Source: Apibacter sp. B3706 (GTDB lineage: Bacteria > Bacteroidota > Bacteroidia > Flavobacteriales > Weeksellaceae). From it: a stretch of 64,000 bases of DNA. Position numbers and translations under genes: made by a program. The notes beneath the pieces were generated by a model, which searched no databases, was not told the origin of the DNA, and worked only from the letters and a program-made list of their open reading frames with translations. The stretch spans positions 62,001 through 126,000 of the forward strand of contig NZ_CP049715.1 in NCBI RefSeq assembly GCF_011082725.1, in the 5' to 3' direction. Below, piece by piece: positions 1 through 64,000 of the stretch; position 1 is the stretch's first letter; every line of letters starts with the position of its first letter.

Positions 1-21
1 AATACTTCATAAATTAGATGA

Positions 22-54
22 ACAGGAGGAATATTATTCCTCCTGTATTTTTTA
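22..54 (+). terminator. Rho-independent terminator of an upstream off-window gene
   Basis: A perfect 11-bp stem (22-32 with 36-46, loop ATT) is followed at once by a T-rich run (47-54). It lies before the first gene of the window, so it probably ends a plus-strand transcript from the left. The stem happens to contain AGGAGG, which here is part of the hairpin and not a ribosome binding site. Confidence 0.75.
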
Positions 55-104
55 TATACCATTATAAATGTTGTATATTTACTTAAGTTACTAAATAATA
101 ATAT

Positions 105-506
105 ATGAGTAGTGATGAAGAAATTTTCGGAAAGCGCCCAAAAGAATATTTTGAAGTAAAAGAAAAAAAATCAATACCTTTTATTCTTTCATGTATTTAC
201 ATGGGCTTTATGGGCTTTATACCTATCTTTCTGGGTATTCTTGGCTTTATGAAAATTTATTTTCCCGGTGCTCCCGCTTGGTTTTTTATTCTAAATATCA
301 TTTTAGGAATAGTAATGATTATCGGATCGATCAGTACCTATTATTTTAAAAAATGGGGAGTTTTTCTTTTCGGTTTGACCTTATTTGTAGATATTTTATT
401 TCATTTATCGTTAGGATTTGAAGAGCTTGATGCAATTAACGGCTTATATTTATTTATAGGTTTTGCTTTAGTTCCCATAATACCTCGATGGAAATTTTTT
501 AACTAA
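105..506 (+). CDS. Small polytopic membrane protein, function unknown
   Basis: I do not recognise this 133-residue protein. A charged N-terminus of about 23 residues is followed by four hydrophobic stretches (about 25-47, 60-82, 85-103 and 110-127), so it is very likely a four-helix inner-membrane protein with the N-terminus inside. The ATG start follows an AT-rich leader with a weak -7-like sequence, TATATTTA, near 73. The gene stands alone between an upstream terminator and a decayed gene. No catalytic motif is visible, so no function is proposed. Confidence 0.65.
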   Translation: MSSDEEIFGKRPKEYFEVKEKKSIPFILSCIYMGFMGFIPIFLGILGFMKIYFPGAPAWFFILNIILGIVMIIGSISTYYFKKWGVFLFGLTLFVDILFHLSLGFEELDAINGLYLFIGFALVPIIPRWKFFN

Positions 507-788
507 ATGATACGATCATACAAAATATTGAAAAATTAAAATATCCTATAGGCACTTTTAAAATTCCTGAAAACATATCTAAAGAAGATATAACTTTATG
601 GATTACTCAATTAAAATCTTTTCCGGAAAGATTAAAACAAGCAGTACTTCCACTATAAGACACGCAGTTAGATACGCCTTACAGATCGGGTGGATGGACT
701 ATAAGACAGCTAATGAGCAAGTAATCGGTTATTTACATGGCATGGATATTATCATTTAGCCCATATAACAAATTCAATTGATTTATAG
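503..788 (+). pseudogene. Remnant of a DinB/YfiT (BstA-like) metal-dependent hydrolase
   Basis: Conceptual translation gives two pieces of one family. From 506 the frame reads NDTIIQNIEKLKYPIGTF and on to KQAVLPL, then a TAA stop (about 656), then DTQLDTPYRSGGWTIRQ. That is the N-terminal signature of the YfiT/BstA branch of the DinB four-helix-bundle family. From 726, in another frame, it reads LFTWHGYYHLAHI and ends at a TAG at 788, matching the C-terminal metal-binding WHGxHHLAHI motif. About 90 central codons expected between the two pieces are missing. An in-frame stop, a frameshift and an internal deletion together make a non-functional gene. Family assignment rests on memory of the motifs. 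Confidence 0.75.
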
Positions 789-1003
789 CTATATAGTTCT
801 AATACTCAGTAATCCTTTAAGTTAGTTATAATTGTAATATATAATTTTTTTCTGTATATATACGAAAATCTTAAATGATCCAAAGGTCAGAATCGGCTGA
901 ATTTAAAATATGTAGATATTCGAATTAATAAAAAGGCCATAAAATACTGAGAATTTTTTTAATAGCTAAATTAAAATAATAAAGACTTAGTTAACATTGT
1001 CGG

Positions 1004-1035
1004 TTGATATAATTAATCATTAAACGTTACTTTTG
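1004..1035 (+). promoter_or_regulatory. Bacteroidota-type promoter for trmD
   Basis: TACTTTTG at 1028-1035 matches the TAnnTTTG -7 consensus. TTG at 1004-1006 lies 21 bases upstream, as the -33 element should. The predicted start of transcription is near 1042, about 23 bases before the trmD ATG. Confidence 0.65.
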
Positions 1036-1064
1036 TATTTCAATCATTGCCAAATTAAAAATGT

Positions 1065-1745
1065 ATGAGAATAGATATTATAAGTGCGGTGCCAAAACTA
1101 CTAAAAAGTCCTTTAGAAGAATCAATTATGAAAAGGGCGCAAGACAAAGGATTGGTACAACTATATTTCCATGATTTACGGGATTATGGACAGGGAAATT
1201 ATAGGCAGATTGATGATACTCAATATGGAGGAGGTGCAGGAATGGTTTTAATGATTGAACCGATTGATAAATGTATTTCCCAACTACTTTCCCAAAGATC
1301 ATACGACGAAATTATCTATATGACTCCTGATGGCGATACTTTAAATCAGAAAACATGCAATACACTTTCACTAAAAGAAAATATAATTATACTTTGTGGG
1401 CATTATAAAGGTGTAGATCAAAGAGTACGTGATTTATATATTACCCGTGAAATATCTATTGGTGATTATGTACTAAGCGGAGGAGAATTAGGAGCTTGTG
1501 TACTGGTTGATGCCATAGTCAGGCTGATACCCGGGGTTTTAAGTGATGAGACATCTGCCTTATACGATTCATTTCAAGATAATTTACTTGCACCTCCGGT
1601 TTATACCCGTCCGGAAGAATATAAAAATTTGAAAGTTCCGGATATACTCTTGAGTGGTAATTTTGCAAAGATAGATGAATGGAGACAGGAAATGTCTTAC
1701 AAACATACACAAGAGAGAAGACCCGATTTACTAAATGAAAATTAA
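1065..1745 (+). CDS. trmD: tRNA (guanine-N1)-methyltransferase TrmD
   Basis: TrmD transfers a methyl group from S-adenosylmethionine to N1 of G37 in tRNAs that read CNN and GGG-type codons, which prevents +1 frameshifting. The 226-residue length is normal for the family. Diagnostic segments are YGGGAGMVL (54-62), the cofactor-knot sequence [11 protein letters not shown] (111-121), GDYVLSGGE (133-141) and the PPVYTRP element near 177-183. An in-frame earlier ATG is not available, so the start is clear. In many bacteria trmD sits in rpsP-rimM-trmD-rplS; here it stands alone with its own promoter and the DUF2480 gene 21 bases downstream. Confidence 0.97.
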
Positions 1746-1766
1746 TACCACTATTAATTAAAAATT

Positions 1767-2276
1767 ATGGATGAAATAATTAATAAAGTCGAAAAAAGCG
1801 GACTCATTACTCTAGATTTAGAAGATTTTTATCCTAAAGAACCCAGGATGCTATTTGATTTAAAAGACTATTTATATGAAGGTTTAGTTTTAAGAGAAAA
1901 AGAGTTTCGTGAGAGTCTTTCAAAATTGGATTGGAAAATGTATGAAAATGCTTATGTAGCAGTAACTTGTACATCTGATGCAATTGTGCCTTCCTGGTCA
2001 TATCTATTAATTGCTAATTATTTAACAGGAGTGGCAAAGTTAATATCATTCGGCACTTTAGAGGATTTGGAAAGAGACATATTTACAGAAATTATAGATA
2101 AAATGGACGTGGATAGTTATAAAGATAAAAAAATTATTATTAAAGGCTGCTCACGCAAACCCGTTCCACAAAATGCTTATTTACAACTTATACAAAAACT
2201 TAAGCCTATAGCTTCTTCCTTAATGTTTGGAGAGGCTTGTAGTACTGTTCCTATTTTCAAAAAGAAAAAATTATAA
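1767..2276 (+). CDS. DUF2480 family protein
   Basis: This 169-residue protein resembles the DUF2480 family, which I know from Bacteroidota and whose role is unknown. Features seen are a soluble, acidic N-terminal half (MDEIINKVEKSGLITLDLED), a central segment VTCTSDAIVPSWSYLLIANYL, and a C-terminal GCSRKPVPQNAYLQL followed by FGEACSTVPIFKKK, with three cysteines (about 130, 156 and in the VTCTS motif). It lacks a signal peptide and membrane segments and is probably cytoplasmic. It follows trmD by 21 bases and is probably co-transcribed. Confidence 0.8.
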   Translation: MDEIINKVEKSGLITLDLEDFYPKEPRMLFDLKDYLYEGLVLREKEFRESLSKLDWKMYENAYVAVTCTSDAIVPSWSYLLIANYLTGVAKLISFGTLEDLERDIFTEIIDKMDVDSYKDKKIIIKGCSRKPVPQNAYLQLIQKLKPIASSLMFGEACSTVPIFKKKKL

Positions 2277-2308
2277 TTTAAAATTTCAAAAAATTACTGA
2301 CAGGAATA

Positions 2309-2328
2309 AAAAATTGTTAATAATTTTT
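2309..2328. terminator. Weak bidirectional terminator-like hairpin
   Basis: A 7-bp A/T stem (2309-2315 with 2322-2328) ends in T5 on both strands, between the convergent DUF2480 and tyrA genes. Its stability would be low, so the assignment rests mainly on position. Confidence 0.35.
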
Positions 2329-2434
2329 AGTTATTTAACTGTTTCATTCACTAGTATTTGACTGTGAAATTATTAACTTAATAAAAGTTTTTGAAAAAGT
2401 AAAATTTAGAAAACTGAAGCTAATAATTCAACGA

Positions 2435-3289
2435 TTATTTTTTCTCTAACTTATTTTTTATTCGGTTAGCTTCTTTAATGAATTCATATAAATGTTTAGA
2501 TTCTCCATTTTCCAAATAAGATTTAAATTTAGTCAACTTTTCCAAATAAGTAGTAAGAATAGGTAGAATATATTTGGAATTTTGTTCAAAAATAGGAAGC
2601 CACATATCAACGGAACTTTTAGCCAGTCGAACAGTAGAAGCAAACCCTCCGGATGCTAAATTGAATATGGCAGCATCATCTTTTTCTTTTTCAAGAACGG
2701 AAACGGCCAAAGCATAGGAAATAGCATGAGAAAGATGTGAAACATACCCCACATGTTCATCATGAGATTCCGCATCCATAAGAATAAGTCGCGATCCCAA
2801 ATGATAATAAACTTGAGAAACCAGATGAACTGCTTTTGGATGAGATTCATTGGAGTTGCATAGGATAGCAGCCCGATCTTTAAATAAACCATGAAAGGCA
2901 GCAGATGGACCGCTATATTCCGTTCCTGCCATGGGATGAGAAGGGACGAATGATTTTCTGTTTGAATGATTTTTAACCTTTTCAATCAAAGAAGATTTAG
3001 TACTTCCCACATCCATAAGTACCGAACCGTCAGGGAGAATATCCAATAGGTGAGGTAGAAGTTTAATGCTTACATCGACCGGAGTGGATAGAATGGTTAA
3101 TTCGGAAGAACGTATTGCCTCGTCCATCGGCATAATTTCATCGACAATGGATAATTCCAAGGCTTCTTTTTCGTGAAGTTTAGACTTATCGGTCCCTATA
3201 ACTTTTGAAGCAAATCCGCTTTTTTTAAGATCCAGAGCTATAGAACCTCCAATCAAACCTAATCCGATGACACTTATAGTTTTTGACAT
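2435..3289 (-). CDS. tyrA: Prephenate dehydrogenase
   Basis: Prephenate dehydrogenase oxidatively decarboxylates prephenate to 4-hydroxyphenylpyruvate for tyrosine synthesis. The 284-residue protein has an N-terminal NAD-binding Rossmann motif GLGLIGGS (about 9-16), an acidic TDKSK end of beta-2, the SHPMAGTE substrate segment (about 117) and DEHVGYVSHLSH (about 177), followed by a helical dimerisation domain. No chorismate mutase or ACT domain is attached, so it is the stand-alone form. I start it at the ATG at 3289, not at the TTG at 3301, because the predicted -7 box TATCTTTG (3299-3306) covers that TTG. It lies downstream of frr but behind a terminator. Confidence 0.9.
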   Translation of the reverse strand: MSKTISVIGLGLIGGSIALDLKKSGFASKVIGTDKSKLHEKEALELSIVDEIMPMDEAIRSSELTILSTPVDVSIKLLPHLLDILPDGSVLMDVGSTKSSLIEKVKNHSNRKSFVPSHPMAGTEYSGPSAAFHGLFKDRAAILCNSNESHPKAVHLVSQVYYHLGSRLILMDAESHDEHVGYVSHLSHAISYALAVSVLEKEKDDAAIFNLASGGFASTVRLAKSSVDMWLPIFEQNSKYILPILTTYLEKLTKFKSYLENGESKHLYEFIKEANRIKNKLEKK

Positions 3290-3298
3290 ATAAAGATT

Positions 3299-3306
3299 CA
3301 AAGATA
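3299..3306 (-). promoter_or_regulatory. Predicted -7 box for tyrA
   Basis: On the minus strand this reads TATCTTTG, an exact TAnnTTTG match. Transcription would start about 3292, leaving only about 3 bases before the tyrA ATG, so the message may be nearly leaderless. No clear -33 element is visible; the expected position falls inside the frr terminator hairpin. Confidence 0.5.
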
Positions 3307-3339
3307 AAAAAAATCGGTTCTTAAAAAAAGAAACCGATT
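3305..3339 (-). terminator. Rho-independent terminator downstream of frr
   Basis: The minus-strand transcript forms an 8-bp stem AATCGGTT/AACCGATT (3332-3339 with 3312-3319), followed by a run of U from the A-tract at 3305-3311. It would end transcripts from pyrH-frr before tyrA. Confidence 0.7.
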
Positions 3340-3368
3340 GGGTATTTTAAAAGTATGTTAAGAACGGC

Positions 3369-3923
3369 TTATACTGTCATGATCTCTTTTTCCTTAACGG
3401 AAAGATGTTCTTCTGCCAATTTAACATATTTATCAGTCAACGATTGTATTTGCTCTTCTCCATTTTTCTTTTCATCTTCTGAAGCACTCTCTATCTTTTT
3501 TATATCGGCATTTGCTTCTTGTCTGGCTTTTCGAATACCAACCTTAGAATTTTCGCATTCTGCTTTTGCTTGTTTTACTAAGTCTTTTCTTCTTTCTTCT
3601 GTTAAAGGAGGAATGTTAATAATAATATTTTCCCCGTTATTATTTGGAGTAAAGCCTAAATTGGATTGAAAAATAGCTTTTTCAATAGCGCCCAAAGTAG
3701 ATTTTTCCCAAGGCTGTATACTAAGAGTCATTCCATCGGGAACGGAAATATTGGCAACTTGAGATAAAGGAGTAGGAGTCCCATAATATTCCACTAAAAT
3801 GTTTTGTAGCATGAGTGGGTTAGCCCGCCCTGCTCGTATTTTATTAAAAGCTGACTCTAAATGTTTTAGAGAGGATTCCATGCTTTCCTTAGTCGTATCT
3901 ATAATTAAATTTATTTCTTCCAT
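3369..3923 (-). CDS. frr: Ribosome recycling factor
   Basis: RRF splits post-termination 70S complexes together with EF-G. The 184-residue length is typical. The long amphipathic helices of domain I (LKHLESAFNKIRAGRANP near 19-36; KDLVKQAKAECENSKVGIRKARQEAN in the second half) and the PLSQVANISVPDGMTL hinge region are clear family features. It lies 43 bases downstream of pyrH in the usual pyrH-frr order, with a separate -7 box in the gap. Confidence 0.97.
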   Translation of the reverse strand: MEEINLIIDTTKESMESSLKHLESAFNKIRAGRANPLMLQNILVEYYGTPTPLSQVANISVPDGMTLSIQPWEKSTLGAIEKAIFQSNLGFTPNNNGENIIINIPPLTEERRKDLVKQAKAECENSKVGIRKARQEANADIKKIESASEDEKKNGEEQIQSLTDKYVKLAEEHLSVKEKEIMTV

Positions 3924-3944
3924 AATTTTCAGATAAGTTGCCTT

Positions 3945-3952
3945 GCAAATAT
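3945..3952 (-). promoter_or_regulatory. Predicted -7 box for frr
   Basis: The minus strand reads TATATTTG between pyrH and frr. The predicted start of transcription is about 3938, 15 bases before the frr ATG. It would give frr expression independent of pyrH. No convincing -33 element was found. Confidence 0.5.
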
Positions 3953-3966
3953 AAACTATTAATTAA

Positions 3967-4674
3967 TTAAATAGAAACTAAAGTTCCTACTTCTTTACCT
4001 TCAATAATTTTTCTTAAATTCCCTTCTTTGTTCATATCAAATACAATGATAGGAAGCGCATTTTCTTGACTTAACGTAAAAGCAGTCATATCCATAATTT
4101 TAAGTCCTTTTTTATAAACTTCATCAAATGAAATACTGTTGAATTTTACTGCATTTTTATTTTTTTCCGGGTCTGTATCATAAATACCGTCTACTCGAGT
4201 CCCTTTTAAGATAACTTCAGCGTTAATTTCGATAGCTTTTAATGTAGCGGCTGTATCAGTAGTAAAGTAAGGGTTTCCGGTTCCTGCACCAAAAATTACA
4301 ACTCTTCCTTTTTCCAAATGTCTGTCAGCTCTTCGCTTAATAAAAGGTTCTGCAATTTGATCCATTTTTATGGAAGTTTGCAATCGGGTATGTACTCCCA
4401 TTGCCTCCAAAGAACTTTGTAAAGCCATTCCGTTAATAACCGTGGCAAGCATTCCCATATAGTCGCCTTGAACCCTGTCAATACCGGTAGCAACTCCCGC
4501 AACTCCTCTGAATATGTTTCCGCCTCCTATAACAATTGCTATTTCTACTCCCATTTCAGAAATTTCTTTTATCTGTTTAGAGTAACTTTGAAGAATTTCA
4601 GAGCTTATTCCATATTGTTGATTTCCCATTAAAGCTTCTCCACTTAACTTTAAAAGTATTCTTTTATATTTCAT
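3967..4674 (-). CDS. pyrH: UMP kinase
   Basis: PyrH phosphorylates UMP to UDP in the cytoplasm and belongs to the amino acid kinase fold. The 235-residue protein begins with [14 protein letters not shown] (4-17), then has the glycine-rich [10 protein letters not shown] (about 48-57), the UMP-binding [15 protein letters not shown] (about 71-85) and [13 protein letters not shown] (about 131-143). These are the standard bacterial hexameric UMP kinase motifs. Its neighbour frr follows in the same direction, a widely conserved pair. Confidence 0.97.
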
Positions 4675-4824
4675 GATTAACTAGCGTATATTTATTATTT
4701 TTTGACAATGAATTCGAAAAGGATAGTAATGCTATATACTTAAATAGAAGAGTTAAAAGAAAGTAAATAGTTACAGAAAGTACTATAAATAGTAATAAAA
4801 TCATTTATGTTAAATTTCTGTATG

Positions 4825-4832
4825 CAAATATA
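4825..4832 (-). promoter_or_regulatory. Predicted -7 box upstream of pyrH
   Basis: TATATTTG on the minus strand, about 150 bases before the pyrH ATG. It would give a leader of roughly 145 bases. No other good match lies closer to pyrH. Confidence 0.4.
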
Positions 4833-4924
4833 ATAAGGAATTTTTTAAAAAATGTAACTGCTTTTTATTTTTCCCTTAATGTGCTGTTCTCACTTCCATT
4901 TAAGAATTAAACATATTTTACGAT

Positions 4925-6220
4925 TTATGAATTCATTAAAAATGTTTTCAAATCGGAAAAATTATTTTCAAGAGGCGTAGCCGAACTTATTTTATGATCC
5001 AACTCTTTTACTTGTTCAGGTATAATAATTTTATTTTTTAAGTTTTCAGGATATACATCCATAAATTTACAAGGATGAGCAGTAGATAAAAATATGGTGA
5101 AATCTTGTGGATGATTATACTTCTTTGCAGCTAAATAAGCAACTGCAGTATGAGGACAAGCGATATAGTTGTATTTTTCATATAATTCATTAATACCGTT
5201 CATCGTTTCTGAATCTGTAAATGAATAAGCAGATATAAGATTACGCAAAGAATCTAAGCTTTCATTAAATAAATCGGTTATTCGTACCCAATTACTAGGA
5301 TTTCCTACATCCATGGCGTTAGATAAAGTTTGTATGGATGGTTTAGGTTCATAAGAACCCTTTTGTAAATATACGGGAACAGTATCATTTACATTAGTAG
5401 CTGCAACAAAATGTTTTACAGGGAGACCTGATTTATAGGCTAGTAACCCGGCACCAATATTACCAAAATTTCCACTGGGAACTACAAAAACTATATCTTT
5501 CTTATTCTTTTTGACTGCTTGAGCATAAGCATAAAGGTAATAGAAAGTTTGCGGCAATAACCTTGAAATATTGATGGAATTAGCAGAAGTTAATCGTAAT
5601 TTTGAATTAAGTTCAGCATCATTAAAAGCCATTTTAACTAAAGCCTGACAGTCATCAAAAGTTCCATTTACCTCCAAAGCTCTAATGTTTTGACCGTTTG
5701 TAGTCAATTGTTTTCTTTGTATTTCACTGATTTTACCTTTCGGGTATAAAATAGTTACCCGAGTACCTTCAACCCCTAAAAAACCTAAAGCGACAGCACC
5801 TCCTGTATCTCCTGAAGTAGCCACCAGAATATCCAACGTTTTATCGTTTTTGTCGGATAAATAAGCCATAAGTCGACTCATAAAACGAGCTCCGAAATCT
5901 TTAAATGCTAACGAAGGTCCGTGAAATAATTCCAATACAGCCAAATTTTCTTCTAGTGATACCAATGGGGCATCAAAACTAATCGTTTCCTTTATAATTT
6001 TTTCCAAGTCTTTTTTAAGGATATCTTCTCCAATAAAAGAATGGGCAATTTCTAAAGCCATTTCAGGAAAAGAATAATCCGTAATATTCTGAATAAAAGT
6101 TTCCGATAATTTTGGGATATGCCAAGGCATATACAATCCTTTATCAGAAGGAAAGCTGGTAAATACGGCTTCTTTAAAAGAAACGGAAAGATTTTTATTA
6201 TTTGTGCTATATAGTTTCAT
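4925..6220 (-). CDS. thrC: Threonine synthase
   Basis: Threonine synthase converts O-phosphohomoserine to threonine with pyridoxal phosphate. The 431-residue protein has the PLP lysine in HGPSLAFKDFG (K107), the ATSGDTGGAVALGF phosphate-binding region (about 135-148) and the VPSGNFGNIGAG loop (about 246-257). These fit the short fold-type II threonine synthase found in Bacteroidota and Escherichia. It follows thrB by 24 bases and is the last gene of the thr cluster. The intergenic space to pyrH (about 250 bases) shows no strong terminator. Confidence 0.96.
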   Translation of the reverse strand: MKLYSTNNKNLSVSFKEAVFTSFPSDKGLYMPWHIPKLSETFIQNITDYSFPEMALEIAHSFIGEDILKKDLEKIIKETISFDAPLVSLEENLAVLELFHGPSLAFKDFGARFMSRLMAYLSDKNDKTLDILVATSGDTGGAVALGFLGVEGTRVTILYPKGKISEIQRKQLTTNGQNIRALEVNGTFDDCQALVKMAFNDAELNSKLRLTSANSINISRLLPQTFYYLYAYAQAVKKNKKDIVFVVPSGNFGNIGAGLLAYKSGLPVKHFVAATNVNDTVPVYLQKGSYEPKPSIQTLSNAMDVGNPSNWVRITDLFNESLDSLRNLISAYSFTDSETMNGINELYEKYNYIACPHTAVAYLAAKKYNHPQDFTIFLSTAHPCKFMDVYPENLKNKIIIPEQVKELDHKISSATPLENNFSDLKTFLMNS

Positions 6221-6244
6221 GATAGAGTAGATTATATGGCTGAA

Positions 6245-7186
6245 TTATGAAAGTACAGTTGCTCCTTTACAATTTATAGGAGAGGAATAACCATTGCTTT
6301 CTATTTCGTGATTTTTAAGATGTTCTTTAAGTTTTGAAGTAATTGTTTTTGCTGTTTCAATTCCTTTGGTAAAAGCAACTACTGAAGGTCCGGAACCTGA
6401 AATACCGAAACCTAAGGCCCCGCATTCCATAGCAATTCTTCTCATGGCTTCAAATTCGGGTATAAGAATGGAACGGGTAGGTTCAATTAATTTGTCTTGT
6501 AAACTTCTGGACAGTAAGTTGTAATCCTCTGTAAATAAACCTGTTATTAATCCGGCAATATTTCCCCATTGGGAAACGGCGTCTTTTAGTTCAACTTTAT
6601 TCTTTAAAATTTGTCTGGCTGCGCGAGTCTGAACCTCTACATGAGGAAAAATAATGGAACAACAAAGTTCCGTAGGCACGGGAAGGTTAATTACTTCCAA
6701 CGGTTGATAGCTTCTAATTAAAGTTATCCCACCCATTAAAGAAGGGGCAACATTATCGGCATGGCCATGCCCGCAAGCCAGTTCTTCACCCTTTAAGGCA
6801 AAAGGCAACAGTTCTTTTTTAGATAATGGTTCTCCTAAAAGCTGGTTAATAGCATACAGACCCGCTATTGTACTTGCAGCACTAGAGCCCAGACCGCTAC
6901 CGATAGGCATTTTTTTATGAAGTTCTATTTCAATTCCGTAATTTTTTTTACCTAAAAAATCGAGAATCATTTTTACACATGCACTTACCGTATTTTTATC
7001 CGGATGGGTAGGTAAAAGTCCTTGATCTCCGGTTATCTTAGTAATTCTTATTCCGGGTTCATCCACGCGTTTTAAAAAAACTTCATCTCCCGGCTCATTC
7101 AACGCTAATCCTAAAATATCATATCCACAAATAAAATTAGCTGAAGTCGCCGGAGCAAATACATGCACACTATCTTTTTCTTTCAT
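6245..7186 (-). CDS. thrB: Homoserine kinase
   Basis: Homoserine kinase phosphorylates L-homoserine to O-phosphohomoserine. The 313-residue protein is a GHMP kinase: APATSANFICGYD near 11-23, the ATP-binding loop PIGSGLGSSAAS (94-105), HGHADNVAPSLMGG and the C-terminal GISGSGPSVVAF motif. The order on the minus strand is thrA-thrB-thrC, as in the enterobacterial operon, but 264 bases separate thrA from thrB and hold a good separate promoter for thrB. Confidence 0.96.
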   Translation of the reverse strand: MKEKDSVHVFAPATSANFICGYDILGLALNEPGDEVFLKRVDEPGIRITKITGDQGLLPTHPDKNTVSACVKMILDFLGKKNYGIEIELHKKMPIGSGLGSSAASTIAGLYAINQLLGEPLSKKELLPFALKGEELACGHGHADNVAPSLMGGITLIRSYQPLEVINLPVPTELCCSIIFPHVEVQTRAARQILKNKVELKDAVSQWGNIAGLITGLFTEDYNLLSRSLQDKLIEPTRSILIPEFEAMRRIAMECGALGFGISGSGPSVVAFTKGIETAKTITSKLKEHLKNHEIESNGYSSPINCKGATVLS

Positions 7187-7218
7187 CGAAATTTGAAAAC
7201 GTTCAATTTTTAGTGAGA

Positions 7219-7250
7219 CAAATGTAAGCTAATTATATGTGATTTCAAAA
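7219..7250 (-). promoter_or_regulatory. Bacteroidota-type promoter for thrBC
   Basis: On the minus strand TTTTG (7250-7246) is followed after 19 bases by TACATTTG (7226-7219), a near-ideal TTTG-N19-TAnnTTTG promoter. The predicted start of transcription is near 7212, about 26 bases before the thrB ATG. Confidence 0.65.
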
Positions 7251-7417
7251 GACTAACTTTTTTAAACAATAGGTGTATCAGGTTTATAATTCTATAAGAT
7301 TTAATACTTTTCTTAAATATTACGATGCGATTAAGTTGTCCTATTTTTTAATAAATTTTATATGTCTTATTTTATAATAAAGCCTATACCTAAATTAAAA
7401 AAAATAGTTTTCAACCT

Positions 7418-7442
7418 AAAATCTAATAGATATCTAGATTTT
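7418..7442 (-). terminator. Possible weak terminator after thrA
   Basis: An 8-bp stem AAAATCTA/TAGATTTT (7418-7425 with 7435-7442) directly follows the thrA stop codon. It is A/T-rich and lacks a long U-run on the minus strand, so it is only a candidate, although it sits between thrA and the thrBC promoter. Confidence 0.3.
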
Positions 7443-7450
7443 ATAAAAAA

Positions 7451-9898
7451 TTAATTAGCTCCTACATTAATAAGATCAGCAAAAACCCCCGCTGCGGTAA
7501 CTTCAGCACCTGCTCCCGGACCTTTTATTACCAATGGATTAAATTTATATCGCTCTGTTGTAAATGAGATAATATTATCACTTCCCGTTAAATTGTAAAA
7601 AGGATGAGAAGCATCCACGAATTCCAAATTTACGGAAGCCTTTCCATCTTCCAACTTTCCTATATATCGTAATACTTTATTTTCATTTTCAGCCTTTTCT
7701 TTCAGCTCGTTGAAATAAGAATCAGATTTTTTTAATTCTTCATAAAAGTCTTCAATCGAGGGAGCTTTGAAACAGCTTTCAGGAAGGATAGCTCCTAACT
7801 CAACATCTTTTTCTTCAATTTGATATCCGGCATCACGCGCGAGAATTATCATTTTACGCATAAAATCTTTTCCGCTCAAATCCTCTCGAGGATCCGGTTC
7901 CGTATAGCCTAATTCATGAGCTTTTTTAACAATCTCATAAAAAGAAGTATTGCCTCTAAAATTGTTGAATATATAAGAAATAGTACCGCTTAAAATAGCC
8001 TCAATTTTGATGATCCTGTCCCCGCTGGTCATTAAATCCTTTAAAGTCCGTATGATGGGTAATCCGGCTCCTACATTCGTTTCATAAAAGAAATCGACGC
8101 CTCTTCTTCTGGCAGTATCTTTTAAATCTTTATAATCTTTATATGAAGAGGAATTAGCTATTTTATTACAGGTAACTACCGAAACATTAGATTCGAAAAG
8201 TTCTTTGTAATAAGTTCCGGTCATTGGACTTGCAGTATTATCCACAAAAATACAGTTGGAAAGATTCAATAACTTTATTTTTTGGATGAATTCATCCAAA
8301 TTAGAGGGTTCTCCCTTATTTATTCTTTCTTGCCATTGTGTAAGATCAATGCCTTCTTCATCAATAATCATTTTTCTGGAATTAGCTATTCCGTTTATCT
8401 TTACTTCAATACCATTGTTTTCACGTAAAAAATCACTTTGAGCATCGATTTGTCGCAACAAGGTTGCCCCGATATTTCCTGTTCCTACACTGAATACATG
8501 AAGTGTTTTAGTTAGTTGAGTGAAAAACGCATCATGAACAGCATTCAGAGCTTTAGATATATTTTTACGTTTTATTATAACCGAAATATTGTATTCGGAT
8601 GATCCTTGTGCAATAGCATGTATGTTGATTCCATTACGTCCTAAAGCCTGGAAAAGCTTGCCCGAAATCCCCGGGGTTTGTTTCATATTTTCACCAACTA
8701 TGGCTAATACACATAAGTTTTCTTCAATGATTGGCGGATTTAGTTTATTGGTTTCCAGTTCCAATTCAAATTCATTGTTGAAAAGCTGTTTTGCTTTATG
8801 AACATCCTTGGGCTCAATGGCAAATGTAATGCTGTGTTCGGAAGACGATTGGGTAATAAGGATTACATTAATATGTTCGCGTGCTAATAAAGAAAAAAGT
8901 TTGCCGCTGAAGCCAATCTTGCCAATCATTCCGCTTCCCGTAATATTGATCAGGCTGATTTCATCTATGGAAGAAATACCCCGAATCGGGTATGCATTTT
9001 TATGAGTATGTTCTTCAATCCTTGTTCCTTTAAAAGAAGGATTAAAGGTGTTTTTCAATACAATAGGTATTTTTTTTCGAAAAGCCGGAATCATGGCTGG
9101 AGGATAGATAACTTTCGCTCCAAAATAAGATAATTCCATTGCTTCCGTATAGGAAAGTTCAGATAATGAAAAAGCCTTTTTTACGACACGAGGATCTGCG
9201 GTTAACATACCGTCTACATCAGACCAAAGCTCAATTTCTTCTGCATCTAAGGCGGCAGCTATTATGGCCGCCGTATAATCACTGCCTCCTCTTCCTAATG
9301 TCGTAATTCGATTGTTTTCATTGGAGGCTATAAAACCTGTAAAAAACATGATTTGATGTGAATGCTCTTTGTAAAACTCTTGCAATAAATGTTCTGTAAC
9401 GGGAGTATGTACTCGGGCATTTCCAAAATTGCTGTCTGTTTTTATAAGGATTGAAGCATCTACATAAATACTTTCTGAAAAATATTGTTTGGCTATTTGA
9501 CTCAATAAAAAAGTGGAGCATTTTTCTCCATAACTTAAAATAAGATCTTTGCTTTGAAGACTGAGTTCCCTCAAGCTATAGACTCCTTGCAAAAGATCTT
9601 CGATCTCGTTTATAAAAATCTTAATCTGAGTAAATGCAGGATTTTGATTTTTAACCGTAATCATTTCTTTAATAACCGTAAAATGTCTTTGTTCAATTTC
9701 AATAAGACCTTTTTTAAAATCCTTTCCCTCAGAGGCAATTTGTGCTAGTTCCGTTAAAATATTGGTAACTCCGCTCATGGCAGATGATACAACTATAAAT
9801 TTTTCGCCTGAAGCATATTTGTTCTGCAGAATATTAAGTACATTTTGTATACTTTGACCGGAACCGACAGATGATCCTCCAAATTTTACTATTTTCAT
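7451..9898 (-). CDS. thrA: Bifunctional aspartokinase / homoserine dehydrogenase I
   Basis: This fusion enzyme catalyses the first and third steps from aspartate to homoserine. Of its 815 residues, about 1-290 form the aspartokinase (KFGGSSVGSG at 5-14; TLGRGGSDYTAA near 200). About 305-460 hold two ACT regulatory domains (SINITGSGMIG-like and AIVGENMKQTPGISGKLF). About 465-815 form homoserine dehydrogenase (SVGTGNIGATLL Rossmann motif; NVGAGLPIIRTLKDL; GPGAGAEVTAAGV at the end). Length and domain order match the E. coli ThrA type, so threonine feedback inhibition through the ACT domains is likely but inferred. I saw no threonine-rich leader peptide upstream. Confidence 0.96.
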   Translation of the reverse strand: MKIVKFGGSSVGSGQSIQNVLNILQNKYASGEKFIVVSSAMSGVTNILTELAQIASEGKDFKKGLIEIEQRHFTVIKEMITVKNQNPAFTQIKIFINEIEDLLQGVYSLRELSLQSKDLILSYGEKCSTFLLSQIAKQYFSESIYVDASILIKTDSNFGNARVHTPVTEHLLQEFYKEHSHQIMFFTGFIASNENNRITTLGRGGSDYTAAIIAAALDAEEIELWSDVDGMLTADPRVVKKAFSLSELSYTEAMELSYFGAKVIYPPAMIPAFRKKIPIVLKNTFNPSFKGTRIEEHTHKNAYPIRGISSIDEISLINITGSGMIGKIGFSGKLFSLLAREHINVILITQSSSEHSITFAIEPKDVHKAKQLFNNEFELELETNKLNPPIIEENLCVLAIVGENMKQTPGISGKLFQALGRNGINIHAIAQGSSEYNISVIIKRKNISKALNAVHDAFFTQLTKTLHVFSVGTGNIGATLLRQIDAQSDFLRENNGIEVKINGIANSRKMIIDEEGIDLTQWQERINKGEPSNLDEFIQKIKLLNLSNCIFVDNTASPMTGTYYKELFESNVSVVTCNKIANSSSYKDYKDLKDTARRRGVDFFYETNVGAGLPIIRTLKDLMTSGDRIIKIEAILSGTISYIFNNFRGNTSFYEIVKKAHELGYTEPDPREDLSGKDFMRKMIILARDAGYQIEEKDVELGAILPESCFKAPSIEDFYEELKKSDSYFNELKEKAENENKVLRYIGKLEDGKASVNLEFVDASHPFYNLTGSDNIISFTTERYKFNPLVIKGPGAGAEVTAAGVFADLINVGAN

Positions 9899-10185
9899 AC
9901 GATTACTATCAATTGGTTACAATTTTAGTGAAATTTTATAGGATTAAAAAATATTACTTGAAAATGCATTTAAATATTTTTTATAGAATAAAAGTATATT
10001 CAGATAAGTTGTTAAAACTTTGAATTAAATATATGCATAATTTAAGATCAGTTATTTTTATGTAATGTTTGATAAAAAATTAATTATGATTTAACAGAAG
10101 TATTACAGCTCAAGATTGTTAATTATATATAAATACATTATATATAAAGATATAAACCATATTAAATAAAAAATAAGTTTTTATT
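9899..10185. other. AT-rich divergent intergenic region between thrA and the SMR gene
   Basis: About 290 bases between the divergent thrA and SMR genes. I see no ORF, strong hairpin or leader peptide. A thrA promoter must lie here, but I found no exact TAnnTTTG match on the minus strand; TAAAATTG near 9920 is a weak variant. Confidence 0.4.
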
Positions 10186-10193
10186 TATTTTTG
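10186..10193 (+). promoter_or_regulatory. Predicted -7 box for the first SMR gene
   Basis: TATTTTTG is an exact TAnnTTTG match. The transcript would begin near 10200, after the GTG at 10195, so translation must start at the ATG at 10225. Confidence 0.55.
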
Positions 10194-10224
10194 TGTGGAA
10201 AATAAAAGCTTATTAGAGAAAAAT

Positions 10225-10554
10225 ATGAATTGGATCTTGTTAATTATCGGCGGTTTGTTTGAAGTCGGATTTACCTTTAGTTTAGGGCAAGCAAAAAATT
10301 CTCAAGGAAATGCCGTATACTATTGGTATATCAGTTTTTTAATTTGTATGATTTCGAGCATGTTATTGTTGATTAAGGCTTCTCAAACCCTTCCGTTAGG
10401 TACAGCTTATGCAGTATGGACCGGTGTAGGAGCAGTGGGCACAGTATTGTTAGGAATATTTGTTTTTAAAGAACCGGCAACCTTTTGGAGAATATTTTTT
10501 ATAATTACTCTGGTTAGCTCCATAGTAGGCCTTAAATTTGTATCTAATCACTAA
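10225..10554 (+). CDS. SMR family transporter, Gdx/SugE-like subtype
   Basis: A 109-residue four-helix small multidrug resistance protein that works as an antiparallel dimer exchanging protons for a cation. E13 is the conserved binding glutamate (MNWILLIIGGLFE). The AYAVWTGVGAVGT segment and the ending IVGLKF are typical of the Gdx/SugE subtype, known to export guanidinium, rather than the EmrE subtype. Starting at the ATG at 10225 gives normal family length; the upstream GTG at 10195 would add an atypical hydrophilic tail and lies before the predicted transcription start. Guanidinium as the substrate is inferred from subtype motifs only, and I see no guanidine riboswitch in the short leader. 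Confidence 0.9.
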   Translation: MNWILLIIGGLFEVGFTFSLGQAKNSQGNAVYYWYISFLICMISSMLLLIKASQTLPLGTAYAVWTGVGAVGTVLLGIFVFKEPATFWRIFFIITLVSSIVGLKFVSNH

Positions 10555-10658
10555 AAGCAATTGATTAATTGTTTATTATAATTTACAAAAGAATTTATTT
10601 AAAATTTTTATACATAATTAAAAACGATTTAATCTACTAAATTTTATAAAACAAAAAA

Positions 10659-10697
10659 AGCAATTAACTTTCAATTAGTTAATTGCTATTTATTTTG
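10659..10697 (+). terminator. Terminator hairpin after the SMR gene (similar to the tRNA-Leu terminator)
   Basis: A perfect 10-bp stem AGCAATTAAC/GTTAATTGCT (10659-10668 with 10678-10687) is followed by a T-rich run and preceded by an A-run, so it can work on both strands. It closely resembles the hairpin next to the tRNA-Leu gene at 12691-12719, including the flanking A- and T-runs. Confidence 0.65.
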
Positions 10698-10698
10698 A

Positions 10699-10720
10699 TG
10701 CATATGAAGGGAGTTGAACC
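10699..10720 (-). pseudogene. Degenerate 3'-end fragment of a tRNA gene
   Basis: Over 22 bases this matches the 3' end of the tRNA-Leu gene at 12731-12752 at 17 positions, including the T-arm core GAAGGGA.T.GAACC read on the plus strand. The spacing to the adjacent hairpin is also the same as at the real tRNA. The rest of the tRNA is absent and the T-stem no longer pairs. It looks like the remnant of a duplication, or of an attachment site left by integration into a tRNA 3' end. Confidence 0.55.
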
Positions 10721-10735
10721 TTATAATTTATTTAC

Positions 10736-10801
10736 ATTAGATTATTATTAAATATATTTATATAAAATGTATAAATATAAATAGGTGTAAAATAATCTAA
10801 T
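10736..10801. repeat. Inverted repeat, 11-bp arms
   Basis: ATTAGATTATT (10736-10746) and AATAATCTAAT (10791-10801) are perfect inverted copies separated by 44 AT-rich bases. They lie right after the tRNA fragment. They could be ends of a decayed small element or simply a hairpin; chance is not excluded in DNA this AT-rich. Confidence 0.4.
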
Positions 10802-10808
10802 TAAATAC

Positions 10809-10823
10809 AATATAATCGTGCAA
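10809..10823 (+). repeat. Copy 1 of a 15-bp direct repeat bracketing the relic region
   Basis: AATATAATCGTGCAA occurs here and again at 12648-12662, about 1.84 kb apart and in the same orientation. The two copies lie near the two terminator/tRNA-end copies. The sequence includes CGTGC, which is unusual in this AT-rich DNA, so a chance match is less likely. Confidence 0.55.
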
Positions 10824-11035
10824 ATATCATTCATATTCTTGCTTTTGTATAAGCGCAATTATAAATCATAAAACCTTGGCTAATAGTTAATTTCTCTATT
10901 GAAGCAAATCTAAATTGGAAATAAGAGCAATAACACTTCGCTTAATTTATAAGAACGAAATAGACCTATTTTATTAATACAGGTTATATTTCACATAGAA
11001 AATTTTGGTTTAAAAGTGATGGTAAACAACATGAT
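10824..11035. other. Low-coding DNA with an open frame entering the next ORF
   Basis: No complete gene is seen. From 10964 to 11035 the frame of the following ORF is open and translates to TYFINTGYISHRKFWFKS, then DGKQHD, without an ATG. That ORF may therefore be the C-terminal remainder of a longer lost gene. Confidence 0.4.
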
Positions 11036-11275
11036 TTGCCTTATGATAAACTTGCAGGAGTAAAAAAAGAGAAAGATGATTTAGGTAAATTAGAAAACCA
11101 TATTATTGAAATATTCAATCTAGATAATAATGATGATATTGAAATAAGTAAAGATTTGTTAAAGTTAAAAATAGATATTTTCATTAAGAGAAAACCAGAG
11201 AATGAAATTAGCCAATATGACATATCAGAGAAGTATTATAAATTAGGAAAATTAGTATATTTATATGAAAATTAA
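11036..11275 (+). CDS. Hypothetical protein, probably a truncated gene remnant
   Basis: The 79-residue reading frame starts at a TTG, has no ATG near its N-terminus, and stays open about 72 bases further upstream with gene-like composition. It is lysine-, glutamate- and aspartate-rich and probably helical (KKEKDDLGKLENHIIEIF; EISQYDISEKYYKLGKL), with no signal peptide or membrane segment. I do not recognise the family. It ends 12 bases before the CPBP protease gene. The absence of a credible start and its place in the relic region favour a 5'-truncated gene over an intact one. Confidence 0.4.
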   Translation: MPYDKLAGVKKEKDDLGKLENHIIEIFNLDNNDDIEISKDLLKLKIDIFIKRKPENEISQYDISEKYYKLGKLVYLYEN

Positions 11276-11287
11276 AACCTGTTATAA

Positions 11288-12181
11288 ATGAAGAAAGTTC
11301 TTGCATTTATAAGTATATGTTATCTTATATCAGGTATAATAGGGGTAATTATCTGGAATATTCCGAAGTCACAAAATACTGTTAATCCCATTCAGTTACT
11401 ATTCACATTGTTATTAATGATTACTCCTGCTTTAGTAGCATTTAAAGTAGAAAAAAGGAAATTTTTGGTAACATCAGAAAAATTTCAATTAAATTTTAAA
11501 AATATTAACTGGAAACAAACTTTTAAATATCTGCTGATAACCAATTTGTTACTTCCGATTTTAGTGATGTTTTATGGGTATTTATTTGGGAATGTATTAG
11601 AAATTGAACCCTTTGGAAAACTAATTACAAGTTATCGACAATTAAGTCCAGAAATTTTACAAAAAATACCATCTATATTAAAAATCGACTATTTATTATT
11701 CCTATTGGTTCCACTAATGTTCATCGCAAGTTTAATGTCCTCAATATCTATAAATGGTTTCATTGCTTTGGGGGAGGAAATTGGTTGGAGAGGCTTTTTA
11801 GAGAAAAATTTAAATTTTTCTTTTTTTAAAAAAAATATAATAATCGGGATCATTTGGGGAGCATGGCACACACCCATAATAATATCTGGACATAATTATC
11901 CTAACCACCCTTATTGGGGGATTCTTATGATGGTTTTATTATGTATTGCTATATCATTCTACTTTTCTTTTGCCTTAAAAAGAACACAAAGCCTATTTGT
12001 CATTGGCGCTTTACACGGAGGGATTAATGCTATTGAACAAACGTTAGCTTTTATACAGATTGATTATAATGATTTATTTGGCCCTATTGGATTATTAATG
12101 TTTTTCTCAGTATTAACAGTATTTTTAATAGATTTTACTTTAAGTAAAAAAACAAATGAACCATTAAATTTTATTTCATAA
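11288..12181 (+). CDS. CPBP family intramembrane glutamic endopeptidase
   Basis: A 297-residue polytopic membrane protein with the three motifs of the CPBP (CAAX protease / Abi, PF02517) family: EEIGWRGFL (catalytic E163 and E164 with R168), WGAWHTP (about 193-199) and ALHGGINAI (about 241-249). The family includes CAAX prenyl endopeptidase-like proteases and proteins guarding against self-made bacteriocins; the substrate here cannot be told. About eight hydrophobic segments are visible. The gene is intact and begins 12 bases after a truncated reading frame. It is the only clearly functional gene in the tRNA-flanked relic region and may be imported cargo. Confidence 0.9.
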   Translation: MKKVLAFISICYLISGIIGVIIWNIPKSQNTVNPIQLLFTLLLMITPALVAFKVEKRKFLVTSEKFQLNFKNINWKQTFKYLLITNLLLPILVMFYGYLFGNVLEIEPFGKLITSYRQLSPEILQKIPSILKIDYLLFLLVPLMFIASLMSSISINGFIALGEEIGWRGFLEKNLNFSFFKKNIIIGIIWGAWHTPIIISGHNYPNHPYWGILMMVLLCIAISFYFSFALKRTQSLFVIGALHGGINAIEQTLAFIQIDYNDLFGPIGLLMFFSVLTVFLIDFTLSKKTNEPLNFIS

Positions 12182-12260
12182 ATTTATAATAAGAATATCT
12201 CTTTTAAATTTTTTTAAAAAAATAAATGAAAATCCAGTAAATTGTTGAATAAAAAAAATT

Positions 12261-12491
12261 ATGGAAGCTATCTTTTTAGCATCCCTAGAGCTTTATAAGA
12301 TCATTGTTGAGGAACAGTTTATAAATAAATTTTCTCAAAACAGTATTTATACTTTATTAAAATACCTGTCAAGAATGATTACAAGTTGTACTCCTATTGA
12401 AATATCTGTCGGAGTTAGTTTAGGCATATTTTCAAATGATAAGAATCGAATCATGCTAAATAGGTTGAAGCTATTTAAAAATCATGTTTAA
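12261..12491 (+). CDS. Hypothetical protein or gene fragment
   Basis: A 76-residue reading frame with an ATG start and mixed composition (LELYKIIVEEQFINKFS; SRMITSCTPIEISVGVSLG; NRIMLNRLKLFKNHV). I do not recognise it. No signal peptide is evident. Sequence past its stop still contains open pieces in other frames, so it may be one part of a broken gene. Low confidence that it is expressed. Confidence 0.3.
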   Translation: MEAIFLASLELYKIIVEEQFINKFSQNSIYTLLKYLSRMITSCTPIEISVGVSLGIFSNDKNRIMLNRLKLFKNHV

Positions 12492-12647
12492 TTGAACATG
12501 AACGAACAATTTACAATTATTTAGGAAATAAATAAACAGCCTCTAAATATGATCTTTTTACATCCATAAGCGAATATTCTTATAAAGAGACGTTAAAATA
12601 TTTTGAATATGTTTACAAAGATGGTATTAGAAATCATTCTTAGTGTT
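12492..12647 (+). other. Possible coding debris
   Basis: In one frame this reads LIEHERTIYNYLGNK, a stop, then TASKYDLFTSISEYSYKET and LKYFEYVYKDGIRNHS before a second stop. The composition looks protein-like but I cannot assign a family. It is probably the decayed remainder of the gene that begins at 12261 or of a mobile-element gene. Confidence 0.3.
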
Positions 12648-12662
12648 AATATAATCGTGCAA
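12648..12662 (+). repeat. Copy 2 of the 15-bp direct repeat
   Basis: AATATAATCGTGCAA, identical to 10809-10823. It lies 29 bases before the terminator hairpin of the tRNA-Leu gene. Confidence 0.55.
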
Positions 12663-12684
12663 TAGTTTTGAAAATTCTATAAAA

Positions 12685-12726
12685 TAAAAAAGCAACTAAC
12701 CTTTATTCAGTTAATTGCTTTTAATT
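12685..12726 (-). terminator. Terminator of the tRNA-Leu gene
   Basis: The stem AGCAACTAAC/GTTAATTGCT (12691-12700 with 12710-12719, one G-U pair) is flanked by A- and T-runs, so the minus-strand transcript ends in a U-tract right after the tRNA. Confidence 0.7.
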
Positions 12727-12730
12727 TTTG

Positions 12731-12812
12731 TACGGATGAAGGGAATCGAACCCCCACGCCTCACGGCACTAGATCCTAAGTCTAGCGTGTCTACCAGTTC
12801 CACCACATCCGC
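12731..12812 (-). tRNA. tRNA-Leu (anticodon UAG)
   Basis: The 82-base gene folds as a class II tRNA. The acceptor arm is GCGGATG with CATCCGT and discriminator A. The anticodon stem is CTAGA/TCTAG around loop CTTAGGA, giving anticodon TAG, which reads CUN leucine codons. There is a short variable arm (GTGCCGTGAGGC) and a T-loop TTCGATT. The CCA end is not encoded. A TATATTTG box lies about 18 bases upstream and a terminator about 5 bases downstream. A degenerate copy of its 3' end and terminator lies 2 kb away at 10659-10720. Confidence 0.97.
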
Positions 12813-12829
12813 TTACTGGTTTTGGACTG

Positions 12830-12837
12830 CAAATATA
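12830..12837 (-). promoter_or_regulatory. Predicted -7 box for tRNA-Leu
   Basis: The minus strand reads TATATTTG, 18 bases before the mature tRNA 5' end. This fits a short 5' leader. Confidence 0.55.
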
Positions 12838-13192
12838 CATTTATTTTATAAAACGGAAAATAATATTTTAATTATTTTTTGAGATTTTGATTAATACATT
12901 GATTCAATATAATTTAAAAATCAAACTATTTTAGTAAGGACTATTCATTTAAATATACTAATAATGAATGAGAATAAATTTCAATAGAGTAAGATAATGC
13001 GTTGTAAAACAAATCTTATAGGAATAAGGAATGTATAAAAAGTAAATTTAACCCGAAATAAGGTGAGCAAAGGTTCTTATAAACAGTTTAATCACTATAA
13101 AACAGTTATTTTGTGTTATTTATAATGATTCCAGATTGTTAAATATAGATTAAAAACAGTTACTTAAACTTTTCAAGTAAAATTCATTATTG
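12838..13192. other. Non-coding region upstream of the nuo operon
   Basis: About 355 AT-rich bases hold no ORF, no trace of nuoD or other nuo genes in any frame I checked, and no strong hairpin. Only the nuoE promoter at its right edge is recognisable. Confidence 0.5.
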
Positions 13193-13200
13193 TATATTTG
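13193..13200 (+). promoter_or_regulatory. Predicted -7 box of the nuoE-M operon
   Basis: TATATTTG, an exact TAnnTTTG match, with a weak TTTTC near -33. Transcription would start near 13207, 15 bases before the nuoE ATG. It shows that the operon really begins with nuoE and rules out the TTG at 13198 as the start codon. Confidence 0.6.
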
Positions 13201-13221
13201 CAACCTAACATTAAAATAAAA

Positions 13222-13752
13222 ATGACTAAAAACGGTGTAAGCCCTGATAAAGAGATAGTTTTTAGCAGCGAATCCTTAAATAAAGTACATGAAATAATTG
13301 CAAGATATCCGGAAGGTAAGCAAAAATCTGCTTTAATTCCTGTGTTGCATTTGGCTCAAAAAGAATTTGGAGGATGGCTAGATGTCCCTGTTATGGATTA
13401 TGTGGCTTCTTTATTAAATATTTCACCAATAGAAGTATATGAAGTAGCTACTTTTTATACAATGTTTAATATGCAGCCTGTCGGAAAATATGTGTTGGAA
13501 GTATGTAGAACCGGTCCATGCATGTTAAATGGAAGCGATCAAATCATAGAACATATTAAAGAAAAATTGCAGATAAAAGAAGGAGAAACAACCGCAGATG
13601 GTATGTTTACTCTAAAACCGGCAGAATGCTTAGGCGCTTGCGGGTATGCCCCTATGATGCAAATTGGTAAATTTTATCATGAACATCTGACAAAAGAAAA
13701 AGTAGATGAAATCATTGACCTTTGCAGGGCGGGAAATATTGCAATTGATTAA
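13222..13752 (+). CDS. nuoE: NADH-quinone oxidoreductase subunit E
   Basis: NuoE is the 24-kDa-type subunit of the NADH-dehydrogenase arm of complex I and carries the [2Fe-2S] cluster N1a. In the 176-residue protein the four ligands are C95 and C100 (CRTGPC) and C136 and C140 (ECLGACG). The N-terminal helical region (PEGKQKSALIPVLHLAQ) packs against NuoF. I take the ATG at 13222 as the start because the upstream TTG at 13198 lies in the promoter. It is the first gene of the operon; nuoA-D, which usually precede it in Flavobacteriia, are not present upstream. Confidence 0.96.
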   Translation: MTKNGVSPDKEIVFSSESLNKVHEIIARYPEGKQKSALIPVLHLAQKEFGGWLDVPVMDYVASLLNISPIEVYEVATFYTMFNMQPVGKYVLEVCRTGPCMLNGSDQIIEHIKEKLQIKEGETTADGMFTLKPAECLGACGYAPMMQIGKFYHEHLTKEKVDEIIDLCRAGNIAID

Positions 13753-13783
13753 ACAATAAGTTAGAAGCATATATTATAATATA

Positions 13784-15115
13784 ATGAGTAAAAAATTATT
13801 GCTTAAAAATATTGATGTAGAAGGAATAAAAACTTTTGAAGTTTTTAGAAAGCATGGAGGCTACACTGCAGCGGAAAAAGCCCTTAAAATGACTCCTGAT
13901 GAAATTTTGGAAGAAGTTAAGACCAGTGGACTTAGAGGGCGTGGAGGTGCCGGATTTCCTACGGGGTTGAAATGGAGCTTTTTGGCTAAGCCGGAAGGAG
14001 TGCCGCGCTATTTAGTGGTTAATGCAGATGAATCAGAGCCGGGAACTTTTAAAGACCGATATTTAATGGAATATATACCTCATCAATTAATAGAAGGTAT
14101 ACTTATTTCATCTTTTTGTTTAGGAGCCAACGTTTCCTATATATATATACGAGGAGAATATTCTTGGATTCCCGAGATCTTAGAACACGCAATACAAGAA
14201 GCAAAAGCCAATGGCTTTTTAGGTAAGAATATAAAAAATACAGGATATGATCTGGAAATTTATGTTCAACGCGGTGCAGGAGCTTATGTATGCGGAGAAG
14301 AAACCGCATTGTTGGAATCTTTAGAAGGAAAACGAGGTAATCCTAGATTGAAGCCACCTTTTCCGGCCGTTAAAGGGTTATACCAATGCCCTACCGTGGT
14401 TAATAACGTAGAAACCATTGCAACTGTACCGGCTATTATTTCCATAACCGGAGCAGAATATGCTAAAATGGGAGTAGGAAGATCTACGGGGACTAAATTA
14501 ATTTCCGCTTGTGGAAACTTGAATAAACCGGGAGTATATGAAGTTGACTTCAATTTAAGTATAGAAGAATTTATTTTCAGCGAAGAATATTGCGGAGGAA
14601 TACCTAAAGGTAAAAAATTGAAAGCCTGTATTCCGGGTGGATCATCAGTTCCTATTTTACCCGCTAAATTATTACTAAAGACAGCTAACGGCGAAACCCG
14701 TTTGATGAATTACGAAAGTATGGCAGATGGAGGGTTTATTACTGGAACAGCCTTAGGTTCAGGTGGATTTATAGTGTTAGATGAAGACCAGTGTATAGTA
14801 AGACATACGATGACTCTGGCGCGTTTTTATAATCATGAAAGTTGTGGACAATGTACACCTTGTCGCGAAGGGACCGGATGGATGTACAGAATACTAAAAA
14901 AAATAGAAGAAGGACGGGGAACATACGACGATATCGATTTGCTATGGAATATACAAAGTAAGATAGACGGTAATACGATATGTCCTTTAGGAGATGCAGC
15001 GTCCTGGCCGGTTGCAGCAGCTATTAGACATTTTAGAGATGAGTTCCAATGGCATATAAATAATCCAGAATGTTTAACAAAAAATTATGGTATAGCTGAA
15101 TATGCAACTATTTAA
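13784..15115 (+). CDS. nuoF: NADH-quinone oxidoreductase subunit F
   Basis: NuoF oxidises NADH via FMN and passes electrons to cluster N3. The 443-residue protein shows the FMN-binding GLRGRGGAGFPTGLKW (49-64), the NADH-binding GAGAYVCGEETALLESLEG (about 165-183) and the N3 ligands C353, C356 and C359 in SCGQCTPCREG plus a cysteine near 398 (NTICPLGD). Length is normal. It follows nuoE by 31 bases, and its 3' end overlaps the next gene by 14 bases, which suggests translational coupling. Confidence 0.97.
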   Translation: MSKKLLLKNIDVEGIKTFEVFRKHGGYTAAEKALKMTPDEILEEVKTSGLRGRGGAGFPTGLKWSFLAKPEGVPRYLVVNADESEPGTFKDRYLMEYIPHQLIEGILISSFCLGANVSYIYIRGEYSWIPEILEHAIQEAKANGFLGKNIKNTGYDLEIYVQRGAGAYVCGEETALLESLEGKRGNPRLKPPFPAVKGLYQCPTVVNNVETIATVPAIISITGAEYAKMGVGRSTGTKLISACGNLNKPGVYEVDFNLSIEEFIFSEEYCGGIPKGKKLKACIPGGSSVPILPAKLLLKTANGETRLMNYESMADGGFITGTALGSGGFIVLDEDQCIVRHTMTLARFYNHESCGQCTPCREGTGWMYRILKKIEEGRGTYDDIDLLWNIQSKIDGNTICPLGDAASWPVAAAIRHFRDEFQWHINNPECLTKNYGIAEYATI

Positions 15116-15932
15116 CAAAAGTAATTTATTGTTTTTATTAGCAATATTTACAATTGGTGCAGTAGATGCCCAAGAACAAGAAAAGAACAAAAGAAAAGCC
15201 CACAGAAAAGGTGAAGTATACGCCTACTGGGGTTGGAACCGAGCCTATTATGGAAGGTCATCCGTCCATTTCACAGGTAATGATTATAATTTTACCCTAC
15301 ATGGAGTAAAAGGCGATGATAAGCCGATTGGCTGGAATTTTCACGATTTTTTAGACCCAACCAGAGTAACGATACCTCAAGTAAATTATAGAATCGGTTA
15401 TTTCTTCAAAGATAACTGGGCAGTTTCTTTAGGTATGGATCATATGAAATATGTAGTTAGACCGGGGCAATGGGTTAAATCAACAGGAACAATTAACACT
15501 CCCGGATATGAGGATGCAATCGTTGACGGAGAATACATTTATTTAACTGATGATTTTTTACATTTAGAACATACTGACGGTCTAAATTACTTGAATGCAG
15601 AAATAGAATATTATCACAATTTCATAAGCTCCGGCTTTTTTAAATTTAATAGTATAGCAGGAGGAGGTTTAGGATTGCTGATCCCAAAAACCAATGCAAC
15701 TATAATGAATAATGAAAGACATGATAAATTTCATTTAGCAGGATGGGGGGTAGATGCAAAAGTGGGAGCAGAATTGCTGTTCTGGGATCTTTTTTTCCTT
15801 AGAACAGAATTAAAAGAAGGAGTTATATCCATGCCGGATATTAGAACAACATCCAATAGTTCAGATAAAGCTTCTCAAAATATTTTGTATCTCCAATGGA
15901 ATTACACATTCGGATTCAGTTGGCATTTTTAA
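15102..15932 (+). CDS. Predicted exported outer-membrane beta-barrel-like protein inside the nuo operon
   Basis: A 276-residue protein with a clear signal peptide (hydrophobic NLLFLLAIFTIGAV, likely cut after VDA at residue 23). The mature part alternates aromatic and polar residues in beta-strand fashion (GEVYAYWGWNRAYYGRS; VNYRIGYFFKDNWAVSLGMD; ILYLQWNYTFGFSWHF) and ends in phenylalanine, as outer-membrane barrels often do. I do not know its function; it is not a complex I subunit. It overlaps the end of nuoF by 14 bases and lies 24 bases before nuoG, so it must be co-transcribed with complex I. A similar gene at this place in related Flavobacteriia is possible, but I cannot verify it. Confidence 0.75.
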   Translation: MQLFNKSNLLFLLAIFTIGAVDAQEQEKNKRKAHRKGEVYAYWGWNRAYYGRSSVHFTGNDYNFTLHGVKGDDKPIGWNFHDFLDPTRVTIPQVNYRIGYFFKDNWAVSLGMDHMKYVVRPGQWVKSTGTINTPGYEDAIVDGEYIYLTDDFLHLEHTDGLNYLNAEIEYYHNFISSGFFKFNSIAGGGLGLLIPKTNATIMNNERHDKFHLAGWGVDAKVGAELLFWDLFFLRTELKEGVISMPDIRTTSNSSDKASQNILYLQWNYTFGFSWHF

Positions 15933-15956
15933 TGCACCAAGATATATTAAAATCTA

Positions 15957-16949
15957 ATGAACGAAGAACCAAATAAAATAAAAGTAACAATAGATGGAAT
16001 TACTGTAGAAGTAAATCCAGGGATTCCAATTGTAGAAGCAGCACGACAAATAGGAGGAGCCTCTGTTCCGCCTACTATGTGCTATTATAGTAAATTGGAA
16101 GGAAGTGGGGGACGTTGCCGCACTTGTTTGGTGGAAGTGACTAAAGGATCAGAAAAAGATCCACGTCCTATGCCTAAGTTAGTACCGGCTTGTCGTACCA
16201 ATGTAATGGATGGTATGGAAGTTAAAGTTATTACTTCTGAAAGAGTAATACAAGCCGTACAAGGAGTTACAGAATTTTTATTAATTAACCATCCTTTAGA
16301 TTGTCCTATATGCGACCAGGCAGGAGAATGTAAACTTCAGGATTTGGCTTATGAGCATGGGTTGGATAAAACCCGTTCTGAATTCCCAAGAAGAACTTTT
16401 CAATCCGATGATTTAGGACCGTACATAAAATTAAACATGAACCGATGTATTCTTTGTGCAAGATGTGTATTAGTTGCCAATCAACTTACCGACCAAAGAA
16501 ATCAAGGGATACTATTCAGAGGAGATCATGCGGAAATAAGTACATACATAAGCAAAGCTATTGAAAATGATTTTTCAGGAAACATGATCGATGTTTGTCC
16601 GGTAGGAGCTTTAACAGATAGAACCGCTCGATTTAAAAGTAGAGTTTGGTTTACAGAACCTGTAAATGCAACTTGTACTTGTGAAAAATGCAGCGGCAAA
16701 GCAGTATTATGGATGAAAGGAGATACCATTATACGGGTAACAGCGCGAAAAGATGCATACAATGAAGTAGAAGAATTTATATGCAATGATTGTCGATTTG
16801 AAAGAAAAGACCTGAATTATTGGAATATAGAAGGTCCTGCCCATATCAGCGATCATTCTGTAATTTCGGTAAATCATTACGAATTACCATTACCTAAAAA
16901 TGATCCGCATTATAAAATCGAAAAATTTAAAGCTAAAACATTAGAATAA
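15957..16949 (+). CDS. nuoG: NADH-quinone oxidoreductase subunit G, short form
   Basis: NuoG carries several iron-sulfur clusters of the NADH arm. This 330-residue version has the ligands of the [2Fe-2S] cluster (C42, C54, C57, C79), of the His-ligated cluster (H112, C116, C119, C125) and of the next [4Fe-4S] cluster (C164, C167, C170, C214). It also has a CTCEKC motif (240-245) and CNDC (about 276-279) for an extra cluster. The large molybdopterin-oxidoreductase-like domain of the 900-residue proteobacterial NuoG is absent. As far as I recall the short form is usual in Flavobacteriia, so I do not regard it as truncated. Confidence 0.93.
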   Translation: MNEEPNKIKVTIDGITVEVNPGIPIVEAARQIGGASVPPTMCYYSKLEGSGGRCRTCLVEVTKGSEKDPRPMPKLVPACRTNVMDGMEVKVITSERVIQAVQGVTEFLLINHPLDCPICDQAGECKLQDLAYEHGLDKTRSEFPRRTFQSDDLGPYIKLNMNRCILCARCVLVANQLTDQRNQGILFRGDHAEISTYISKAIENDFSGNMIDVCPVGALTDRTARFKSRVWFTEPVNATCTCEKCSGKAVLWMKGDTIIRVTARKDAYNEVEEFICNDCRFERKDLNYWNIEGPAHISDHSVISVNHYELPLPKNDPHYKIEKFKAKTLE

Positions 16950-16959
16950 TATATATAAT

Positions 16960-18009
16960 ATGTGGTTTACAGTAGTATTGGTAGTTATTTTATTTGCGTT
17001 GTGTTTAGGAGCTGCAGCTTATGAAACCTTAATGGAGCGAAAAGTAGCAGCCTTTTTACAAGATAGAATAGGACCCAATAGAGCAGGAATATTTGGTTTA
17101 ATGCAACCTTTATGCGACGGAGGAAAACTTTTTTTCAAAGAAGATTTTGTTCCAAAAAATGCAGAAAAATGGTTGTTTATCATATCACCGGGAATATTAA
17201 TGCTAATAGCATTAAGCACAGGAGCAGTGATTCCTTGGGGAAAATCTTTATTTATAGCAGGAGAATCTCATTTAGTTCAAGTAGCAAACATTGATGTAGG
17301 AGTTCTGTATATAATGGGTATTGTATCCATCGGAGTATACGGAATCATGCTGGGAGGTTGGGCTTCCAATAATAAGTATTCATTGTTAGGGGCTATAAGA
17401 GCTTCTTCACAAATGATCTCTTACGAGTTGGCTATGGGATTATCCCTTCTTTCAATCATTATGATGACAGGAACATTGGATTTAAGAGCCATGGTAGAGC
17501 AACAAGCTTCCAACTTATACGGATTATCATTTTTAAATGGTATGGCTTGGAATGTATTTTATCAACCCTTAGCATTCGTATTGTTCGTTACCTGTTCGTT
17601 TGCAGAACTAAACAGAGCCCCTTTTGATTTGGCAGAGTGTGAATCCGAGCTGATCGGAGGTTATCATACAGAATACGGATCCATGAAATTCGGTACATTC
17701 CTTTTTGCTGAATATATAAACATGTTTATTAGTTCAGCTTTAATAAGCACTCTATTTTTTGGAGGTTACAGCTTTCCGTTTATGAATGAATTGGCCAAAA
17801 ACGGAACACTCGGAGAAAATGCAATAGGAATTATAAGTATAGTAGCATTTTTAATAAAAATAGTCTTTTGTATATTCTGTTTTATGTGGGTAAGATGGAC
17901 ATTACCTAGATTCAGATACGACCAATTAATGCGTTTAGGTTGGAGAGTCATGATACCTTTGTCCATTCTCAATTTATTAATAACTGCTACTATAGTAGTA
18001 TTTGGCTAA
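16960..18009 (+). CDS. nuoH: NADH-quinone oxidoreductase subunit H
   Basis: NuoH is the membrane subunit that forms the quinone-binding chamber with NuoB and NuoD and links redox chemistry to proton pumping. The 349-residue protein has about eight transmembrane helices and the conserved ERKVAAFLQDRIGPNRAG segment (26-43), the FAELNRAPFDLAECESELIGGY loop (about 219-240, with the key glutamates) and the WVRWTLPRFRYDQLM C-terminal signature. Its partners NuoB and NuoD are not encoded in this window. Confidence 0.97.
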   Translation: MWFTVVLVVILFALCLGAAAYETLMERKVAAFLQDRIGPNRAGIFGLMQPLCDGGKLFFKEDFVPKNAEKWLFIISPGILMLIALSTGAVIPWGKSLFIAGESHLVQVANIDVGVLYIMGIVSIGVYGIMLGGWASNNKYSLLGAIRASSQMISYELAMGLSLLSIIMMTGTLDLRAMVEQQASNLYGLSFLNGMAWNVFYQPLAFVLFVTCSFAELNRAPFDLAECESELIGGYHTEYGSMKFGTFLFAEYINMFISSALISTLFFGGYSFPFMNELAKNGTLGENAIGIISIVAFLIKIVFCIFCFMWVRWTLPRFRYDQLMRLGWRVMIPLSILNLLITATIVVFG

Positions 18010-18043
18010 AATAAAGAAAAAAGTAAAGAAAGAAATTAAATTT

Positions 18044-18586
18044 ATGCAGAGGCTTACCAATAAATCTAAGATAATTTCAAATAAAGAAATGACCTTAAAA
18101 GAAAAGATATATCTTCCTGCAGTATTAGGAGGTATGAAAATCACTTTTAGTCATTTTTTCAAAAAACCGGTTACCACTTCATATCCAGAAAAGAAAAGAG
18201 AGTTTAGTCCTGTATATAGAGGCAGACATGTACTCAAAAGAGACGATGAAGGAAGAGAGCGTTGTACAGCTTGTGGATTATGTGCATTAGCCTGTCCGGC
18301 TGAAGCCATTACAATGGTTGCCGCTGAAAGAAAGCGAGGAGAAGAACACTTATATAGAGAGGAAAAATATGCTGAAAACTATGAAATAAACATGTTACGA
18401 TGCATATTTTGCGGAATGTGTGAAGAAGCATGTCCTAAAGAAGCCATATTTCTTACTGACCGTTTAGTAATGCCGGAACATTTACGCAAAGAATTTATCT
18501 ACAAGAAAGATAAGCTTGTAGAAAGCATGGACAATAGAATAGACGTTTCACAAAGGCAAATAAAAAAATATACGGTAGAAAAATAA
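18044..18586 (+). CDS. nuoI: NADH-quinone oxidoreductase subunit I
   Basis: NuoI holds clusters N6a and N6b that carry electrons to NuoB. Two ferredoxin motifs are clear: CTACGLCALACP and CIFCGMCEEACP. I prefer the ATG at 18044 (MQRLTNKSKIISNKEMTL), giving 180 residues and the usual N-terminus. The reading frame extends to a TTG at 18002 overlapping nuoH by 8 bases, which would add a lysine-rich tail (AKIKKKVKKEIKF), and this cannot be excluded. It is tightly packed between nuoH and nuoJ. Confidence 0.94.
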   Translation: MQRLTNKSKIISNKEMTLKEKIYLPAVLGGMKITFSHFFKKPVTTSYPEKKREFSPVYRGRHVLKRDDEGRERCTACGLCALACPAEAITMVAAERKRGEEHLYREEKYAENYEINMLRCIFCGMCEEACPKEAIFLTDRLVMPEHLRKEFIYKKDKLVESMDNRIDVSQRQIKKYTVEK

Positions 18587-18591
18587 AGAAT

Positions 18592-19086
18592 ATGGAAGCA
18601 ATTTTGTTTTATTTAATATCTGCTAGTGCAATTGTGAGCGCATTATTTGTTGTATTCAGTAAAAACCCTATGTACAGCATCATTTCATTGATCATAACCT
18701 TTTTTTCCATATCAGGTTTATATATAATGTTAAATGCTCAATTTTTAAGTGTAGTTCAAATTATAGTTTACTCCGGAGCCATTATGGTTTTATTCCTATA
18801 TGTGCTCATGATGTTGAATTTGAAAGAAAAAGACGAGCCATTAAAAGGAAGTGCTTTTCGAATTTTGGCAACCATATGCGGAGGATTAGTATTCATTGGA
18901 TTTATTGGAGCATTAAGAGGATATCAACAAATAGATTTTCCTACGAATCCCGACAGTCAAATTGGATTAACTAAAAATTTAGGACACTTATTATTTAGTC
19001 AATACGTATTACCCTTCGAATTAGCTGGGATTCTATTTTTAGGTGCATTAGTTGGTGCAGTTATGATAGGAAAAAGAGATTTATAA
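18592..19086 (+). CDS. nuoJ: NADH-quinone oxidoreductase subunit J
   Basis: A 164-residue membrane subunit with five hydrophobic helices. The segments VVFSKNPMYSIISLIITF (about 20-37) and QIIVYSGAIMVLFLYVLMML (about 56-75) are the NuoJ signatures; the latter contains the pi-bulge helix that gates coupling between the redox and pump modules. It is 5 bases after nuoI and 32 bases before nuoK. Confidence 0.96.
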   Translation: MEAILFYLISASAIVSALFVVFSKNPMYSIISLIITFFSISGLYIMLNAQFLSVVQIIVYSGAIMVLFLYVLMMLNLKEKDEPLKGSAFRILATICGGLVFIGFIGALRGYQQIDFPTNPDSQIGLTKNLGHLLFSQYVLPFELAGILFLGALVGAVMIGKRDL

Positions 19087-19118
19087 AAAAATATTTATTT
19101 TCTTGAAACAAAAAAGAA

Positions 19119-19442
19119 ATGGTTAACAGTTTATTACAAAGTATACCGGTAGATTATTTTATATACTTATCCGCATTACTATTTTGTATAGGAGTAACAG
19201 GAGTATTAGTAAGAAGAAATGCAATCATAATTTTAGGATGTGTGGAGCTGATGTTGAATTCAGTGAATCTATTGTTGGCAGCATTTTCTGCCTACAAAGG
19301 AGATGCAGACGGTCAAATATTAGTATTTTTTATTATGGTTGTGGCAGCAGCCGAAGTTGCAGTAGGATTAGCCATCATAACCATGATGTATAGAAATACA
19401 CGATCTGTAGATGTTAGCTTATTTAATAGATTAAAAGGATAA
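19119..19442 (+). CDS. nuoK: NADH-quinone oxidoreductase subunit K
   Basis: A 107-residue three-helix antiporter-like subunit. The conserved glutamate pair lies in [17 protein letters not shown] (E38 in helix 2) and [12 protein letters not shown] (about E76 in helix 3). It ends 3 bases before the nuoL start codon. Confidence 0.97.
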
Positions 19443-19445
19443 GAA

Positions 19446-21338
19446 ATGGAGAATATAATATATTTAATACCAATTTTACCACTTATAGGATTTATTATTT
19501 GTGGAATTTTTGGAAGTAAAATGCCTAAAACGGCAGTAGGAACAATTGCTAATCTTGCTGTTTGGATACCTTTTTTTCTATCCGTATATTTATTTTGCAC
19601 GTTTACAGAACCCGTTAAAGCATCCCTGTTTAATTGGTTTGCAGTTGACGCTTTAAAAGTTAACTTTTCCTTTCAAATAGATCAATTATCCTTAGTGATG
19701 ATGATGATTGTTACAGGAATCGGATCTTTAATTCATCTGTATTCCATTGGATATATGCATGAAGATAAAGGCTTTTATAAATTCTTTTCTTATTTAAATC
19801 TCTTTATATTTTCCATGCTCTTGTTAGTAATGGGAAGTAATTTCTTAATACTATTTATAGGATGGGAAGGAGTAGGATTTTGTTCCTATTTACTTATTGG
19901 CTTCTGGTATACCAATAAAGAATATGGATATGCTGCCAGAAAAGCATTTGTAATGAATAGAATAGGAGACTTAGGGCTCTTAATAGGAATATTCATGTTA
20001 TTTTATTACTTTGGAAGTGTAGAATACTCCGACATAGCAGCTAAAGCCCATTTATTTAAATTAAATGACCCTATATTAATTACAGCTACTGTATTTCTAT
20101 TCATAGGAGCTATGGGTAAATCTGCTCAAATACCACTTTATACATGGTTACCTGATGCGATGGCAGGGCCTACACCGGTTTCTGCATTAATTCACGCCGC
20201 TACCATGGTAACAGCAGGTATTTATATGATTATCAGATCCAATGCCATTTATAGTTTAGTGCCGATTACTCTGGACTTTATCATGTATATTGGTTTAGCT
20301 ACTTCTATACTCGCAGCATTCATCGGATTAAGACAGAACGATATAAAGAAAGTGTTGGCTTATTCAACAGTTTCACAACTGGGACTAATGTTTACCGCTT
20401 TAGGAGCAGAAGCTTACACTACTGCTTTATTCCATGTAATCACTCACGCATTCTTTAAAGCTTTATTATTTTTAGGTGCGGGTAGTGTTATTCATGCGAT
20501 GAGTGGAGAACAAGATATGAGATACATGGGAGGATTAAGAAAAAAAATCCCGGTAACTTATTGGACATTCCTAATTGGAACATTAGCTATTTGCGGAATA
20601 CCACCTTTAGCAGGGATGTTTTCTAAAGACGAAATTTTAGTAGCACTTTGGACTAAAAACAAAATTATTTGGGGACTTACCTTGTTCTCAGCTGCTTTAA
20701 CCTGTATATATATGTTTCGCTTACTATTCCTTACATTCTTTGGAGATTTCAAAGGTACTGAGGAGCAAAAGAAACATTTGCATGAAAGTCCGGCTATAAT
20801 GACCATACCTTTATTGGTTTTAGCTTTATTAACCGTTGTAGGCGGAGGAATAAACTTACCTCATTATTTAGGAGAAGGAATTTCTCAAAAATTGTCGCAT
20901 TGGTTGCATCCTATTTATGTAGGTTTACCTATACATCAAGAACCTTCTTTAGGTACTGAAATGATGTTACTAGGAATAACTTTAGCTGTAATAGCTGTTG
21001 TAGCCCTTGTTACCTACAACAAATATGTTACCCGAAAAGTACAGGCAACTATTGTAGAAAATATGACCGGATGGGAAAAATTTTCAGCACATGCTGCTTA
21101 TATCAATGAATTTTATAATGAAGTTATTGTTAATCCGGTTTTAAACTTAGGAAAATTTCTGAAAAATATAGTTGATAAATATATAGTAAACGGAATAGTA
21201 GAAGGAACAGCAAAAACAGTTAAGGGATGCGGAAGTGTCCTTAGACTAATACAAAACGGAAATGTAGAATTTTATGTATTTGCAATGTCCTTGGGAATAT
21301 TCATATTATTATTAGTTGCAGAATTTTTAAGTCATTAA
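19446..21338 (+). CDS. nuoL: NADH-quinone oxidoreductase subunit L
   Basis: NuoL is the distal Mrp-type proton-pumping subunit with the long lateral helix. The 630-residue protein shows the usual sequences LFIGWEGVGFCSYLLIGFW (about 137-155), the lysine helix KSAQIPLYTWLPDAMAGPTPVSALIHAATMV and RQNDIKKVLAYSTVSQLG, and a C-terminal extension. The N-terminus is hydrophobic with a plain ATG start. It follows nuoK by 3 bases and precedes nuoM by 27. Confidence 0.97.
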   Translation: MENIIYLIPILPLIGFIICGIFGSKMPKTAVGTIANLAVWIPFFLSVYLFCTFTEPVKASLFNWFAVDALKVNFSFQIDQLSLVMMMIVTGIGSLIHLYSIGYMHEDKGFYKFFSYLNLFIFSMLLLVMGSNFLILFIGWEGVGFCSYLLIGFWYTNKEYGYAARKAFVMNRIGDLGLLIGIFMLFYYFGSVEYSDIAAKAHLFKLNDPILITATVFLFIGAMGKSAQIPLYTWLPDAMAGPTPVSALIHAATMVTAGIYMIIRSNAIYSLVPITLDFIMYIGLATSILAAFIGLRQNDIKKVLAYSTVSQLGLMFTALGAEAYTTALFHVITHAFFKALLFLGAGSVIHAMSGEQDMRYMGGLRKKIPVTYWTFLIGTLAICGIPPLAGMFSKDEILVALWTKNKIIWGLTLFSAALTCIYMFRLLFLTFFGDFKGTEEQKKHLHESPAIMTIPLLVLALLTVVGGGINLPHYLGEGISQKLSHWLHPIYVGLPIHQEPSLGTEMMLLGITLAVIAVVALVTYNKYVTRKVQATIVENMTGWEKFSAHAAYINEFYNEVIVNPVLNLGKFLKNIVDKYIVNGIVEGTAKTVKGCGSVLRLIQNGNVEFYVFAMSLGIFILLLVAEFLSH

Positions 21339-21365
21339 TTAAAATACAAAAAGTAAAAAGATATA

Positions 21366-22838
21366 ATGTTAACTTTAGCAGTACTACTTTTACCAATCAT
21401 AGGATCAGGCTTATTATTTGCCTTAAAAGGGAATATTTCAAAATATATAGCATTTATAATTGCAATATCCGAATTGGTATTAACCGCTATTATATGGTGT
21501 AATTTCAAAGCAGATTCAGGAATTCAGTTTGAATTTGGAAAAGAGTTGTATTTTTCACCGATTAAATCTACGTTACATTTCGGAGTTGACGGATTAACTG
21601 TCCTAATGCTTCTATTAACCAATGTATTAACGCCAATTATACTTTATTCATCATGGAACGATGAACGCCCTTCCGGCTTTTATGCATTAATTTTATTAAT
21701 GCAATTTGGATTAGTGGGTATTTTCTCTTCCTTAGATGGTTTAATGTTTTATGTATTTTGGGAAGTAACTTTAATTCCTATTTGGTTTATATGCGGAATT
21801 TTTGGAACAGGTGAAAACAGATTGAAAATAAACTATAAATTTTTTATTTATACTTTTTTTGGATCTTTATTTATGCTTGTTGCACTAATATATGTTTACT
21901 TGCAAGCGGGATCATTTGACTTAAATGCCTTATATGCAGTTAAAATTCCTGCACAAGCTCAAACATTCATTTTTTGGATGTTTTTCTTAGCATTTGCAAT
22001 CAAATTACCCATATTTCCTTTCCACACTTGGCAAGCAGATACCTATACAATGGCTCCTACCCAAGGCTCCATGCTATTATCCGGTATCATGCTTAAAATG
22101 GGAGTATTTGGAATCATAAGATATTTATTACCTCTTTCACCTGAACCGGTAGGAGGAACTTCCGGTTCCATAGCCTTAATTTTATCAATTATTGGAATTG
22201 TATATGCATCTTTAATCGCTATCGTTCAAAAAGATATTAAGCGACTAATTGCTTTCTCTTCAATGGCACACGTGGGACTTATTGCTGCAGGTATATTTGC
22301 AAGTGCAATCGTATCCATGCATTGTGGTATTGATAGTACCGGTATTGAAGGAGCCTCAATTCAAATGTTGGCACACGGAGTTAATGTGGTCGGTTTATTT
22401 TATGTAGCGGATGTATTAATTAAAAAATTCGGCACCAGAGATTTAAGTAAAATGGGAGGATTAGCATCTAAAGCTCCATTTTTAGCTGTTTTATTTATGA
22501 TAATCTCTGTTGGAACTATGGCTGTTCCGTTAACCAATGCATTTATAGGTGAATTCCTTTTATTGAAAAGTATTTTTACATTAAGCATTTGGGGAGCAAT
22601 TATAGCCGGATTAACCTTAATCTTATGTGCCGTTTATATTACCAAAATGTACGGAATGTCAATGTTTGGTAAAGGAAATCAAGAATTTTTAGAAGGTCAG
22701 AAAGATATTAATTTACAAACTAAATTAGGATTGATCGTAATAGCGGCTTTAATTATAGTTTGTGGAATTTATCCTCAACCCCTATTATCATTATCTTCAG
22801 AAACGGCTCAACACATAGTATCTCTTTTAGTTAAATAA
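21366..22838 (+). CDS. nuoM: NADH-quinone oxidoreductase subunit M
   Basis: NuoM is the second large antiporter-like pump subunit. The 490-residue protein has HFGVDGLTVLMLLLTNVLTP, the conserved glutamate in FYVFWEVTLIPIWFICG (about 127-143), KLPIFPFHTWQADTYTMAPT and KDIKRLIAFSSMAHVGL. It is the last gene of this operon. nuoN, which normally follows, is not found: the next 400 bases hold no long reading frame and the next gene is ruvB. Confidence 0.97.
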   Translation: MLTLAVLLLPIIGSGLLFALKGNISKYIAFIIAISELVLTAIIWCNFKADSGIQFEFGKELYFSPIKSTLHFGVDGLTVLMLLLTNVLTPIILYSSWNDERPSGFYALILLMQFGLVGIFSSLDGLMFYVFWEVTLIPIWFICGIFGTGENRLKINYKFFIYTFFGSLFMLVALIYVYLQAGSFDLNALYAVKIPAQAQTFIFWMFFLAFAIKLPIFPFHTWQADTYTMAPTQGSMLLSGIMLKMGVFGIIRYLLPLSPEPVGGTSGSIALILSIIGIVYASLIAIVQKDIKRLIAFSSMAHVGLIAAGIFASAIVSMHCGIDSTGIEGASIQMLAHGVNVVGLFYVADVLIKKFGTRDLSKMGGLASKAPFLAVLFMIISVGTMAVPLTNAFIGEFLLLKSIFTLSIWGAIIAGLTLILCAVYITKMYGMSMFGKGNQEFLEGQKDINLQTKLGLIVIAALIIVCGIYPQPLLSLSSETAQHIVSLLVK

Positions 22839-22840
22839 GT

Positions 22841-22868
22841 TACTTGATCAATAAGTAGCAATTTTTCT
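22841..22868 (+). terminator. Candidate terminator of the nuo operon
   Basis: Inverted arms TACTT and AAGTA (22841-22845 and 22853-22857) flank a TTGATCAA palindrome just after the nuoM stop and are followed by a short T-run. The stem is weak. Confidence 0.3.
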
Positions 22869-22963
22869 AATAGTTGTAATTTTCGGGTTAGTTTAAAAAA
22901 TTTAACATTTTGAAATTTGGCAGATATTGATGATATAAATTCATTTCTATTGATAATTTTACT

Positions 22964-23086
22964 ATGAAAATGAGTGATAAATGTGAAAAATTTGGAAAAA
23001 GACTATTCCAAGAAATAAATCATTTATTATTCATATCAATTGTTGTTGAAATTTATCTTCCTTTTATTATTTACAAAATTATTTAG
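22964..23086 (+). CDS. Possible 40-residue membrane peptide
   Basis: ATG to TAG encodes MKMSDKCEKFGKRLFQEI followed by a hydrophobic stretch (LLFISIVVEIYLPFIIYKII). A charged head plus one transmembrane-like helix is plausible for a small membrane protein, but random AT-rich DNA also gives such frames. There is no homology that I recognise. Confidence 0.2.
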   Translation: MKMSDKCEKFGKRLFQEINHLLFISIVVEIYLPFIIYKII

Positions 23087-23251
23087 CTAATTAAAGCATA
23101 AAATGTTTTTTTATTTCCAATTTCTAATCTAAAATTAGAGATTAAGAAACTATCATCTTTAAGAAAAGGAAGAAAATAATTCAAAAATTGTAAATAATAA
23201 TTTTAAAGTTGTTTACTTTTTATATTTCTCCAGAAGTTTTAAATTTACAAA

Positions 23252-24277
23252 ATGTCAGATTTATTAGATCCGGATAAGAATAAATATTCAAAAGAAGATA
23301 TCGCTCAAGAAGAGCAGGTGCGTCCTAAAAGTTTTTACGAATTTGTAGGTCAATCTCATATTATGGATAATCTGGAGATTTTTGTAAAGGCTGCCAAATT
23401 AAGACGCGAATCTTTGGATCATGTATTACTACACGGTCCTCCGGGGCTAGGTAAAACTACTTTAGCTAATATCATTGCAAATGAATTAAATGTTGGAATA
23501 AAAATCACTTCAGGGCCTGTATTAGATAAGCCCGGTGATCTGGCAGGTTTATTGACCGGATTGGAAGAAAATGATGTACTGTTCATTGATGAAATCCATA
23601 GGCTTTCTCCCATAGTTGAAGAATACTTGTATTCAGCCATGGAAGATTATAAAATAGACATAATGATTGAAAGCGGGCCCAATGCTCGATCAGTTCAAAT
23701 CAATTTAAATCCTTTTACCTTAATTGGAGCAACGACCCGCTCGGGATTGTTAACAGCTCCGCTTAGGGCGCGTTTTGGAATTAACTTTAGATTTGAATAC
23801 TATCACACAGAATTATTAAGCAGTATTGTGGAAAGAAGTTCGCGCATAATGAATATGCCGATAGATACGAAGGCTGCTATAGAAATAGCTTCCCGTAGCA
23901 GAGGAACTCCGCGTATTGCCAATGCGTTGCTACGAAGAATCAGAGATTTTGCGCAAATTAAAGGTAATGGAAAGATAGATCTTACCATTTCTGAAATTGG
24001 TTTAGAAGCGTTAAAAGTAGACAAACACGGTCTAGATGAAATGGATAACAAGATTTTAAGTACCATTATTGATAAATTTAAAGGAGGACCGGTAGGATTA
24101 ACAACTATAGCAACAGCAGTAGGAGAAAATCCGGGAACTTTAGAAGAAGTATATGAACCTTTTTTAATTCAAGAAGGCTATCTTATGCGTACACCCAGAG
24201 GTAGAGAAGCAACTGAAAAAGCCTATAAACATTTAGGCAAAATAAAAATGCCGGGTAATCAATCTGAACTATTTTAA
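23252..24277 (+). CDS. ruvB: Holliday junction branch migration helicase RuvB
   Basis: RuvB is the hexameric AAA+ motor that drives branch migration with RuvA. The 341-residue protein has Walker A GPPGLGKT (62-69), Walker [10 protein letters not shown] (about 111-119), sensor 1 [18 protein letters not shown] (about 162-179) with the arginine finger region, and a C-terminal winged-helix domain ([26 protein letters not shown]). ruvA is not adjacent. The next gene starts one base after the stop codon. Confidence 0.98.
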
Positions 24278-24278
24278 T

Positions 24279-24611
24279 ATGAAATCCTATATCTATTTAT
24301 TTATAGCTATATGCTTAGAGACGGCGGGGACCTCTTTACTTCCGATGACTAAAGAATTTACTAAATGGAAACCAACAGTCCTTTTTTTTGCTCTCTTTTT
24401 TGCAGCTTTATATAGCCTGACTAAAGCCATTAGAGTCATACCAATCGGGATAGCCTATGCTATTTGGTCAGGAATAGGAATTGTATTAATAAGTCTTTCA
24501 GGCTATTTTTTATACAAACAAAAATTAGATATTCCGGCTATTATTGGAATCGTATTTATCATCATAGGCGTACTTATTATAAACCTATTTTCCAAAACAG
24601 CAGGACATTAA
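24279..24611 (+). CDS. SMR family multidrug transporter, EmrE-like subtype
   Basis: A 110-residue four-helix small multidrug resistance protein. The conserved binding glutamate is in AICLETAGTSLL (E14). The helix-3 sequence PIGIAYAIWSGIGIVLIS and ending IIIGVLIINLFSK are typical of the EmrE/Qac subtype that exports hydrophobic cations, unlike the Gdx-like paralogue at 10225-10554. It begins one base after ruvB and lies 18 bases before the dihydroorotase gene, so the three are probably one transcript. The drug range is inferred only from subtype. Confidence 0.9.
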   Translation: MKSYIYLFIAICLETAGTSLLPMTKEFTKWKPTVLFFALFFAALYSLTKAIRVIPIGIAYAIWSGIGIVLISLSGYFLYKQKLDIPAIIGIVFIIIGVLIINLFSKTAGH

Positions 24612-24629
24612 CTTCAAATAAATAAACAA

Positions 24630-25964
24630 ATGATACTTATTGAAAACGCTACAATTATAAATGAAGGACAATCGTTTATAGGATCGGTTTTACTGGAAAA
24701 AGATATCATTTCCGAAATATACAGAGGCGAGGTTCCTGCGGAAATTAGCGCTCAATCAACCAAAATAAATGCAGAAGGTTTATGGCTGATTCCCGGAGTT
24801 ATCGACGATCAAGTACATTTCAGAGAACCGGGATTAACCCATAAAGGAGATATTCATAGTGAAAGCCGTGCTGCTCTAGCCGGTGGAGTAACTTCATATA
24901 TGGAAATGCCTAATACCAATCCACAGACCACAACAATTGAAGCCTTGGAAAATAAGTTTGCCCTTGCTTCACAAAAATCGTATGCGAACTATTCATTTTA
25001 CCTGGGAGCGACCAATGATAATAGAGAAGAATTAATGAAAGTTAATCCCAAGAAGGTTTGCGGAATAAAAATATTTATGGGTTCATCCACAGGAAATATG
25101 CTGGTTGACAATAAAAAAGCCCTGGAGACTATTTTTTCTGAGGTTAATATGCTGATTGCAGTTCATTGCGAAAAAGAAGAAATTATAAAGAAAAATATCG
25201 AAAAATATAAAGCTATTTATGGCGAATATATACCCATACCCTGTCATCCTTTAATTAGAAGCGTAGAAGCTTGCTATCAATCCTCATTCGAGGCAATTGA
25301 ATTAGCCCATAAATATGGAACACGTCTTCATGTTTTACATATATCCACAGAAAAAGAATTGAGTTTATTTGAAAATAAACCATTAGAAGAAAAGAAAGTT
25401 ACCGGAGAAGCTTGCGTACACCATTTGTGGTTTACCGATGAAGATTATGAAAAATTAGGATCCAAAATAAAATGGAATCCAGCAGTAAAAACAAAAAAAG
25501 ACCGAGATTCTATACTTAAAGCAGTTGTAGAAGATCGGTTAGACGTTGTTGCAACTGATCACGCTCCGCACTTATTGAGTGAAAAAGAAGGCGGATGCTT
25601 GCAAGCTGCCTCAGGAGGTCCTTTAGTACAACATTCTTTAGTAATGATGATAGAATTATTTAAACAAGGGAAAATTACCAAAGAAAAAGTTATTACTAAA
25701 ATGTGTCATGCCCCGGCCCAACTGTATCAGATTAAAAAAAGAGGCTATATACGTAAAGGATATTATGCAGATTTAGTTTTGATTAATCCTGAAAAGCCAT
25801 ATACAGTATCACAAGAGAACATTCTTTACAAATGTCGATGGTCACCGTTAGAAAATATAACTTTTAGTTCATCCGTTGAAAAAACTTTTTTGAACGGAAA
25901 ATTGGCTTACAGTGAAGGAGAAGTAAAAGAAGTAAGAGGAATGGCATTAGAATTTGAAAGATAA
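24630..25964 (+). CDS. pyrC: Dihydroorotase-type amidohydrolase
   Basis: Dihydroorotase closes carbamoyl-aspartate to dihydroorotate in pyrimidine synthesis. The 444-residue length and order of motifs fit the long (type I) dihydroorotase of Bacteroidota: DDQVHFREPG (59-68), MEMPNTNPQT (91-100), the carboxylated-lysine candidate K147 in CGIKIFMGSS, AVHCEKEE, LHVLHIST and ATDHAPH. The first histidine of the usual metal-binding HxH is glutamine here (Q61-V-H63). I recall the same substitution in other Bacteroidota enzymes annotated as dihydroorotase, but an allantoinase-like or other activity remains possible. Confidence 0.85.
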   Translation: MILIENATIINEGQSFIGSVLLEKDIISEIYRGEVPAEISAQSTKINAEGLWLIPGVIDDQVHFREPGLTHKGDIHSESRAALAGGVTSYMEMPNTNPQTTTIEALENKFALASQKSYANYSFYLGATNDNREELMKVNPKKVCGIKIFMGSSTGNMLVDNKKALETIFSEVNMLIAVHCEKEEIIKKNIEKYKAIYGEYIPIPCHPLIRSVEACYQSSFEAIELAHKYGTRLHVLHISTEKELSLFENKPLEEKKVTGEACVHHLWFTDEDYEKLGSKIKWNPAVKTKKDRDSILKAVVEDRLDVVATDHAPHLLSEKEGGCLQAASGGPLVQHSLVMMIELFKQGKITKEKVITKMCHAPAQLYQIKKRGYIRKGYYADLVLINPEKPYTVSQENILYKCRWSPLENITFSSSVEKTFLNGKLAYSEGEVKEVRGMALEFER

Positions 25965-26012
25965 AATTGTATAAAAAATTAAGTCAAGAATTAAAGTCTG
26001 GGAAATATTTGC

Positions 26013-26495
26013 ATGAGTAAGCAGAAAATACATAAAACGAATGCGGCGAGATTACTAGATTTACACAAAATTACATATGATCTTATTCCCTATGAAGTAG
26101 ATGAAAATGATTTAAGCGCCATACATGTAGCAGAGATTTTAGGGGAAAATATAAATCAGGTTTTTAAAACCTTGGTATTAGAAGGGGATAAAAATGGTTA
26201 TTTTGTTTGTGTAATTCCCGGAAATGAAGAAATTAATTTAAAGCTTATGGCATTATTATCCGGTAATAAAAAATGCGACTTGATTCCGATGAAAAATCTA
26301 ATAGGATTAACGGGCTATATCAGAGGAGCATGCTCACCCATAGGCATGAAAAAATTATTTCCAACCTATATAGAAGAATCCTGCTTGAATTTCGATTCCA
26401 TTTACATTAGTGCCGGACAAAGAGGATTACAAATTCAATTAAAAGCACAAGATTTAATTAAACTCCTTCAAGCAAAAATTTTTAAAAACAATTGA
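26013..26495 (+). CDS. ybaK: YbaK/ProX-type aminoacyl-tRNA deacylase
   Basis: A 160-residue trans-editing enzyme that hydrolyses mischarged Cys-tRNA(Pro) and related products. Family landmarks are VFKTLVLEGDK (about 50-60), the LSGNKKCDLIPMKNLIGLTGYIRGACSPIG stretch containing the G-YIRGACSPIG core and ISAGQRGLQIQL near the C-terminus. It is a free-standing protein with no ProRS domain attached. It lies 48 bases after pyrC and about 185 bases before thrS, so it could be the last gene of the ruvB transcript. Confidence 0.93.
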   Translation: MSKQKIHKTNAARLLDLHKITYDLIPYEVDENDLSAIHVAEILGENINQVFKTLVLEGDKNGYFVCVIPGNEEINLKLMALLSGNKKCDLIPMKNLIGLTGYIRGACSPIGMKKLFPTYIEESCLNFDSIYISAGQRGLQIQLKAQDLIKLLQAKIFKNN

Positions 26496-26651
26496 ATAAA
26501 ATCAATAAATATTTTTTGTGTTCATAAAAACAAAAAAGGTTTTAATATTAAGATAACAATTTCGTAAAGAGATAATTACAATCCAAGAATAAATAAAAAA
26601 TTATTTTCGATATATTTAAAAAACGCAATAATTTCATTTATAAAACTTTCG

Positions 26652-26659
26652 TAAATTTG
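26652..26659 (+). promoter_or_regulatory. Predicted -7 box for thrS
   Basis: TAAATTTG, an exact TAnnTTTG match, 21 bases before the thrS ATG. It covers the TTG that would extend the reading frame to 26657, so that earlier start is rejected. Confidence 0.55.
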
Positions 26660-26680
26660 TATCCTAAAAATTTTAGAAGA

Positions 26681-28603
26681 ATGATAAAAATTACTCTTCC
26701 TGATGGAAGTGTGAAAGAATTTGAAAATTCCGTAACACCGTTGGACATTGCCAAATCCATATCTGAAGGTTTGGCTAGAAATACAATTTCTGCAATAGTA
26801 AATGGTAAACAAGTTGAAATTACTGATCCTATTACGGAGGATGCAACGGTACAATTATTAACATGGAATGATGATTTAGGTAAGAAAGCGTTTTGGCATT
26901 CTTCTGCCCACTTATTGGCACAGGCGATTATGGAGTATTATCCAAATGCCAAATTAACTATTGGTCCGGCCATTGAAAACGGATTTTATTACGATGTTGA
27001 TTTTGGAGATGAAGTTTTTTCAGAAAAAGATTTTGAAAAAATTGAAAAGAAAATGTTGGAAAATGCCAAAAAAGACTCCACATTCGCAATCCGTTCTGTT
27101 TCCAAAAATGAAGCATTAGAAGCCTATAAAGATAATCCGTTTAAAACTGAATTAATTGAAAATTTAGAAGATGGATCGATCACATTTGTAACACACGATA
27201 ATTTTACTGATTTATGTAGAGGTGGACATATTCCTTCTACCGGAATAATTAAAGCCGTAAAAGTATTAAATGCAGCAGGTGCTTATTGGAGAGGCGATGA
27301 GAAAAATAAACAGTTGGTTCGTGTCTATGGAATTTCTTTTCCAAAACAAAAAGAATTAACAGAATACTTAGAAAGAATAGAAGAAGCAAAAAAGCGTGAT
27401 CATAGAAAATTAGGAAAAGAGCTACAATTATTTACTTTTTCCGAAAAAGTAGGAGCAGGATTACCTTTATGGTTACCAAAAGGAGCAAAACTAAGACAAA
27501 AACTTATTGACTTTTTAGGAGCGGCACAGCGAAAAGCAGGATATGAAATTGTAGCAACCCCTCATATTGGGCATAAAGATTTGTATGTTACCAGCGGACA
27601 TTATGAAAAATACGGAGCAGATAGCTTCCAACCTATAAAAACACCTAATGCGGGTGAAGAATTTTTATTAAAACCGATGAATTGTCCACACCACTGTGAA
27701 ATTTATCGATCTTCCCCTTGGTCGTATAAAGATTTACCGAAACGATTCGCAGAATTTGGAACCGTTTATAGGTATGAGCAAAGTGGAGAGTTGCATGGAC
27801 TTACCCGAGTAAGAGGATTCACTCAGGATGACGCCCATATCTTTTGTACTCCGGATCAATTGATCGGGGAATTTGAAAATGTAATAGATCTCGTATTATA
27901 TACATTTAAATCCTTAGGATTTAACGAATTTATTGCCCAAGTTTCATTGCGAGATAAAGAAAATAAAGAAAAATACATTGGAAGTGATGAAAATTGGGAG
28001 AAAGCTGAAAATGCGATTAAACAAGCAGCTGAAAAGAAAGGATTGCCGACAGTTGTTGAATATGGCGAAGCAGCTTTTTACGGACCAAAGCTCGATTTTA
28101 TGGTTAAAGATGCCTTAGGTAGAAATTGGCAATTAGGTACTATTCAAGTAGACTATAATTTGCCTGAAAGGTTTGATCTTTATTACATAGGAGCAGATAA
28201 TGAGAAACATCGTCCTGTAATGATACATAGAGCGCCTTTCGGTTCTTTGGAACGCTTTGTGGCCATTCTGTTAGAACACACTGCCGGAGATTTACCTTTA
28301 TGGTTAAGTCCTGAACCATTTATTATACTTCCTATTAGTGAAAAGTATGTAGATTATGCAAAAAAAGTTTTGGATTTAATGGAAAATTCGGATATTTGCG
28401 GACGAATAGACGATCGTAACGAAAAGACAGGTAAAAAGATACGAGATGCAGAGATCAATAAAATTCCTTACATGTTTGTAGTAGGAGAGAAGGAAGCTTC
28501 CTCCGATACTGTGTCGATTCGTAAACGTGGAGAAGGAGATTTAGGTACTTTTTCTTTAGAAGAAGTAGTAACGATGATGAAAAAAGCAACAAATAATCAA
28601 TAA
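26681..28603 (+). CDS. thrS: Threonyl-tRNA synthetase
   Basis: A class II synthetase that charges tRNA-Thr. The 640 residues form a TGS domain (1-60), an editing domain with the zinc-type HSSAHLLAQ (about 73-81) and DLCRGGH (about 176-182) motifs, a catalytic core with MNCPHHC (zinc ligand near C335), motif 2 [17 protein letters not shown], motif 3 around [11 protein letters not shown], and an anticodon-binding domain from about 540. I start at the ATG at 26681. It is followed after 12 bases by infC in the same frame, the usual thrS-infC order. Confidence 0.98.
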
Positions 28604-28615
28604 AATTTAAATACC

Positions 28616-29170
28616 ATAGCACTTAACAGAAATAATTCAAGAGGGAAGTATATCCCAAAGAAGCAAGAGCCAGAACACAAAATTAACGGAAAAATTGATG
28701 TTCCGGAAGTTCGTTTAGTAGGAGATAATGTTACTCAAGGAATCTATCCTATAAAAGAAGCATTAGCTATTGCCGAAGATTTAGAGTTGGATTTGGTAAT
28801 GATCACAGAAAGTGCAAATCCACCTGTTTGTAGAGTTGTTGATTATAAAAAATTCCTGTACGAACAGAAAAAGAAGCAAAAAGAACTTAAATCTAAGCAA
28901 ACCAAAGTAGTGGTTAAAGAAATTCGTTTTGGACCACAAACCGACGAACATGATTTCGAATTTAAAAAGAAACATGCTCAAAAATTTTTGGAAGAAGGTT
29001 CTAAACTAAAAGCTTACGTTTTCTTTAAAGGGCGTTCCATTGTTTTTAAAGACCAAGGACAAATTTTATTATTAAGATTAGCGCAAGAATTAGAAGAATG
29101 GGGTAAAGTAGAGCAAATGCCAAAGCTCGAAGGGAAAAGAATGATTATGATGATGTCTCCCAAAAAATAA
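28616..29170 (+). CDS. infC: Translation initiation factor IF-3, with a non-AUG (ATA) start
   Basis: IF-3 binds the 30S subunit, prevents premature 50S joining and checks the initiator tRNA and start codon. The reading frame has no ATG before the codon well inside the protein (28799). Upstream of it translation gives [35 protein letters not shown] and then the standard IF3-N domain, which begins at ATA (28616), directly after the thrS stop in the same frame. ATA gives 184 residues, the normal size. The IF3-C domain has [23 protein letters not shown]-3 rejects non-AUG starts, so such starts allow autoregulation (known for AUU in E. coli); autoregulation here is inferred. Confidence 0.92.
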
Positions 29171-29176
29171 GATAAA

Positions 29177-29210
29177 AATAAATAGCTACAAAAATAGCTA
29201 TTTATTCTTT
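29177..29210 (+). terminator. Rho-independent terminator after infC
   Basis: A perfect 12-bp stem AATAAATAGCTA/TAGCTATTTATT (29177-29188 with 29195-29206) with loop CAAAAA is followed by CTTTT. It separates infC from rpmI-rplT, which are usually co-transcribed with it. Confidence 0.7.
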
Positions 29211-29619
29211 TATAGTAAGTATACATAAAAAGAGCTCTTTATTTTTTATTCTGATCTTATCTTGATAGTAACTAAATTTGTATTACTTATCAATTGAGTA
29301 AGATAAAACATCAATTTTAAATTTAAAATTGATACCTATAGACTTATATAATTTTTTACAATTATTAGTTAGTTAACTTGGATGTTATTTTTTCCATGTT
29401 CAAAGAATACGTAATTTATTTTCATAATTTTTTTAGATATGGTTATTTTACTCATAAATAAATGTAATTAAACCATTGATAAAGAAATTCATTGGTTTTA
29501 TTAATATATTATATTGTATTTTTTTAATGATATAAATTTATCATTTGGGAATTTTAAAAATAAAATATCAGAATAGAAAAGGAAAGTCTAAACAAAAAAT
29601 TTTGCTAAAGTCTAAATGA
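29211..29619. other. Non-coding gap between infC and rpmI
   Basis: About 400 AT-rich bases with no ORF that I can support. The only notable structure is a 24-bp perfect palindrome at 29310-29333. Confidence 0.5.
29310..29333. repeat. Perfect 24-bp palindrome
   Basis: The half-site ATCAATTTTAAA is followed directly by its reverse complement. There is no loop and no T-run afterwards, so it is not a normal terminator. It could be a dimeric-protein binding site, or a chance effect of A/T composition. Confidence 0.45.
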
Positions 29620-29651
29620 TTTGTTTATTTTTTGAAAAATATCTAATTTTG
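29620..29651 (+). promoter_or_regulatory. Bacteroidota-type promoter for rpmI-rplT
   Basis: TTTG (29620-29623) and TAATTTTG (29644-29651) are separated by exactly 20 bases, matching the TTTG-N19/20-TAnnTTTG consensus. Transcription would start near 29658, about 26 bases before the rpmI ATG. Confidence 0.75.
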
Positions 29652-29683
29652 TATCATTGATAACGAGGTAAATAAATAAGAAA

Positions 29684-29881
29684 ATGCCAAAATTAAAAAC
29701 AAAATCAGGTGCTAAAAAGCGTTTTTCAATTACCGGATCAGGTAAAATTAAAAGAAAACATGCATTTAAAAGTCACATTTTAACTAAAAAAAGCACAAAA
29801 CGTAAACGTAATCTGACGTATTCTACTTTAGTAGATATCGCAGACGAAAAAAGCGTTAAAAGACAATTATTAATTAAGTAA
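29684..29881 (+). CDS. rpmI: 50S ribosomal protein L35
   Basis: A 65-residue basic ribosomal protein, with the family signatures [20 protein letters not shown] (about 4-23) and [14 protein letters not shown] (about 31-44). It is the first gene of a separate rpmI-rplT transcript. A terminator-like hairpin follows it at once. Confidence 0.97.
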
Positions 29882-29885
29882 GAGA

Positions 29886-29916
29886 GAATATCTTTTTAAA
29901 GATATTCCGGTTTTTT
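29886..29916 (+). terminator. Attenuator-like hairpin between rpmI and rplT
   Basis: A perfect 10-bp stem GAATATCTTT/AAAGATATTC (29886-29895 with 29898-29907) is followed by CCGG and six T (29911-29916). It lies in the 122-base gap within what should be one operon, so it may act as a partial terminator or attenuator. A further ACCC...GGGT pairing lies near 29937-29952. Confidence 0.5.
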
Positions 29917-30003
29917 AAAAATCATTTAAGAGTTTAACCCTGGATTGGGTAAAAGAAGAGAAGATAAAAAATACTTCCACCCACTTCAAAAAAACAAAAA
30001 AGT

Positions 30004-30351
30004 ATGCCAAGATCAGTCAATTCAGTAGCGTCAAGAGCGCGCAGAAAAAGAGTCCTAAAATTAGCTAAAGGCTATTACGGGAGAAGAAAAAATGTTTGGA
30101 CAGTAGCGAAAAATGCTGTTGAAAAAGGTTTGCAATATGCCTATGTAGGTAGAAAGCAAAAGAAAAGAAATTTCAGAGCTTTATGGATACAGAGAATTAA
30201 CGCAGGTGTCAGACAATACGGTCTTTCTTATTCTAAATTTATAGGTTTACTAAAAGAAAAAAATATAGATTTAAATAGAAAGGTTCTTGCAGATTTAGCT
30301 ATGAACCATCCAGAAGCTTTCAAAGCGGTTGTGGATACTGTAAAAAAATAA
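30004..30351 (+). CDS. rplT: 50S ribosomal protein L20
   Basis: L20 is needed early in 50S assembly and in several bacteria represses its own operon. The 115-residue protein shows [20 protein letters not shown] (2-21), [37 protein letters not shown] and the C-terminal ISAGVR-like [16 protein letters not shown] region. No other start is possible near 30004. The hairpins just upstream could be its binding site in the messenger, but this is inference. Confidence 0.98.
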
Positions 30352-30378
30352 ATTTAATAATATTTTCGTTATCATAAT

Positions 30379-30410
30379 AAAAACACTCACTATATAGTGA
30401 GTGTTTTTTA
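30379..30410. terminator. Strong bidirectional terminator between rplT and dnaB
   Basis: A perfect 14-bp stem (30379-30392 with 30395-30408) bounded by A5 and T6 runs ends the plus-strand rplT transcript and probably the minus-strand dnaB transcript as well. Confidence 0.85.
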
Positions 30411-30474
30411 TTTTTAGTATACTTGATTTAAATGCTAAAAATACGCAGAAGACTCACAAGATGCTGCCAAAGTT

Positions 30475-32031
30475 TTAAAAAGGCATATCAGAATCCTGAT
30501 CATCAATAGTATCATCAATTCCAAACGAATCGCTAGGATTAATAGATGGAATATTTATGGAACTGTCAAATGAAGTTTCATCATTGATTTTACTTTCAAA
30601 AGTGGTAGAACTTATACTTTCCTGTACGGAAAAATAATCTTCATCTATATCCGAAAATTTAGCCTGAGAACTCGTAAAACGCAATCGAACATCTTCCAGA
30701 GCACCGTTTCTATGCTTTGCAATAATAAATTCTGCTTGACCTGTACAAGGTGTTCCGTCTTCCCAAGTATCTAATTTGTAATATTCCGGTCGATATATAA
30801 AGGTTACAATATCGGCATCCTGTTCAATAGCCCCCGATTCCCTCAAGTCCGAAAGTAAAGGTTTTTTACTTCCTCCTCGAGTTTCCACAGAACGGGATAA
30901 CTGCGAAAGTGCTATAACAGGTATTTCAAGCTCTTTAGCAATAGCTTTTAATGAACGAGAAATCGTAGCGATCTCTTGCTCCCTATTTCCTATACCTTTT
31001 CCTCCTGCCGACATTAATTGGAGGTAATCGATCATAATCATTTTTACTCCATGCTGAGAAACAAGTCTACGAGCTTTAGCTCTTAAATCGAAAACAGAAA
31101 TCCCGGGAGAATCATCTATAAATATCGGCGCATTTTCCAATTTATTAACACGGGAATAGAGTTGTTGCCACTCTAATTCGGATAAATTCGCTTTTCTCAA
31201 CTTTTCAGATTCTATTCCGGTTTCACTGGATATCATACGCATCATCAATTGTTCCGCGGACATTTCTAATGAAAATACACCGATAGGAGTTTCAGCCCCT
31301 ATGGCAATATTTCTGGCCATGGAAAGAATAAAAGCCGTTTTACCCATACCGGGTCTTGCTGCAATAATTATAAGATCCGAAGGTTGCCAACCGGCAGTAA
31401 TTTTATCCACATGCTTAAATCCGGAAGGAATACCGCTCATCCCTTGTTTAGATTCTAAAGATTTAATCTTTTTTAAAGCATTGGAAACTAAATTTTTCGC
31501 TTCATTGAATGTTCGTTTCAAAGTACCGTTGGTAATTTCATATAACTGACTTTCAGAATAATCCAACAAATCGAAAACATCTGAAGTTTCATCATACGAT
31601 TTTTCAATCATATTAGATGATATTTCAATAAGTTTCCTAAGTATATATTTTTCAAGAATAATTCTTGAGTGGTATTCAATGTGAGCCGAAGAAGATATTT
31701 TGTTGGAAAGTTGAATCAAATAAAAATCTCCTCCTGCAGCGTCTAAATTACCTTGAGATCGTAATTTATTGGATATAGTAAGAATATCAATAGGGTCTGT
31801 TTGCTTAAAAAGATCTTCTATGGCTTCATAAATTAGTTGGTGCTCTCTTTTATAAAATACTTCGGGAGATAAAATATCTATAATTTCATCTAACCCTTTT
31901 TTATCGATCATCATGGCACCTAGTACAGCTTCTTCTAAATCAATAGCTTGAGGGGGAAGCTTTCCTTTTTCTAAGTTAATGATTTTGTTGGATTTAGGAA
32001 TTTTATTGTATTTAGATTCTAGTTGTTCCAT
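30475..32031 (-). CDS. dnaB: Replicative DNA helicase DnaB
   Basis: DnaB is the hexameric 5'-3' helicase of the replication fork. The 518-residue protein has the N-terminal primase-interacting domain (PPQAIDLEEAVLGAMMIDK, about 23-41), Walker A ARPGMGKTAF (about 225), Walker B MIMIDYLQLM and the SDLRESGAIEQDADIV and RNG segments of the RecA-like core. No intein is present. I choose the ATG at 32031 over the upstream TTG (32052) because a -7 box covers that region. The acidic C-terminus ends DDQDSDMPF, resembling the acidic tip of single-strand DNA-binding proteins. Confidence 0.97.
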   Translation of the reverse strand: MEQLESKYNKIPKSNKIINLEKGKLPPQAIDLEEAVLGAMMIDKKGLDEIIDILSPEVFYKREHQLIYEAIEDLFKQTDPIDILTISNKLRSQGNLDAAGGDFYLIQLSNKISSSAHIEYHSRIILEKYILRKLIEISSNMIEKSYDETSDVFDLLDYSESQLYEITNGTLKRTFNEAKNLVSNALKKIKSLESKQGMSGIPSGFKHVDKITAGWQPSDLIIIAARPGMGKTAFILSMARNIAIGAETPIGVFSLEMSAEQLMMRMISSETGIESEKLRKANLSELEWQQLYSRVNKLENAPIFIDDSPGISVFDLRAKARRLVSQHGVKMIMIDYLQLMSAGGKGIGNREQEIATISRSLKAIAKELEIPVIALSQLSRSVETRGGSKKPLLSDLRESGAIEQDADIVTFIYRPEYYKLDTWEDGTPCTGQAEFIIAKHRNGALEDVRLRFTSSQAKFSDIDEDYFSVQESISSTTFESKINDETSFDSSINIPSINPSDSFGIDDTIDDQDSDMPF

Positions 32032-32049
32032 ATCAGTTTCAAAAATATG

Positions 32050-32057
32050 CAAAATTA
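32050..32057 (-). promoter_or_regulatory. Predicted -7 box for dnaB
   Basis: The minus strand reads TAATTTTG, with a predicted transcription start near 32043 and a leader of about 12 bases before the ATG at 32031. Confidence 0.5.
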
Positions 32058-32340
32058 TAAGGTAGACCTATCTTTTTTCTAAACAATTTTTTTAGAAGTC
32101 AGATGTAACGTTCAATAAACTATTGCAATAATTATTCATATATGTAAATTCATCTAAACAACTTATGAACAATTTTGAGATATACTGCCTTCTATTCGTT
32201 TTAGTAAATAATGTAAACGATTTCCGGCTATCGATTTCCTGTCTATATAAAACTAAATTAATTAAGCCTGAGATAAAAAAAGTAAACTTGTCAAATAATT
32301 CAATTATTATATAAAGGTAAGGGAATTAGAAAAGTTGATC
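32058..32340. other. Divergent intergenic region between dnaB and holB
   Basis: About 280 AT-rich bases carry the promoters of both genes at its ends. I see no DnaA-box cluster, ORF or strong hairpin in between. Confidence 0.45.
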
Positions 32341-32348
32341 TATCTTTG
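32341..32348 (+). promoter_or_regulatory. Predicted -7 box for holB
   Basis: TATCTTTG ends only five bases before the holB ATG (32354), so transcription is predicted to start at or within a base or two of the start codon: a leaderless message. No -33 element is clear. Confidence 0.45.
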
Positions 32349-32353
32349 TTTAC

Positions 32354-33484
32354 ATGAAATGGGATGAAATAATAGGCCAGCAATATTTAAAAAAGCAATT
32401 GCAAAATTCAATCAAGGAAGATAGAATTAGCCATGCGCAACTGTATATAGGAAAACCGGGTTACGGAGTTTTACCGCTTGCACTTGCCTATGCTTCAGAA
32501 GTTATTTGCAAACAATCTGAAAAATGTTTATTACAGATTAATCAATTGCAACATCCCGATTTGCATTTATCTTTTCCTACCATTAATAATTCAACAGAAA
32601 AAAAAGAAGCCATAAGCTCTGACTACATTAAACAGTTTAGGGAGTTTATTATCGAAGATCCTTATAGGGATATAAATCAATGGTATGCATATATTAATGA
32701 AGATAAAAAACAAGGGATCATCTCTGTTAAAGAAATAGAAAATATAATTGATAACCTAAACTTAAAAAGTTTTGAAGGAGGCTATAAAGTTCAAATAGTT
32801 TGGATGGTAGAAACTATGAGAGTAGAAGCTGCCAATAAATTACTTAAAATATTGGAAGAACCGCCTGCTAAAACTTTGTTTATACTCATTGCTGAAGATG
32901 ATAAAAAAATTCTTCCAACCATATTGTCTCGTTGTCAAAAAATAACTGTTAATGCTTTGGAAAACAATGAAATATCCGATCATTTACAAAATAGGTTTTC
33001 CTTAGACAAAGAAACGGCCGATATTTTAGCAAAAAGGGCTGAAGGCGATTGGGATGTAGCTTGTAAGCTAATAAAAAACAATACCTTACAAGAAGAATTC
33101 GAGAAATATTTTATTCGATGGAACCGTGCAGCGGTCATGGCTCCTAAAAAACCACAATTTTTAAGAGAAATAGTAGATTGGTCTTTAGAAATATCTGCTT
33201 GGGGTAGAGAAAAACAAAAGAATTTCTTACAATTTTGTGCCGAAACTTTTAGACAAGCCTTACTTCAAAATTACGAATCATCAAGCTTAGTAAATAATCC
33301 ATTAACATATGAAAACTTTAAATGGGATAATTTTAGTCATTTTGTTCACGGGAAAAATATAGAAGATATTTTAGAAGAAATTAATAACGCATTTTTTCAT
33401 ATTGAAAGAAATGGAAGTGCTAAAATCATTTTTTTAGATATGGGTATTAAATTAACACGATTTTTGGCTAGAAAAAATGAGTAA
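32354..33484 (+). CDS. holB: DNA polymerase III subunit delta'
   Basis: The delta' subunit is the stator of the clamp-loader complex. The 376-residue protein starts MKWDEIIGQQYLKKQLQNSI and has the RISHAQLYIGKPGYG region, a sensor segment ANKLLKILEEPPAKTLFIL (about 155-173) and the SRC motif ILSRCQKI (about 190-197). The Walker A position reads GKPGYGVLPLA, without the GKT/GKS pair, and the four zinc-cysteine set is incomplete. A delta' that does not bind ATP is normal, so I do not regard this as decay. It is transcribed alone, with a promoter almost touching the start codon. Confidence 0.92.
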   Translation: MKWDEIIGQQYLKKQLQNSIKEDRISHAQLYIGKPGYGVLPLALAYASEVICKQSEKCLLQINQLQHPDLHLSFPTINNSTEKKEAISSDYIKQFREFIIEDPYRDINQWYAYINEDKKQGIISVKEIENIIDNLNLKSFEGGYKVQIVWMVETMRVEAANKLLKILEEPPAKTLFILIAEDDKKILPTILSRCQKITVNALENNEISDHLQNRFSLDKETADILAKRAEGDWDVACKLIKNNTLQEEFEKYFIRWNRAAVMAPKKPQFLREIVDWSLEISAWGREKQKNFLQFCAETFRQALLQNYESSSLVNNPLTYENFKWDNFSHFVHGKNIEDILEEINNAFFHIERNGSAKIIFLDMGIKLTRFLARKNE

Positions 33485-33647
33485 ATTTTGCCGTATAAGA
33501 TAAAAAAAGCTGTTTTTTCATCTGGTTTTTAGAAAGGTTATTTGCGTGTATTTCAATTTAATAAGCTGTTTAACAGCTAGATAAAAGCGATCGTTATTTA
33601 GAATAATTACAAATTAACAAAAACTAAAAGATATGTTAAAAAAAACA

Positions 33648-33678
33648 TTTGGCAATATAGAGCATATTTTTATTTTTG
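33648..33678 (+). promoter_or_regulatory. Bacteroidota-type promoter of the act operon
   Basis: TTTG (33648-33651) and TATTTTTG (33671-33678) are separated by exactly 19 bases. Transcription should start near 33685, about 59 bases before actA. Further upstream, at 33564-33578, a 15-base dyad AGCTGTTTAACAGCT could be an operator, but nothing confirms it. Confidence 0.75.
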
Positions 33679-33743
33679 CATAAGTCGCTTTTAATGGGAC
33701 AATTATATTATAAATAAGTTTCATTCAATTGAAATCAATTATT

Positions 33744-35066
33744 ATGAATAAAATTATAGCAGTCTGTATGCTGACTCTCTTTACAAGTGTTTCTGTTTTA
33801 GCGCAGAAAGTAAATGGAGATGTAAAGAATGGAGAGAAATTATTCAAAGACAATTGTACCGCTTGTCACGCGTTAGACCGAAAACTTACAGGACCTGCAC
33901 TAAAAGGAATTGTAACAAAATTAACTGAAGAAGGCGCTGATGTAGAATGGATCCAAAAATGGATCATGAATAATGAAGCCTTAAGAAAAAGTGGAGATAA
34001 GCGTGCGAATAAAATCTTCGAAGAGAACAATCAAATTGCTATGGATGTTTTCGAAGGCAGATTATCAGTACAAAATATCGATGATATTTTAGCCTATCTT
34101 GAAAATCCACCGGCTCCACCGGAAGAAGCTGCTCCCGCCGTAGTTGAAAAGAAAACATCAAATGATCTTAACTATATTTTACTTTCCTTTGCCTCAATAG
34201 GGGTAATATTGATTTTTACCTTACTGAAAATCAACAAACTAGTAAAACTAAAAACTTCTAGCGCTGAATTATCAGAACTTGAATCTACAAGAATTAGAAC
34301 TTTTTCACAATTTTATGTACAATACAAAGGGGTCTTGTATGGATTGGTAACTTTACTATTGGCTTTATCTTTTTACGGAGTATGGGCTTGGTTGATGGGA
34401 ATAGGAGTCGATAAAGGTTATGAACCGGATCAACCTATTTATTTTTCACATAAAATTCATGCAGGAGAAAATAAAATCAATTGTCAATTGTGTCATTCCG
34501 GAGCAAAATATGGAAAAGTTTCCGAAATTCCTTCTCTAAGTGTATGTATGAATTGTCATAGAAATATCAGCGAATATACCGGAAAATATATCGAACCGGG
34601 CAAATCTAAAGAATTCTATACTGCTGAAATTAAGAAAATTTATGACCATATTGGTTGGGATGAAGAAAACCAAAAATACACAGGTAAACAAAAACCGGTG
34701 AAATGGGAAAGAATTCATAATATGCCGGATTTCGTATATTTTAATCACTCACAACACGTAGTGGCAGGAGAAAAAACAATAATAGCCGATTTCAATAAAA
34801 AGAACCCGAACCATCAAATTGACGTGGTATGTAAAGCCTGTCATGGTTCCATAGATACCATGAATGTTGTAAGAATGGCGAATGATTTCACAATGGGATG
34901 GTGTGTAGATTGCCACCGTACCACAGAAGTCGATATGACCAATGGATATAATGCAGCTTACTTCAATAAACTTCATGAAAAATTGAAGAAAGAATATGGA
35001 GAAGATAAATCTAAAATAACGGTAGATGCCATAGGAGGTTTAGAATGCGGTAAATGTCATTATTAA
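33744..35066 (+). CDS. actA: Alternative complex III subunit ActA, multiheme cytochrome c
   Basis: ActA is the pentaheme cytochrome of the quinol:cytochrome c/acceptor oxidoreductase known as alternative complex III. Here the 440-residue protein has six CxxCH haem sites. One is in an N-terminal monohaem domain (CTACH, about 38-42, following a signal peptide ending in VLAQ). It is followed by two transmembrane segments (about 143-165 and 197-218). The other five are in the C-terminal half: CQLCH, CMNCH, CKACH, CVDCH and CGKCH at the very end. Thus a cytochrome c domain is joined to the standard pentaheme unit. The start at 33744 gives a good signal peptide; the upstream TTG is not needed. Confidence 0.92.
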   Translation: MNKIIAVCMLTLFTSVSVLAQKVNGDVKNGEKLFKDNCTACHALDRKLTGPALKGIVTKLTEEGADVEWIQKWIMNNEALRKSGDKRANKIFEENNQIAMDVFEGRLSVQNIDDILAYLENPPAPPEEAAPAVVEKKTSNDLNYILLSFASIGVILIFTLLKINKLVKLKTSSAELSELESTRIRTFSQFYVQYKGVLYGLVTLLLALSFYGVWAWLMGIGVDKGYEPDQPIYFSHKIHAGENKINCQLCHSGAKYGKVSEIPSLSVCMNCHRNISEYTGKYIEPGKSKEFYTAEIKKIYDHIGWDEENQKYTGKQKPVKWERIHNMPDFVYFNHSQHVVAGEKTIIADFNKKNPNHQIDVVCKACHGSIDTMNVVRMANDFTMGWCVDCHRTTEVDMTNGYNAAYFNKLHEKLKKEYGEDKSKITVDAIGGLECGKCHY

Positions 35067-35092
35067 TTAATTAAAATCATCAGAAGATCATT

Positions 35093-38000
35093 ATGGCTTC
35101 AAAAGATAAAATAAAATTTAGGAGTTTAGAAGAATTACAAGATCCTTCACTACCAGAGAAATTAGCAGCAAATGAATTTGTAGAAGAGCTTTCTATCGAT
35201 GAATTTTTAGGAGATGATCAAGCAATGTATTCTACAAAAACTTCTCGAAGAGATTTCTTAAAATTCTTAGGTTTTGGAACAGCAGCTGTAACTTTAGCAG
35301 CCTGTGAAGCTCCAATTATTAAATCGGTACCTTATGTGGTTAAACCCGAAGGTATCATTCCGGGAGTACCCAGTTATTACGCCTCAACTCTTTACAATGG
35401 ATTTGACATTGCCAGTGTTTTAGTTAAAACAAGGGAAGGAAGACCCATTAAAATTGAAAGTAATAAAAATGCAGCCTTTTTTGGTGAAAGCACCGCCAGA
35501 AGTCAAGCTTCTGTTCTTTCATTATATGACAATAACAGAGCTAAAGCACCTAAACTGAATGGATCTGAAACTGATTGGAAATCATTAGATGAATATGTAA
35601 ATAAAGAATTACAGGCAGCTAAGGTTTCGGGTAAAAAGATTGTAATTTTAACACCATCTTTTCCTTCTCCCTCCACTAAAAAAATCATTGAGGATTTTAC
35701 AACCCTATTCCCAAGCACAGAACATGTCGTTTACGATGCGATTTCGTATTCACCGGCTTTAGATGCTGCTGAAGAAGTTTATGGAGTAAGAGCTTTACCA
35801 TTATATGATCTAACTAAAGTCGAATTATTGGTTTCTTTTGGTGCTGATTTTTTGAATGATTGGAATGGAGGGCATTTTGAGGCAGATTATGCGAAAGCCA
35901 AAACCCCGGGGAAAACTATGCTTAAGCATATTCAAATTGAACCCAATTTAAGTTTATCAGGGGCTAGTTCCGATGAAAGAATGCCGTTAAAACCTTCGGA
36001 AGTTCAAAAATTATTGGGCGAAGTGTACAAAGCATTGGATGGAACTTCTTCCAATCCTACTGCTCAAAAAATAGCTAAAGAACTCACAAAAAAAGGTTCA
36101 AAAGCGGTTGTATTTGCGGAAGGCGATAAATCAGCCTATGTGATAGCCAATCTGATAAATCAAAAATTAAATTCATTAGCAGTTAGAAAAGATAAAGTAT
36201 TATTGACTAAAGAATCCAATGATGCTCGTTTTTCGGAACTACTATCTTGGTTGTCAACCGGACAAGTTGGAGTATTACTTAACTTTAATACCAATCCGAT
36301 TTATTCATACTCAGAGGGAGAAAAACTGAAAGATTTATTTAAAAAGGTGAATTGTTCTGTATCTCTTTCAGAATATGAAAATGAAACAGCTTCTATATGT
36401 AAAGCCATTGCACCGGTTCCCCATTGGTTAGAATCATGGGGAGATTTAAATCCGGCAACAGGGGTTTACTTATTATCACAACCAACCATCCAAAGAATTT
36501 TTGATACACGTCAATTCCAAGATTCATTATTGGTTTGGAGGAATGCGGGATTACAAACAAATGCGGTTAAAGAAAATATCACAATTGCTCCCGTTGGTTC
36601 GACTCCTTCGGTTGATTCTTTAGCTACTCAATCTAAAAAAGATACGGTTCAAGATGCAACCACTCCGTTTAATTCTACCTATACTACTACAGCAACACCT
36701 CAGCAAACCAATGCTTATTATAATTATTTAAAACAATATTGGCAAACGCAGTTAGGAACTAAATTAGGTTATAGTTTTAATCAGGCTTTATATAATGGAT
36801 ACAATGAAACATCCGAAATTACAGAATTAAATGTAATCGGAGGAAATGCTGAACAGGCATTGTCTAACTTAGCAGCTATTAAAGCGGGAACATTTGAATT
36901 AAACTTATATCTTAAAACAGCTATTGGAGACGGAGTTCAAGCAAATAATCCTTGGTTGCAAGAGTTGCCGGATCCTATCTCTCGTCTAGCATGGGATAAC
37001 TATATTACAATTTCATTAGAAGATGCTAAACAATTAGGAATTAAGAATGAGACCAATGGCAGAATGCAATTGGATGGTTCCTTAGTAGATTTAACGGTTA
37101 ATGGAAAAGTAATAAAAAGTGTTCCGGCATTAATTCAACCGGGACAGGCTAAAGGATCGATTGGATTAGCCTTAGGTTACGGTCAATCAAAATCCGGAAA
37201 AGTTGGTCAAACCGGAATAAATGCCTATCCTTTTTATCTTAACTCTAATTTAATTCAATATAATATAACTATTAAACCGACTCAAGGAATTCATGAATTT
37301 GCGTCAATGCAAATGCAAGGCACCTTAATGGGCAGGTATGAAATAGCAAGAGAAGTTTCCTTAGATACTTTCTTAAACGAGGATCCTAAAAAATGGAATG
37401 AGCCGTTAAAAATGGATTCATACGTAGGAGAAGTTCCTATGAATAAAGTAGATCTATGGAGAGATTATGACAGTACAGACGGTCCACATTTTAACCTTTC
37501 AGTTGATTTAAATGCATGTACCGGATGTGGTGCTTGTATTATAGCATGTCAAGCCGAAAATAATGTTCCCGTAGTTGGAAAAGAAGAAATAAGGATGTCA
37601 AGAGACATGTATTGGTTACGGATAGACAGATATTATTCTTCTAAAAAGCAAATAGAGCAAAAAGAAGAAATTTTGGAAAATTTGGATCAAGTTCCTATGT
37701 ATAAGGAATTAATTGAGCCTAATCCAACTAATCCGGATGTAATTTTCCAACCGGTGATGTGTCAACATTGTAATCATGCACCTTGTGAAACGGTTTGCCC
37801 GGTAGCGGCTACCTCTCATGGAAAACAAGGACAAAATCATATGGCTTATAATCGATGTGTAGGAACACGCTATTGTGCCAATAACTGTCCGTATAAAGTA
37901 CGTCGTTTCAATTGGTTCAACTACGCGCTTAACAATAAGTTTGACTATAATATGAATAATGATTTAGGAAGAATGGTATTAAATCCTGATGTCGTTGTTC

Positions 38001-38284
38001 GTTCCAGAGGAGTCATGGAAAAATGTTCCATGTGTATACAAATGACTCAGGCTACCATCTTAGAGGCTAAAAAACAAGGCAGAAAAGTGGAAGATGGAGA
38101 ATTCCAGGTAGCATGTTCACTGGCTTGTTCTAGCGGAGCAATTAAATTTGGAGATATTAATGATCCTTCATCAGAAATTGCAAGGCTATCAAAAGATAAA
38201 AGGAAATATGTATTGTTAGAAGAAGTAGGTACAAAACCTAATGTATTCTATCAGCACAAAATTAGGAATAGAAAAGAATCATAA
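35093..38284 (+). CDS. actB: Alternative complex III subunit ActB, molybdopterin-oxidoreductase-like iron-sulfur protein
   Basis: ActB is the large periplasmic subunit of alternative complex III. The 1063-residue protein has a twin-arginine signal (TSRRDFLKFLGFGTAAV, about 48-64) ending at LAAC, a likely lipidation cysteine. It then has a large domain related to molybdopterin oxidoreductases, known from structures not to bind the cofactor. A C-terminal ferredoxin domain with four clusters follows: CTGCGACIIACQ (about 806), CQHCNHAPCETVCP (about 894), CVGTRYCANNCP and CSMCIQ with CSLACSSGA. The separate A and B domains of some relatives are fused here, as usual in Bacteroidota. Confidence 0.95.
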   Translation: MASKDKIKFRSLEELQDPSLPEKLAANEFVEELSIDEFLGDDQAMYSTKTSRRDFLKFLGFGTAAVTLAACEAPIIKSVPYVVKPEGIIPGVPSYYASTLYNGFDIASVLVKTREGRPIKIESNKNAAFFGESTARSQASVLSLYDNNRAKAPKLNGSETDWKSLDEYVNKELQAAKVSGKKIVILTPSFPSPSTKKIIEDFTTLFPSTEHVVYDAISYSPALDAAEEVYGVRALPLYDLTKVELLVSFGADFLNDWNGGHFEADYAKAKTPGKTMLKHIQIEPNLSLSGASSDERMPLKPSEVQKLLGEVYKALDGTSSNPTAQKIAKELTKKGSKAVVFAEGDKSAYVIANLINQKLNSLAVRKDKVLLTKESNDARFSELLSWLSTGQVGVLLNFNTNPIYSYSEGEKLKDLFKKVNCSVSLSEYENETASICKAIAPVPHWLESWGDLNPATGVYLLSQPTIQRIFDTRQFQDSLLVWRNAGLQTNAVKENITIAPVGSTPSVDSLATQSKKDTVQDATTPFNSTYTTTATPQQTNAYYNYLKQYWQTQLGTKLGYSFNQALYNGYNETSEITELNVIGGNAEQALSNLAAIKAGTFELNLYLKTAIGDGVQANNPWLQELPDPISRLAWDNYITISLEDAKQLGIKNETNGRMQLDGSLVDLTVNGKVIKSVPALIQPGQAKGSIGLALGYGQSKSGKVGQTGINAYPFYLNSNLIQYNITIKPTQGIHEFASMQMQGTLMGRYEIAREVSLDTFLNEDPKKWNEPLKMDSYVGEVPMNKVDLWRDYDSTDGPHFNLSVDLNACTGCGACIIACQAENNVPVVGKEEIRMSRDMYWLRIDRYYSSKKQIEQKEEILENLDQVPMYKELIEPNPTNPDVIFQPVMCQHCNHAPCETVCPVAATSHGKQGQNHMAYNRCVGTRYCANNCPYKVRRFNWFNYALNNKFDYNMNNDLGRMVLNPDVVVRSRGVMEKCSMCIQMTQATILEAKKQGRKVEDGEFQVACSLACSSGAIKFGDINDPSSEIARLSKDKRKYVLLEEVGTKPNVFYQHKIRNRKES

Positions 38285-38303
38285 AAATTTTAAGAAAGTT
38301 ACT

Positions 38304-39704
38304 ATGTCAGGACATTACGAAGCACCTATTCGCGAGCCGTTAATTTTAGGGGATAAAACCTATCATGACATTACGGAAGATATTGCCCGTCCTATTGAAA
38401 CCAAAGCCGGGAAACTTTGGTGGTTTGCTTTTTATATTGCTTTAGTAGCCTTTATCTATGGTGTAGGGTGTATCGCTTATACGATAGGTACCGGAATAGG
38501 GGTATGGGGACTAAACAGAACGATAAATTGGGGATGGGATATTACAAATTTCGTTTGGTGGGTAGGGATAGGTCATGCAGGAACTTTGATTTCTGCTGTA
38601 TTATTGCTTTTCCGTCAAAAATGGAGACTTTCCATTAACCGTTCTGCGGAAGCCATGACTATTTTTGCGGTGGTTCAGGCTGCCATGTTCCCATGTATTC
38701 ATATGGGGCGTATATGGTTAGCTTATTTTGTATTTCCTATAACTAACCAGTTCGGAACTTTATGGCCCAATTTCAACTCCCCCTTATTATGGGACGTATT
38801 TGCCATCAGTACCTATTTTTCGGTTTCTGTGGTTTTTTGGTATATCGGACTAATTCCTGATTTTGCCATGGTTAGAGATCGAGCGGTTAAACCGGTAACT
38901 AAAAAGATTTATACTATATTAAGTTTTGGATGGGGAGGAAAAGCCAAGCATTGGCAAAGATTTGAGGAAGTTTCATTAGTTTTGGCAGGTCTTGCAACTC
39001 CTTTAGTTTTTTCTGTTCATACCATTGTTTCCTTTGACTTTGCAACTTCAGTTATTAAAGGATGGCATTCAACAGTATATCCGCCGTATTTTGTTGCGGG
39101 TGCTATATTTTCCGGTTTTGCTATGGTTCAAACCTTGCTTAGCGTGGTGAGAAAAGTATGTCATTTAGAGGATTATATCACTCAAAAGCATATCGAATAT
39201 ATGAATATTGTAATTGTTGTGACGGGAGGAATGGTAACAGTAGCTTATATTACAGAATTCTTTATCGGATGGTATTCAGGTAGCAGATATGAAGATTTTA
39301 CTTATTTCTCAGTTGGAGCTGCCACTGGACCATATTGGTGGGCATTTTGGTTATTAATCCTTTGTAATGTATTAATTCCTGCTTCTCTTTGGATAAAAAA
39401 ATTAAGAAGAAATTTTCTATGGACCTTCATTGTTTCCATTGTTATAAATATCGGTATGTGGTTTGAAAGATTTGACATTATTGTTATCAATCTGTCACGT
39501 GATTATTTACCGAGTGCATGGACAATGTTCCAACCTTCTTTTGTAGACGTAGGAATATTCATTGGAACAATAGGTTTCTTTTCAGTATTATATCTATTAT
39601 ATGCAAGGACTTTCCCTGTTATAGCGCAGGCAGAATTGAAGACAATTATAAAAACATCAAGTGAAGGGTATAAAAAACATCATTTAGAAAATGAGCACCA
39701 CTAA
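38304..39704 (+). CDS. actC: Alternative complex III subunit ActC, NrfD-like membrane protein
   Basis: ActC is a polytopic quinol-binding subunit of the NrfD/PsrC family, with about ten transmembrane helices. The 466-residue protein begins MSGHYEAPIREPLILG and contains the family segments WVGIGHAGTLISAVLLLFRQ, WRLSINRSAEAMTIFAV, GRIWLAYF, VFSVHTIVSFDFA and a C-terminal helix pair. I use the ATG at 38304 because the longer reading frame from 38241 overlaps the end of actB by 44 bases and adds an unrelated segment. Its 3' end overlaps actD by 14 bases. Confidence 0.94.
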   Translation: MSGHYEAPIREPLILGDKTYHDITEDIARPIETKAGKLWWFAFYIALVAFIYGVGCIAYTIGTGIGVWGLNRTINWGWDITNFVWWVGIGHAGTLISAVLLLFRQKWRLSINRSAEAMTIFAVVQAAMFPCIHMGRIWLAYFVFPITNQFGTLWPNFNSPLLWDVFAISTYFSVSVVFWYIGLIPDFAMVRDRAVKPVTKKIYTILSFGWGGKAKHWQRFEEVSLVLAGLATPLVFSVHTIVSFDFATSVIKGWHSTVYPPYFVAGAIFSGFAMVQTLLSVVRKVCHLEDYITQKHIEYMNIVIVVTGGMVTVAYITEFFIGWYSGSRYEDFTYFSVGAATGPYWWAFWLLILCNVLIPASLWIKKLRRNFLWTFIVSIVINIGMWFERFDIIVINLSRDYLPSAWTMFQPSFVDVGIFIGTIGFFSVLYLLYARTFPVIAQAELKTIIKTSSEGYKKHHLENEHH

Positions 39705-40233
39705 GACAATTATTTACGGTTTATACGGAGATGATGATCTCCTTATAGATGGGGTTAAGCAACTTCGTGATAGAGGAATTGAAATTAATGAAGTTTATAC
39801 ACCTTTTCCGGTACATGGATTAGATAAGGCAATGGGATTAAAAGAATCGAGAATGTCTGAATTTGCTTTTTTCTATGGAGCTATGGGGTTAGCTGTTGCT
39901 TCTGTGCTTACTTGGTATACGATGAATTATGATTGGCAGCAAAATATAGGAGGAAAACCGAGTTTTACTTGGACAGAAAATATGCCTGCTTTTATTCCAA
40001 TTATGTTTGAGCTGACTGTATTTTTTGCCGCTCACCTTATGTCCATAACATACCTTATTTTAAACAAGCATTATCCGGGACAAAAAGCTCAAAATCCTGA
40101 TCCAAGGACTACCGATGATAAATTTTTAGTTGAAATTTCTAATCAAAATTACGACCAAGTAAAGGAAATTTTGATTGCTACAGGTGTTGAGGAAATAACT
40201 GTAAAAAAAATTGAAGATGAAAAAAATAACTAA
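39691..40233 (+). CDS. actD: Alternative complex III subunit ActD (DUF3341)
   Basis: ActD is a small membrane-associated subunit with an N-terminal soluble domain (YGLYGDDDLLIDGVKQL, about 9-25) and two transmembrane helices (about 68-90 and 104-126). The 180-residue length and sequence (VYTPFPVHGLDKAMG; SESRMSEFAFFYGAMGL-like) fit DUF3341. It overlaps actC by 14 bases and actE by 17, so translation is probably coupled. Confidence 0.93.
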   Translation: MSTTKTIIYGLYGDDDLLIDGVKQLRDRGIEINEVYTPFPVHGLDKAMGLKESRMSEFAFFYGAMGLAVASVLTWYTMNYDWQQNIGGKPSFTWTENMPAFIPIMFELTVFFAAHLMSITYLILNKHYPGQKAQNPDPRTTDDKFLVEISNQNYDQVKEILIATGVEEITVKKIEDEKNN

Positions 40234-40858
40234 ATATATTCTTTTTGCTATAACAGGAAGTTTGTTTATAATTTCTTGTAGTAAGAAAAAACCCAGTTTG
40301 GTTTATTTTCCAGATATGTACTATCCGGTAGCCTATGATCCTTATCAAGAGGCAGTAATTGCTTATGGGGAACAAGGCACGACGGTTCCTTTATTTTCAA
40401 AACAAGGAGGAGCAACCGCATTAGCGCCTGTACCCGGAACCATAGCTCAAAATCCCGAAGGAATTCTACCTATGGATTTGCCAAATACCCCTGAAGGATA
40501 TGATGCTTCTAAAAAAATAACGGTTTCACCGCTAAACCCTTTAAACATAGATAAGGACTTAGACAGAGGAAAAGATTTATATATAAAAACATGTTCGGCT
40601 TGTCATGGTACAGCCGGAGACGGACAAGGTGATATTGTTCAATCCGGAGCATTTTCGGGAGTACCTAATTATAAGGATAGGGATATAACAGTCGGATCTG
40701 TACATTATGTTATGGAACATGGAAGAAATGCCATGGGATCTTATGCGGGGCAACTTTTACCCGGAGATATGTGGAGAGTTGCAGAATATGTAATAAACGA
40801 ATTTAAACCTTCTGCAACATCAAACTCTGCAGAACAGACACAAACAACAGAACAATAA
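40217..40858 (+). CDS. actE: Alternative complex III subunit ActE, monohaem cytochrome c lipoprotein
   Basis: ActE is a cytochrome c that takes electrons from ActA or ActB. The 213-residue protein starts MKKITKYILFAITGSLFIISC, a lipoprotein signal with a lipobox cysteine near residue 21, so the mature protein is probably anchored by a lipid. The haem motif is CSACH (about 122-126) in a typical LYIKTCSACHGTAGDGQG context, with a methionine ligand later in the domain. I use the ATG at 40217; the TTG at 40211 is not needed. It overlaps actD by 17 bases. Confidence 0.94.
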   Translation: MKKITKYILFAITGSLFIISCSKKKPSLVYFPDMYYPVAYDPYQEAVIAYGEQGTTVPLFSKQGGATALAPVPGTIAQNPEGILPMDLPNTPEGYDASKKITVSPLNPLNIDKDLDRGKDLYIKTCSACHGTAGDGQGDIVQSGAFSGVPNYKDRDITVGSVHYVMEHGRNAMGSYAGQLLPGDMWRVAEYVINEFKPSATSNSAEQTQTTEQ

Positions 40859-40865
40859 TACAGCT

Positions 40866-42206
40866 ATGAGATATACATTTTCATCAAGTCTTAAATTAAC
40901 GTCCATAGTATTAATCGTAGTAGGATTGATAGCCTTTGGTATAGGGTATTATCAGAATTCACGTATAGATGAACATGCTGTTAAGGAAATTTTACATCAT
41001 AATGAAGAATTAGCGGGAGCTCAACCCATGAATTCAGTTTATAAAGGAGATGTTTCGCACTCCAAAGAACATATTGAACATGCTGAACATCAGATTCATA
41101 ACAGACCGTGGTCGGCATTTTTTGTTTCTTTGATGTTATTTTTTGGTATTTCAGCTACCGCCTTGTTTTTTGCTGCTGTGCAACATGCAGGTAATGCCGG
41201 TTGGTCTATTGTTGTTATCAGAGTAATGGAAGGTATAGCTTCATTTTTACCTGTTGGCGGCTTATTAATGGTCATATTTATTCTTCTTTCATCATATGGT
41301 GGTGAACACGGAGGACTTAATCATTTATATCATTGGATGGATCCGTCTTTAACCGATCCTAATTCTTCGCATTTCGATTTACTTATAAAATCTAAGGAAC
41401 CGTTTTTAAATAGACCGTTTTTTGTTATTAGAACTCTGATTTATGTAGCCGGATGTATTTTCTTTTTATGGAAAATAAAATCTCTAACTAGAAAGTTGGA
41501 CGAAACTAAAGATGTTTCCGATTATAAAAAAGTTTATAACTGGAGCGTAGGTGCTATTGTTTTCTTTGCTTTGGCTTCCGCTTGCTGGGCATGGGATTGG
41601 TTAATGTCCATTGATCCTCATTGGTATTCTACTTTATATATGTGGTATGTATTAATCAGCTGTTTGGTTTCTTCTGTTGGAGTGATGTTGATTATTTCCA
41701 TATATCTGAAAAAGAAAGGTTTTTTACCGGCATTTAACGATAATCATATGCATGATCTTGCTAAATTTTTGTTTGGATTTAGTCTTTTATGGTCTTATCT
41801 GTGGTTTGCGCAATTTATGTTGTATTGGTATGCTAATATTCCTGAGGAAACGGTATATTTCTTTGGAAGATACAAGTTATATGGACCTACTTATTTTACC
41901 ATGTTGATTCCGAATTTAGTTTTACCGTTTTTGATATTAGTAAGCAGTAAAGTGAAGAGAAATTATGTCATTGTCCCTATTATGGCTTGTGTGGTACTAT
42001 TCGGTCATTATTTGGATATGTTTAATATTATTATGCCGGGAACAGTTGGTGCTTTCTGGGGTATAGGACTATTAGAAATTGGGGCTTTTATTTTTATGTT
42101 GGGATTATTTATATTTACTGTAATGTATTCTATAAGTAAGCTTAATTTAGAAGCTAAAGGTAATCCATACTATCATGAAAGTGAATTATTTGAATATCCT
42201 TTCTAA
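40866..42206 (+). CDS. actF: Alternative complex III subunit ActF
   Basis: ActF is a second NrfD-like membrane subunit with about ten transmembrane helices. The 446-residue protein shows a long N-terminal helix, a periplasmic loop rich in histidine (SKEHIEHAEHQIHNRPW), and conserved helices WSIVVIRVMEGIASFLPVGG, ALASACWAWDWLMSIDPHWYSTLY and FSLLWSYLWFAQFMLYWYANIPEE. These are signatures I know from the act quinol:cytochrome c oxidoreductase family. It is 7 bases after actE and ends the operon; a strong terminator follows. No cytochrome oxidase genes (coxBA) follow, although they often do in Bacteroidota. Confidence 0.94.
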   Translation: MRYTFSSSLKLTSIVLIVVGLIAFGIGYYQNSRIDEHAVKEILHHNEELAGAQPMNSVYKGDVSHSKEHIEHAEHQIHNRPWSAFFVSLMLFFGISATALFFAAVQHAGNAGWSIVVIRVMEGIASFLPVGGLLMVIFILLSSYGGEHGGLNHLYHWMDPSLTDPNSSHFDLLIKSKEPFLNRPFFVIRTLIYVAGCIFFLWKIKSLTRKLDETKDVSDYKKVYNWSVGAIVFFALASACWAWDWLMSIDPHWYSTLYMWYVLISCLVSSVGVMLIISIYLKKKGFLPAFNDNHMHDLAKFLFGFSLLWSYLWFAQFMLYWYANIPEETVYFFGRYKLYGPTYFTMLIPNLVLPFLILVSSKVKRNYVIVPIMACVVLFGHYLDMFNIIMPGTVGAFWGIGLLEIGAFIFMLGLFIFTVMYSISKLNLEAKGNPYYHESELFEYPF

Positions 42207-42225
42207 TCATTAAAAGTATTTATTA

Positions 42226-42260
42226 TAAAAAAAGCATCTCTATTATGAGATGCTTTTTAT
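42226..42260 (+). terminator. Rho-independent terminator of the act operon
   Basis: A 12-bp perfect stem AAAAAGCATCTC/GAGATGCTTTTT (42229-42240 with 42247-42258), loop TATTAT, with a T-run on the plus strand and an A-run on the other side. It can serve both actF and the convergent der. Confidence 0.85.
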
Positions 42261-42272
42261 TTATTATGGAAT

Positions 42273-43580
42273 TTATTTTTGTCTGAAATATATTTCAATC
42301 GGTACACCTGTCAATTCAAAATTTTGACGTAATTTATTTTCAATAAATCGTTTATAGGGTTCTTTGATATATTGCGGCAGATTTGCAAAAAATGCAAATT
42401 GTGGAGTTCTGGTGGGAAGCTGAGTACAGTATTTAATTTTTATATATTTACCTTTTATACTTGGCGGAGGTGTAGATTCAATTATAGGAAGCATAACTTC
42501 ATTTAATTTACTGGTTTTGATCCTGCGTGAACGATTTTCATAAACTTTCATGGCAGTTTCTACCGTTTTATACACACGCTGTTTAGTAATAGCCGAGGTA
42601 AAAATGACGGGTACATCCGTAAATGGAGCAATCTTTTCTTTTATAAAATTTTCAAATTGTTTTAAGGTATTGGTTTCTTTTTCAACTAAATCCCATTTGT
42701 TAACGACGATAACAACTCCTTTTCGGTATTTTTGGGCTAAAAATAAGATGTTCATATCTTGTTTTTCCCAACCTAAGGTTGCATCTATCATTAAGATTAC
42801 AACATCTGAATCCTCAATTGAACGTATGGAACGCATTACGGAATAAAACTCAAGGTTTTCATTTACTTTAGTTTTTTTCCGCATACCGGCGGTATCAATC
42901 AATACAAATTTATATCCGAATTTTTCATATAAGGTTTCGATACTGTCTCTGGTAGTACCGGCTATATCTGTTACGATATTACGCTCGTTTTCCAATAAAG
43001 CATTGGTAAACGTTGATTTTCCCACATTAGGCCTTCCTGCAATGGTTATTCTCGGCAAGCCTTCAAAAGGGTCTACATAATCATCTTCTTTAAATGTGGC
43101 AACTATATCATCCAGCAGGTCTCCTGTACCGCTACCCGTCATTCCTGATATAGTATAATATTTCTCCATTCCCAATGAATAAAACTCCATGGCTTCCGTT
43201 TCCAACATAGCATTGTCAACTTTGTTAACAACTAAAAAGACAGGTTTGTCTGTTTTTCTTAAAAGATTGGAAACCTCTTTATCCATATCGGTGATGCCTT
43301 CTGTTACATCAACTAAAAATATAATCGCAGAAGCTTCATCTACAGCAAGTTCAACTTGTTTTCTTATTTCTTCTTCGAAAATATCTTCTGATCCAACTAC
43401 GTAACCTCCGGTATCAATAACAGTAAAATCGACTCCGTTCCAGTCACTTTTTCCATAATGCCGATCACGAGTAACCCCGGCCACACTATCAACAATTGCT
43501 TCCCTCTTTTGTAGTAATCGATTAAAAAGAGTAGATTTTCCTACATTAGGCCTTCCTACAAGCGCTATAATATTTGACAT
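42273..43580 (-). CDS. der: Ribosome biogenesis GTPase Der (EngA)
   Basis: Der is a GTPase with two tandem G domains and a C-terminal KH-like domain, needed for 50S maturation. The 435-residue protein has G1 motif [12 protein letters not shown] (8-19) and a second G1 at about 183-195 ([15 protein letters not shown]), with NKVD (about 118-121) and NKWD (about 296-299) and the switch DTGG and DTAG sequences. The KH domain ends [11 protein letters not shown]. It is transcribed alone toward the act operon from a TACCTTTG -7 box. Confidence 0.97.
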
Positions 43581-43593
43581 ATCATATTTTTTG

Positions 43594-43601
43594 CAAAGGT
43601 A
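43594..43601 (-). promoter_or_regulatory. Predicted -7 box for der
   Basis: The minus strand reads TACCTTTG, an exact TAnnTTTG match. Transcription is predicted near 43587, only about 7 bases before the ATG. Confidence 0.5.
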
Positions 43602-43723
43602 AATAAAAATAAATAGCAGATTTATATATGGAGTATATAAACGTTATTGACGCTATTATAATAATTGTTTTAAATGTTTGTATTCAATAAATTATGCTCT
43701 AAATATAAAATTATGTATATTCA

Positions 43724-43755
43724 TTGTGAGAATTATAAATTTTGTTATATTTTTG
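43724..43755 (+). promoter_or_regulatory. Bacteroidota-type promoter of the polysaccharide locus
   Basis: TTG (43724-43726), a 21-base spacer and TATTTTTG (43748-43755). Transcription would start near 43762, about 25 bases before the first gene's TTG. Confidence 0.6.
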
Positions 43756-43786
43756 ATTTTTAAATTTTAATAATTAAAGGCGTTTT

Positions 43787-44878
43787 TTGATTTTGGAAAA
43801 AAGAATTAATGTAACTAAGGTATTTTTACCTCCTTTATCTGAATATAATACATATTTAGATAAAGTTTGGAAAAATCAATGGCTGACCAATAGAGGTGAA
43901 TTAGTTTTAAAACTTGAAGAGAAACTCAAGAAGTATTTAAATATTACTAATATATTAGTTACTAATAACGGTACCGTCCCTATTCAAATAGCATTGAAAA
44001 ATATTGCTGAGGGAGGAGAAGTTATTACTACACCTTTTAGCTTTGTGGCCACTACTTCCGCCATTATATGGGAAAGCTGTAAACCGGTGTTTGTGGATAT
44101 TGATCCGGATCATCTGACTATAGATGAATATAAGATTGAAGAAGCAATTACAGATAAAACTACGGCAATATTAGCAACCCATGTGTTTGGTAATCCTTGC
44201 AATGTAAAAATAATTGAAAAAATTGCAAAGAAATATCAAATAAAGGTTATTTATGATGCAGCGCATTGTTTTGGAGTAGAGCATGACAGCAAATCCGTAT
44301 TCGAATATGGTGATATAAGTACCTGTAGTTTTCATGCTACCAAGCTATTTCATACGGGAGAAGGAGGAGCTATATTTTGCAAAGATTCAGAATTGATGAA
44401 AAGGTTAAATTATAGTCATAATTTTGGATACACTGAAACCAATGATATATGTGGTGTAGGAATTAATGCTAAAATATCTGAACTACAAGCAGCAATGGGC
44501 TTGTCCGTATTACATTATATTGATTATATAATTGCTGAAAGGAAAAAAGTAGTAGATTTTTACAATGAATCTTTAGATTTTAGTAGATTAAAATCAATTC
44601 AAATAAGAGAAAATACTAAGTGGAATTACAGCTATTATCCCGTTATATTTAATTCTGAAAAGATACTATTAAAGGTATTACAAAAATTAGCAGAAGAAAA
44701 TATTTTACCCAGACGTTATTTTTACCCTTCATTAAATACAATAAATTATGTTAAAGGTAATAAAATGCCTGTATCAGAGTCCATATCAGAAAAAATTTTA
44801 TGTTTGCCTTTATATGTTGGTTTAGAAAATAGTGATTTAGAAATAATAACAAAACTTGTAAATAGGTATAGTGAATAA
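43787..44878 (+). CDS. DegT/DnrJ/EryC1/StrS family sugar aminotransferase
   Basis: A PLP enzyme that puts an amino group on a nucleotide-activated sugar. The 363-residue protein begins (M)ILEKRINVTKVFLPPLSEY, has the TTPFSFVATTSAI substrate region (about 82-94), YDAAHCFGV (about 156-164), the PLP lysine in SFHATKLFHTGEGGA (about K185) and a conserved C-terminal half. The exact sugar cannot be told; motif INVTKVFLPP is shared with enzymes I associate with dTDP-sugar aminotransferases. There is no ATG: the reading frame starts at TTG (43787) or a second TTG (43793). The promoter just upstream suggests it is the first gene of the surface glycan locus. Confidence 0.88.
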   Translation: MILEKRINVTKVFLPPLSEYNTYLDKVWKNQWLTNRGELVLKLEEKLKKYLNITNILVTNNGTVPIQIALKNIAEGGEVITTPFSFVATTSAIIWESCKPVFVDIDPDHLTIDEYKIEEAITDKTTAILATHVFGNPCNVKIIEKIAKKYQIKVIYDAAHCFGVEHDSKSVFEYGDISTCSFHATKLFHTGEGGAIFCKDSELMKRLNYSHNFGYTETNDICGVGINAKISELQAAMGLSVLHYIDYIIAERKKVVDFYNESLDFSRLKSIQIRENTKWNYSYYPVIFNSEKILLKVLQKLAEENILPRRYFYPSLNTINYVKGNKMPVSESISEKILCLPLYVGLENSDLEIITKLVNRYSE

Positions 44879-45033
44879 TAATTTTATATTTTTAAAAAAG
44901 TAATCATTTATAAATTAAAACGGGATTCTTTAAAAATTTTTGTTAGTTATAGATATTTAGTAACTTTCAAATTAAATTGTATTTAATTTTAATTTAATAA
45001 TATGATCAAATAGTAAATCATAAAATTCACATT

Positions 45034-45522
45034 ATGAAAGTAAAAGAACCTGAGTCTAAATACAGAGTACGATTTGCAGATTGTGACCCTATAGGTCATC
45101 TTTCTAATCTTCGTTATTTTGATTATATGCTAAATGCTAGGGAGGATCACTGTTTAGATAATTATCAGTTAGATAATTTTGAACAATCTAAAAAAACCGG
45201 ATGTTTATGGGTTGCTTTACAAAATCAGATTGCTTATATCAAAGAAGTTAGATATAATAAAGATATTATAATTACTAGTAAAATAGTAAAATATACAGAC
45301 AGGACTAACACAGTTGAAGTGTTAATGTTAAATAAAGACAAAAGTTTGACACATGCTGTTTTATGGGTTACTTTAATATATTTTAATTTATCTACCCGAA
45401 AATCTGAAGTTCAACCGCAAAATTTTTTGGATTTGTTTCAAGAAATATGTGTAAGTATACCGGAAAATTTGTTTGAGGAACGAGTGGAAAGTTTAAGAAA
45501 ACAAAATAAAAAAATTAGTTAA
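45034..45522 (+). CDS. Acyl-CoA thioesterase, 4HBT hotdog family
   Basis: A 162-residue hotdog-fold thioesterase. The family signature is RFADCDPIGHLSNLRYFDYML (the first aspartate and histidine of the DxxGHxxN motif lie near residues 15-24), followed by ARED, a hallmark of 4-hydroxybenzoyl-CoA-type thioesterases. It hydrolyses acyl-thioesters, but the acyl chain is unknown. It lies 155 bases downstream of the aminotransferase and 8 bases before rfbC. Its place inside a sugar locus is unexpected; it could simply be an unrelated gene carried along. The spacing upstream suggests its own transcription start, though I found no exact promoter box. Confidence 0.85.
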   Translation: MKVKEPESKYRVRFADCDPIGHLSNLRYFDYMLNAREDHCLDNYQLDNFEQSKKTGCLWVALQNQIAYIKEVRYNKDIIITSKIVKYTDRTNTVEVLMLNKDKSLTHAVLWVTLIYFNLSTRKSEVQPQNFLDLFQEICVSIPENLFEERVESLRKQNKKIS

Positions 45523-45530
45523 AAAAATAG

Positions 45531-46085
45531 ATGATAGTAACTGAAACCACACTTAAAGGATGCTATATTTTAAAACCGCAATTTTTTGAAGATTCACGCG
45601 GATTTTTTATGGAGACATTTAATCTTGATACATTTGAAAAAAAAGTAGGATATAAACCCAATTTTGTTCAAGATAATGTCTCTAAGTCTTCATATGGGGT
45701 TATACGAGGTTTACATCAGCAGTTACCCCCCTATTCTCAAGCTAAATTAGTATATGTATTGCAAGGTAAAGTAATTGATGTTGCCGTTGATGTTCGAAAA
45801 AATTCTCCGACTTTCGGGCAATATATATCAGTTGAATTATCGTCAATCAATAAGAACCAATTGTTTATACCGAAAGGTTTTTTACATGGATTTTCAGTAA
45901 TATCAGAATCAGTTATTTTTGCTTATAAATGTGAAGGATTTTATCATAAGGAAAGTGAATTGGGTGTTAATCCTTTAGATAAAGATTTAAATATTGATTG
46001 GGGAATAGATGCTGGGGATAGAATTATTTCTGAAAAAGACTTAAATGCGATTTCTTTTAAAGAATTCAAACCCGTTGAATTATAA
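45531..46085 (+). CDS. rfbC: dTDP-4-dehydrorhamnose 3,5-epimerase
   Basis: RmlC epimerises dTDP-4-keto-6-deoxyglucose at C3 and C5 in dTDP-L-rhamnose synthesis. The 184-residue cupin has FFMETFNLDTFEK, GVIRGLHQQLPPYSQAKLVYVLQGKVIDVAVDVR (catalytic His in RGLHQ, about H62), KGFLHGFSVISE and the C-terminal WGID. The expected length and residues are present. It is followed after 6 bases by rfbD. The preceding pathway genes rmlA and rmlB are not in the window. Confidence 0.95.
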   Translation: MIVTETTLKGCYILKPQFFEDSRGFFMETFNLDTFEKKVGYKPNFVQDNVSKSSYGVIRGLHQQLPPYSQAKLVYVLQGKVIDVAVDVRKNSPTFGQYISVELSSINKNQLFIPKGFLHGFSVISESVIFAYKCEGFYHKESELGVNPLDKDLNIDWGIDAGDRIISEKDLNAISFKEFKPVEL

Positions 46086-46091
46086 TAGATT

Positions 46092-46946
46092 ATGAAAAAA
46101 ATATTAGTTACAGGGGGAGATGGGCAATTAGGAAGATCTTTAAAGCAAAGATTAAAAGAGAAACCTCTTGCAAATTATAGTTTTACATTTACAGATGTTC
46201 AAGAGTTAGATATATTAGATGAAATATTTGTAAAAACGTATTTTTTTTCAAACAAGTTTGATTACGTAATTAATTGTGCTGCCTATACTGCTGTTGATAA
46301 AGCAGAAACAGATATTGAAATGGCCGAAAAACTTAATGCTGATGCTGTTAAGTTCTTAGCAAAAGCAAGTGCTTCTCAAAAAGCTACTTTCATACATATT
46401 TCAACAGATTATGTGTTTTCAGGAGATGAATCAACACCACGCAAAGAAGATGATCCAGTAGCACCTTTAGGTATTTACGGTAAAACCAAATTAAATGGAG
46501 AGATACTAGCTCAATACTATAATCCAAAAACATATATAATAAGAACGGCTTGGCTATATTCTCCTTTTGGGAATAATTTTGTGAAAACGATGTTAAAATT
46601 ATTTAAAGAAAAAGAAGAAATAAATGTTATTAACGATCAAATAGGATCTCCTACAAATGCATTAGATTTAGCAGATGCTATCTTAACTATTATACAAAAT
46701 GATATAGGAGCTTATGGAATATACAATTTTTCAAATGAAGGCGAATGTTCTTGGTATCAATTTAGTGAAGAAATAAAAAAAATAAGTAAATCTAAAATTA
46801 AAATCAATCCTATTCCTACTTCAGACTATCCTACTCCCGCAAAACGACCGCAGTATAGCTTGTTAGATAAAACTAAAATTAAAAATACATTTGGAATTTC
46901 AATCCCTGAATGGAAAGATAGTTTAAAAGAATTGCTCAATAGATGA
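46092..46946 (+). CDS. rfbD: dTDP-4-dehydrorhamnose reductase
   Basis: RmlD reduces dTDP-4-keto-L-rhamnose to dTDP-L-rhamnose with NAD(P)H. The 284-residue short-chain-dehydrogenase-like protein has GGDGQLGRSL (8-17), NCAAYTAVDKAE (about 61-72), the STDYVFSGDE region (about 104-113) and the YGKTKLNGE catalytic Tyr-Lys pair (about 128-136). It is 6 bases after rfbC and lies just before a lipoprotein gene with its own promoter. Confidence 0.95.
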   Translation: MKKILVTGGDGQLGRSLKQRLKEKPLANYSFTFTDVQELDILDEIFVKTYFFSNKFDYVINCAAYTAVDKAETDIEMAEKLNADAVKFLAKASASQKATFIHISTDYVFSGDESTPRKEDDPVAPLGIYGKTKLNGEILAQYYNPKTYIIRTAWLYSPFGNNFVKTMLKLFKEKEEINVINDQIGSPTNALDLADAILTIIQNDIGAYGIYNFSNEGECSWYQFSEEIKKISKSKIKINPIPTSDYPTPAKRPQYSLLDKTKIKNTFGISIPEWKDSLKELLNR

Positions 46947-46966
46947 ATATAATAATTTAAATTATC

Positions 46967-46974
46967 TATATTTG
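46967..46974 (+). promoter_or_regulatory. Predicted -7 box for the small lipoprotein gene
   Basis: TATATTTG directly after rfbD. Transcription is predicted near 46981, and the TTG at 46972 lies inside the box and is not the start. Confidence 0.55.
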
Positions 46975-46986
46975 TATAAAAAAAAT

Positions 46987-47226
46987 ATGATAAAATTTAT
47001 TTCAATCTTCATGTTAGGGCTAACTCTACTACTTACTAGTTGTGATAAACCGGTTAACGGTCAAGAAGTGGCGCCACCAAACAGGTATTCTTTCCAAGTT
47101 ATTGAGTCTGCTGAAGGATTAAGAACCTATGTTTTTGATGGTAAAACTGGAGACGTTTTCGTTAGAACCCCTGACGGAAAATGGTGGAATGATTCTGGTA
47201 TTAAAACTGCACAAAAAAGCAAATAA
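46987..47226 (+). CDS. Small lipoprotein of unknown function
   Basis: The 79-residue protein starts MIKFISIFMLGLTLLLTSCDKPVNGQ, a lipoprotein signal with the lipidated cysteine in LLTSC (about residue 19). The mature part is short and hydrophilic, with YVFDGKTGDVFVRTPDGKWW, two consecutive beta-hairpin-like, Gly- and Asp-rich turns that resemble one short repeat. I do not recognise the family. It has its own promoter and a good terminator, so it is an independent unit inside the polysaccharide locus. Confidence 0.7.
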   Translation: MIKFISIFMLGLTLLLTSCDKPVNGQEVAPPNRYSFQVIESAEGLRTYVFDGKTGDVFVRTPDGKWWNDSGIKTAQKSK

Positions 47227-47244
47227 GAAGATAAATACTTCTAT

Positions 47245-47283
47245 AAAACTCTTAATTATACTTTTTACTAATTAAGAGTTTTT
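47245..47283 (+). terminator. Rho-independent terminator after the small lipoprotein gene
   Basis: A 14-bp A/T-rich perfect stem AAAACTCTTAATTA/TAATTAAGAGTTTT with loop TACTTTTTAC and a T-run. Confidence 0.7.
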
Positions 47284-47487
47284 AATTGGTTAAATCTTCA
47301 AAGTATTAATTTATTAAAAATATATTTACATATAGTTTGCTATTTATATATATTATAATGAAATATTTTAATCAATCATATTTATAGACTATATTTTAAT
47401 AAATATTATATGGGCAATAAATTATTTCTATTTTATGGGTAGAGATATAAAAGTTCTTTTATTTGATTGTAAATTATTCAATAGGAA

Positions 47488-49005
47488 ATGGCGATTTCAT
47501 CACGCAAAATTAGTTTAAACATCTTTATTATAAAGGCACTTACTCTTGTTATAAATTTATTAATTGTTAGTGTTTCTGCAAAGTATTTTGGATTATCTTT
47601 AGATAGGGATATATGGATTATAGCTACTGCATTTATAGTCAATTTAAACAATACATTTTTTAATCCTATATCAGATGTTTTTAGGATAAAATATGTTCAA
47701 GTTAAAGAGGAAGAATCGGTTCAATCAGCATTAATTAAAACGGGTTCTTTATTGCTTGTCTATACTATTATGGTTATTTTACTAGTAGTTATTTTTTTCT
47801 TTTACGGTAAAAATATTATTCATAGTTTATTCACTGTGGATGGTTTATTACTAAATAGATATTGTTTATTTGTTAATATTTTACTTTATAGTATTTTGTT
47901 TACGCAATTTACTTCAATCGGTATAGGTATATTAAATGCAAATAATATATTTTATATACCAGAAATAACATCATTTTTTACATCATTTTTTAACTTAGGG
48001 ATAATATATTTTGGTACATCATATATAGGTATTTTCTCTTTATATGTGGGTCAATACTTTAATTTACTAATTTTATCTTTAGTAATAATCTATTTTTTAA
48101 GAAAAAATAAATTATTACCTATTTTTAAATGGAATAAAACTTTTATATCTCAAGCGAAGGTATTTATAGTATTTGGTATCCCTTTTTATTTTCCTTATAT
48201 AGTTGGTCAAATAAATTCATTAATTGAAAAAAGTTTATCCAATAAAATGGGAGTAGGTATTGTTTCAATGATTGATTATGCACAAAAATTCACTTTATTA
48301 TTTCAGGTTGTTTTTACTAGTATTATATTAACAGTCATAATTCCTCAACTTACTAAAAATTTTTATAGAAAAGAATGGGAAGAATATTATACTTCCTTTT
48401 ATAATTACTTGAAATTTATAATTTTAATAGTGAGTTTTTTTGTTCCCTTACTATATTTAAATGCTTATGAGATTAATTATATATTTTTTAAAAAAGGAGT
48501 AGTTAGCATAAGTAACATAGAACAAATTTCGCATTTAACTAAATTATATTCCATATCTTTTATAGCCATTTGTTTATATGTTTATATATCACCGGTAATG
48601 ATTTCTCAATTAAAAAATAAACAACAAGCGGTATTGGGAGTTTTAACTCAAATAGGAATTATTATATTTAATTGTTATTTTTATAAACTATATTATCAAT
48701 TTACGTTTCCCGTATCTATAGGTCTTTTTCATTTATTAATAGCTTTTATTATGCTTTATATAATATCTATTCACAATAAGAAGAAAATATTTTTATATCT
48801 ATTTAAATCTATCTTATTATTAATATTATTACTAGTAATTGGAGAAATCATAAACCATTTTATCCATTTTAATAATATTTATTTTTCACTCTTATTTAAA
48901 ACCGGGATAATGTCAGTTATTATTTTAGCTTTCACTCCTTTGTTAGGAATAAATGTTTTATTTTATTTTAATCAACACTTAAATAAATGGAATTTAAAAA
49001 TTTAA
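47488..49005 (+). CDS. Polysaccharide flippase, MATE/MurJ/Wzx-like
   Basis: A 505-residue protein with about 12-14 transmembrane helices and no other domain. The beginning (KALTLVINLLIVSVSAKYFGLSLDRDIWIIATAF) and the interior helix composition resemble MurJ-like and Wzx-like flippases of the MOP superfamily, which move lipid-linked sugars across the inner membrane. Because it lies among glycosyltransferases I prefer a role as the repeat-unit flippase, but a lipid II flippase cannot be excluded. Its last 19 bases overlap the next gene. Confidence 0.75.
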   Translation: MAISSRKISLNIFIIKALTLVINLLIVSVSAKYFGLSLDRDIWIIATAFIVNLNNTFFNPISDVFRIKYVQVKEEESVQSALIKTGSLLLVYTIMVILLVVIFFFYGKNIIHSLFTVDGLLLNRYCLFVNILLYSILFTQFTSIGIGILNANNIFYIPEITSFFTSFFNLGIIYFGTSYIGIFSLYVGQYFNLLILSLVIIYFLRKNKLLPIFKWNKTFISQAKVFIVFGIPFYFPYIVGQINSLIEKSLSNKMGVGIVSMIDYAQKFTLLFQVVFTSIILTVIIPQLTKNFYRKEWEEYYTSFYNYLKFIILIVSFFVPLLYLNAYEINYIFFKKGVVSISNIEQISHLTKLYSISFIAICLYVYISPVMISQLKNKQQAVLGVLTQIGIIIFNCYFYKLYYQFTFPVSIGLFHLLIAFIMLYIISIHNKKKIFLYLFKSILLLILLLVIGEIINHFIHFNNIYFSLLFKTGIMSVIILAFTPLLGINVLFYFNQHLNKWNLKI

Positions 49006-50141
49006 CCTTAATTTTTGCTCATTTTGAAAAAGAACATTTAGGAAAAGATGTTTTTCTAGTCCCTTATTATCTTGGAAAAGAATTATCCTATGAAGTAACC
49101 ATAGTATATAAAAAAACTAAAACAAACAATTTATTTAAAAATAATAGCTACAAGGGAGTTAAATTACGTTCCTTAATAAATATATTTAAGCTAAATAAAT
49201 TACAAAATACATCATTTTTTTTATCTTCATTGCTTTATGTTATTAAGAATGGTAAAAAGATTGATTTATTAATGACTTTTCATTTCAGGTTTACAAGTGC
49301 CATATTATGCGTTTTATATAAAATGATCAATCCTAATGGGAAGTTTTATTTAAAAGTGGATGGTGGAAAAGACATTGTAGAAGTGAGAAAAAAAGCATCA
49401 TATTTTAAAAATTTATTATATAATAAATTGCTCAATCAAAGTGATTATATTTCATTAGAAACGAGTAAAGTATATAAATTGTGGATAGATCACTTAAATA
49501 TACAAGAAAAAATATTTTTAGTTAGAAATGGATTCGATGAAAAGGAGCTTGAAAAATCGTCAATTAAATTAATTCCTTTTACAAAAAAAGAAAATATAGT
49601 TATCACGGTTGGACGAATAGGTGCGGTTGAAAAAAATACATTAATGTTTTTAAAAGCTATTGAAAAATTATCTGAATTAAAGGATTGGAAATTTTTTTTA
49701 ATAGGCCCAATCGAAGAAAAGTTTAAAAATAGTATAAATGAGTTTTATATTAAAAATCCGAAATTAAAAGATAAAATTATTTTTACAGGATCAATTTATG
49801 AGAAAAAGGATTTATGGGAGTATTATAATAAAGCAAAAGTATTTGTTTTAACTTCGATTACGGAAAGTTTTGCTTTAGTATATACGGAAGCATATAGATT
49901 TAATAATTATATTATTTCAACGGATGTAGGTGGGGCAAAAGATACCATAGAAAAAAATCAAAATTTTGGAAAATTAGTGGGACAAAATAATGATGAAGAA
50001 TTAAAATCTATTTTAGAACAAATAATTAATGATAATGATTATTTTTTAAAATATCCTGATAAGGATCATTCTGATAATTCATGGCAAATATGTTTAAAAT
50101 CATTAGTTGATAGTATTAAAAATAATAAAATTGGAGTATAA
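48987..50141 (+). CDS. Glycosyltransferase family 4
   Basis: A 384-residue GT-B transferase. The C-terminal half carries the family motif: NIVITVGRIGAVEKNTLMFLKAIEKL (about 206-231), ITESFALVYTEAYRF (about 288-302, with the glutamates of the E-x7-E motif) and IISTDVGGAKDTI (about 306-318). The N-terminal half has the HFEKEHLGKDVF start region. It probably adds one sugar to a lipid-linked glycan at the cytoplasmic face. Acceptor and sugar are unknown. It overlaps the flippase by 19 bases and the next gene by at least 11. Confidence 0.85.
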   Translation: MEFKNLTLIFAHFEKEHLGKDVFLVPYYLGKELSYEVTIVYKKTKTNNLFKNNSYKGVKLRSLINIFKLNKLQNTSFFLSSLLYVIKNGKKIDLLMTFHFRFTSAILCVLYKMINPNGKFYLKVDGGKDIVEVRKKASYFKNLLYNKLLNQSDYISLETSKVYKLWIDHLNIQEKIFLVRNGFDEKELEKSSIKLIPFTKKENIVITVGRIGAVEKNTLMFLKAIEKLSELKDWKFFLIGPIEEKFKNSINEFYIKNPKLKDKIIFTGSIYEKKDLWEYYNKAKVFVLTSITESFALVYTEAYRFNNYIISTDVGGAKDTIEKNQNFGKLVGQNNDEELKSILEQIINDNDYFLKYPDKDHSDNSWQICLKSLVDSIKNNKIGV

Positions 50142-51147
50142 AATTATTATAGTAAATTATAATGGATGTTCAGACACTATAGAATGTTTGGAATCATTAT
50201 TAAAATCTACCAATCAAAACTTTCAATTGTTTATTGTAGATAATTCATCAAAAAATGATGATTATGAAATATTTAAGAAATGGGGTCAAAACATTTCCAC
50301 GGATATAGAAACCAAATTCCCAGAATTGGTTTTTCCAATTTCAGAAAAGTCGAGTCAAGATTTGTTGTATTTAAATGAAGAAGAATTTTATGAGTTAAAA
50401 GATATTGAACAAAAAATTGTTTTTATTAGAGCAAAGGAAAACAAAGGATTTTCAGCTGCAAATAATATTGTTTTAAAATATTTAAAAAAACAGGATAAAT
50501 ATGACTATATTTGGCTCTTAAATAATGATACTGTAGTACCCGTAGATTTTTTGAATAATATTTCGAAAAAATTTGAAAAAATACCTAAATATATCGGTAT
50601 AATAGGAAATTCTTTGTGTTATTATAATCAGCCGGAAATATTACAATGTGTAGCTAATAAATATAGTGATTGGCTTGCTCATACCTTTCCTTTATATGAA
50701 TGCATGAATTATTCGGATATTCCTAAAAAAGCAATATACAATTTAATACCCATAGGAGCTTCAATGTTTATAAAAAAAGAATGTTTTATGGAAGTAGGAT
50801 TTCTCGAAGAAGATTATTTTTTGTATTTTGAAGAGTGGGATTATACTAGTAGAGCAAAGAAAAAAGATTGGAAATCAATAATATTTACTGATTTATATAT
50901 TTATCATAAACACGGAACAACTATAGATAACGGAAATAATGAAGGTAAATCTAAAACTTTATTTTCAGATTATTATTTGTTAATTAATAAACTGGTTTTT
51001 GCAAAGAAAAACTTAAAATGGTATCATTTACCATCAGTTTATTTAAGTTTTGTACCCGTCATAATTAATAGAATAAGACGAGGGCAATGGGATAGGGTGA
51101 AGATGATATTTAAAATAATTTTAGGATTAAAATATGATGTGAAATGA
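50131..51147 (+). CDS. Glycosyltransferase family 2
   Basis: A 338-residue GT-A transferase, the rhamnosyl/galactofuranosyl-type branch. It has the start KIIIVNYNGCSDTIECLESL, VDNSSKNDDYEI, NKGFSAANNIVLKYL (about 110-124), the metal-binding WLLNNDTVVP (DxD-like NND; about 130-139) and GASMFIKKECF followed by FEEWDYTSRAKKKGW-like residues. I found no ATG: the frame offers a TTG at 50131 (chosen, overlapping the upstream gene by 11 bases) or one at 50107. A non-ATG start following a 4-base-type overlap would allow translational coupling. Confidence 0.85.
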   Translation: MEYKIIIVNYNGCSDTIECLESLLKSTNQNFQLFIVDNSSKNDDYEIFKKWGQNISTDIETKFPELVFPISEKSSQDLLYLNEEEFYELKDIEQKIVFIRAKENKGFSAANNIVLKYLKKQDKYDYIWLLNNDTVVPVDFLNNISKKFEKIPKYIGIIGNSLCYYNQPEILQCVANKYSDWLAHTFPLYECMNYSDIPKKAIYNLIPIGASMFIKKECFMEVGFLEEDYFLYFEEWDYTSRAKKKDWKSIIFTDLYIYHKHGTTIDNGNNEGKSKTLFSDYYLLINKLVFAKKNLKWYHLPSVYLSFVPVIINRIRRGQWDRVKMIFKIILGLKYDVK

Positions 51148-52205
51148 GTAGTAAGATTATGATCTTATCTTTAGGTAGGACAGGAAGTTTACCACTATAT
51201 TCTGATAATATAGTTTTACATTTTCCTGAAAATAGTTACGATTACTATAAATCTAAATATGCTATAGAAGGTATTTCAATACCTAATCAAAAATCATTAA
51301 TAACCTATAAATCAGCTTTTTCCTTTATTTTAAATACACTTTTTATACTCCCATTTTATAGTTTAGTTCTTTTACCTAAAATAGTGAAAAATTACAGAAT
51401 TCTATATTTACCATATTTTCATTTATGGAATTTACCATTTATATTGCTCTTTAGATTATTAGGTCGCGACGTAATATTGACAGTACATGATGGTATATTG
51501 CATAAAGGTGAAAACGGTTTTTTGCTTCAACAATATTCTAATTTAAATATTAGATTGAGCTCTAAATTAATTTTTTTAACAAACTATGTTAAAGTTAATG
51601 TGGAAAAAACGTTAAAATTAATTAAAACGAGTATTATAGTTCCTCATGGATTGATTGAAACAATATCATTAGTTGATTCTCCTTCTAAAATAAATAGGGG
51701 GAAAAATATACTTTTTATAGGAAGAATTAGTCCTTATAAAGGTGTAGAGCTTTTAGCTGAGGTCATTGAAGATATAAGGGATAAAATAGATAAATGTATA
51801 ATTGCCGGAAAAAGCATTTATGATTTAAAAATTAAAGATACGGATAAATTAAAAATTCAGGATAAATACCTATCTGATGTCGAAATAGGTGGACTTTTAA
51901 ATTGGGCAGATATTTTAGTTTTACCTTATTTGGAAGCGACACAATCGGGAGTTATAACTCTCGGGATTAGTTCAGAATTACCTATGGTTTGTACAAATGT
52001 TGGAGGTTTTAATGAACAATTAGATCAAGATGAATGTATTTGGGTTGAGCCCAATAAAGATTCATTAAAGAAAGGTTTAGTACATTTAATTGAAAATCAA
52101 TCTCAAAGAGATTATTTAATTAAGAAAATGCATAAAAAGAAACTATCTCTTAAATGGGATACAATTTCATTACAAATATTTAAATTTTTAAATACTAATG
52201 AATAA
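51144..52205 (+). CDS. Glycosyltransferase family 4
   Basis: A 353-residue GT-B glycosyltransferase. Motifs are VILTVHDGILHKGENGF (about 113-129), the ILFIGRISPYKGVELL switch region (about 190-205), LVLPYLEATQSGVITLG (about 256-272) and MVCTNVGGFNEQL (about 277-289). There is no signal peptide or transmembrane helix apart from a central hydrophobic patch (FILNTLFILPFYSLVLLPK), which probably docks it to the membrane. It overlaps both neighbouring genes by a few bases. The sugar is unknown. Confidence 0.85.
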   Translation: MSSKIMILSLGRTGSLPLYSDNIVLHFPENSYDYYKSKYAIEGISIPNQKSLITYKSAFSFILNTLFILPFYSLVLLPKIVKNYRILYLPYFHLWNLPFILLFRLLGRDVILTVHDGILHKGENGFLLQQYSNLNIRLSSKLIFLTNYVKVNVEKTLKLIKTSIIVPHGLIETISLVDSPSKINRGKNILFIGRISPYKGVELLAEVIEDIRDKIDKCIIAGKSIYDLKIKDTDKLKIQDKYLSDVEIGGLLNWADILVLPYLEATQSGVITLGISSELPMVCTNVGGFNEQLDQDECIWVEPNKDSLKKGLVHLIENQSQRDYLIKKMHKKKLSLKWDTISLQIFKFLNTNE

Positions 52206-53259
52206 TCTGAAGATTACAAAAAGTAAATTCATATTTTTTAGTTTTGCTTTTTTAGGTTTAATTATAGCCATTAGCAGTAGCTTTATATTACCTAAAAAAT
52301 ATTTTTCCGATGCATTAACGATTATTCATAATCCATGGAATTTAAGTGGAATAATAGGAGGTTTTCAGTTTTCAATTTTTTTTTATTCCATTACAGGGAT
52401 GAGATGGATGCCTTTTCCTTTAGTTGCTTTAATACAATATCCGATTCTAATATATATTTTAACTAAAATAGGAATTCCTTCAAATTTTGATAAAGCAAAA
52501 ATGACCAATATTATCATGTATTTTTCTTTTTTTGTAATTGGTATATATATATCAATGCAAACGAAGGAATTTATTTCATTTATATTTTGTGCATTTCTTG
52601 TTTTTTTAATTAGGAATAAAAAAGATATTTTAAAAAATAGAATAATAATATGTTCATCATTAATATTATTTGCAATGATATTTAGGACTTATTTTTATGC
52701 AATTTTAATTTTATGTATATCTTTTAGTTTTTTAAGTTTTTTAAAATTTAAGTTTAATACATTTTTAATTATTATCTTCGGATTGTTAGTTATCATTCTT
52801 ATAAGTTTTGTGCATAATATTGGTAATAAGGGATATATGTCTGATAAAACCCGCACGGAATTAAATGAAGAGAGATTAGATGATCCTAAAATAAAAGAAG
52901 AATCAAGATCAGCTATAATTCCTCCGTTACCGACCAATACATGGTATGGGGAAGTCGTGTCAATATTATATGGTTTTATAGTAGTAAATATTCCTATCAC
53001 ATCAATTTTCTCTACATCACCCCAGATAATTATATTTGCAATTTGGCAACTAGGATTATTTTTTTGTTTATCTTTAAAATTTGACCAAATCTTGAGGGTT
53101 AAAAAAAATAATAATATTAGTTGGGCATATTATATAACATTTTCATTTTTTATTGTTCAAGGCTTATTTGAGCCAGACTTAGGATCCTCCATAAGACATA
53201 AAGCAGGTATATTTCCATTGATTTATTTTATTTTATTTTATGATGCTAAAAAAAAATAA
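52198..53259 (+). CDS. Polytopic membrane protein, candidate polysaccharide polymerase
   Basis: The 353-residue protein has about ten hydrophobic helices (FIFFSFAFLGLIIAISSSF; FVIGIYISMQTKEFISFIF; FLIIIFGLLVIILISFV; YYITFSFFIVQGLF) and a periplasmic-looking loop (SDKTRTELNEERLDDPKI, then KEESRSAIIPPL). The profile resembles EpsG/Wzy-like polymerases of capsule loci but I cannot match a specific family. It overlaps neighbours on both sides, so it clearly belongs to the locus. It could also be a second polymerase-like protein with a transport role. Confidence 0.6.
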   Translation: MNNLKITKSKFIFFSFAFLGLIIAISSSFILPKKYFSDALTIIHNPWNLSGIIGGFQFSIFFYSITGMRWMPFPLVALIQYPILIYILTKIGIPSNFDKAKMTNIIMYFSFFVIGIYISMQTKEFISFIFCAFLVFLIRNKKDILKNRIIICSSLILFAMIFRTYFYAILILCISFSFLSFLKFKFNTFLIIIFGLLVIILISFVHNIGNKGYMSDKTRTELNEERLDDPKIKEESRSAIIPPLPTNTWYGEVVSILYGFIVVNIPITSIFSTSPQIIIFAIWQLGLFFCLSLKFDQILRVKKNNNISWAYYITFSFFIVQGLFEPDLGSSIRHKAGIFPLIYFILFYDAKKK

Positions 53260-54520
53260 TTTTCAACAGATAAATTTTATTTTTTTAATATTAATATTAA
53301 GTACTATACTATTCAGATCGATTTGTACGATTTTAATTATTGCCTATATCGTTTTCCAATTTTTTATTTTTATTAAATTTAAAGTCAAAATAAAATTTAA
53401 CGGGTTGATAATTTTATTATCGATGCCTTTTCTAATTGAAGTTTTAATGTTTTGGAATAATGATTATGCTTATTATGGTTTTAAATCTTTAGAAAAAAAA
53501 ATTATCTATTTATTTTTTCCTTTTTTTATTCTTTTATCACCTTTTAAAATTGATGTATTTAAAATAATTAATTATTGGGCGAAAATTTTGTGCTTAATAT
53601 TAATCTGTTTTTTAATTAGGTATGTGGTTTTATATCAAGATAATATAATTAATTATTTTAATGGAATTGATGTATGGGATATGGGATATAGTTTTTCTAG
53701 AAGTATAGACAATAATCATGCACCGGCACTTAATTTAATTGTATCGTTTTGTTGTATTTGTTCCTTATATAATTTTTATAAAATCACCTCAAAAAGGCGT
53801 TTCGAAAAAATTATTAATTTTATAACCTACATAATGTTGTTGGTTTTTGTTTTCTTAATCAATACGCGGATAGCTGTTTGTAGTTCAATACTGGGTTCAA
53901 TATTTATAACCTTATATAAATTTAAATCTTCATTTACTATTAAACAAAGCGTTTTAATTACAGCCATAGTTTTTATCTTTATAGTCATTTTTATAACACT
54001 TTTCCCATATACAATAAAGAAATATACAACGGTTTCATTTGGAAACATGGATAAAATTGGAAAACTTGATGAGGTTGAAAATCCTGAAGGTGAAATTTAC
54101 AATTCGTTAGTAACAAGAATAAGTATTTGGAAATCAGCTTTAGACTTGTCTAAAAGGAATATTTGGTTTGGAGTAGGAGCCTCAGACGGGAAAAGAAAAC
54201 TATTTGATTACTACTATGAAACAGACCAGATGTTTTTATTTAAATATAAATTTCCGGTTCACAATCAATACTTAGATTATTTAATAAGGTTTGGAATTGT
54301 AGGCCTGGTGTTGTTAATTATTTTTATGGCATTACCACTTTATATTGGGTTTAAATTACATAACTCTTTAATAATTTATTATTCTCTATCATTTATAGTA
54401 GCCAATATAACAGATGATTTTTTAATTCGTTTTGATGGAATCGTATTTAGCTGTATTTTAGTTAGTTTTTTTGGGTATTTATATGTACGGAATCAAGATA
54501 AATATTTTTTAAAAGAGTAA
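53240..54520 (+). CDS. O-antigen ligase / polymerase family protein (Wzy_C domain)
   Basis: The 426-residue protein has about 12 transmembrane helices and the Wzy_C/O-antigen ligase hallmark in the region ARISIWKSALDLSKRNIWFGVGASDGKRKLF-like (about 288-318), followed by the conserved PVHNQYLDYLIRFGIVGLV (about 336-354). It either polymerises repeat units or ligates them to a lipid. Its end overlaps the convergent glycosyltransferase gene by 59 bases. It follows the candidate polymerase with a 20-base overlap. Confidence 0.8.
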   Translation: MMLKKNNFQQINFIFLILILSTILFRSICTILIIAYIVFQFFIFIKFKVKIKFNGLIILLSMPFLIEVLMFWNNDYAYYGFKSLEKKIIYLFFPFFILLSPFKIDVFKIINYWAKILCLILICFLIRYVVLYQDNIINYFNGIDVWDMGYSFSRSIDNNHAPALNLIVSFCCICSLYNFYKITSKRRFEKIINFITYIMLLVFVFLINTRIAVCSSILGSIFITLYKFKSSFTIKQSVLITAIVFIFIVIFITLFPYTIKKYTTVSFGNMDKIGKLDEVENPEGEIYNSLVTRISIWKSALDLSKRNIWFGVGASDGKRKLFDYYYETDQMFLFKYKFPVHNQYLDYLIRFGIVGLVLLIIFMALPLYIGFKLHNSLIIYYSLSFIVANITDDFLIRFDGIVFSCILVSFFGYLYVRNQDKYFLKE

Positions 54521-55565
54521 AATTTTTATTAAGATCAAAATATTCCATACATCTTTCTAATCCTAATTTGCCCATTTTTTCACGGGTTAAATGATCTTTT
54601 AAGATATTAATAAATTCTTGAATATCATTTTCATTCGTAAATAAAAATCCGGTTTCTCCGTGTTTTACGATATCTTTATTTCCAATTATATTTGTTGCTA
54701 GAATCGGCTTTTGAAATGCCATAGCTTCTAAAGGGGCAATAGGTAGTCCCTCCCATAAGGATGTTTGAATATATATATCTAATTGGTTTAAATAATCAAA
54801 AATATTTTCACGATTTAACCAACCCGTTATAGTTATATTTTGGGAAGTAATAGCATCTCGTAATTCTCCGTCTCCAATCCATAAAAAATCTATATCAGGG
54901 TTATTTTTGGCAATATTATTAAATAACCAAGGATTTTTAATATGTGATATTCTTCCAATGATACCTATAACTAACCGATTATTTTTAATTATTTTACGTT
55001 TAAATTTATCTGATATAGCTTCAATATTAATCCCATTTCTTACCAATAATGTTTTGCCGAATTTTTTTCCATATTCAAATTCACTATCTCCACATGCAAT
55101 TGTCGTTCCCCCAAAAAATTTGGAAGTATATTTTTCTATATAATAAAAAAATTCTTTTTTTAAATAAGAAATATCTTTACGTAAAAAAGAATAAGCATGA
55201 GGAGTATAAAATACAACTGCTTTTTTGTAAAATAAGGATACAAATCTTCCAATTACTCCCGCTTTAGATGAATGAAGGTGTATAATGTCAGGTTTTAATG
55301 ATTTACATATATTTAATAATTCATATATGCTTTTAAAATCTTTTAAAGAAATTTCTTTATTAATATCTAATTCAATTAATGAAACCCCGTTAGATAATTC
55401 CTTTTTAATATCTATATTAGCAACTTCACGACGTTTTCCACAATATGCAATAGTAGTATCAAATAAATTAGATTGTTTTCCAAAAAAAATCGTTAAGTCT
55501 TTGATATACGTATAAATACCCCCACCAAGGGCCTCAACAACATGTAAAACTTTTATTTTATCCAT
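54462..55565 (-). CDS. Glycosyltransferase family 4, on the opposite strand
   Basis: A 367-residue GT-B transferase, the only minus-strand gene inside the polysaccharide locus. The start is MDKIKVLHVVEALGGGIYTYIKDL, followed by DIIHLHSSKAGVIGRFV (about 94-110), VIGIIGRISHIKNPWLF (about 205-221), TSLWEGLPIAPLEAMAF (about 275-291) and PILATNIIGNKDIV. Its sequence style resembles glycosyltransferases of lipopolysaccharide O-chains. Its 3' end overlaps the plus-strand polymerase gene by 59 bases, which suggests recent gain, loss or rearrangement at this edge of the cluster. Confidence 0.85.
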   Translation of the reverse strand: MDKIKVLHVVEALGGGIYTYIKDLTIFFGKQSNLFDTTIAYCGKRREVANIDIKKELSNGVSLIELDINKEISLKDFKSIYELLNICKSLKPDIIHLHSSKAGVIGRFVSLFYKKAVVFYTPHAYSFLRKDISYLKKEFFYYIEKYTSKFFGGTTIACGDSEFEYGKKFGKTLLVRNGINIEAISDKFKRKIIKNNRLVIGIIGRISHIKNPWLFNNIAKNNPDIDFLWIGDGELRDAITSQNITITGWLNRENIFDYLNQLDIYIQTSLWEGLPIAPLEAMAFQKPILATNIIGNKDIVKHGETGFLFTNENDIQEFINILKDHLTREKMGKLGLERCMEYFDLNKNFTLLKNIYLDSVHINTQKN

Positions 55566-55712
55566 AATTTTGTGAAATTAATAATTTTTATGTAAATATT
55601 ATGTTCATATTAAAACAAACTAAAATACTAAAATAAAAAATATTGGTTTAAGAAAAAATAACTATTTTTATCGATTAATAAATTTATTTTTTTTTTATAA
55701 ATTATAGGATGT

Positions 55713-57128
55713 ATGAGGTATACTCGATATTTAAAAAATAGTTATTTTTTACAACTATTGTTCGATATAGTTTTCATAATTATTTTATTCTTTCATTTTT
55801 TAAAAATTCAATATTATCATTTAGGTATATATGTTGTTTCATTAAGAGAATTATTAGATGCACATTATAAGGCGTTAATATTACTTTTGATGAGCTGGTA
55901 TTTTATTTCACTGAAAACCCATTTATATGAGATTAAAAGGAATACCGGTATTGGAATAATTTTAAAAAACAACATTTTTCAGATTATTTTATTTGGTGTC
56001 ATAACCTTTTTTGTGTCAGGATTAAAAAAGGATGATCTATTTTCAAATAAAGTGACTATATATTTTTTAATATCTCTATTTCTGATTACTTTTTTTATTA
56101 GAGCTGTTCTTTTTCTATTTTTAAAAATTTATAGAACTTTAGGAGGAAATTATATAAGAGTTATTTTTATTGATGAGAATAATAATACCCCATCATTTAT
56201 AAAATTTTTGTCTAAAAGAAAAGATTATGGATATGTAAATTGTGGAAGTTTTTTAGCAAACATTGAAGATGATATAGAAAAAAATAAATACAAATTTGAT
56301 TTAGAAAAGTTAAAAAGTTTTATACTTGAAGAAGAAATATTAATAATATTTTTTTCATTAAACGGTAAACTTTCGCATTCTGTTCATGATCAATTAGTCG
56401 TATTAGCACAAAAACTTCATGTAGAAATTAGATTTATTCCAAGCACTTTATACAATTCATTTTATAGTCTGGATTTAGAATATTATGATACGTATCCAAT
56501 ATTGTTATTTAAAAAATTTCCTTTAGATGATTTTTGGAATCAATTTATCAAAAGGCTATTTGATATTCTATTTTCATTGTTTGTAATAATTTTTATTTTA
56601 AGTTGGCTATACCCTCTTATTGCAATAGCAATTTTGCTAGAATCGGGCAAACCTGTAATCTATGCTCAAAAAAGAGTGGGATTAGGAGGGAATATATTTT
56701 ATTGCTATAAATTCCGAACGATGAAAAACAGTAAAGATAATGACATTAAAGCTACTGTGAAAGATGATTCCAGAGTTACTCAATTAGGTAGAATATTACG
56801 AAAATCAAGTTTAGATGAAATGCCTCAGTTTTTTAATGTATTGAAAGGAAATATGTCTGTTGTTGGACCTAGACCTCATATGGTTGTTCAAGATATTTAT
56901 TATAATGATCTTTTATTAAGATATAGTCGTAGACACCATGTTAAACCTGGAATTACCGGATTAGCTCAAGTAAAAGGTTTTAGAGGGGAAATAAATTCCA
57001 GAGAAGATATGCAAAAAAGAATAATTGCAGACATTTATTATGTTAGAAAATGGACTTTTTATTTAGATATGATTATAATCTTGAGAACCGTATTTAAGAC
57101 TATTGGAGGAGATAAGAAAGCAATTTAA
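55713..57128 (+). CDS. Undecaprenyl-phosphate sugar phosphotransferase (WcaJ/WbaP-like)
   Basis: This enzyme starts glycan synthesis by transferring a hexose-1-phosphate from a nucleotide sugar to the lipid carrier. The 471 residues have five hydrophobic helices in the N-terminal half and a Rossmann-like CoA-binding-type linker. From about 279 comes the bacterial sugar transferase domain: KRLFDILFSL, QKRVGLGGNIFYCYKFRTMKN, SLDEMPQFFNVLKGNMSVVGPRPHM and GLAQVKGFRG. This is the polyisoprenyl-phosphate hexose-1-phosphate transferase family. It lies at the right end of the locus, with a gap of about 150 bases after the minus-strand transferase. Confidence 0.9.
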   Translation: MRYTRYLKNSYFLQLLFDIVFIIILFFHFLKIQYYHLGIYVVSLRELLDAHYKALILLLMSWYFISLKTHLYEIKRNTGIGIILKNNIFQIILFGVITFFVSGLKKDDLFSNKVTIYFLISLFLITFFIRAVLFLFLKIYRTLGGNYIRVIFIDENNNTPSFIKFLSKRKDYGYVNCGSFLANIEDDIEKNKYKFDLEKLKSFILEEEILIIFFSLNGKLSHSVHDQLVVLAQKLHVEIRFIPSTLYNSFYSLDLEYYDTYPILLFKKFPLDDFWNQFIKRLFDILFSLFVIIFILSWLYPLIAIAILLESGKPVIYAQKRVGLGGNIFYCYKFRTMKNSKDNDIKATVKDDSRVTQLGRILRKSSLDEMPQFFNVLKGNMSVVGPRPHMVVQDIYYNDLLLRYSRRHHVKPGITGLAQVKGFRGEINSREDMQKRIIADIYYVRKWTFYLDMIIILRTVFKTIGGDKKAI

Positions 57129-57181
57129 TTTTTTATAGTAAAATAATACATAAAACATATAATTTATTTTAATAAAATATA

Positions 57182-57189
57182 TATTTTTG
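57182..57189 (+). promoter_or_regulatory. Predicted -7 box of the small exported protein gene
   Basis: TATTTTTG, an exact match to TAnnTTTG. The predicted start of transcription is at 57196 or a base before, coinciding with the TTG start codon, so the message would be leaderless. Confidence 0.45.
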
Positions 57190-57195
57190 TAATGT

Positions 57196-57600
57196 TTGAA
57201 AATAATAAGTAAAATATTCATATTTTTTGCTACGTTACTAATTGTAGCACATTCCTTTGTTCCTCATCAGCACAAGGTTAAATTTGAAATTGTTTTTCAC
57301 GAATGTTTTTTATCTGAGGCTAAAAATACTCATTCTATAAACTTATTCGAGAAACTCGAAGATATAATCAAACATATAAATTTAGGAGAAAAAAATTTAG
57401 ACGATTTTAAATTATCTATCTCTAATTATGAATTTTCTCAACAACTCATTTATATTATACCGGAATCTTTTTTGGGGCATAATTTTTTATTATTAAATTC
57501 TTCGAATAAAGATTCAAATTTCTACTATGCATATACAAAAACCACTTCTGATAAATTTTTAGGAAGAGGTTTGAGAGCTCCCCCATTAATAAATCCCTAA
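57196..57600 (+). CDS. Small exported protein upstream of the efflux operon
   Basis: A 134-residue protein with an N-terminal hydrophobic signal sequence (KIISKIFIFFATLLIVAHSFVPHQHKVKF). The VPHQH and ending RGLRAPPLINP resemble a Bacteroidota family of exported proteins that I remember as often lying next to copper or heavy-metal RND pumps (DUF6769-like); this is a recollection, not a certain match. The gene has a TTG start, no ATG in frame near the start and a predicted promoter that coincides with it. It is followed by two inverted repeats and then the pump genes in the same direction. Function unknown; a metal-related role is inferred from position and histidines. Confidence 0.55.
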   Translation: MKIISKIFIFFATLLIVAHSFVPHQHKVKFEIVFHECFLSEAKNTHSINLFEKLEDIIKHINLGEKNLDDFKLSISNYEFSQQLIYIIPESFLGHNFLLLNSSNKDSNFYYAYTKTTSDKFLGRGLRAPPLINP

Positions 57601-57622
57601 AATTCCAACTGATTTAAGTATT

Positions 57623-57659
57623 CGGAGATAATAAATATATTATTAATTCTTATTCTCCG
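57623..57659. repeat. Imperfect hairpin downstream of the small exported gene
   Basis: CGGAGATAA and TTATTCTCCG form a stem with one bulged base and an 18-base loop, with no T-run afterwards. It is likely an RNA structure or a processing site rather than a classical terminator. Confidence 0.35.
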
Positions 57660-57732
57660 TAACTAAAGTTTCTATTCAAAAAATTAAGTAACAGTTAATT
57701 TTAACATAAAAAATAGTATAGATGAATTACAA

Positions 57733-57764
57733 CTCATTATTTAAACTTTTGTTTAAATAATGAG
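57733..57764. repeat. Perfect 14-bp inverted repeat upstream of the efflux pump
   Basis: CTCATTATTTAAAC and its exact reverse complement flank a TTTT loop, ending 41 bases before the pump ATG. There is no T-run on either strand, so a rho-independent terminator is unlikely. An operator for a metal-sensing repressor, or a stable 5' leader hairpin, are both plausible. Within it AACTTTTG is a one-mismatch -7 box. Confidence 0.55.
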
Positions 57765-57805
57765 AATAATGATCCATTTCAATTCATAATTCAAACAATT
57801 TAATC

Positions 57806-60800
57806 ATGTTTCAAACCATAATTGATTTATCAATAAAATATAAATTATTGGTTGCATTGGGAGTAGTAGTATTAATGGTTTGGGGTCTATATTCTCTTAA
57901 ACATATACCCATAGATGCTACCCCTGACATAACCAATAATCAAGTGCAGGTAGTAACTACCTCACCTACCTTAGCTCCACAAGAAGTGGAACAATTATTA
58001 ACCATACCTCTTGAATCAGAATTAAGAAATATTCCCGGAGCTATAGAAGTACGATCTATTTCAAGATTTGGTTTATCCATAATTACCGTTGTATTTAAAG
58101 AAAACATTCCCATAATACAAGCCAGACAACTGGTTAAAGAACAAATAGATATCGCTAAAAGCGAAATTCCCGATGGAATAGGAGAACCGCAATTAATGCC
58201 TATTACTACAGGATTAGGAGAAATTTGTCAATATATAATTAAAGTTAATCCCGGATATGAATCTACTTATAATCTTGAGGAATTAAGGACAATTCAAGAG
58301 TGGATAATTAAAAAGCAACTCAACGGAATCGAAGGAATAATAGAAATTTCAAGTTTTGGAGGAAAAGTTAAAGAATATGAAGTAGCTATAGATCCCATCT
58401 TATTACAAAGTTACAATATCACTTTAGAAGAAGTTAATAATGCACTAGAGAAAAATAATCAAAATTCCGGATCCGGTTACATTCAACAAAAGCATAATTT
58501 GTTCTACATACGAACAGAAGGGAGACTAAAAAATTTTCAAGATATTGAAAATACGGTTATAACAGTAAAAGATCAAGTACCCATTAAAATTTCAGATATA
58601 GCGATTGTAAAATATGCTTCAGCCCAAAGATTTGGAGCTATGACAATGGATGGAAAGGGAGAAGTGGTTGGAGGAATCACGTTGATGTTAAAAGGAGAAA
58701 ACTCTTATAAAACAGTTAACAAGGTAAAAGAAAGAATCAATCAAATTAAAAAAACATTACCCGAAGGCTTAGATCTTTATATTTATTTAGATAGAGCAAA
58801 TCTTATAGAAAAGACTATTTCAACCGTTAAAAAAAATTTACTAGAAGGTGGAATAATAGTAATGTTAGTTGTAATTATCTTAATAGGCGATATAAGAGCT
58901 GGGCTAATAGTAGCATCCATTATTCCACTTTCATTATTATTTGCGCTGATACTGATGAATTTATTCGGAGTTTCAGCAAATTTACTTTCCTTAGGAGCTA
59001 TAGATTTTGGAATAGTTGTAGACGGGGCAATTATAATTATAGAATCGGTCATTTCAGTTTTACATGCAAACTATTTAGGAAAAAAGCTTACTCAAAAAGA
59101 ATTAGATAACGTAGTATCTAAAACAGCAGGAGAAATATATAAATCAGCAGCTTTCGGAATCCTTATTATTATTTTAGTGTTTATTCCCATTATGACTTTA
59201 CAGGGAATAGAGGGTAAAATGTTTAGGCCCATGGCCTTCACTGTTAGTTTTGCCATAGTTGGAGCTTTTATATTATCATTAACCTATGTACCCGTATTGT
59301 CAACATTTGTCCTTAAAAAAAATATTGAAAACAAAGTAACCTTCGCAGATAAAATCATGAATAAATTAAAATCAATTTATTTGCCTGTTTTAGATAAAGT
59401 ATTGCAAATACCCTATATTCTCATAGGTAGCATTTTTGTAATCTGGCTTTTTTTTCTCTTGGTTTTCGCTAATATGGGAGCCGAATTTGTTCCCACCTTA
59501 CAAGAAGGAAATATAGCTATGCAAATGAGCATACAGCCCGGAAGTTCATTAGAAGAGAGTATACGCACTACTTCAAAAGTTGAAAAGATAATTAAAGACA
59601 ATTTTCCGGAGGTAGTACATGTAATTTCAAAAATAGGAACGGCCGAAATACCAACGGATCCAATGGGTATAGAAGATTCAGATATCATGATTGTTTTAAA
59701 AGAAAAAAAACAATGGGCTTCAGCCAAAACACAAGATGAATTAGTGGAAAAAATAAAAGAAAAGTTGTCGACAATATTAGGGGCTTCTTTTGAATTTTCT
59801 CAACCAATACAATTAAGATTTAATGAGCTTATGACAGGAGCAAAATCAGACATAGTAATTAAAATTTATGGAGAAGATGCAAGAGAATTAAAAAAGTTGG
59901 CAGATCAAACGGCTCAGACTATAAATAAAATAGAAGGAGCAGCCGATGTAAAAGTAGAACAAACCGAAGGGCTAAAACAAATGAAAATAAGTTATGATAG
60001 AAATAAGTTAGCACAATATGGATTAGATATAACTACCTTAAATGAAGTAATCCGATCTTGGGTAGCAGGAGTAAAATCAGGGGTTATAATGGAAGGAGAA
60101 CGCCGTTTTGATTTAGTAATGCGACTGGATGAAAAATATAGAAAAGATTTAAATTTAGATCAATTACCAATACGTACGGCTACCCAAAATTTAATTCCCG
60201 TTTCCGAAGTGGCAACCGTGAATTATGAATCCGGACCAATGATGATTTCAAGGGAACAAGCACAAAGAAAAATTAATATAGGAGTAAATGTGCGTAATTC
60301 CGATATAAATTCCCTGGTACAAAAAATTCAATCAAGAGTAGAAGATAACATCAAATTACCACCGGGATATTCCATTGAATATGGTGGAGCATTTAAAAAT
60401 TTACAAGAAGCAACTTCGAGACTGAGCATTGCTATTCCCATAGCTTTAGTAATCATACTTATATTATTGTATACAACCTTTAAAAGCTTTAAAGATGCAA
60501 TATTAATTTTTACCTCCGTACCCCTGGCTTCCATAGGAGGAATTATAGCTTTATGGATACGTGAATTGCCGTTCAGCATTTCAGCAGGAATAGGTTTTAT
60601 CGCCCTTTTTGGAGTTGCTGTCTTAAATGGAATCGTGTTAGTAAGTGAATTAAATAGACTGAAAAATTCAGGCAACTATATTTCTCTCAAAGAAATAATT
60701 AAAAAAGGAGGACTAAACCGTCTGCGTCCGGTGGTTATAACGGCAATGGTTGCAACCTTAGGCTTTATTCCAATGGCCATGTCAACATCAAACGGAGCAG

Positions 60801-62113
60801 AGATACAAAGACCCTTGGCTACTGTAGTTATCGGAGGATTAGTAACCTCAACTTTATTAACCTTACTCGTTATTCCGGCTTTATATTATGTTTTTGAAAA
60901 TAAAAATTTTCAAAAGAATATAAATGTAAAAAAGATGCTAATCATAGTAATTTTTTTAGGCAGTATTGGCTCAGTGAGTGCTCAAAAAAAAGTTTCTCTT
61001 TCCTACCTTGTAGAAAGAGCTTATAAAGAAAATAGAGAGCTTAAATCCAGTCAATTGCAAATTCAGAAAGAAAAGATTGAAAAAAAATATGCCTATACAG
61101 TCAATTCTACTTCAATGACTATCGGTTTTGGACAATTTAACAATAAAGATGCTGATTATCAATGGGAAGTGTCACAAGATTTAGGAAATCTATTTTCACA
61201 AACTAAAAAAAAGAGCCTCATTGATAGCCGGTTAGAATGGTTGACGGCTAAATCTAACTTACAAAAACATATAATAACCTATCATTTAGAACAATTATAT
61301 AATAAATGGATTTATATCTTAGAAAAGAATAATTTATTTACCCGAATAGATTCCATATATAGAGAAGGATTAAAGAAAGCTGAATTAAAATATGTAAAAG
61401 GAGAGACGGATTATATGGAAAAACAATTTTTTAAGGTAGAATTAGAACAAGTAATTCAGCAAAAAACTATAAATGAGCAAGAAAATATGGAAGTTGAAAA
61501 TAAGATATATTCATTATGTGGAATAAGTGCTGATGAAAATATAGTACCTCTTGAATCATTTAAAAAATTAGAAAAAAATCCCTTGACGGATAGTTTGAAT
61601 AATCTATACTTGGATGAATTAGATAAAGAGCTGCATGTTAATAACAAAACATTGATTCTGGAAAAAGCCAAAAAATTACCTGAATTTTCAATTGGCGGAT
61701 TAATGCAAAGCATTGAACGCAAAACCAGTTATTTTGCGGGTGTGGTTAATATAAGCATTCCCTTATTTAACAATGTTTATAAAAAAATTAAAGAACAGAC
61801 TCTTCTTGAAAATAACAATGTTGAATTTAAAAAAAAGGAGATAACACGAAATTTAGATTTAAGAATCAGGCAATTAGAAAAGCAGCAAAAATATTTAGAT
61901 AAGGAATTAAGCATATTTGGAACTTCACATTCAGAAGAACTACAAAAAATGATAAAAATAGCAACGATTAAATACCAATACGGAGAAATAGACTATTTGC
62001 AATATTGCAGTATATTAAAATCTTCTATAGATGCTCAAACCACCTATTTAGATTTATTGAACAACTACAATCAAACCTTAATTGAGCTAAACTATTTAAC
62101 ACAATCCAATTAA
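57806..62113 (+). CDS. Heavy-metal efflux RND transporter CusA/CzcA fused to a TolC-like domain
   Basis: An inner-membrane proton-driven metal pump with an outer-membrane-channel domain attached. Residues 1-1043 match a complete CusA/CzcA: HIPIDATPDITNNQVQVVTTSPTLAPQEVEQLL (about 32-64), LSLGAIDFGIVVDGAIIIIES with the proton-relay acidic residues (about 394-414), the MSTSNGAEIQRPLATVVIGG region and twelve transmembrane helices. At residue 1044, KKMLIIVIFLGSIGSVSAQ looks like a signal peptide ending in AxA, followed by about 375 residues of TolC-like coiled-coil sequence. The fusion is known in Bacteroidota. The metal is not certain; the CusA type handles copper or silver and the CzcA type cobalt, zinc or cadmium. 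Confidence 0.93.
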   Translation: MFQTIIDLSIKYKLLVALGVVVLMVWGLYSLKHIPIDATPDITNNQVQVVTTSPTLAPQEVEQLLTIPLESELRNIPGAIEVRSISRFGLSIITVVFKENIPIIQARQLVKEQIDIAKSEIPDGIGEPQLMPITTGLGEICQYIIKVNPGYESTYNLEELRTIQEWIIKKQLNGIEGIIEISSFGGKVKEYEVAIDPILLQSYNITLEEVNNALEKNNQNSGSGYIQQKHNLFYIRTEGRLKNFQDIENTVITVKDQVPIKISDIAIVKYASAQRFGAMTMDGKGEVVGGITLMLKGENSYKTVNKVKERINQIKKTLPEGLDLYIYLDRANLIEKTISTVKKNLLEGGIIVMLVVIILIGDIRAGLIVASIIPLSLLFALILMNLFGVSANLLSLGAIDFGIVVDGAIIIIESVISVLHANYLGKKLTQKELDNVVSKTAGEIYKSAAFGILIIILVFIPIMTLQGIEGKMFRPMAFTVSFAIVGAFILSLTYVPVLSTFVLKKNIENKVTFADKIMNKLKSIYLPVLDKVLQIPYILIGSIFVIWLFFLLVFANMGAEFVPTLQEGNIAMQMSIQPGSSLEESIRTTSKVEKIIKDNFPEVVHVISKIGTAEIPTDPMGIEDSDIMIVLKEKKQWASAKTQDELVEKIKEKLSTILGASFEFSQPIQLRFNELMTGAKSDIVIKIYGEDARELKKLADQTAQTINKIEGAADVKVEQTEGLKQMKISYDRNKLAQYGLDITTLNEVIRSWVAGVKSGVIMEGERRFDLVMRLDEKYRKDLNLDQLPIRTATQNLIPVSEVATVNYESGPMMISREQAQRKINIGVNVRNSDINSLVQKIQSRVEDNIKLPPGYSIEYGGAFKNLQEATSRLSIAIPIALVIILILLYTTFKSFKDAILIFTSVPLASIGGIIALWIRELPFSISAGIGFIALFGVAVLNGIVLVSELNRLKNSGNYISLKEIIKKGGLNRLRPVVITAMVATLGFIPMAMSTSNGAEIQRPLATVVIGGLVTSTLLTLLVIPALYYVFENKNFQKNINVKKMLIIVIFLGSIGSVSAQKKVSLSYLVERAYKENRELKSSQLQIQKEKIEKKYAYTVNSTSMTIGFGQFNNKDADYQWEVSQDLGNLFSQTKKKSLIDSRLEWLTAKSNLQKHIITYHLEQLYNKWIYILEKNNLFTRIDSIYREGLKKAELKYVKGETDYMEKQFFKVELEQVIQQKTINEQENMEVENKIYSLCGISADENIVPLESFKKLEKNPLTDSLNNLYLDELDKELHVNNKTLILEKAKKLPEFSIGGLMQSIERKTSYFAGVVNISIPLFNNVYKKIKEQTLLENNNVEFKKKEITRNLDLRIRQLEKQQKYLDKELSIFGTSHSEELQKMIKIATIKYQYGEIDYLQYCSILKSSIDAQTTYLDLLNNYNQTLIELNYLTQSN

Positions 62114-62123
62114 TTTATCCATC

Positions 62124-63266
62124 ATGAAAATAATAACTCATATAATACTATTTTTTATTTCAATATTGCTTAGTTATTCCTGTTCATCCAAAAATAAAGA
62201 AAACTCTATCGAAAAAGAATCCCGTGTACATTCAGGAATTACCTTGAGCGAAGAACAGATTAAAACCAATGATATAAAATTCGGTACTGCAGAATTACGT
62301 CCCATTGAATCCAAAATTATGGTTACCGGCGTCATACATGCCTTGCCTCAAAATAAGGCATCTATACATAGTAAAGTAGATGGATTTATTGGAAAAATAA
62401 ACTTCATAACCGGTGATTTCGTTCGTAAGGGGCAAGAATTGGCAACGGTAAATAACCCTTCATTCATCTCTTTACAAAAACAATTTCTAGAGAGTTATTA
62501 TACAATGAACTTAGCTTATAAGGATTATCAGCGAAAAAATGCCCTATTAGAAAGTGATGCAATTAGCAGAAAATCGTATGAACAATCTTTAGCAACATAT
62601 CAAGTTTCAACTGCAGAATATGAAAGTCTGAAATCTGAATTACAATTACTGGGATTTTCTCCTGCCACTATAATTAAAACAGGAAAAATTAATCCGGAAT
62701 TAAAAATTGTAAGTCCTTTAAGTGGATTTATTCAAGCAAAGGAAATTTCTCCCGGTAAACAAATAACAACTACAGATGAATTATTCTTAATAATAAATCA
62801 GGAAAAACTTCATGTGGAACTAAATGTTCCCGCAAAATATGCTTCAACCCTCTTTGTAGGACAAAAAATTGAATTTACATTGCCTGAAATTTCAGATACC
62901 TTACAAGGAACAATTCACATCATAGGTAAAGTAACAAGTACCGAAAACAACACCATACAGGTTCATGCAGATATTCAAACAAAATTGCCTGACACAAATT
63001 TCTATGAAAATCGATTTGTAAATGCATATATAATTAATAAAAGTAAAGAAGTGCTAACTGTACCTAAAGAGGCAGTATATGAAGAAAAAGGTAAAAATTA
63101 TGTATTTATTAGAAAAAATAATCAAATAGAACAAAAAGAAATACTAATTGGAAATTCAAATAATAATTTTTTGGAAGTGACTAATTTAGATCCTCATCAA
63201 GAACTTGTAATTTCAGGGGTTTATTATCTACAATCAGGAGAAATGGAATCCGGACATAATCACTGA
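62124..63266 (+). CDS. Efflux RND transporter periplasmic adaptor (CusB/CzcB-type)
   Basis: The adaptor links the pump to the outer-membrane channel. The 380-residue protein has a lipoprotein signal with lipobox SYSC (C20), then the barrel-sandwich hybrid domain SIHSKVDGFIGKINFITGDFVRKGQELATVNNPSF (about 79-113), a coiled-coil hairpin, a second lipoyl part IVSPLSGFIQAKEISPGKQI (about 194-213) and a membrane-proximal domain with LTVPKEAVYEEKGKNYVFI (about 308-326). It lies 10 bases after the pump and completes the tripartite system together with the fused TolC domain. A histidine pair ends the protein (SGHNH). Confidence 0.92.
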   Translation: MKIITHIILFFISILLSYSCSSKNKENSIEKESRVHSGITLSEEQIKTNDIKFGTAELRPIESKIMVTGVIHALPQNKASIHSKVDGFIGKINFITGDFVRKGQELATVNNPSFISLQKQFLESYYTMNLAYKDYQRKNALLESDAISRKSYEQSLATYQVSTAEYESLKSELQLLGFSPATIIKTGKINPELKIVSPLSGFIQAKEISPGKQITTTDELFLIINQEKLHVELNVPAKYASTLFVGQKIEFTLPEISDTLQGTIHIIGKVTSTENNTIQVHADIQTKLPDTNFYENRFVNAYIINKSKEVLTVPKEAVYEEKGKNYVFIRKNNQIEQKEILIGNSNNNFLEVTNLDPHQELVISGVYYLQSGEMESGHNH

Positions 63267-63500
63267 TTAAAAAATTACTAAACTTATTGAATAAATAATA
63301 AAAATCAGTCATTTGGTTATGGCAAGTTAATAAACACAACTTGGCATAATTAAATGATCAATAACATCCAATTATGAAAATAGTTTTTTTTAATGGCTAA
63401 ATTTAAAAAAACTAAATAAAAAATTTATCTTAAGTAGTTGTTAATTAAATATTTAAGTTTCTTTTATGATTTAATATTTCCTTAAAAATAGCAGTATTTG

Positions 63501-63508
63501 TAATTTTG
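63501..63508 (+). promoter_or_regulatory. Predicted -7 box for the radical SAM gene
   Basis: TAATTTTG, an exact TAnnTTTG match, six bases before the ATG at 63515. Transcription would start almost at the start codon. A TTTC about 19-20 bases upstream may be the -33 element. Confidence 0.5.
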
Positions 63509-63514
63509 TTATAT

Positions 63515-64000
63515 ATGAATGAACAAATTATCAATAAACTCGCAACTTTAGCAGAATCAGCTAAATATGATGTTTCTTGTTCCTCAAGTGGAGTTGGAAG
63601 AAAGAGTAAAGTCGGAGGTATAGGCTCAACTTCATCTTCAGGAATTTGTCATACATTTACTGAAGATGGACGATGTGTTTCCTTATTAAAAATTATGATG
63701 ACCAATTATTGCATGTACGATTGTGCATACTGCATTAGTCGTAAAAGCAATGATATAAAAAGAGCTTCGTTTAGCGTTAAGGAATTGGTGGAATTAACCC
63801 TAGAATTTTATAAAAGGAATTACATAGAAGGCTTATTCTTAAGTTCAGGAGTGGTTAAAAGTCCGGATCATACAATGGAAAGAATGGTGCGGGTAATTAA
63901 AGAACTCCGAACGGTTCATAAATATAATGGATATATCCATATGAAAAGCATCCCTGGCGCCAGTAAAGAATTAGTTACACAAGCCGGATTATATGCAGAC
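63515..64000 (+). CDS. Radical SAM protein, N-terminal part (cut by the window end)
   Basis: The first 162 codons of a radical S-adenosylmethionine protein, open to the edge. The cluster-binding motif is C66-x3-C70-x2-C73 (CMYDCAYC). The N-terminus (KLATLAESAKYDVSCSSSG) and the GICHTFTEDGRCVSLLKIMMTNYC stretch fit the family I know as putative DNA modification/repair radical SAM protein (TIGR03916). The gene usually pairs with a DUF4130 partner, which would lie beyond the window. Its substrate is not known. It begins about 250 bases after the efflux operon and has its own promoter. Confidence 0.85.
   Translation, partial: MNEQIINKLATLAESAKYDVSCSSSGVGRKSKVGGIGSTSSSGICHTFTEDGRCVSLLKIMMTNYCMYDCAYCISRKSNDIKRASFSVKELVELTLEFYKRNYIEGLFLSSGVVKSPDHTMERMVRVIKELRTVHKYNGYIHMKSIPGASKELVTQAGLYAD

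Follow-up and report, generated by a model that had tools for sequence, protein, structure and literature searches.

Dispersed sets of complex I genes are known from Rickettsia, from Aquifex and, as ndh genes, from the cyanobacteria, and an 11-subunit complex I without NuoE, NuoF and NuoG is found for instance in Bacteroides; our control genome of this kind, Bacteroides ihuae, gave a NuoD match and no NuoE match. Closer to the genus studied here, Riemerella, Chryseobacterium, Elizabethkingia and Bergeyella carry a continuous nuoA-N operon. Among the literature matches listed, no paper was recognised as treating a split nuo set in Apibacter. The excerpts of PMC5913662 state that the strains "encode NADH dehydrogenase" and do not contain the terms nuo or synteny, the text of PMC12645872 does not contain nadh, nuo or complex I, and the excerpts of PMC3879981, on Aquifex, do not mention the dispersal of the nuo genes.

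We analysed a window of 64,000 nucleotides (C1:62001-126000 of a single contig of 2,297,680 bp) from an Apibacter genome, designated G000, in which a nuo block runs from nuoE to nuoM. According to the open reading frames and Pfam matches in the window, neither nuoA-D nor nuoN adjoins this block (13222-22838).

The nuoE-M block and the other five subunit genes

The block lies on the forward strand, as does the box TATATTTG (13193..13200), a TAnnTTTG motif of the flavobacterial sigma-A -7 box type located 29 bases upstream of the nuoE ATG. The first gene, nuoE (13222..13752; PF01257, 199 bits), is taken to start at the ATG at 13222, ORF calling offering a further TTG upstream at 13198, and is followed by nuoF (13784..15115; PF01512 and PF10589). 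A 276-aa reading frame, here called ORF x (15102..15932), separates nuoF from a short form of nuoG (15957..16949; 330 aa, identified by Pfam), after which come nuoH (16960..18009; PF00146, 397 bits) and nuoI (18002..18586; start codon uncertain), the latter assigned from its Fer4 domains and from its position and identity in relatives. The block is completed by nuoJ (18592..19086; PF00499), nuoK (19119..19442; PF00420), nuoL (19446..21338; PF00361 and PF00662) and nuoM (21366..22838; PF00361), all on the same strand. Upstream, a tRNA-Leu gene on the reverse strand (12730-12812) ends 380 bases before the box, and downstream 413 bases separate the end of nuoM from ruvB (23252..24277, forward strand; named from its translation), a neighbour outside the complex. 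The first-pass annotation had described nuoE-M in the normal order, an exact -7 box just before nuoE, about 380 bases and a tRNA upstream and about 410 bases followed by ruvB downstream; each of these points is borne out, every subunit having a match, while its otherwise correct gene list had omitted the 276-aa frame between nuoF and nuoG.

Two genes of the small multidrug resistance (SMR) family (PF00893) flank the nuo block, at 10195-10554 and 24279-24611 of the window. Further along, judged by translations only, the genes at 33729-42206 encode cytochrome c, molybdopterin/4Fe-4S and membrane proteins and resemble an alternative complex III operon, and a cluster of glycosyltransferase-, flippase- and polymerase-like genes at 47488-57128 is probably involved in the synthesis of a surface polysaccharide.

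A search of the whole genome for nuoA, B, C, D and N, as had been suggested at the first pass, located all five. The genes nuoABCD stand together and intact at C1:130573-133312 on the forward strand, 46 kb past nuoM (nuoB, C and D at L002:4977-7312), and nuoN is solitary at C1:552803-554197 on the reverse strand, flanked by an agmatine-deiminase-like gene on one side and a beta-propeller-like gene on the other. All five products, like NuoE-M, gave Pfam matches above cut-off; NuoA matched PF00507 with 107.8 bits and stayed below the NCBIfam equivalog cut-offs, NuoN matched PF00361 with 238.4 bits and TIGR01770 with 372.9 bits, above cut-off, and NuoD shared 97% identity with its Apibacter mensalis counterpart. 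As nuoABCD and nuoN sit on the same contig as nuoE-M, all 14 subunits are present, and the single-operon layout, which is typical of complex I without defining it, is replaced by three loci on one contig. Of the two possibilities raised at the first pass, the unusual split is thus the one that stands, and an enzyme working without the five subunits does not, all five having been found intact on that contig.

Each module of the enzyme is accounted for. The NADH module is represented by NuoE, NuoF and NuoG, all above the Pfam cut-off, the quinone module by NuoB, C and D of the nuoABCD locus together with NuoI of the window, and the membrane arm by NuoA, H, J, K, L, M and N. No internal stop was found in the 15 genes (14 nuo genes and x) compared in G058, G041 and G016, and the dN/dS values of the 14 nuo genes against G058 (0.005-0.070) indicate purifying selection. 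NuoB retains the motifs CC, GACASSGG and PGCPPRP when aligned to the Thermus subunit (2fug_6), and the cysteines in CC, GAC and PGC are presumably the ligands of the N2 cluster. The 330-aa NuoG is without the C-terminal molybdopterin-like part, its residues 6-287 aligning to the 75-kDa chain of complex I. In the loci where both genes are seen, the nuoG match ends at most about 310 bases from nuoH (about 1 kb in L060, the one exception), a spacing that leaves no room for the C-terminal part, so that the short NuoG looks general in those loci. Judged from its genes, this is an ordinary 14-subunit complex I in which only the arrangement of the genes is unusual.

ORF x had no Pfam, NCBIfam or PHROG match. 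Its AlphaFold model, built from 25 sequences, had a mean pLDDT of 84.7 and consisted mostly of beta-strands with a leading helix, and OmpA, OmpW and OprG were among its Foldseek matches, with low TM-scores. Together with a signal-peptide-like start, the model leads us to predict an outer-membrane beta-barrel. The gene was present in 80 of 120 family genomes and 20 of 33 genera, with one match per genome except for one genome with two partial matches. It occupies the position between nuoF and nuoG in Riemerella, Elizabethkingia, Kaistella, Epilithonimonas and Chryseobacterium loci, is absent from that position in the Bergeyella and Cruoricaptor loci, gave no match there in G188 and G189, and is located away from nuoD in G021 and G049.

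Gene order across the genus, family and order

The family sample comprised 60 genomes, 51 of which carry both NuoD and NuoE; a secondary match of G019 and four weak NuoE-like matches were left out. The two genes lie within 1.5 kb of each other in 47 of the 51, and the remaining four are precisely the sampled genomes of the same genus, so that every sampled family genome outside the genus that has both genes keeps them close together (47/47). These 47 include G003, where 844 bases with another reading frame separate nuoD from nuoE and the remaining nuo genes are scattered. Similarly, nuoM and nuoN adjoin in 37 of 42 genomes among the matches listed (55 genomes had a match), the exceptions being the same four and G003. 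In the order-wide sample, 34 of the 37 genomes with both genes have nuoD and nuoE no more than 1.5 kb apart, and the misses are G000 and the fragmented genomes G060 and G074, which have several NuoD-like and NuoE-like matches on different contigs; here the NuoD-like matches of ten genomes without a NuoE match and the secondary partial matches of G060 and G074 were left out.

The three-way split was present in all four same-genus genomes of the 60-genome sample (G000, G058, G016 and G041). When gene order was compared in close relatives, an approach already proposed at the first pass, the same three pieces, ABCD, E-M and N, were confirmed gene by gene in the DNA of the three other same-genus genomes, G058, G016 and G041. 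Besides, G199 (one contig) and G207 of the same genus have the E-M block without A-D or N within the 19.9 kb read. Of the nine same-genus genomes listed, the split was examined in these six, the other three being G214, G220 and G224. Two MAG genomes are consistent with the split as far as their contigs extend. In both G188 and G189 no nuoE is present in the 6-10 kb that come after the ABCD genes (L008 and L009); G188 has no nuoD in the 8 kb upstream of its E-M block and nuoN was not found in this MAG, and in G189 nuoN stands without an adjoining nuoM, although the E and M ends come close to contig edges.

The surroundings of the E-M block are partly shared. The gene ruvB follows nuoM in G058 and G041 and not in G016, and G058, G041 and G188 have a tRNA-Leu gene upstream of nuoE that is absent from the 2.1 kb read in G016. 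The Apibacter neighbourhoods were compared with the nuo flanks in ten other family genomes and with upstream flanks at five loci, and besides nuoA only three matches were obtained: two in the downstream flank of G001, one of them a ruvB homologue some 10.7 kb in, and one in G002.

A second broken nuo set was encountered in the family in the MAG G187 (the source of locus L013), in which the coordinates of nuoM and nuoN equal those of G003. Its broken loci are L013 9977-12496, L136 8738-11247 and L127 2589-8691. Here nuoA, B and C are spaced apart, with a YafQ-family reading frame between nuoB and nuoC, a 204-aa frame without a Pfam match lies between nuoD and nuoE, and the F-x-G series is interrupted by other frames. 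The genes nuoM and nuoN are on other contigs, that of nuoM being only 4.2 kb long, and nuoH-L were not located in the contigs of the MAG. As this set was broken independently, nuo operons broke more than once in the family.

Promoter-like boxes at the heads of the pieces

For Flavobacterium psychrophilum, the excerpts of PMC9723704 report TAnnTTTG as the -7 consensus of sigma-A. In six split-lineage genomes this motif occurs no more than 120 bases before nuoA, nuoE or nuoN in all 17 regions tested, regions that are related by descent (all three heads in G000, G058, G041, G016 and G189, and those of nuoA and nuoE in G188). The first-pass annotation had reasoned that a promoter type shared with genes found elsewhere would speak for a split operon, and at the level of the box the promoter type is shared. 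At nuoE, TATATTTG lies at -29 or -30 in all eight split-lineage genomes read (the six together with G199 and G207), the nearest box to nuoA and nuoN lies at -37 to -53, and the spacings of each head are kept across the genus.

Chance occurrence of the boxes was considered and rejected, the background in non-coding DNA being 0.16 per 113 positions per strand against 17 of 17 regions. In the 120 bases upstream of reading frames of at least 150 aa the box was present in 28 of 73 cases, the opposite strand giving 6 of 73. Being this frequent before genes, the box is to be regarded here as an ordinary promoter-type signal and not as the mark of a special shared regulator. As none of the three G000 boxes has a TTG 17-23 bases before it (the usual -33 distance), we treat them as putative promoters.

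Among the relatives, a box precedes nuoA in 46 of 47 loci, nuoE in one of 49 (at -95) and nuoN in one of 12, where the nuoM-nuoN gaps measure 29-177 bases; for nuoE the search covered just the intergenic sequence, up to 120 bases, of 49 loci that include L013. A single box thus stands at the head of the usual operon and each broken piece has its own, so that, as read from the DNA, a promoter-like signal precedes both orphaned segments, one that is missing from nearly all the relatives examined. Terminator-like hairpins were located 3' of nuoD and of nuoN; after nuoM none was scored, such sites being no more numerous there than in shuffled sequence.

Origin and meaning of the split

We consider it very likely that Apibacter has a standard complex I whose once-continuous nuoA-N operon was broken into three, each with its own box, and whose subunits assemble in trans. 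The operon would have broken, probably in the ancestor of Apibacter, into nuoABCD, nuoE-F-(x)-G-H-I-J-K-L-M and nuoN. The nuoABCD piece would have retained a TAnnTTTG box like that of the relatives, and both orphaned segments would have come to carry a box directly upstream. With a box at each head, transcription of each of the three probably depends on the housekeeping sigma factor, and their products would then assemble into an enzyme of normal activity. As the neighbours in G016 differ (no ruvB and no tRNA-Leu), the case for a single ancestral event is drawn from the pieces and the position of the boxes only.

The local view of the window, in which neither nuoA-D nor nuoN stands beside nuoE-M, might suggest a reduced or substituted complex I that runs on the nuoE-M block alone, a reading that has next to no probability given that all five genes stand intact on the same contig and under purifying selection. 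The same view could arise if a misassembly of this genome had separated a normal nuoA-N operon, and the rarity of the arrangement outside the genus is the one point in favour of that. The first-pass annotation had envisaged an independent assembly with nuoA-D directly upstream and nuoN downstream of the block as the sign of such an error; instead, three other same-genus assemblies carry the same three-way split, and two MAGs agree as far as their contigs allow. Shared flanks (ruvB after nuoM in two of these assemblies, and tRNA-Leu before nuoE in the same two and in G188) and the isolation of nuoE-M in both single-contig genomes, G000 and G199, point the same way. As independent same-genus assemblies agree, misassembly is excluded for practical purposes.

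Whether the split is adaptive is a question of another kind. Separate tuning of the quinone module, the NADH/membrane block and NuoN, for example to low gut oxygen, would accord with box-to-start distances that differ among the heads (nuoE at -29/-30, nuoA and nuoN at -37 to -53) and are kept across the genus, and with the microaerobic respiration ascribed to Apibacter in the excerpts of PMC5913662. However, all three heads carry the same housekeeping-type box, and a neutral break followed by promoter gain fits the data equally well, so that we regard adaptation as unlikely. Still more doubtful is the proposal of three independently controlled units with the barrel, whose gene stays between nuoF and nuoG in many relatives and was retained at that place despite the break, functionally tied to complex I or to its assembly.

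The broken operon of a standard complex I illustrates that operon-based calls of an "incomplete complex I" can be wrong, as nothing is missing here. Apibacter, a genus of gut bacteria, offers a clean natural experiment on the breakage of the operon of a large enzyme, with all examined members of the genus sharing the same pieces and, at each new head, a box that is absent in nearly all examined relatives.

Compared with the relatives that keep a continuous operon, Apibacter has the same 14 subunits in the same order within each piece, and the relatives likewise have TAnnTTTG before nuoA and, in many cases, x between nuoF and nuoG; what sets Apibacter apart are the three loci and the boxes of nuoE and nuoN, which nearly all examined relatives lack. 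The 11-subunit complex I belongs to the same superfamily, but the Apibacter genome differs from it in having NuoE, NuoF and NuoG along with all the others. As in the bacteria with dispersed sets, complex I would be assembled from several loci; unlike in those bacteria, the sampled Apibacter break is confined to one genus and to two cuts, so that the states before and after it are directly comparable.
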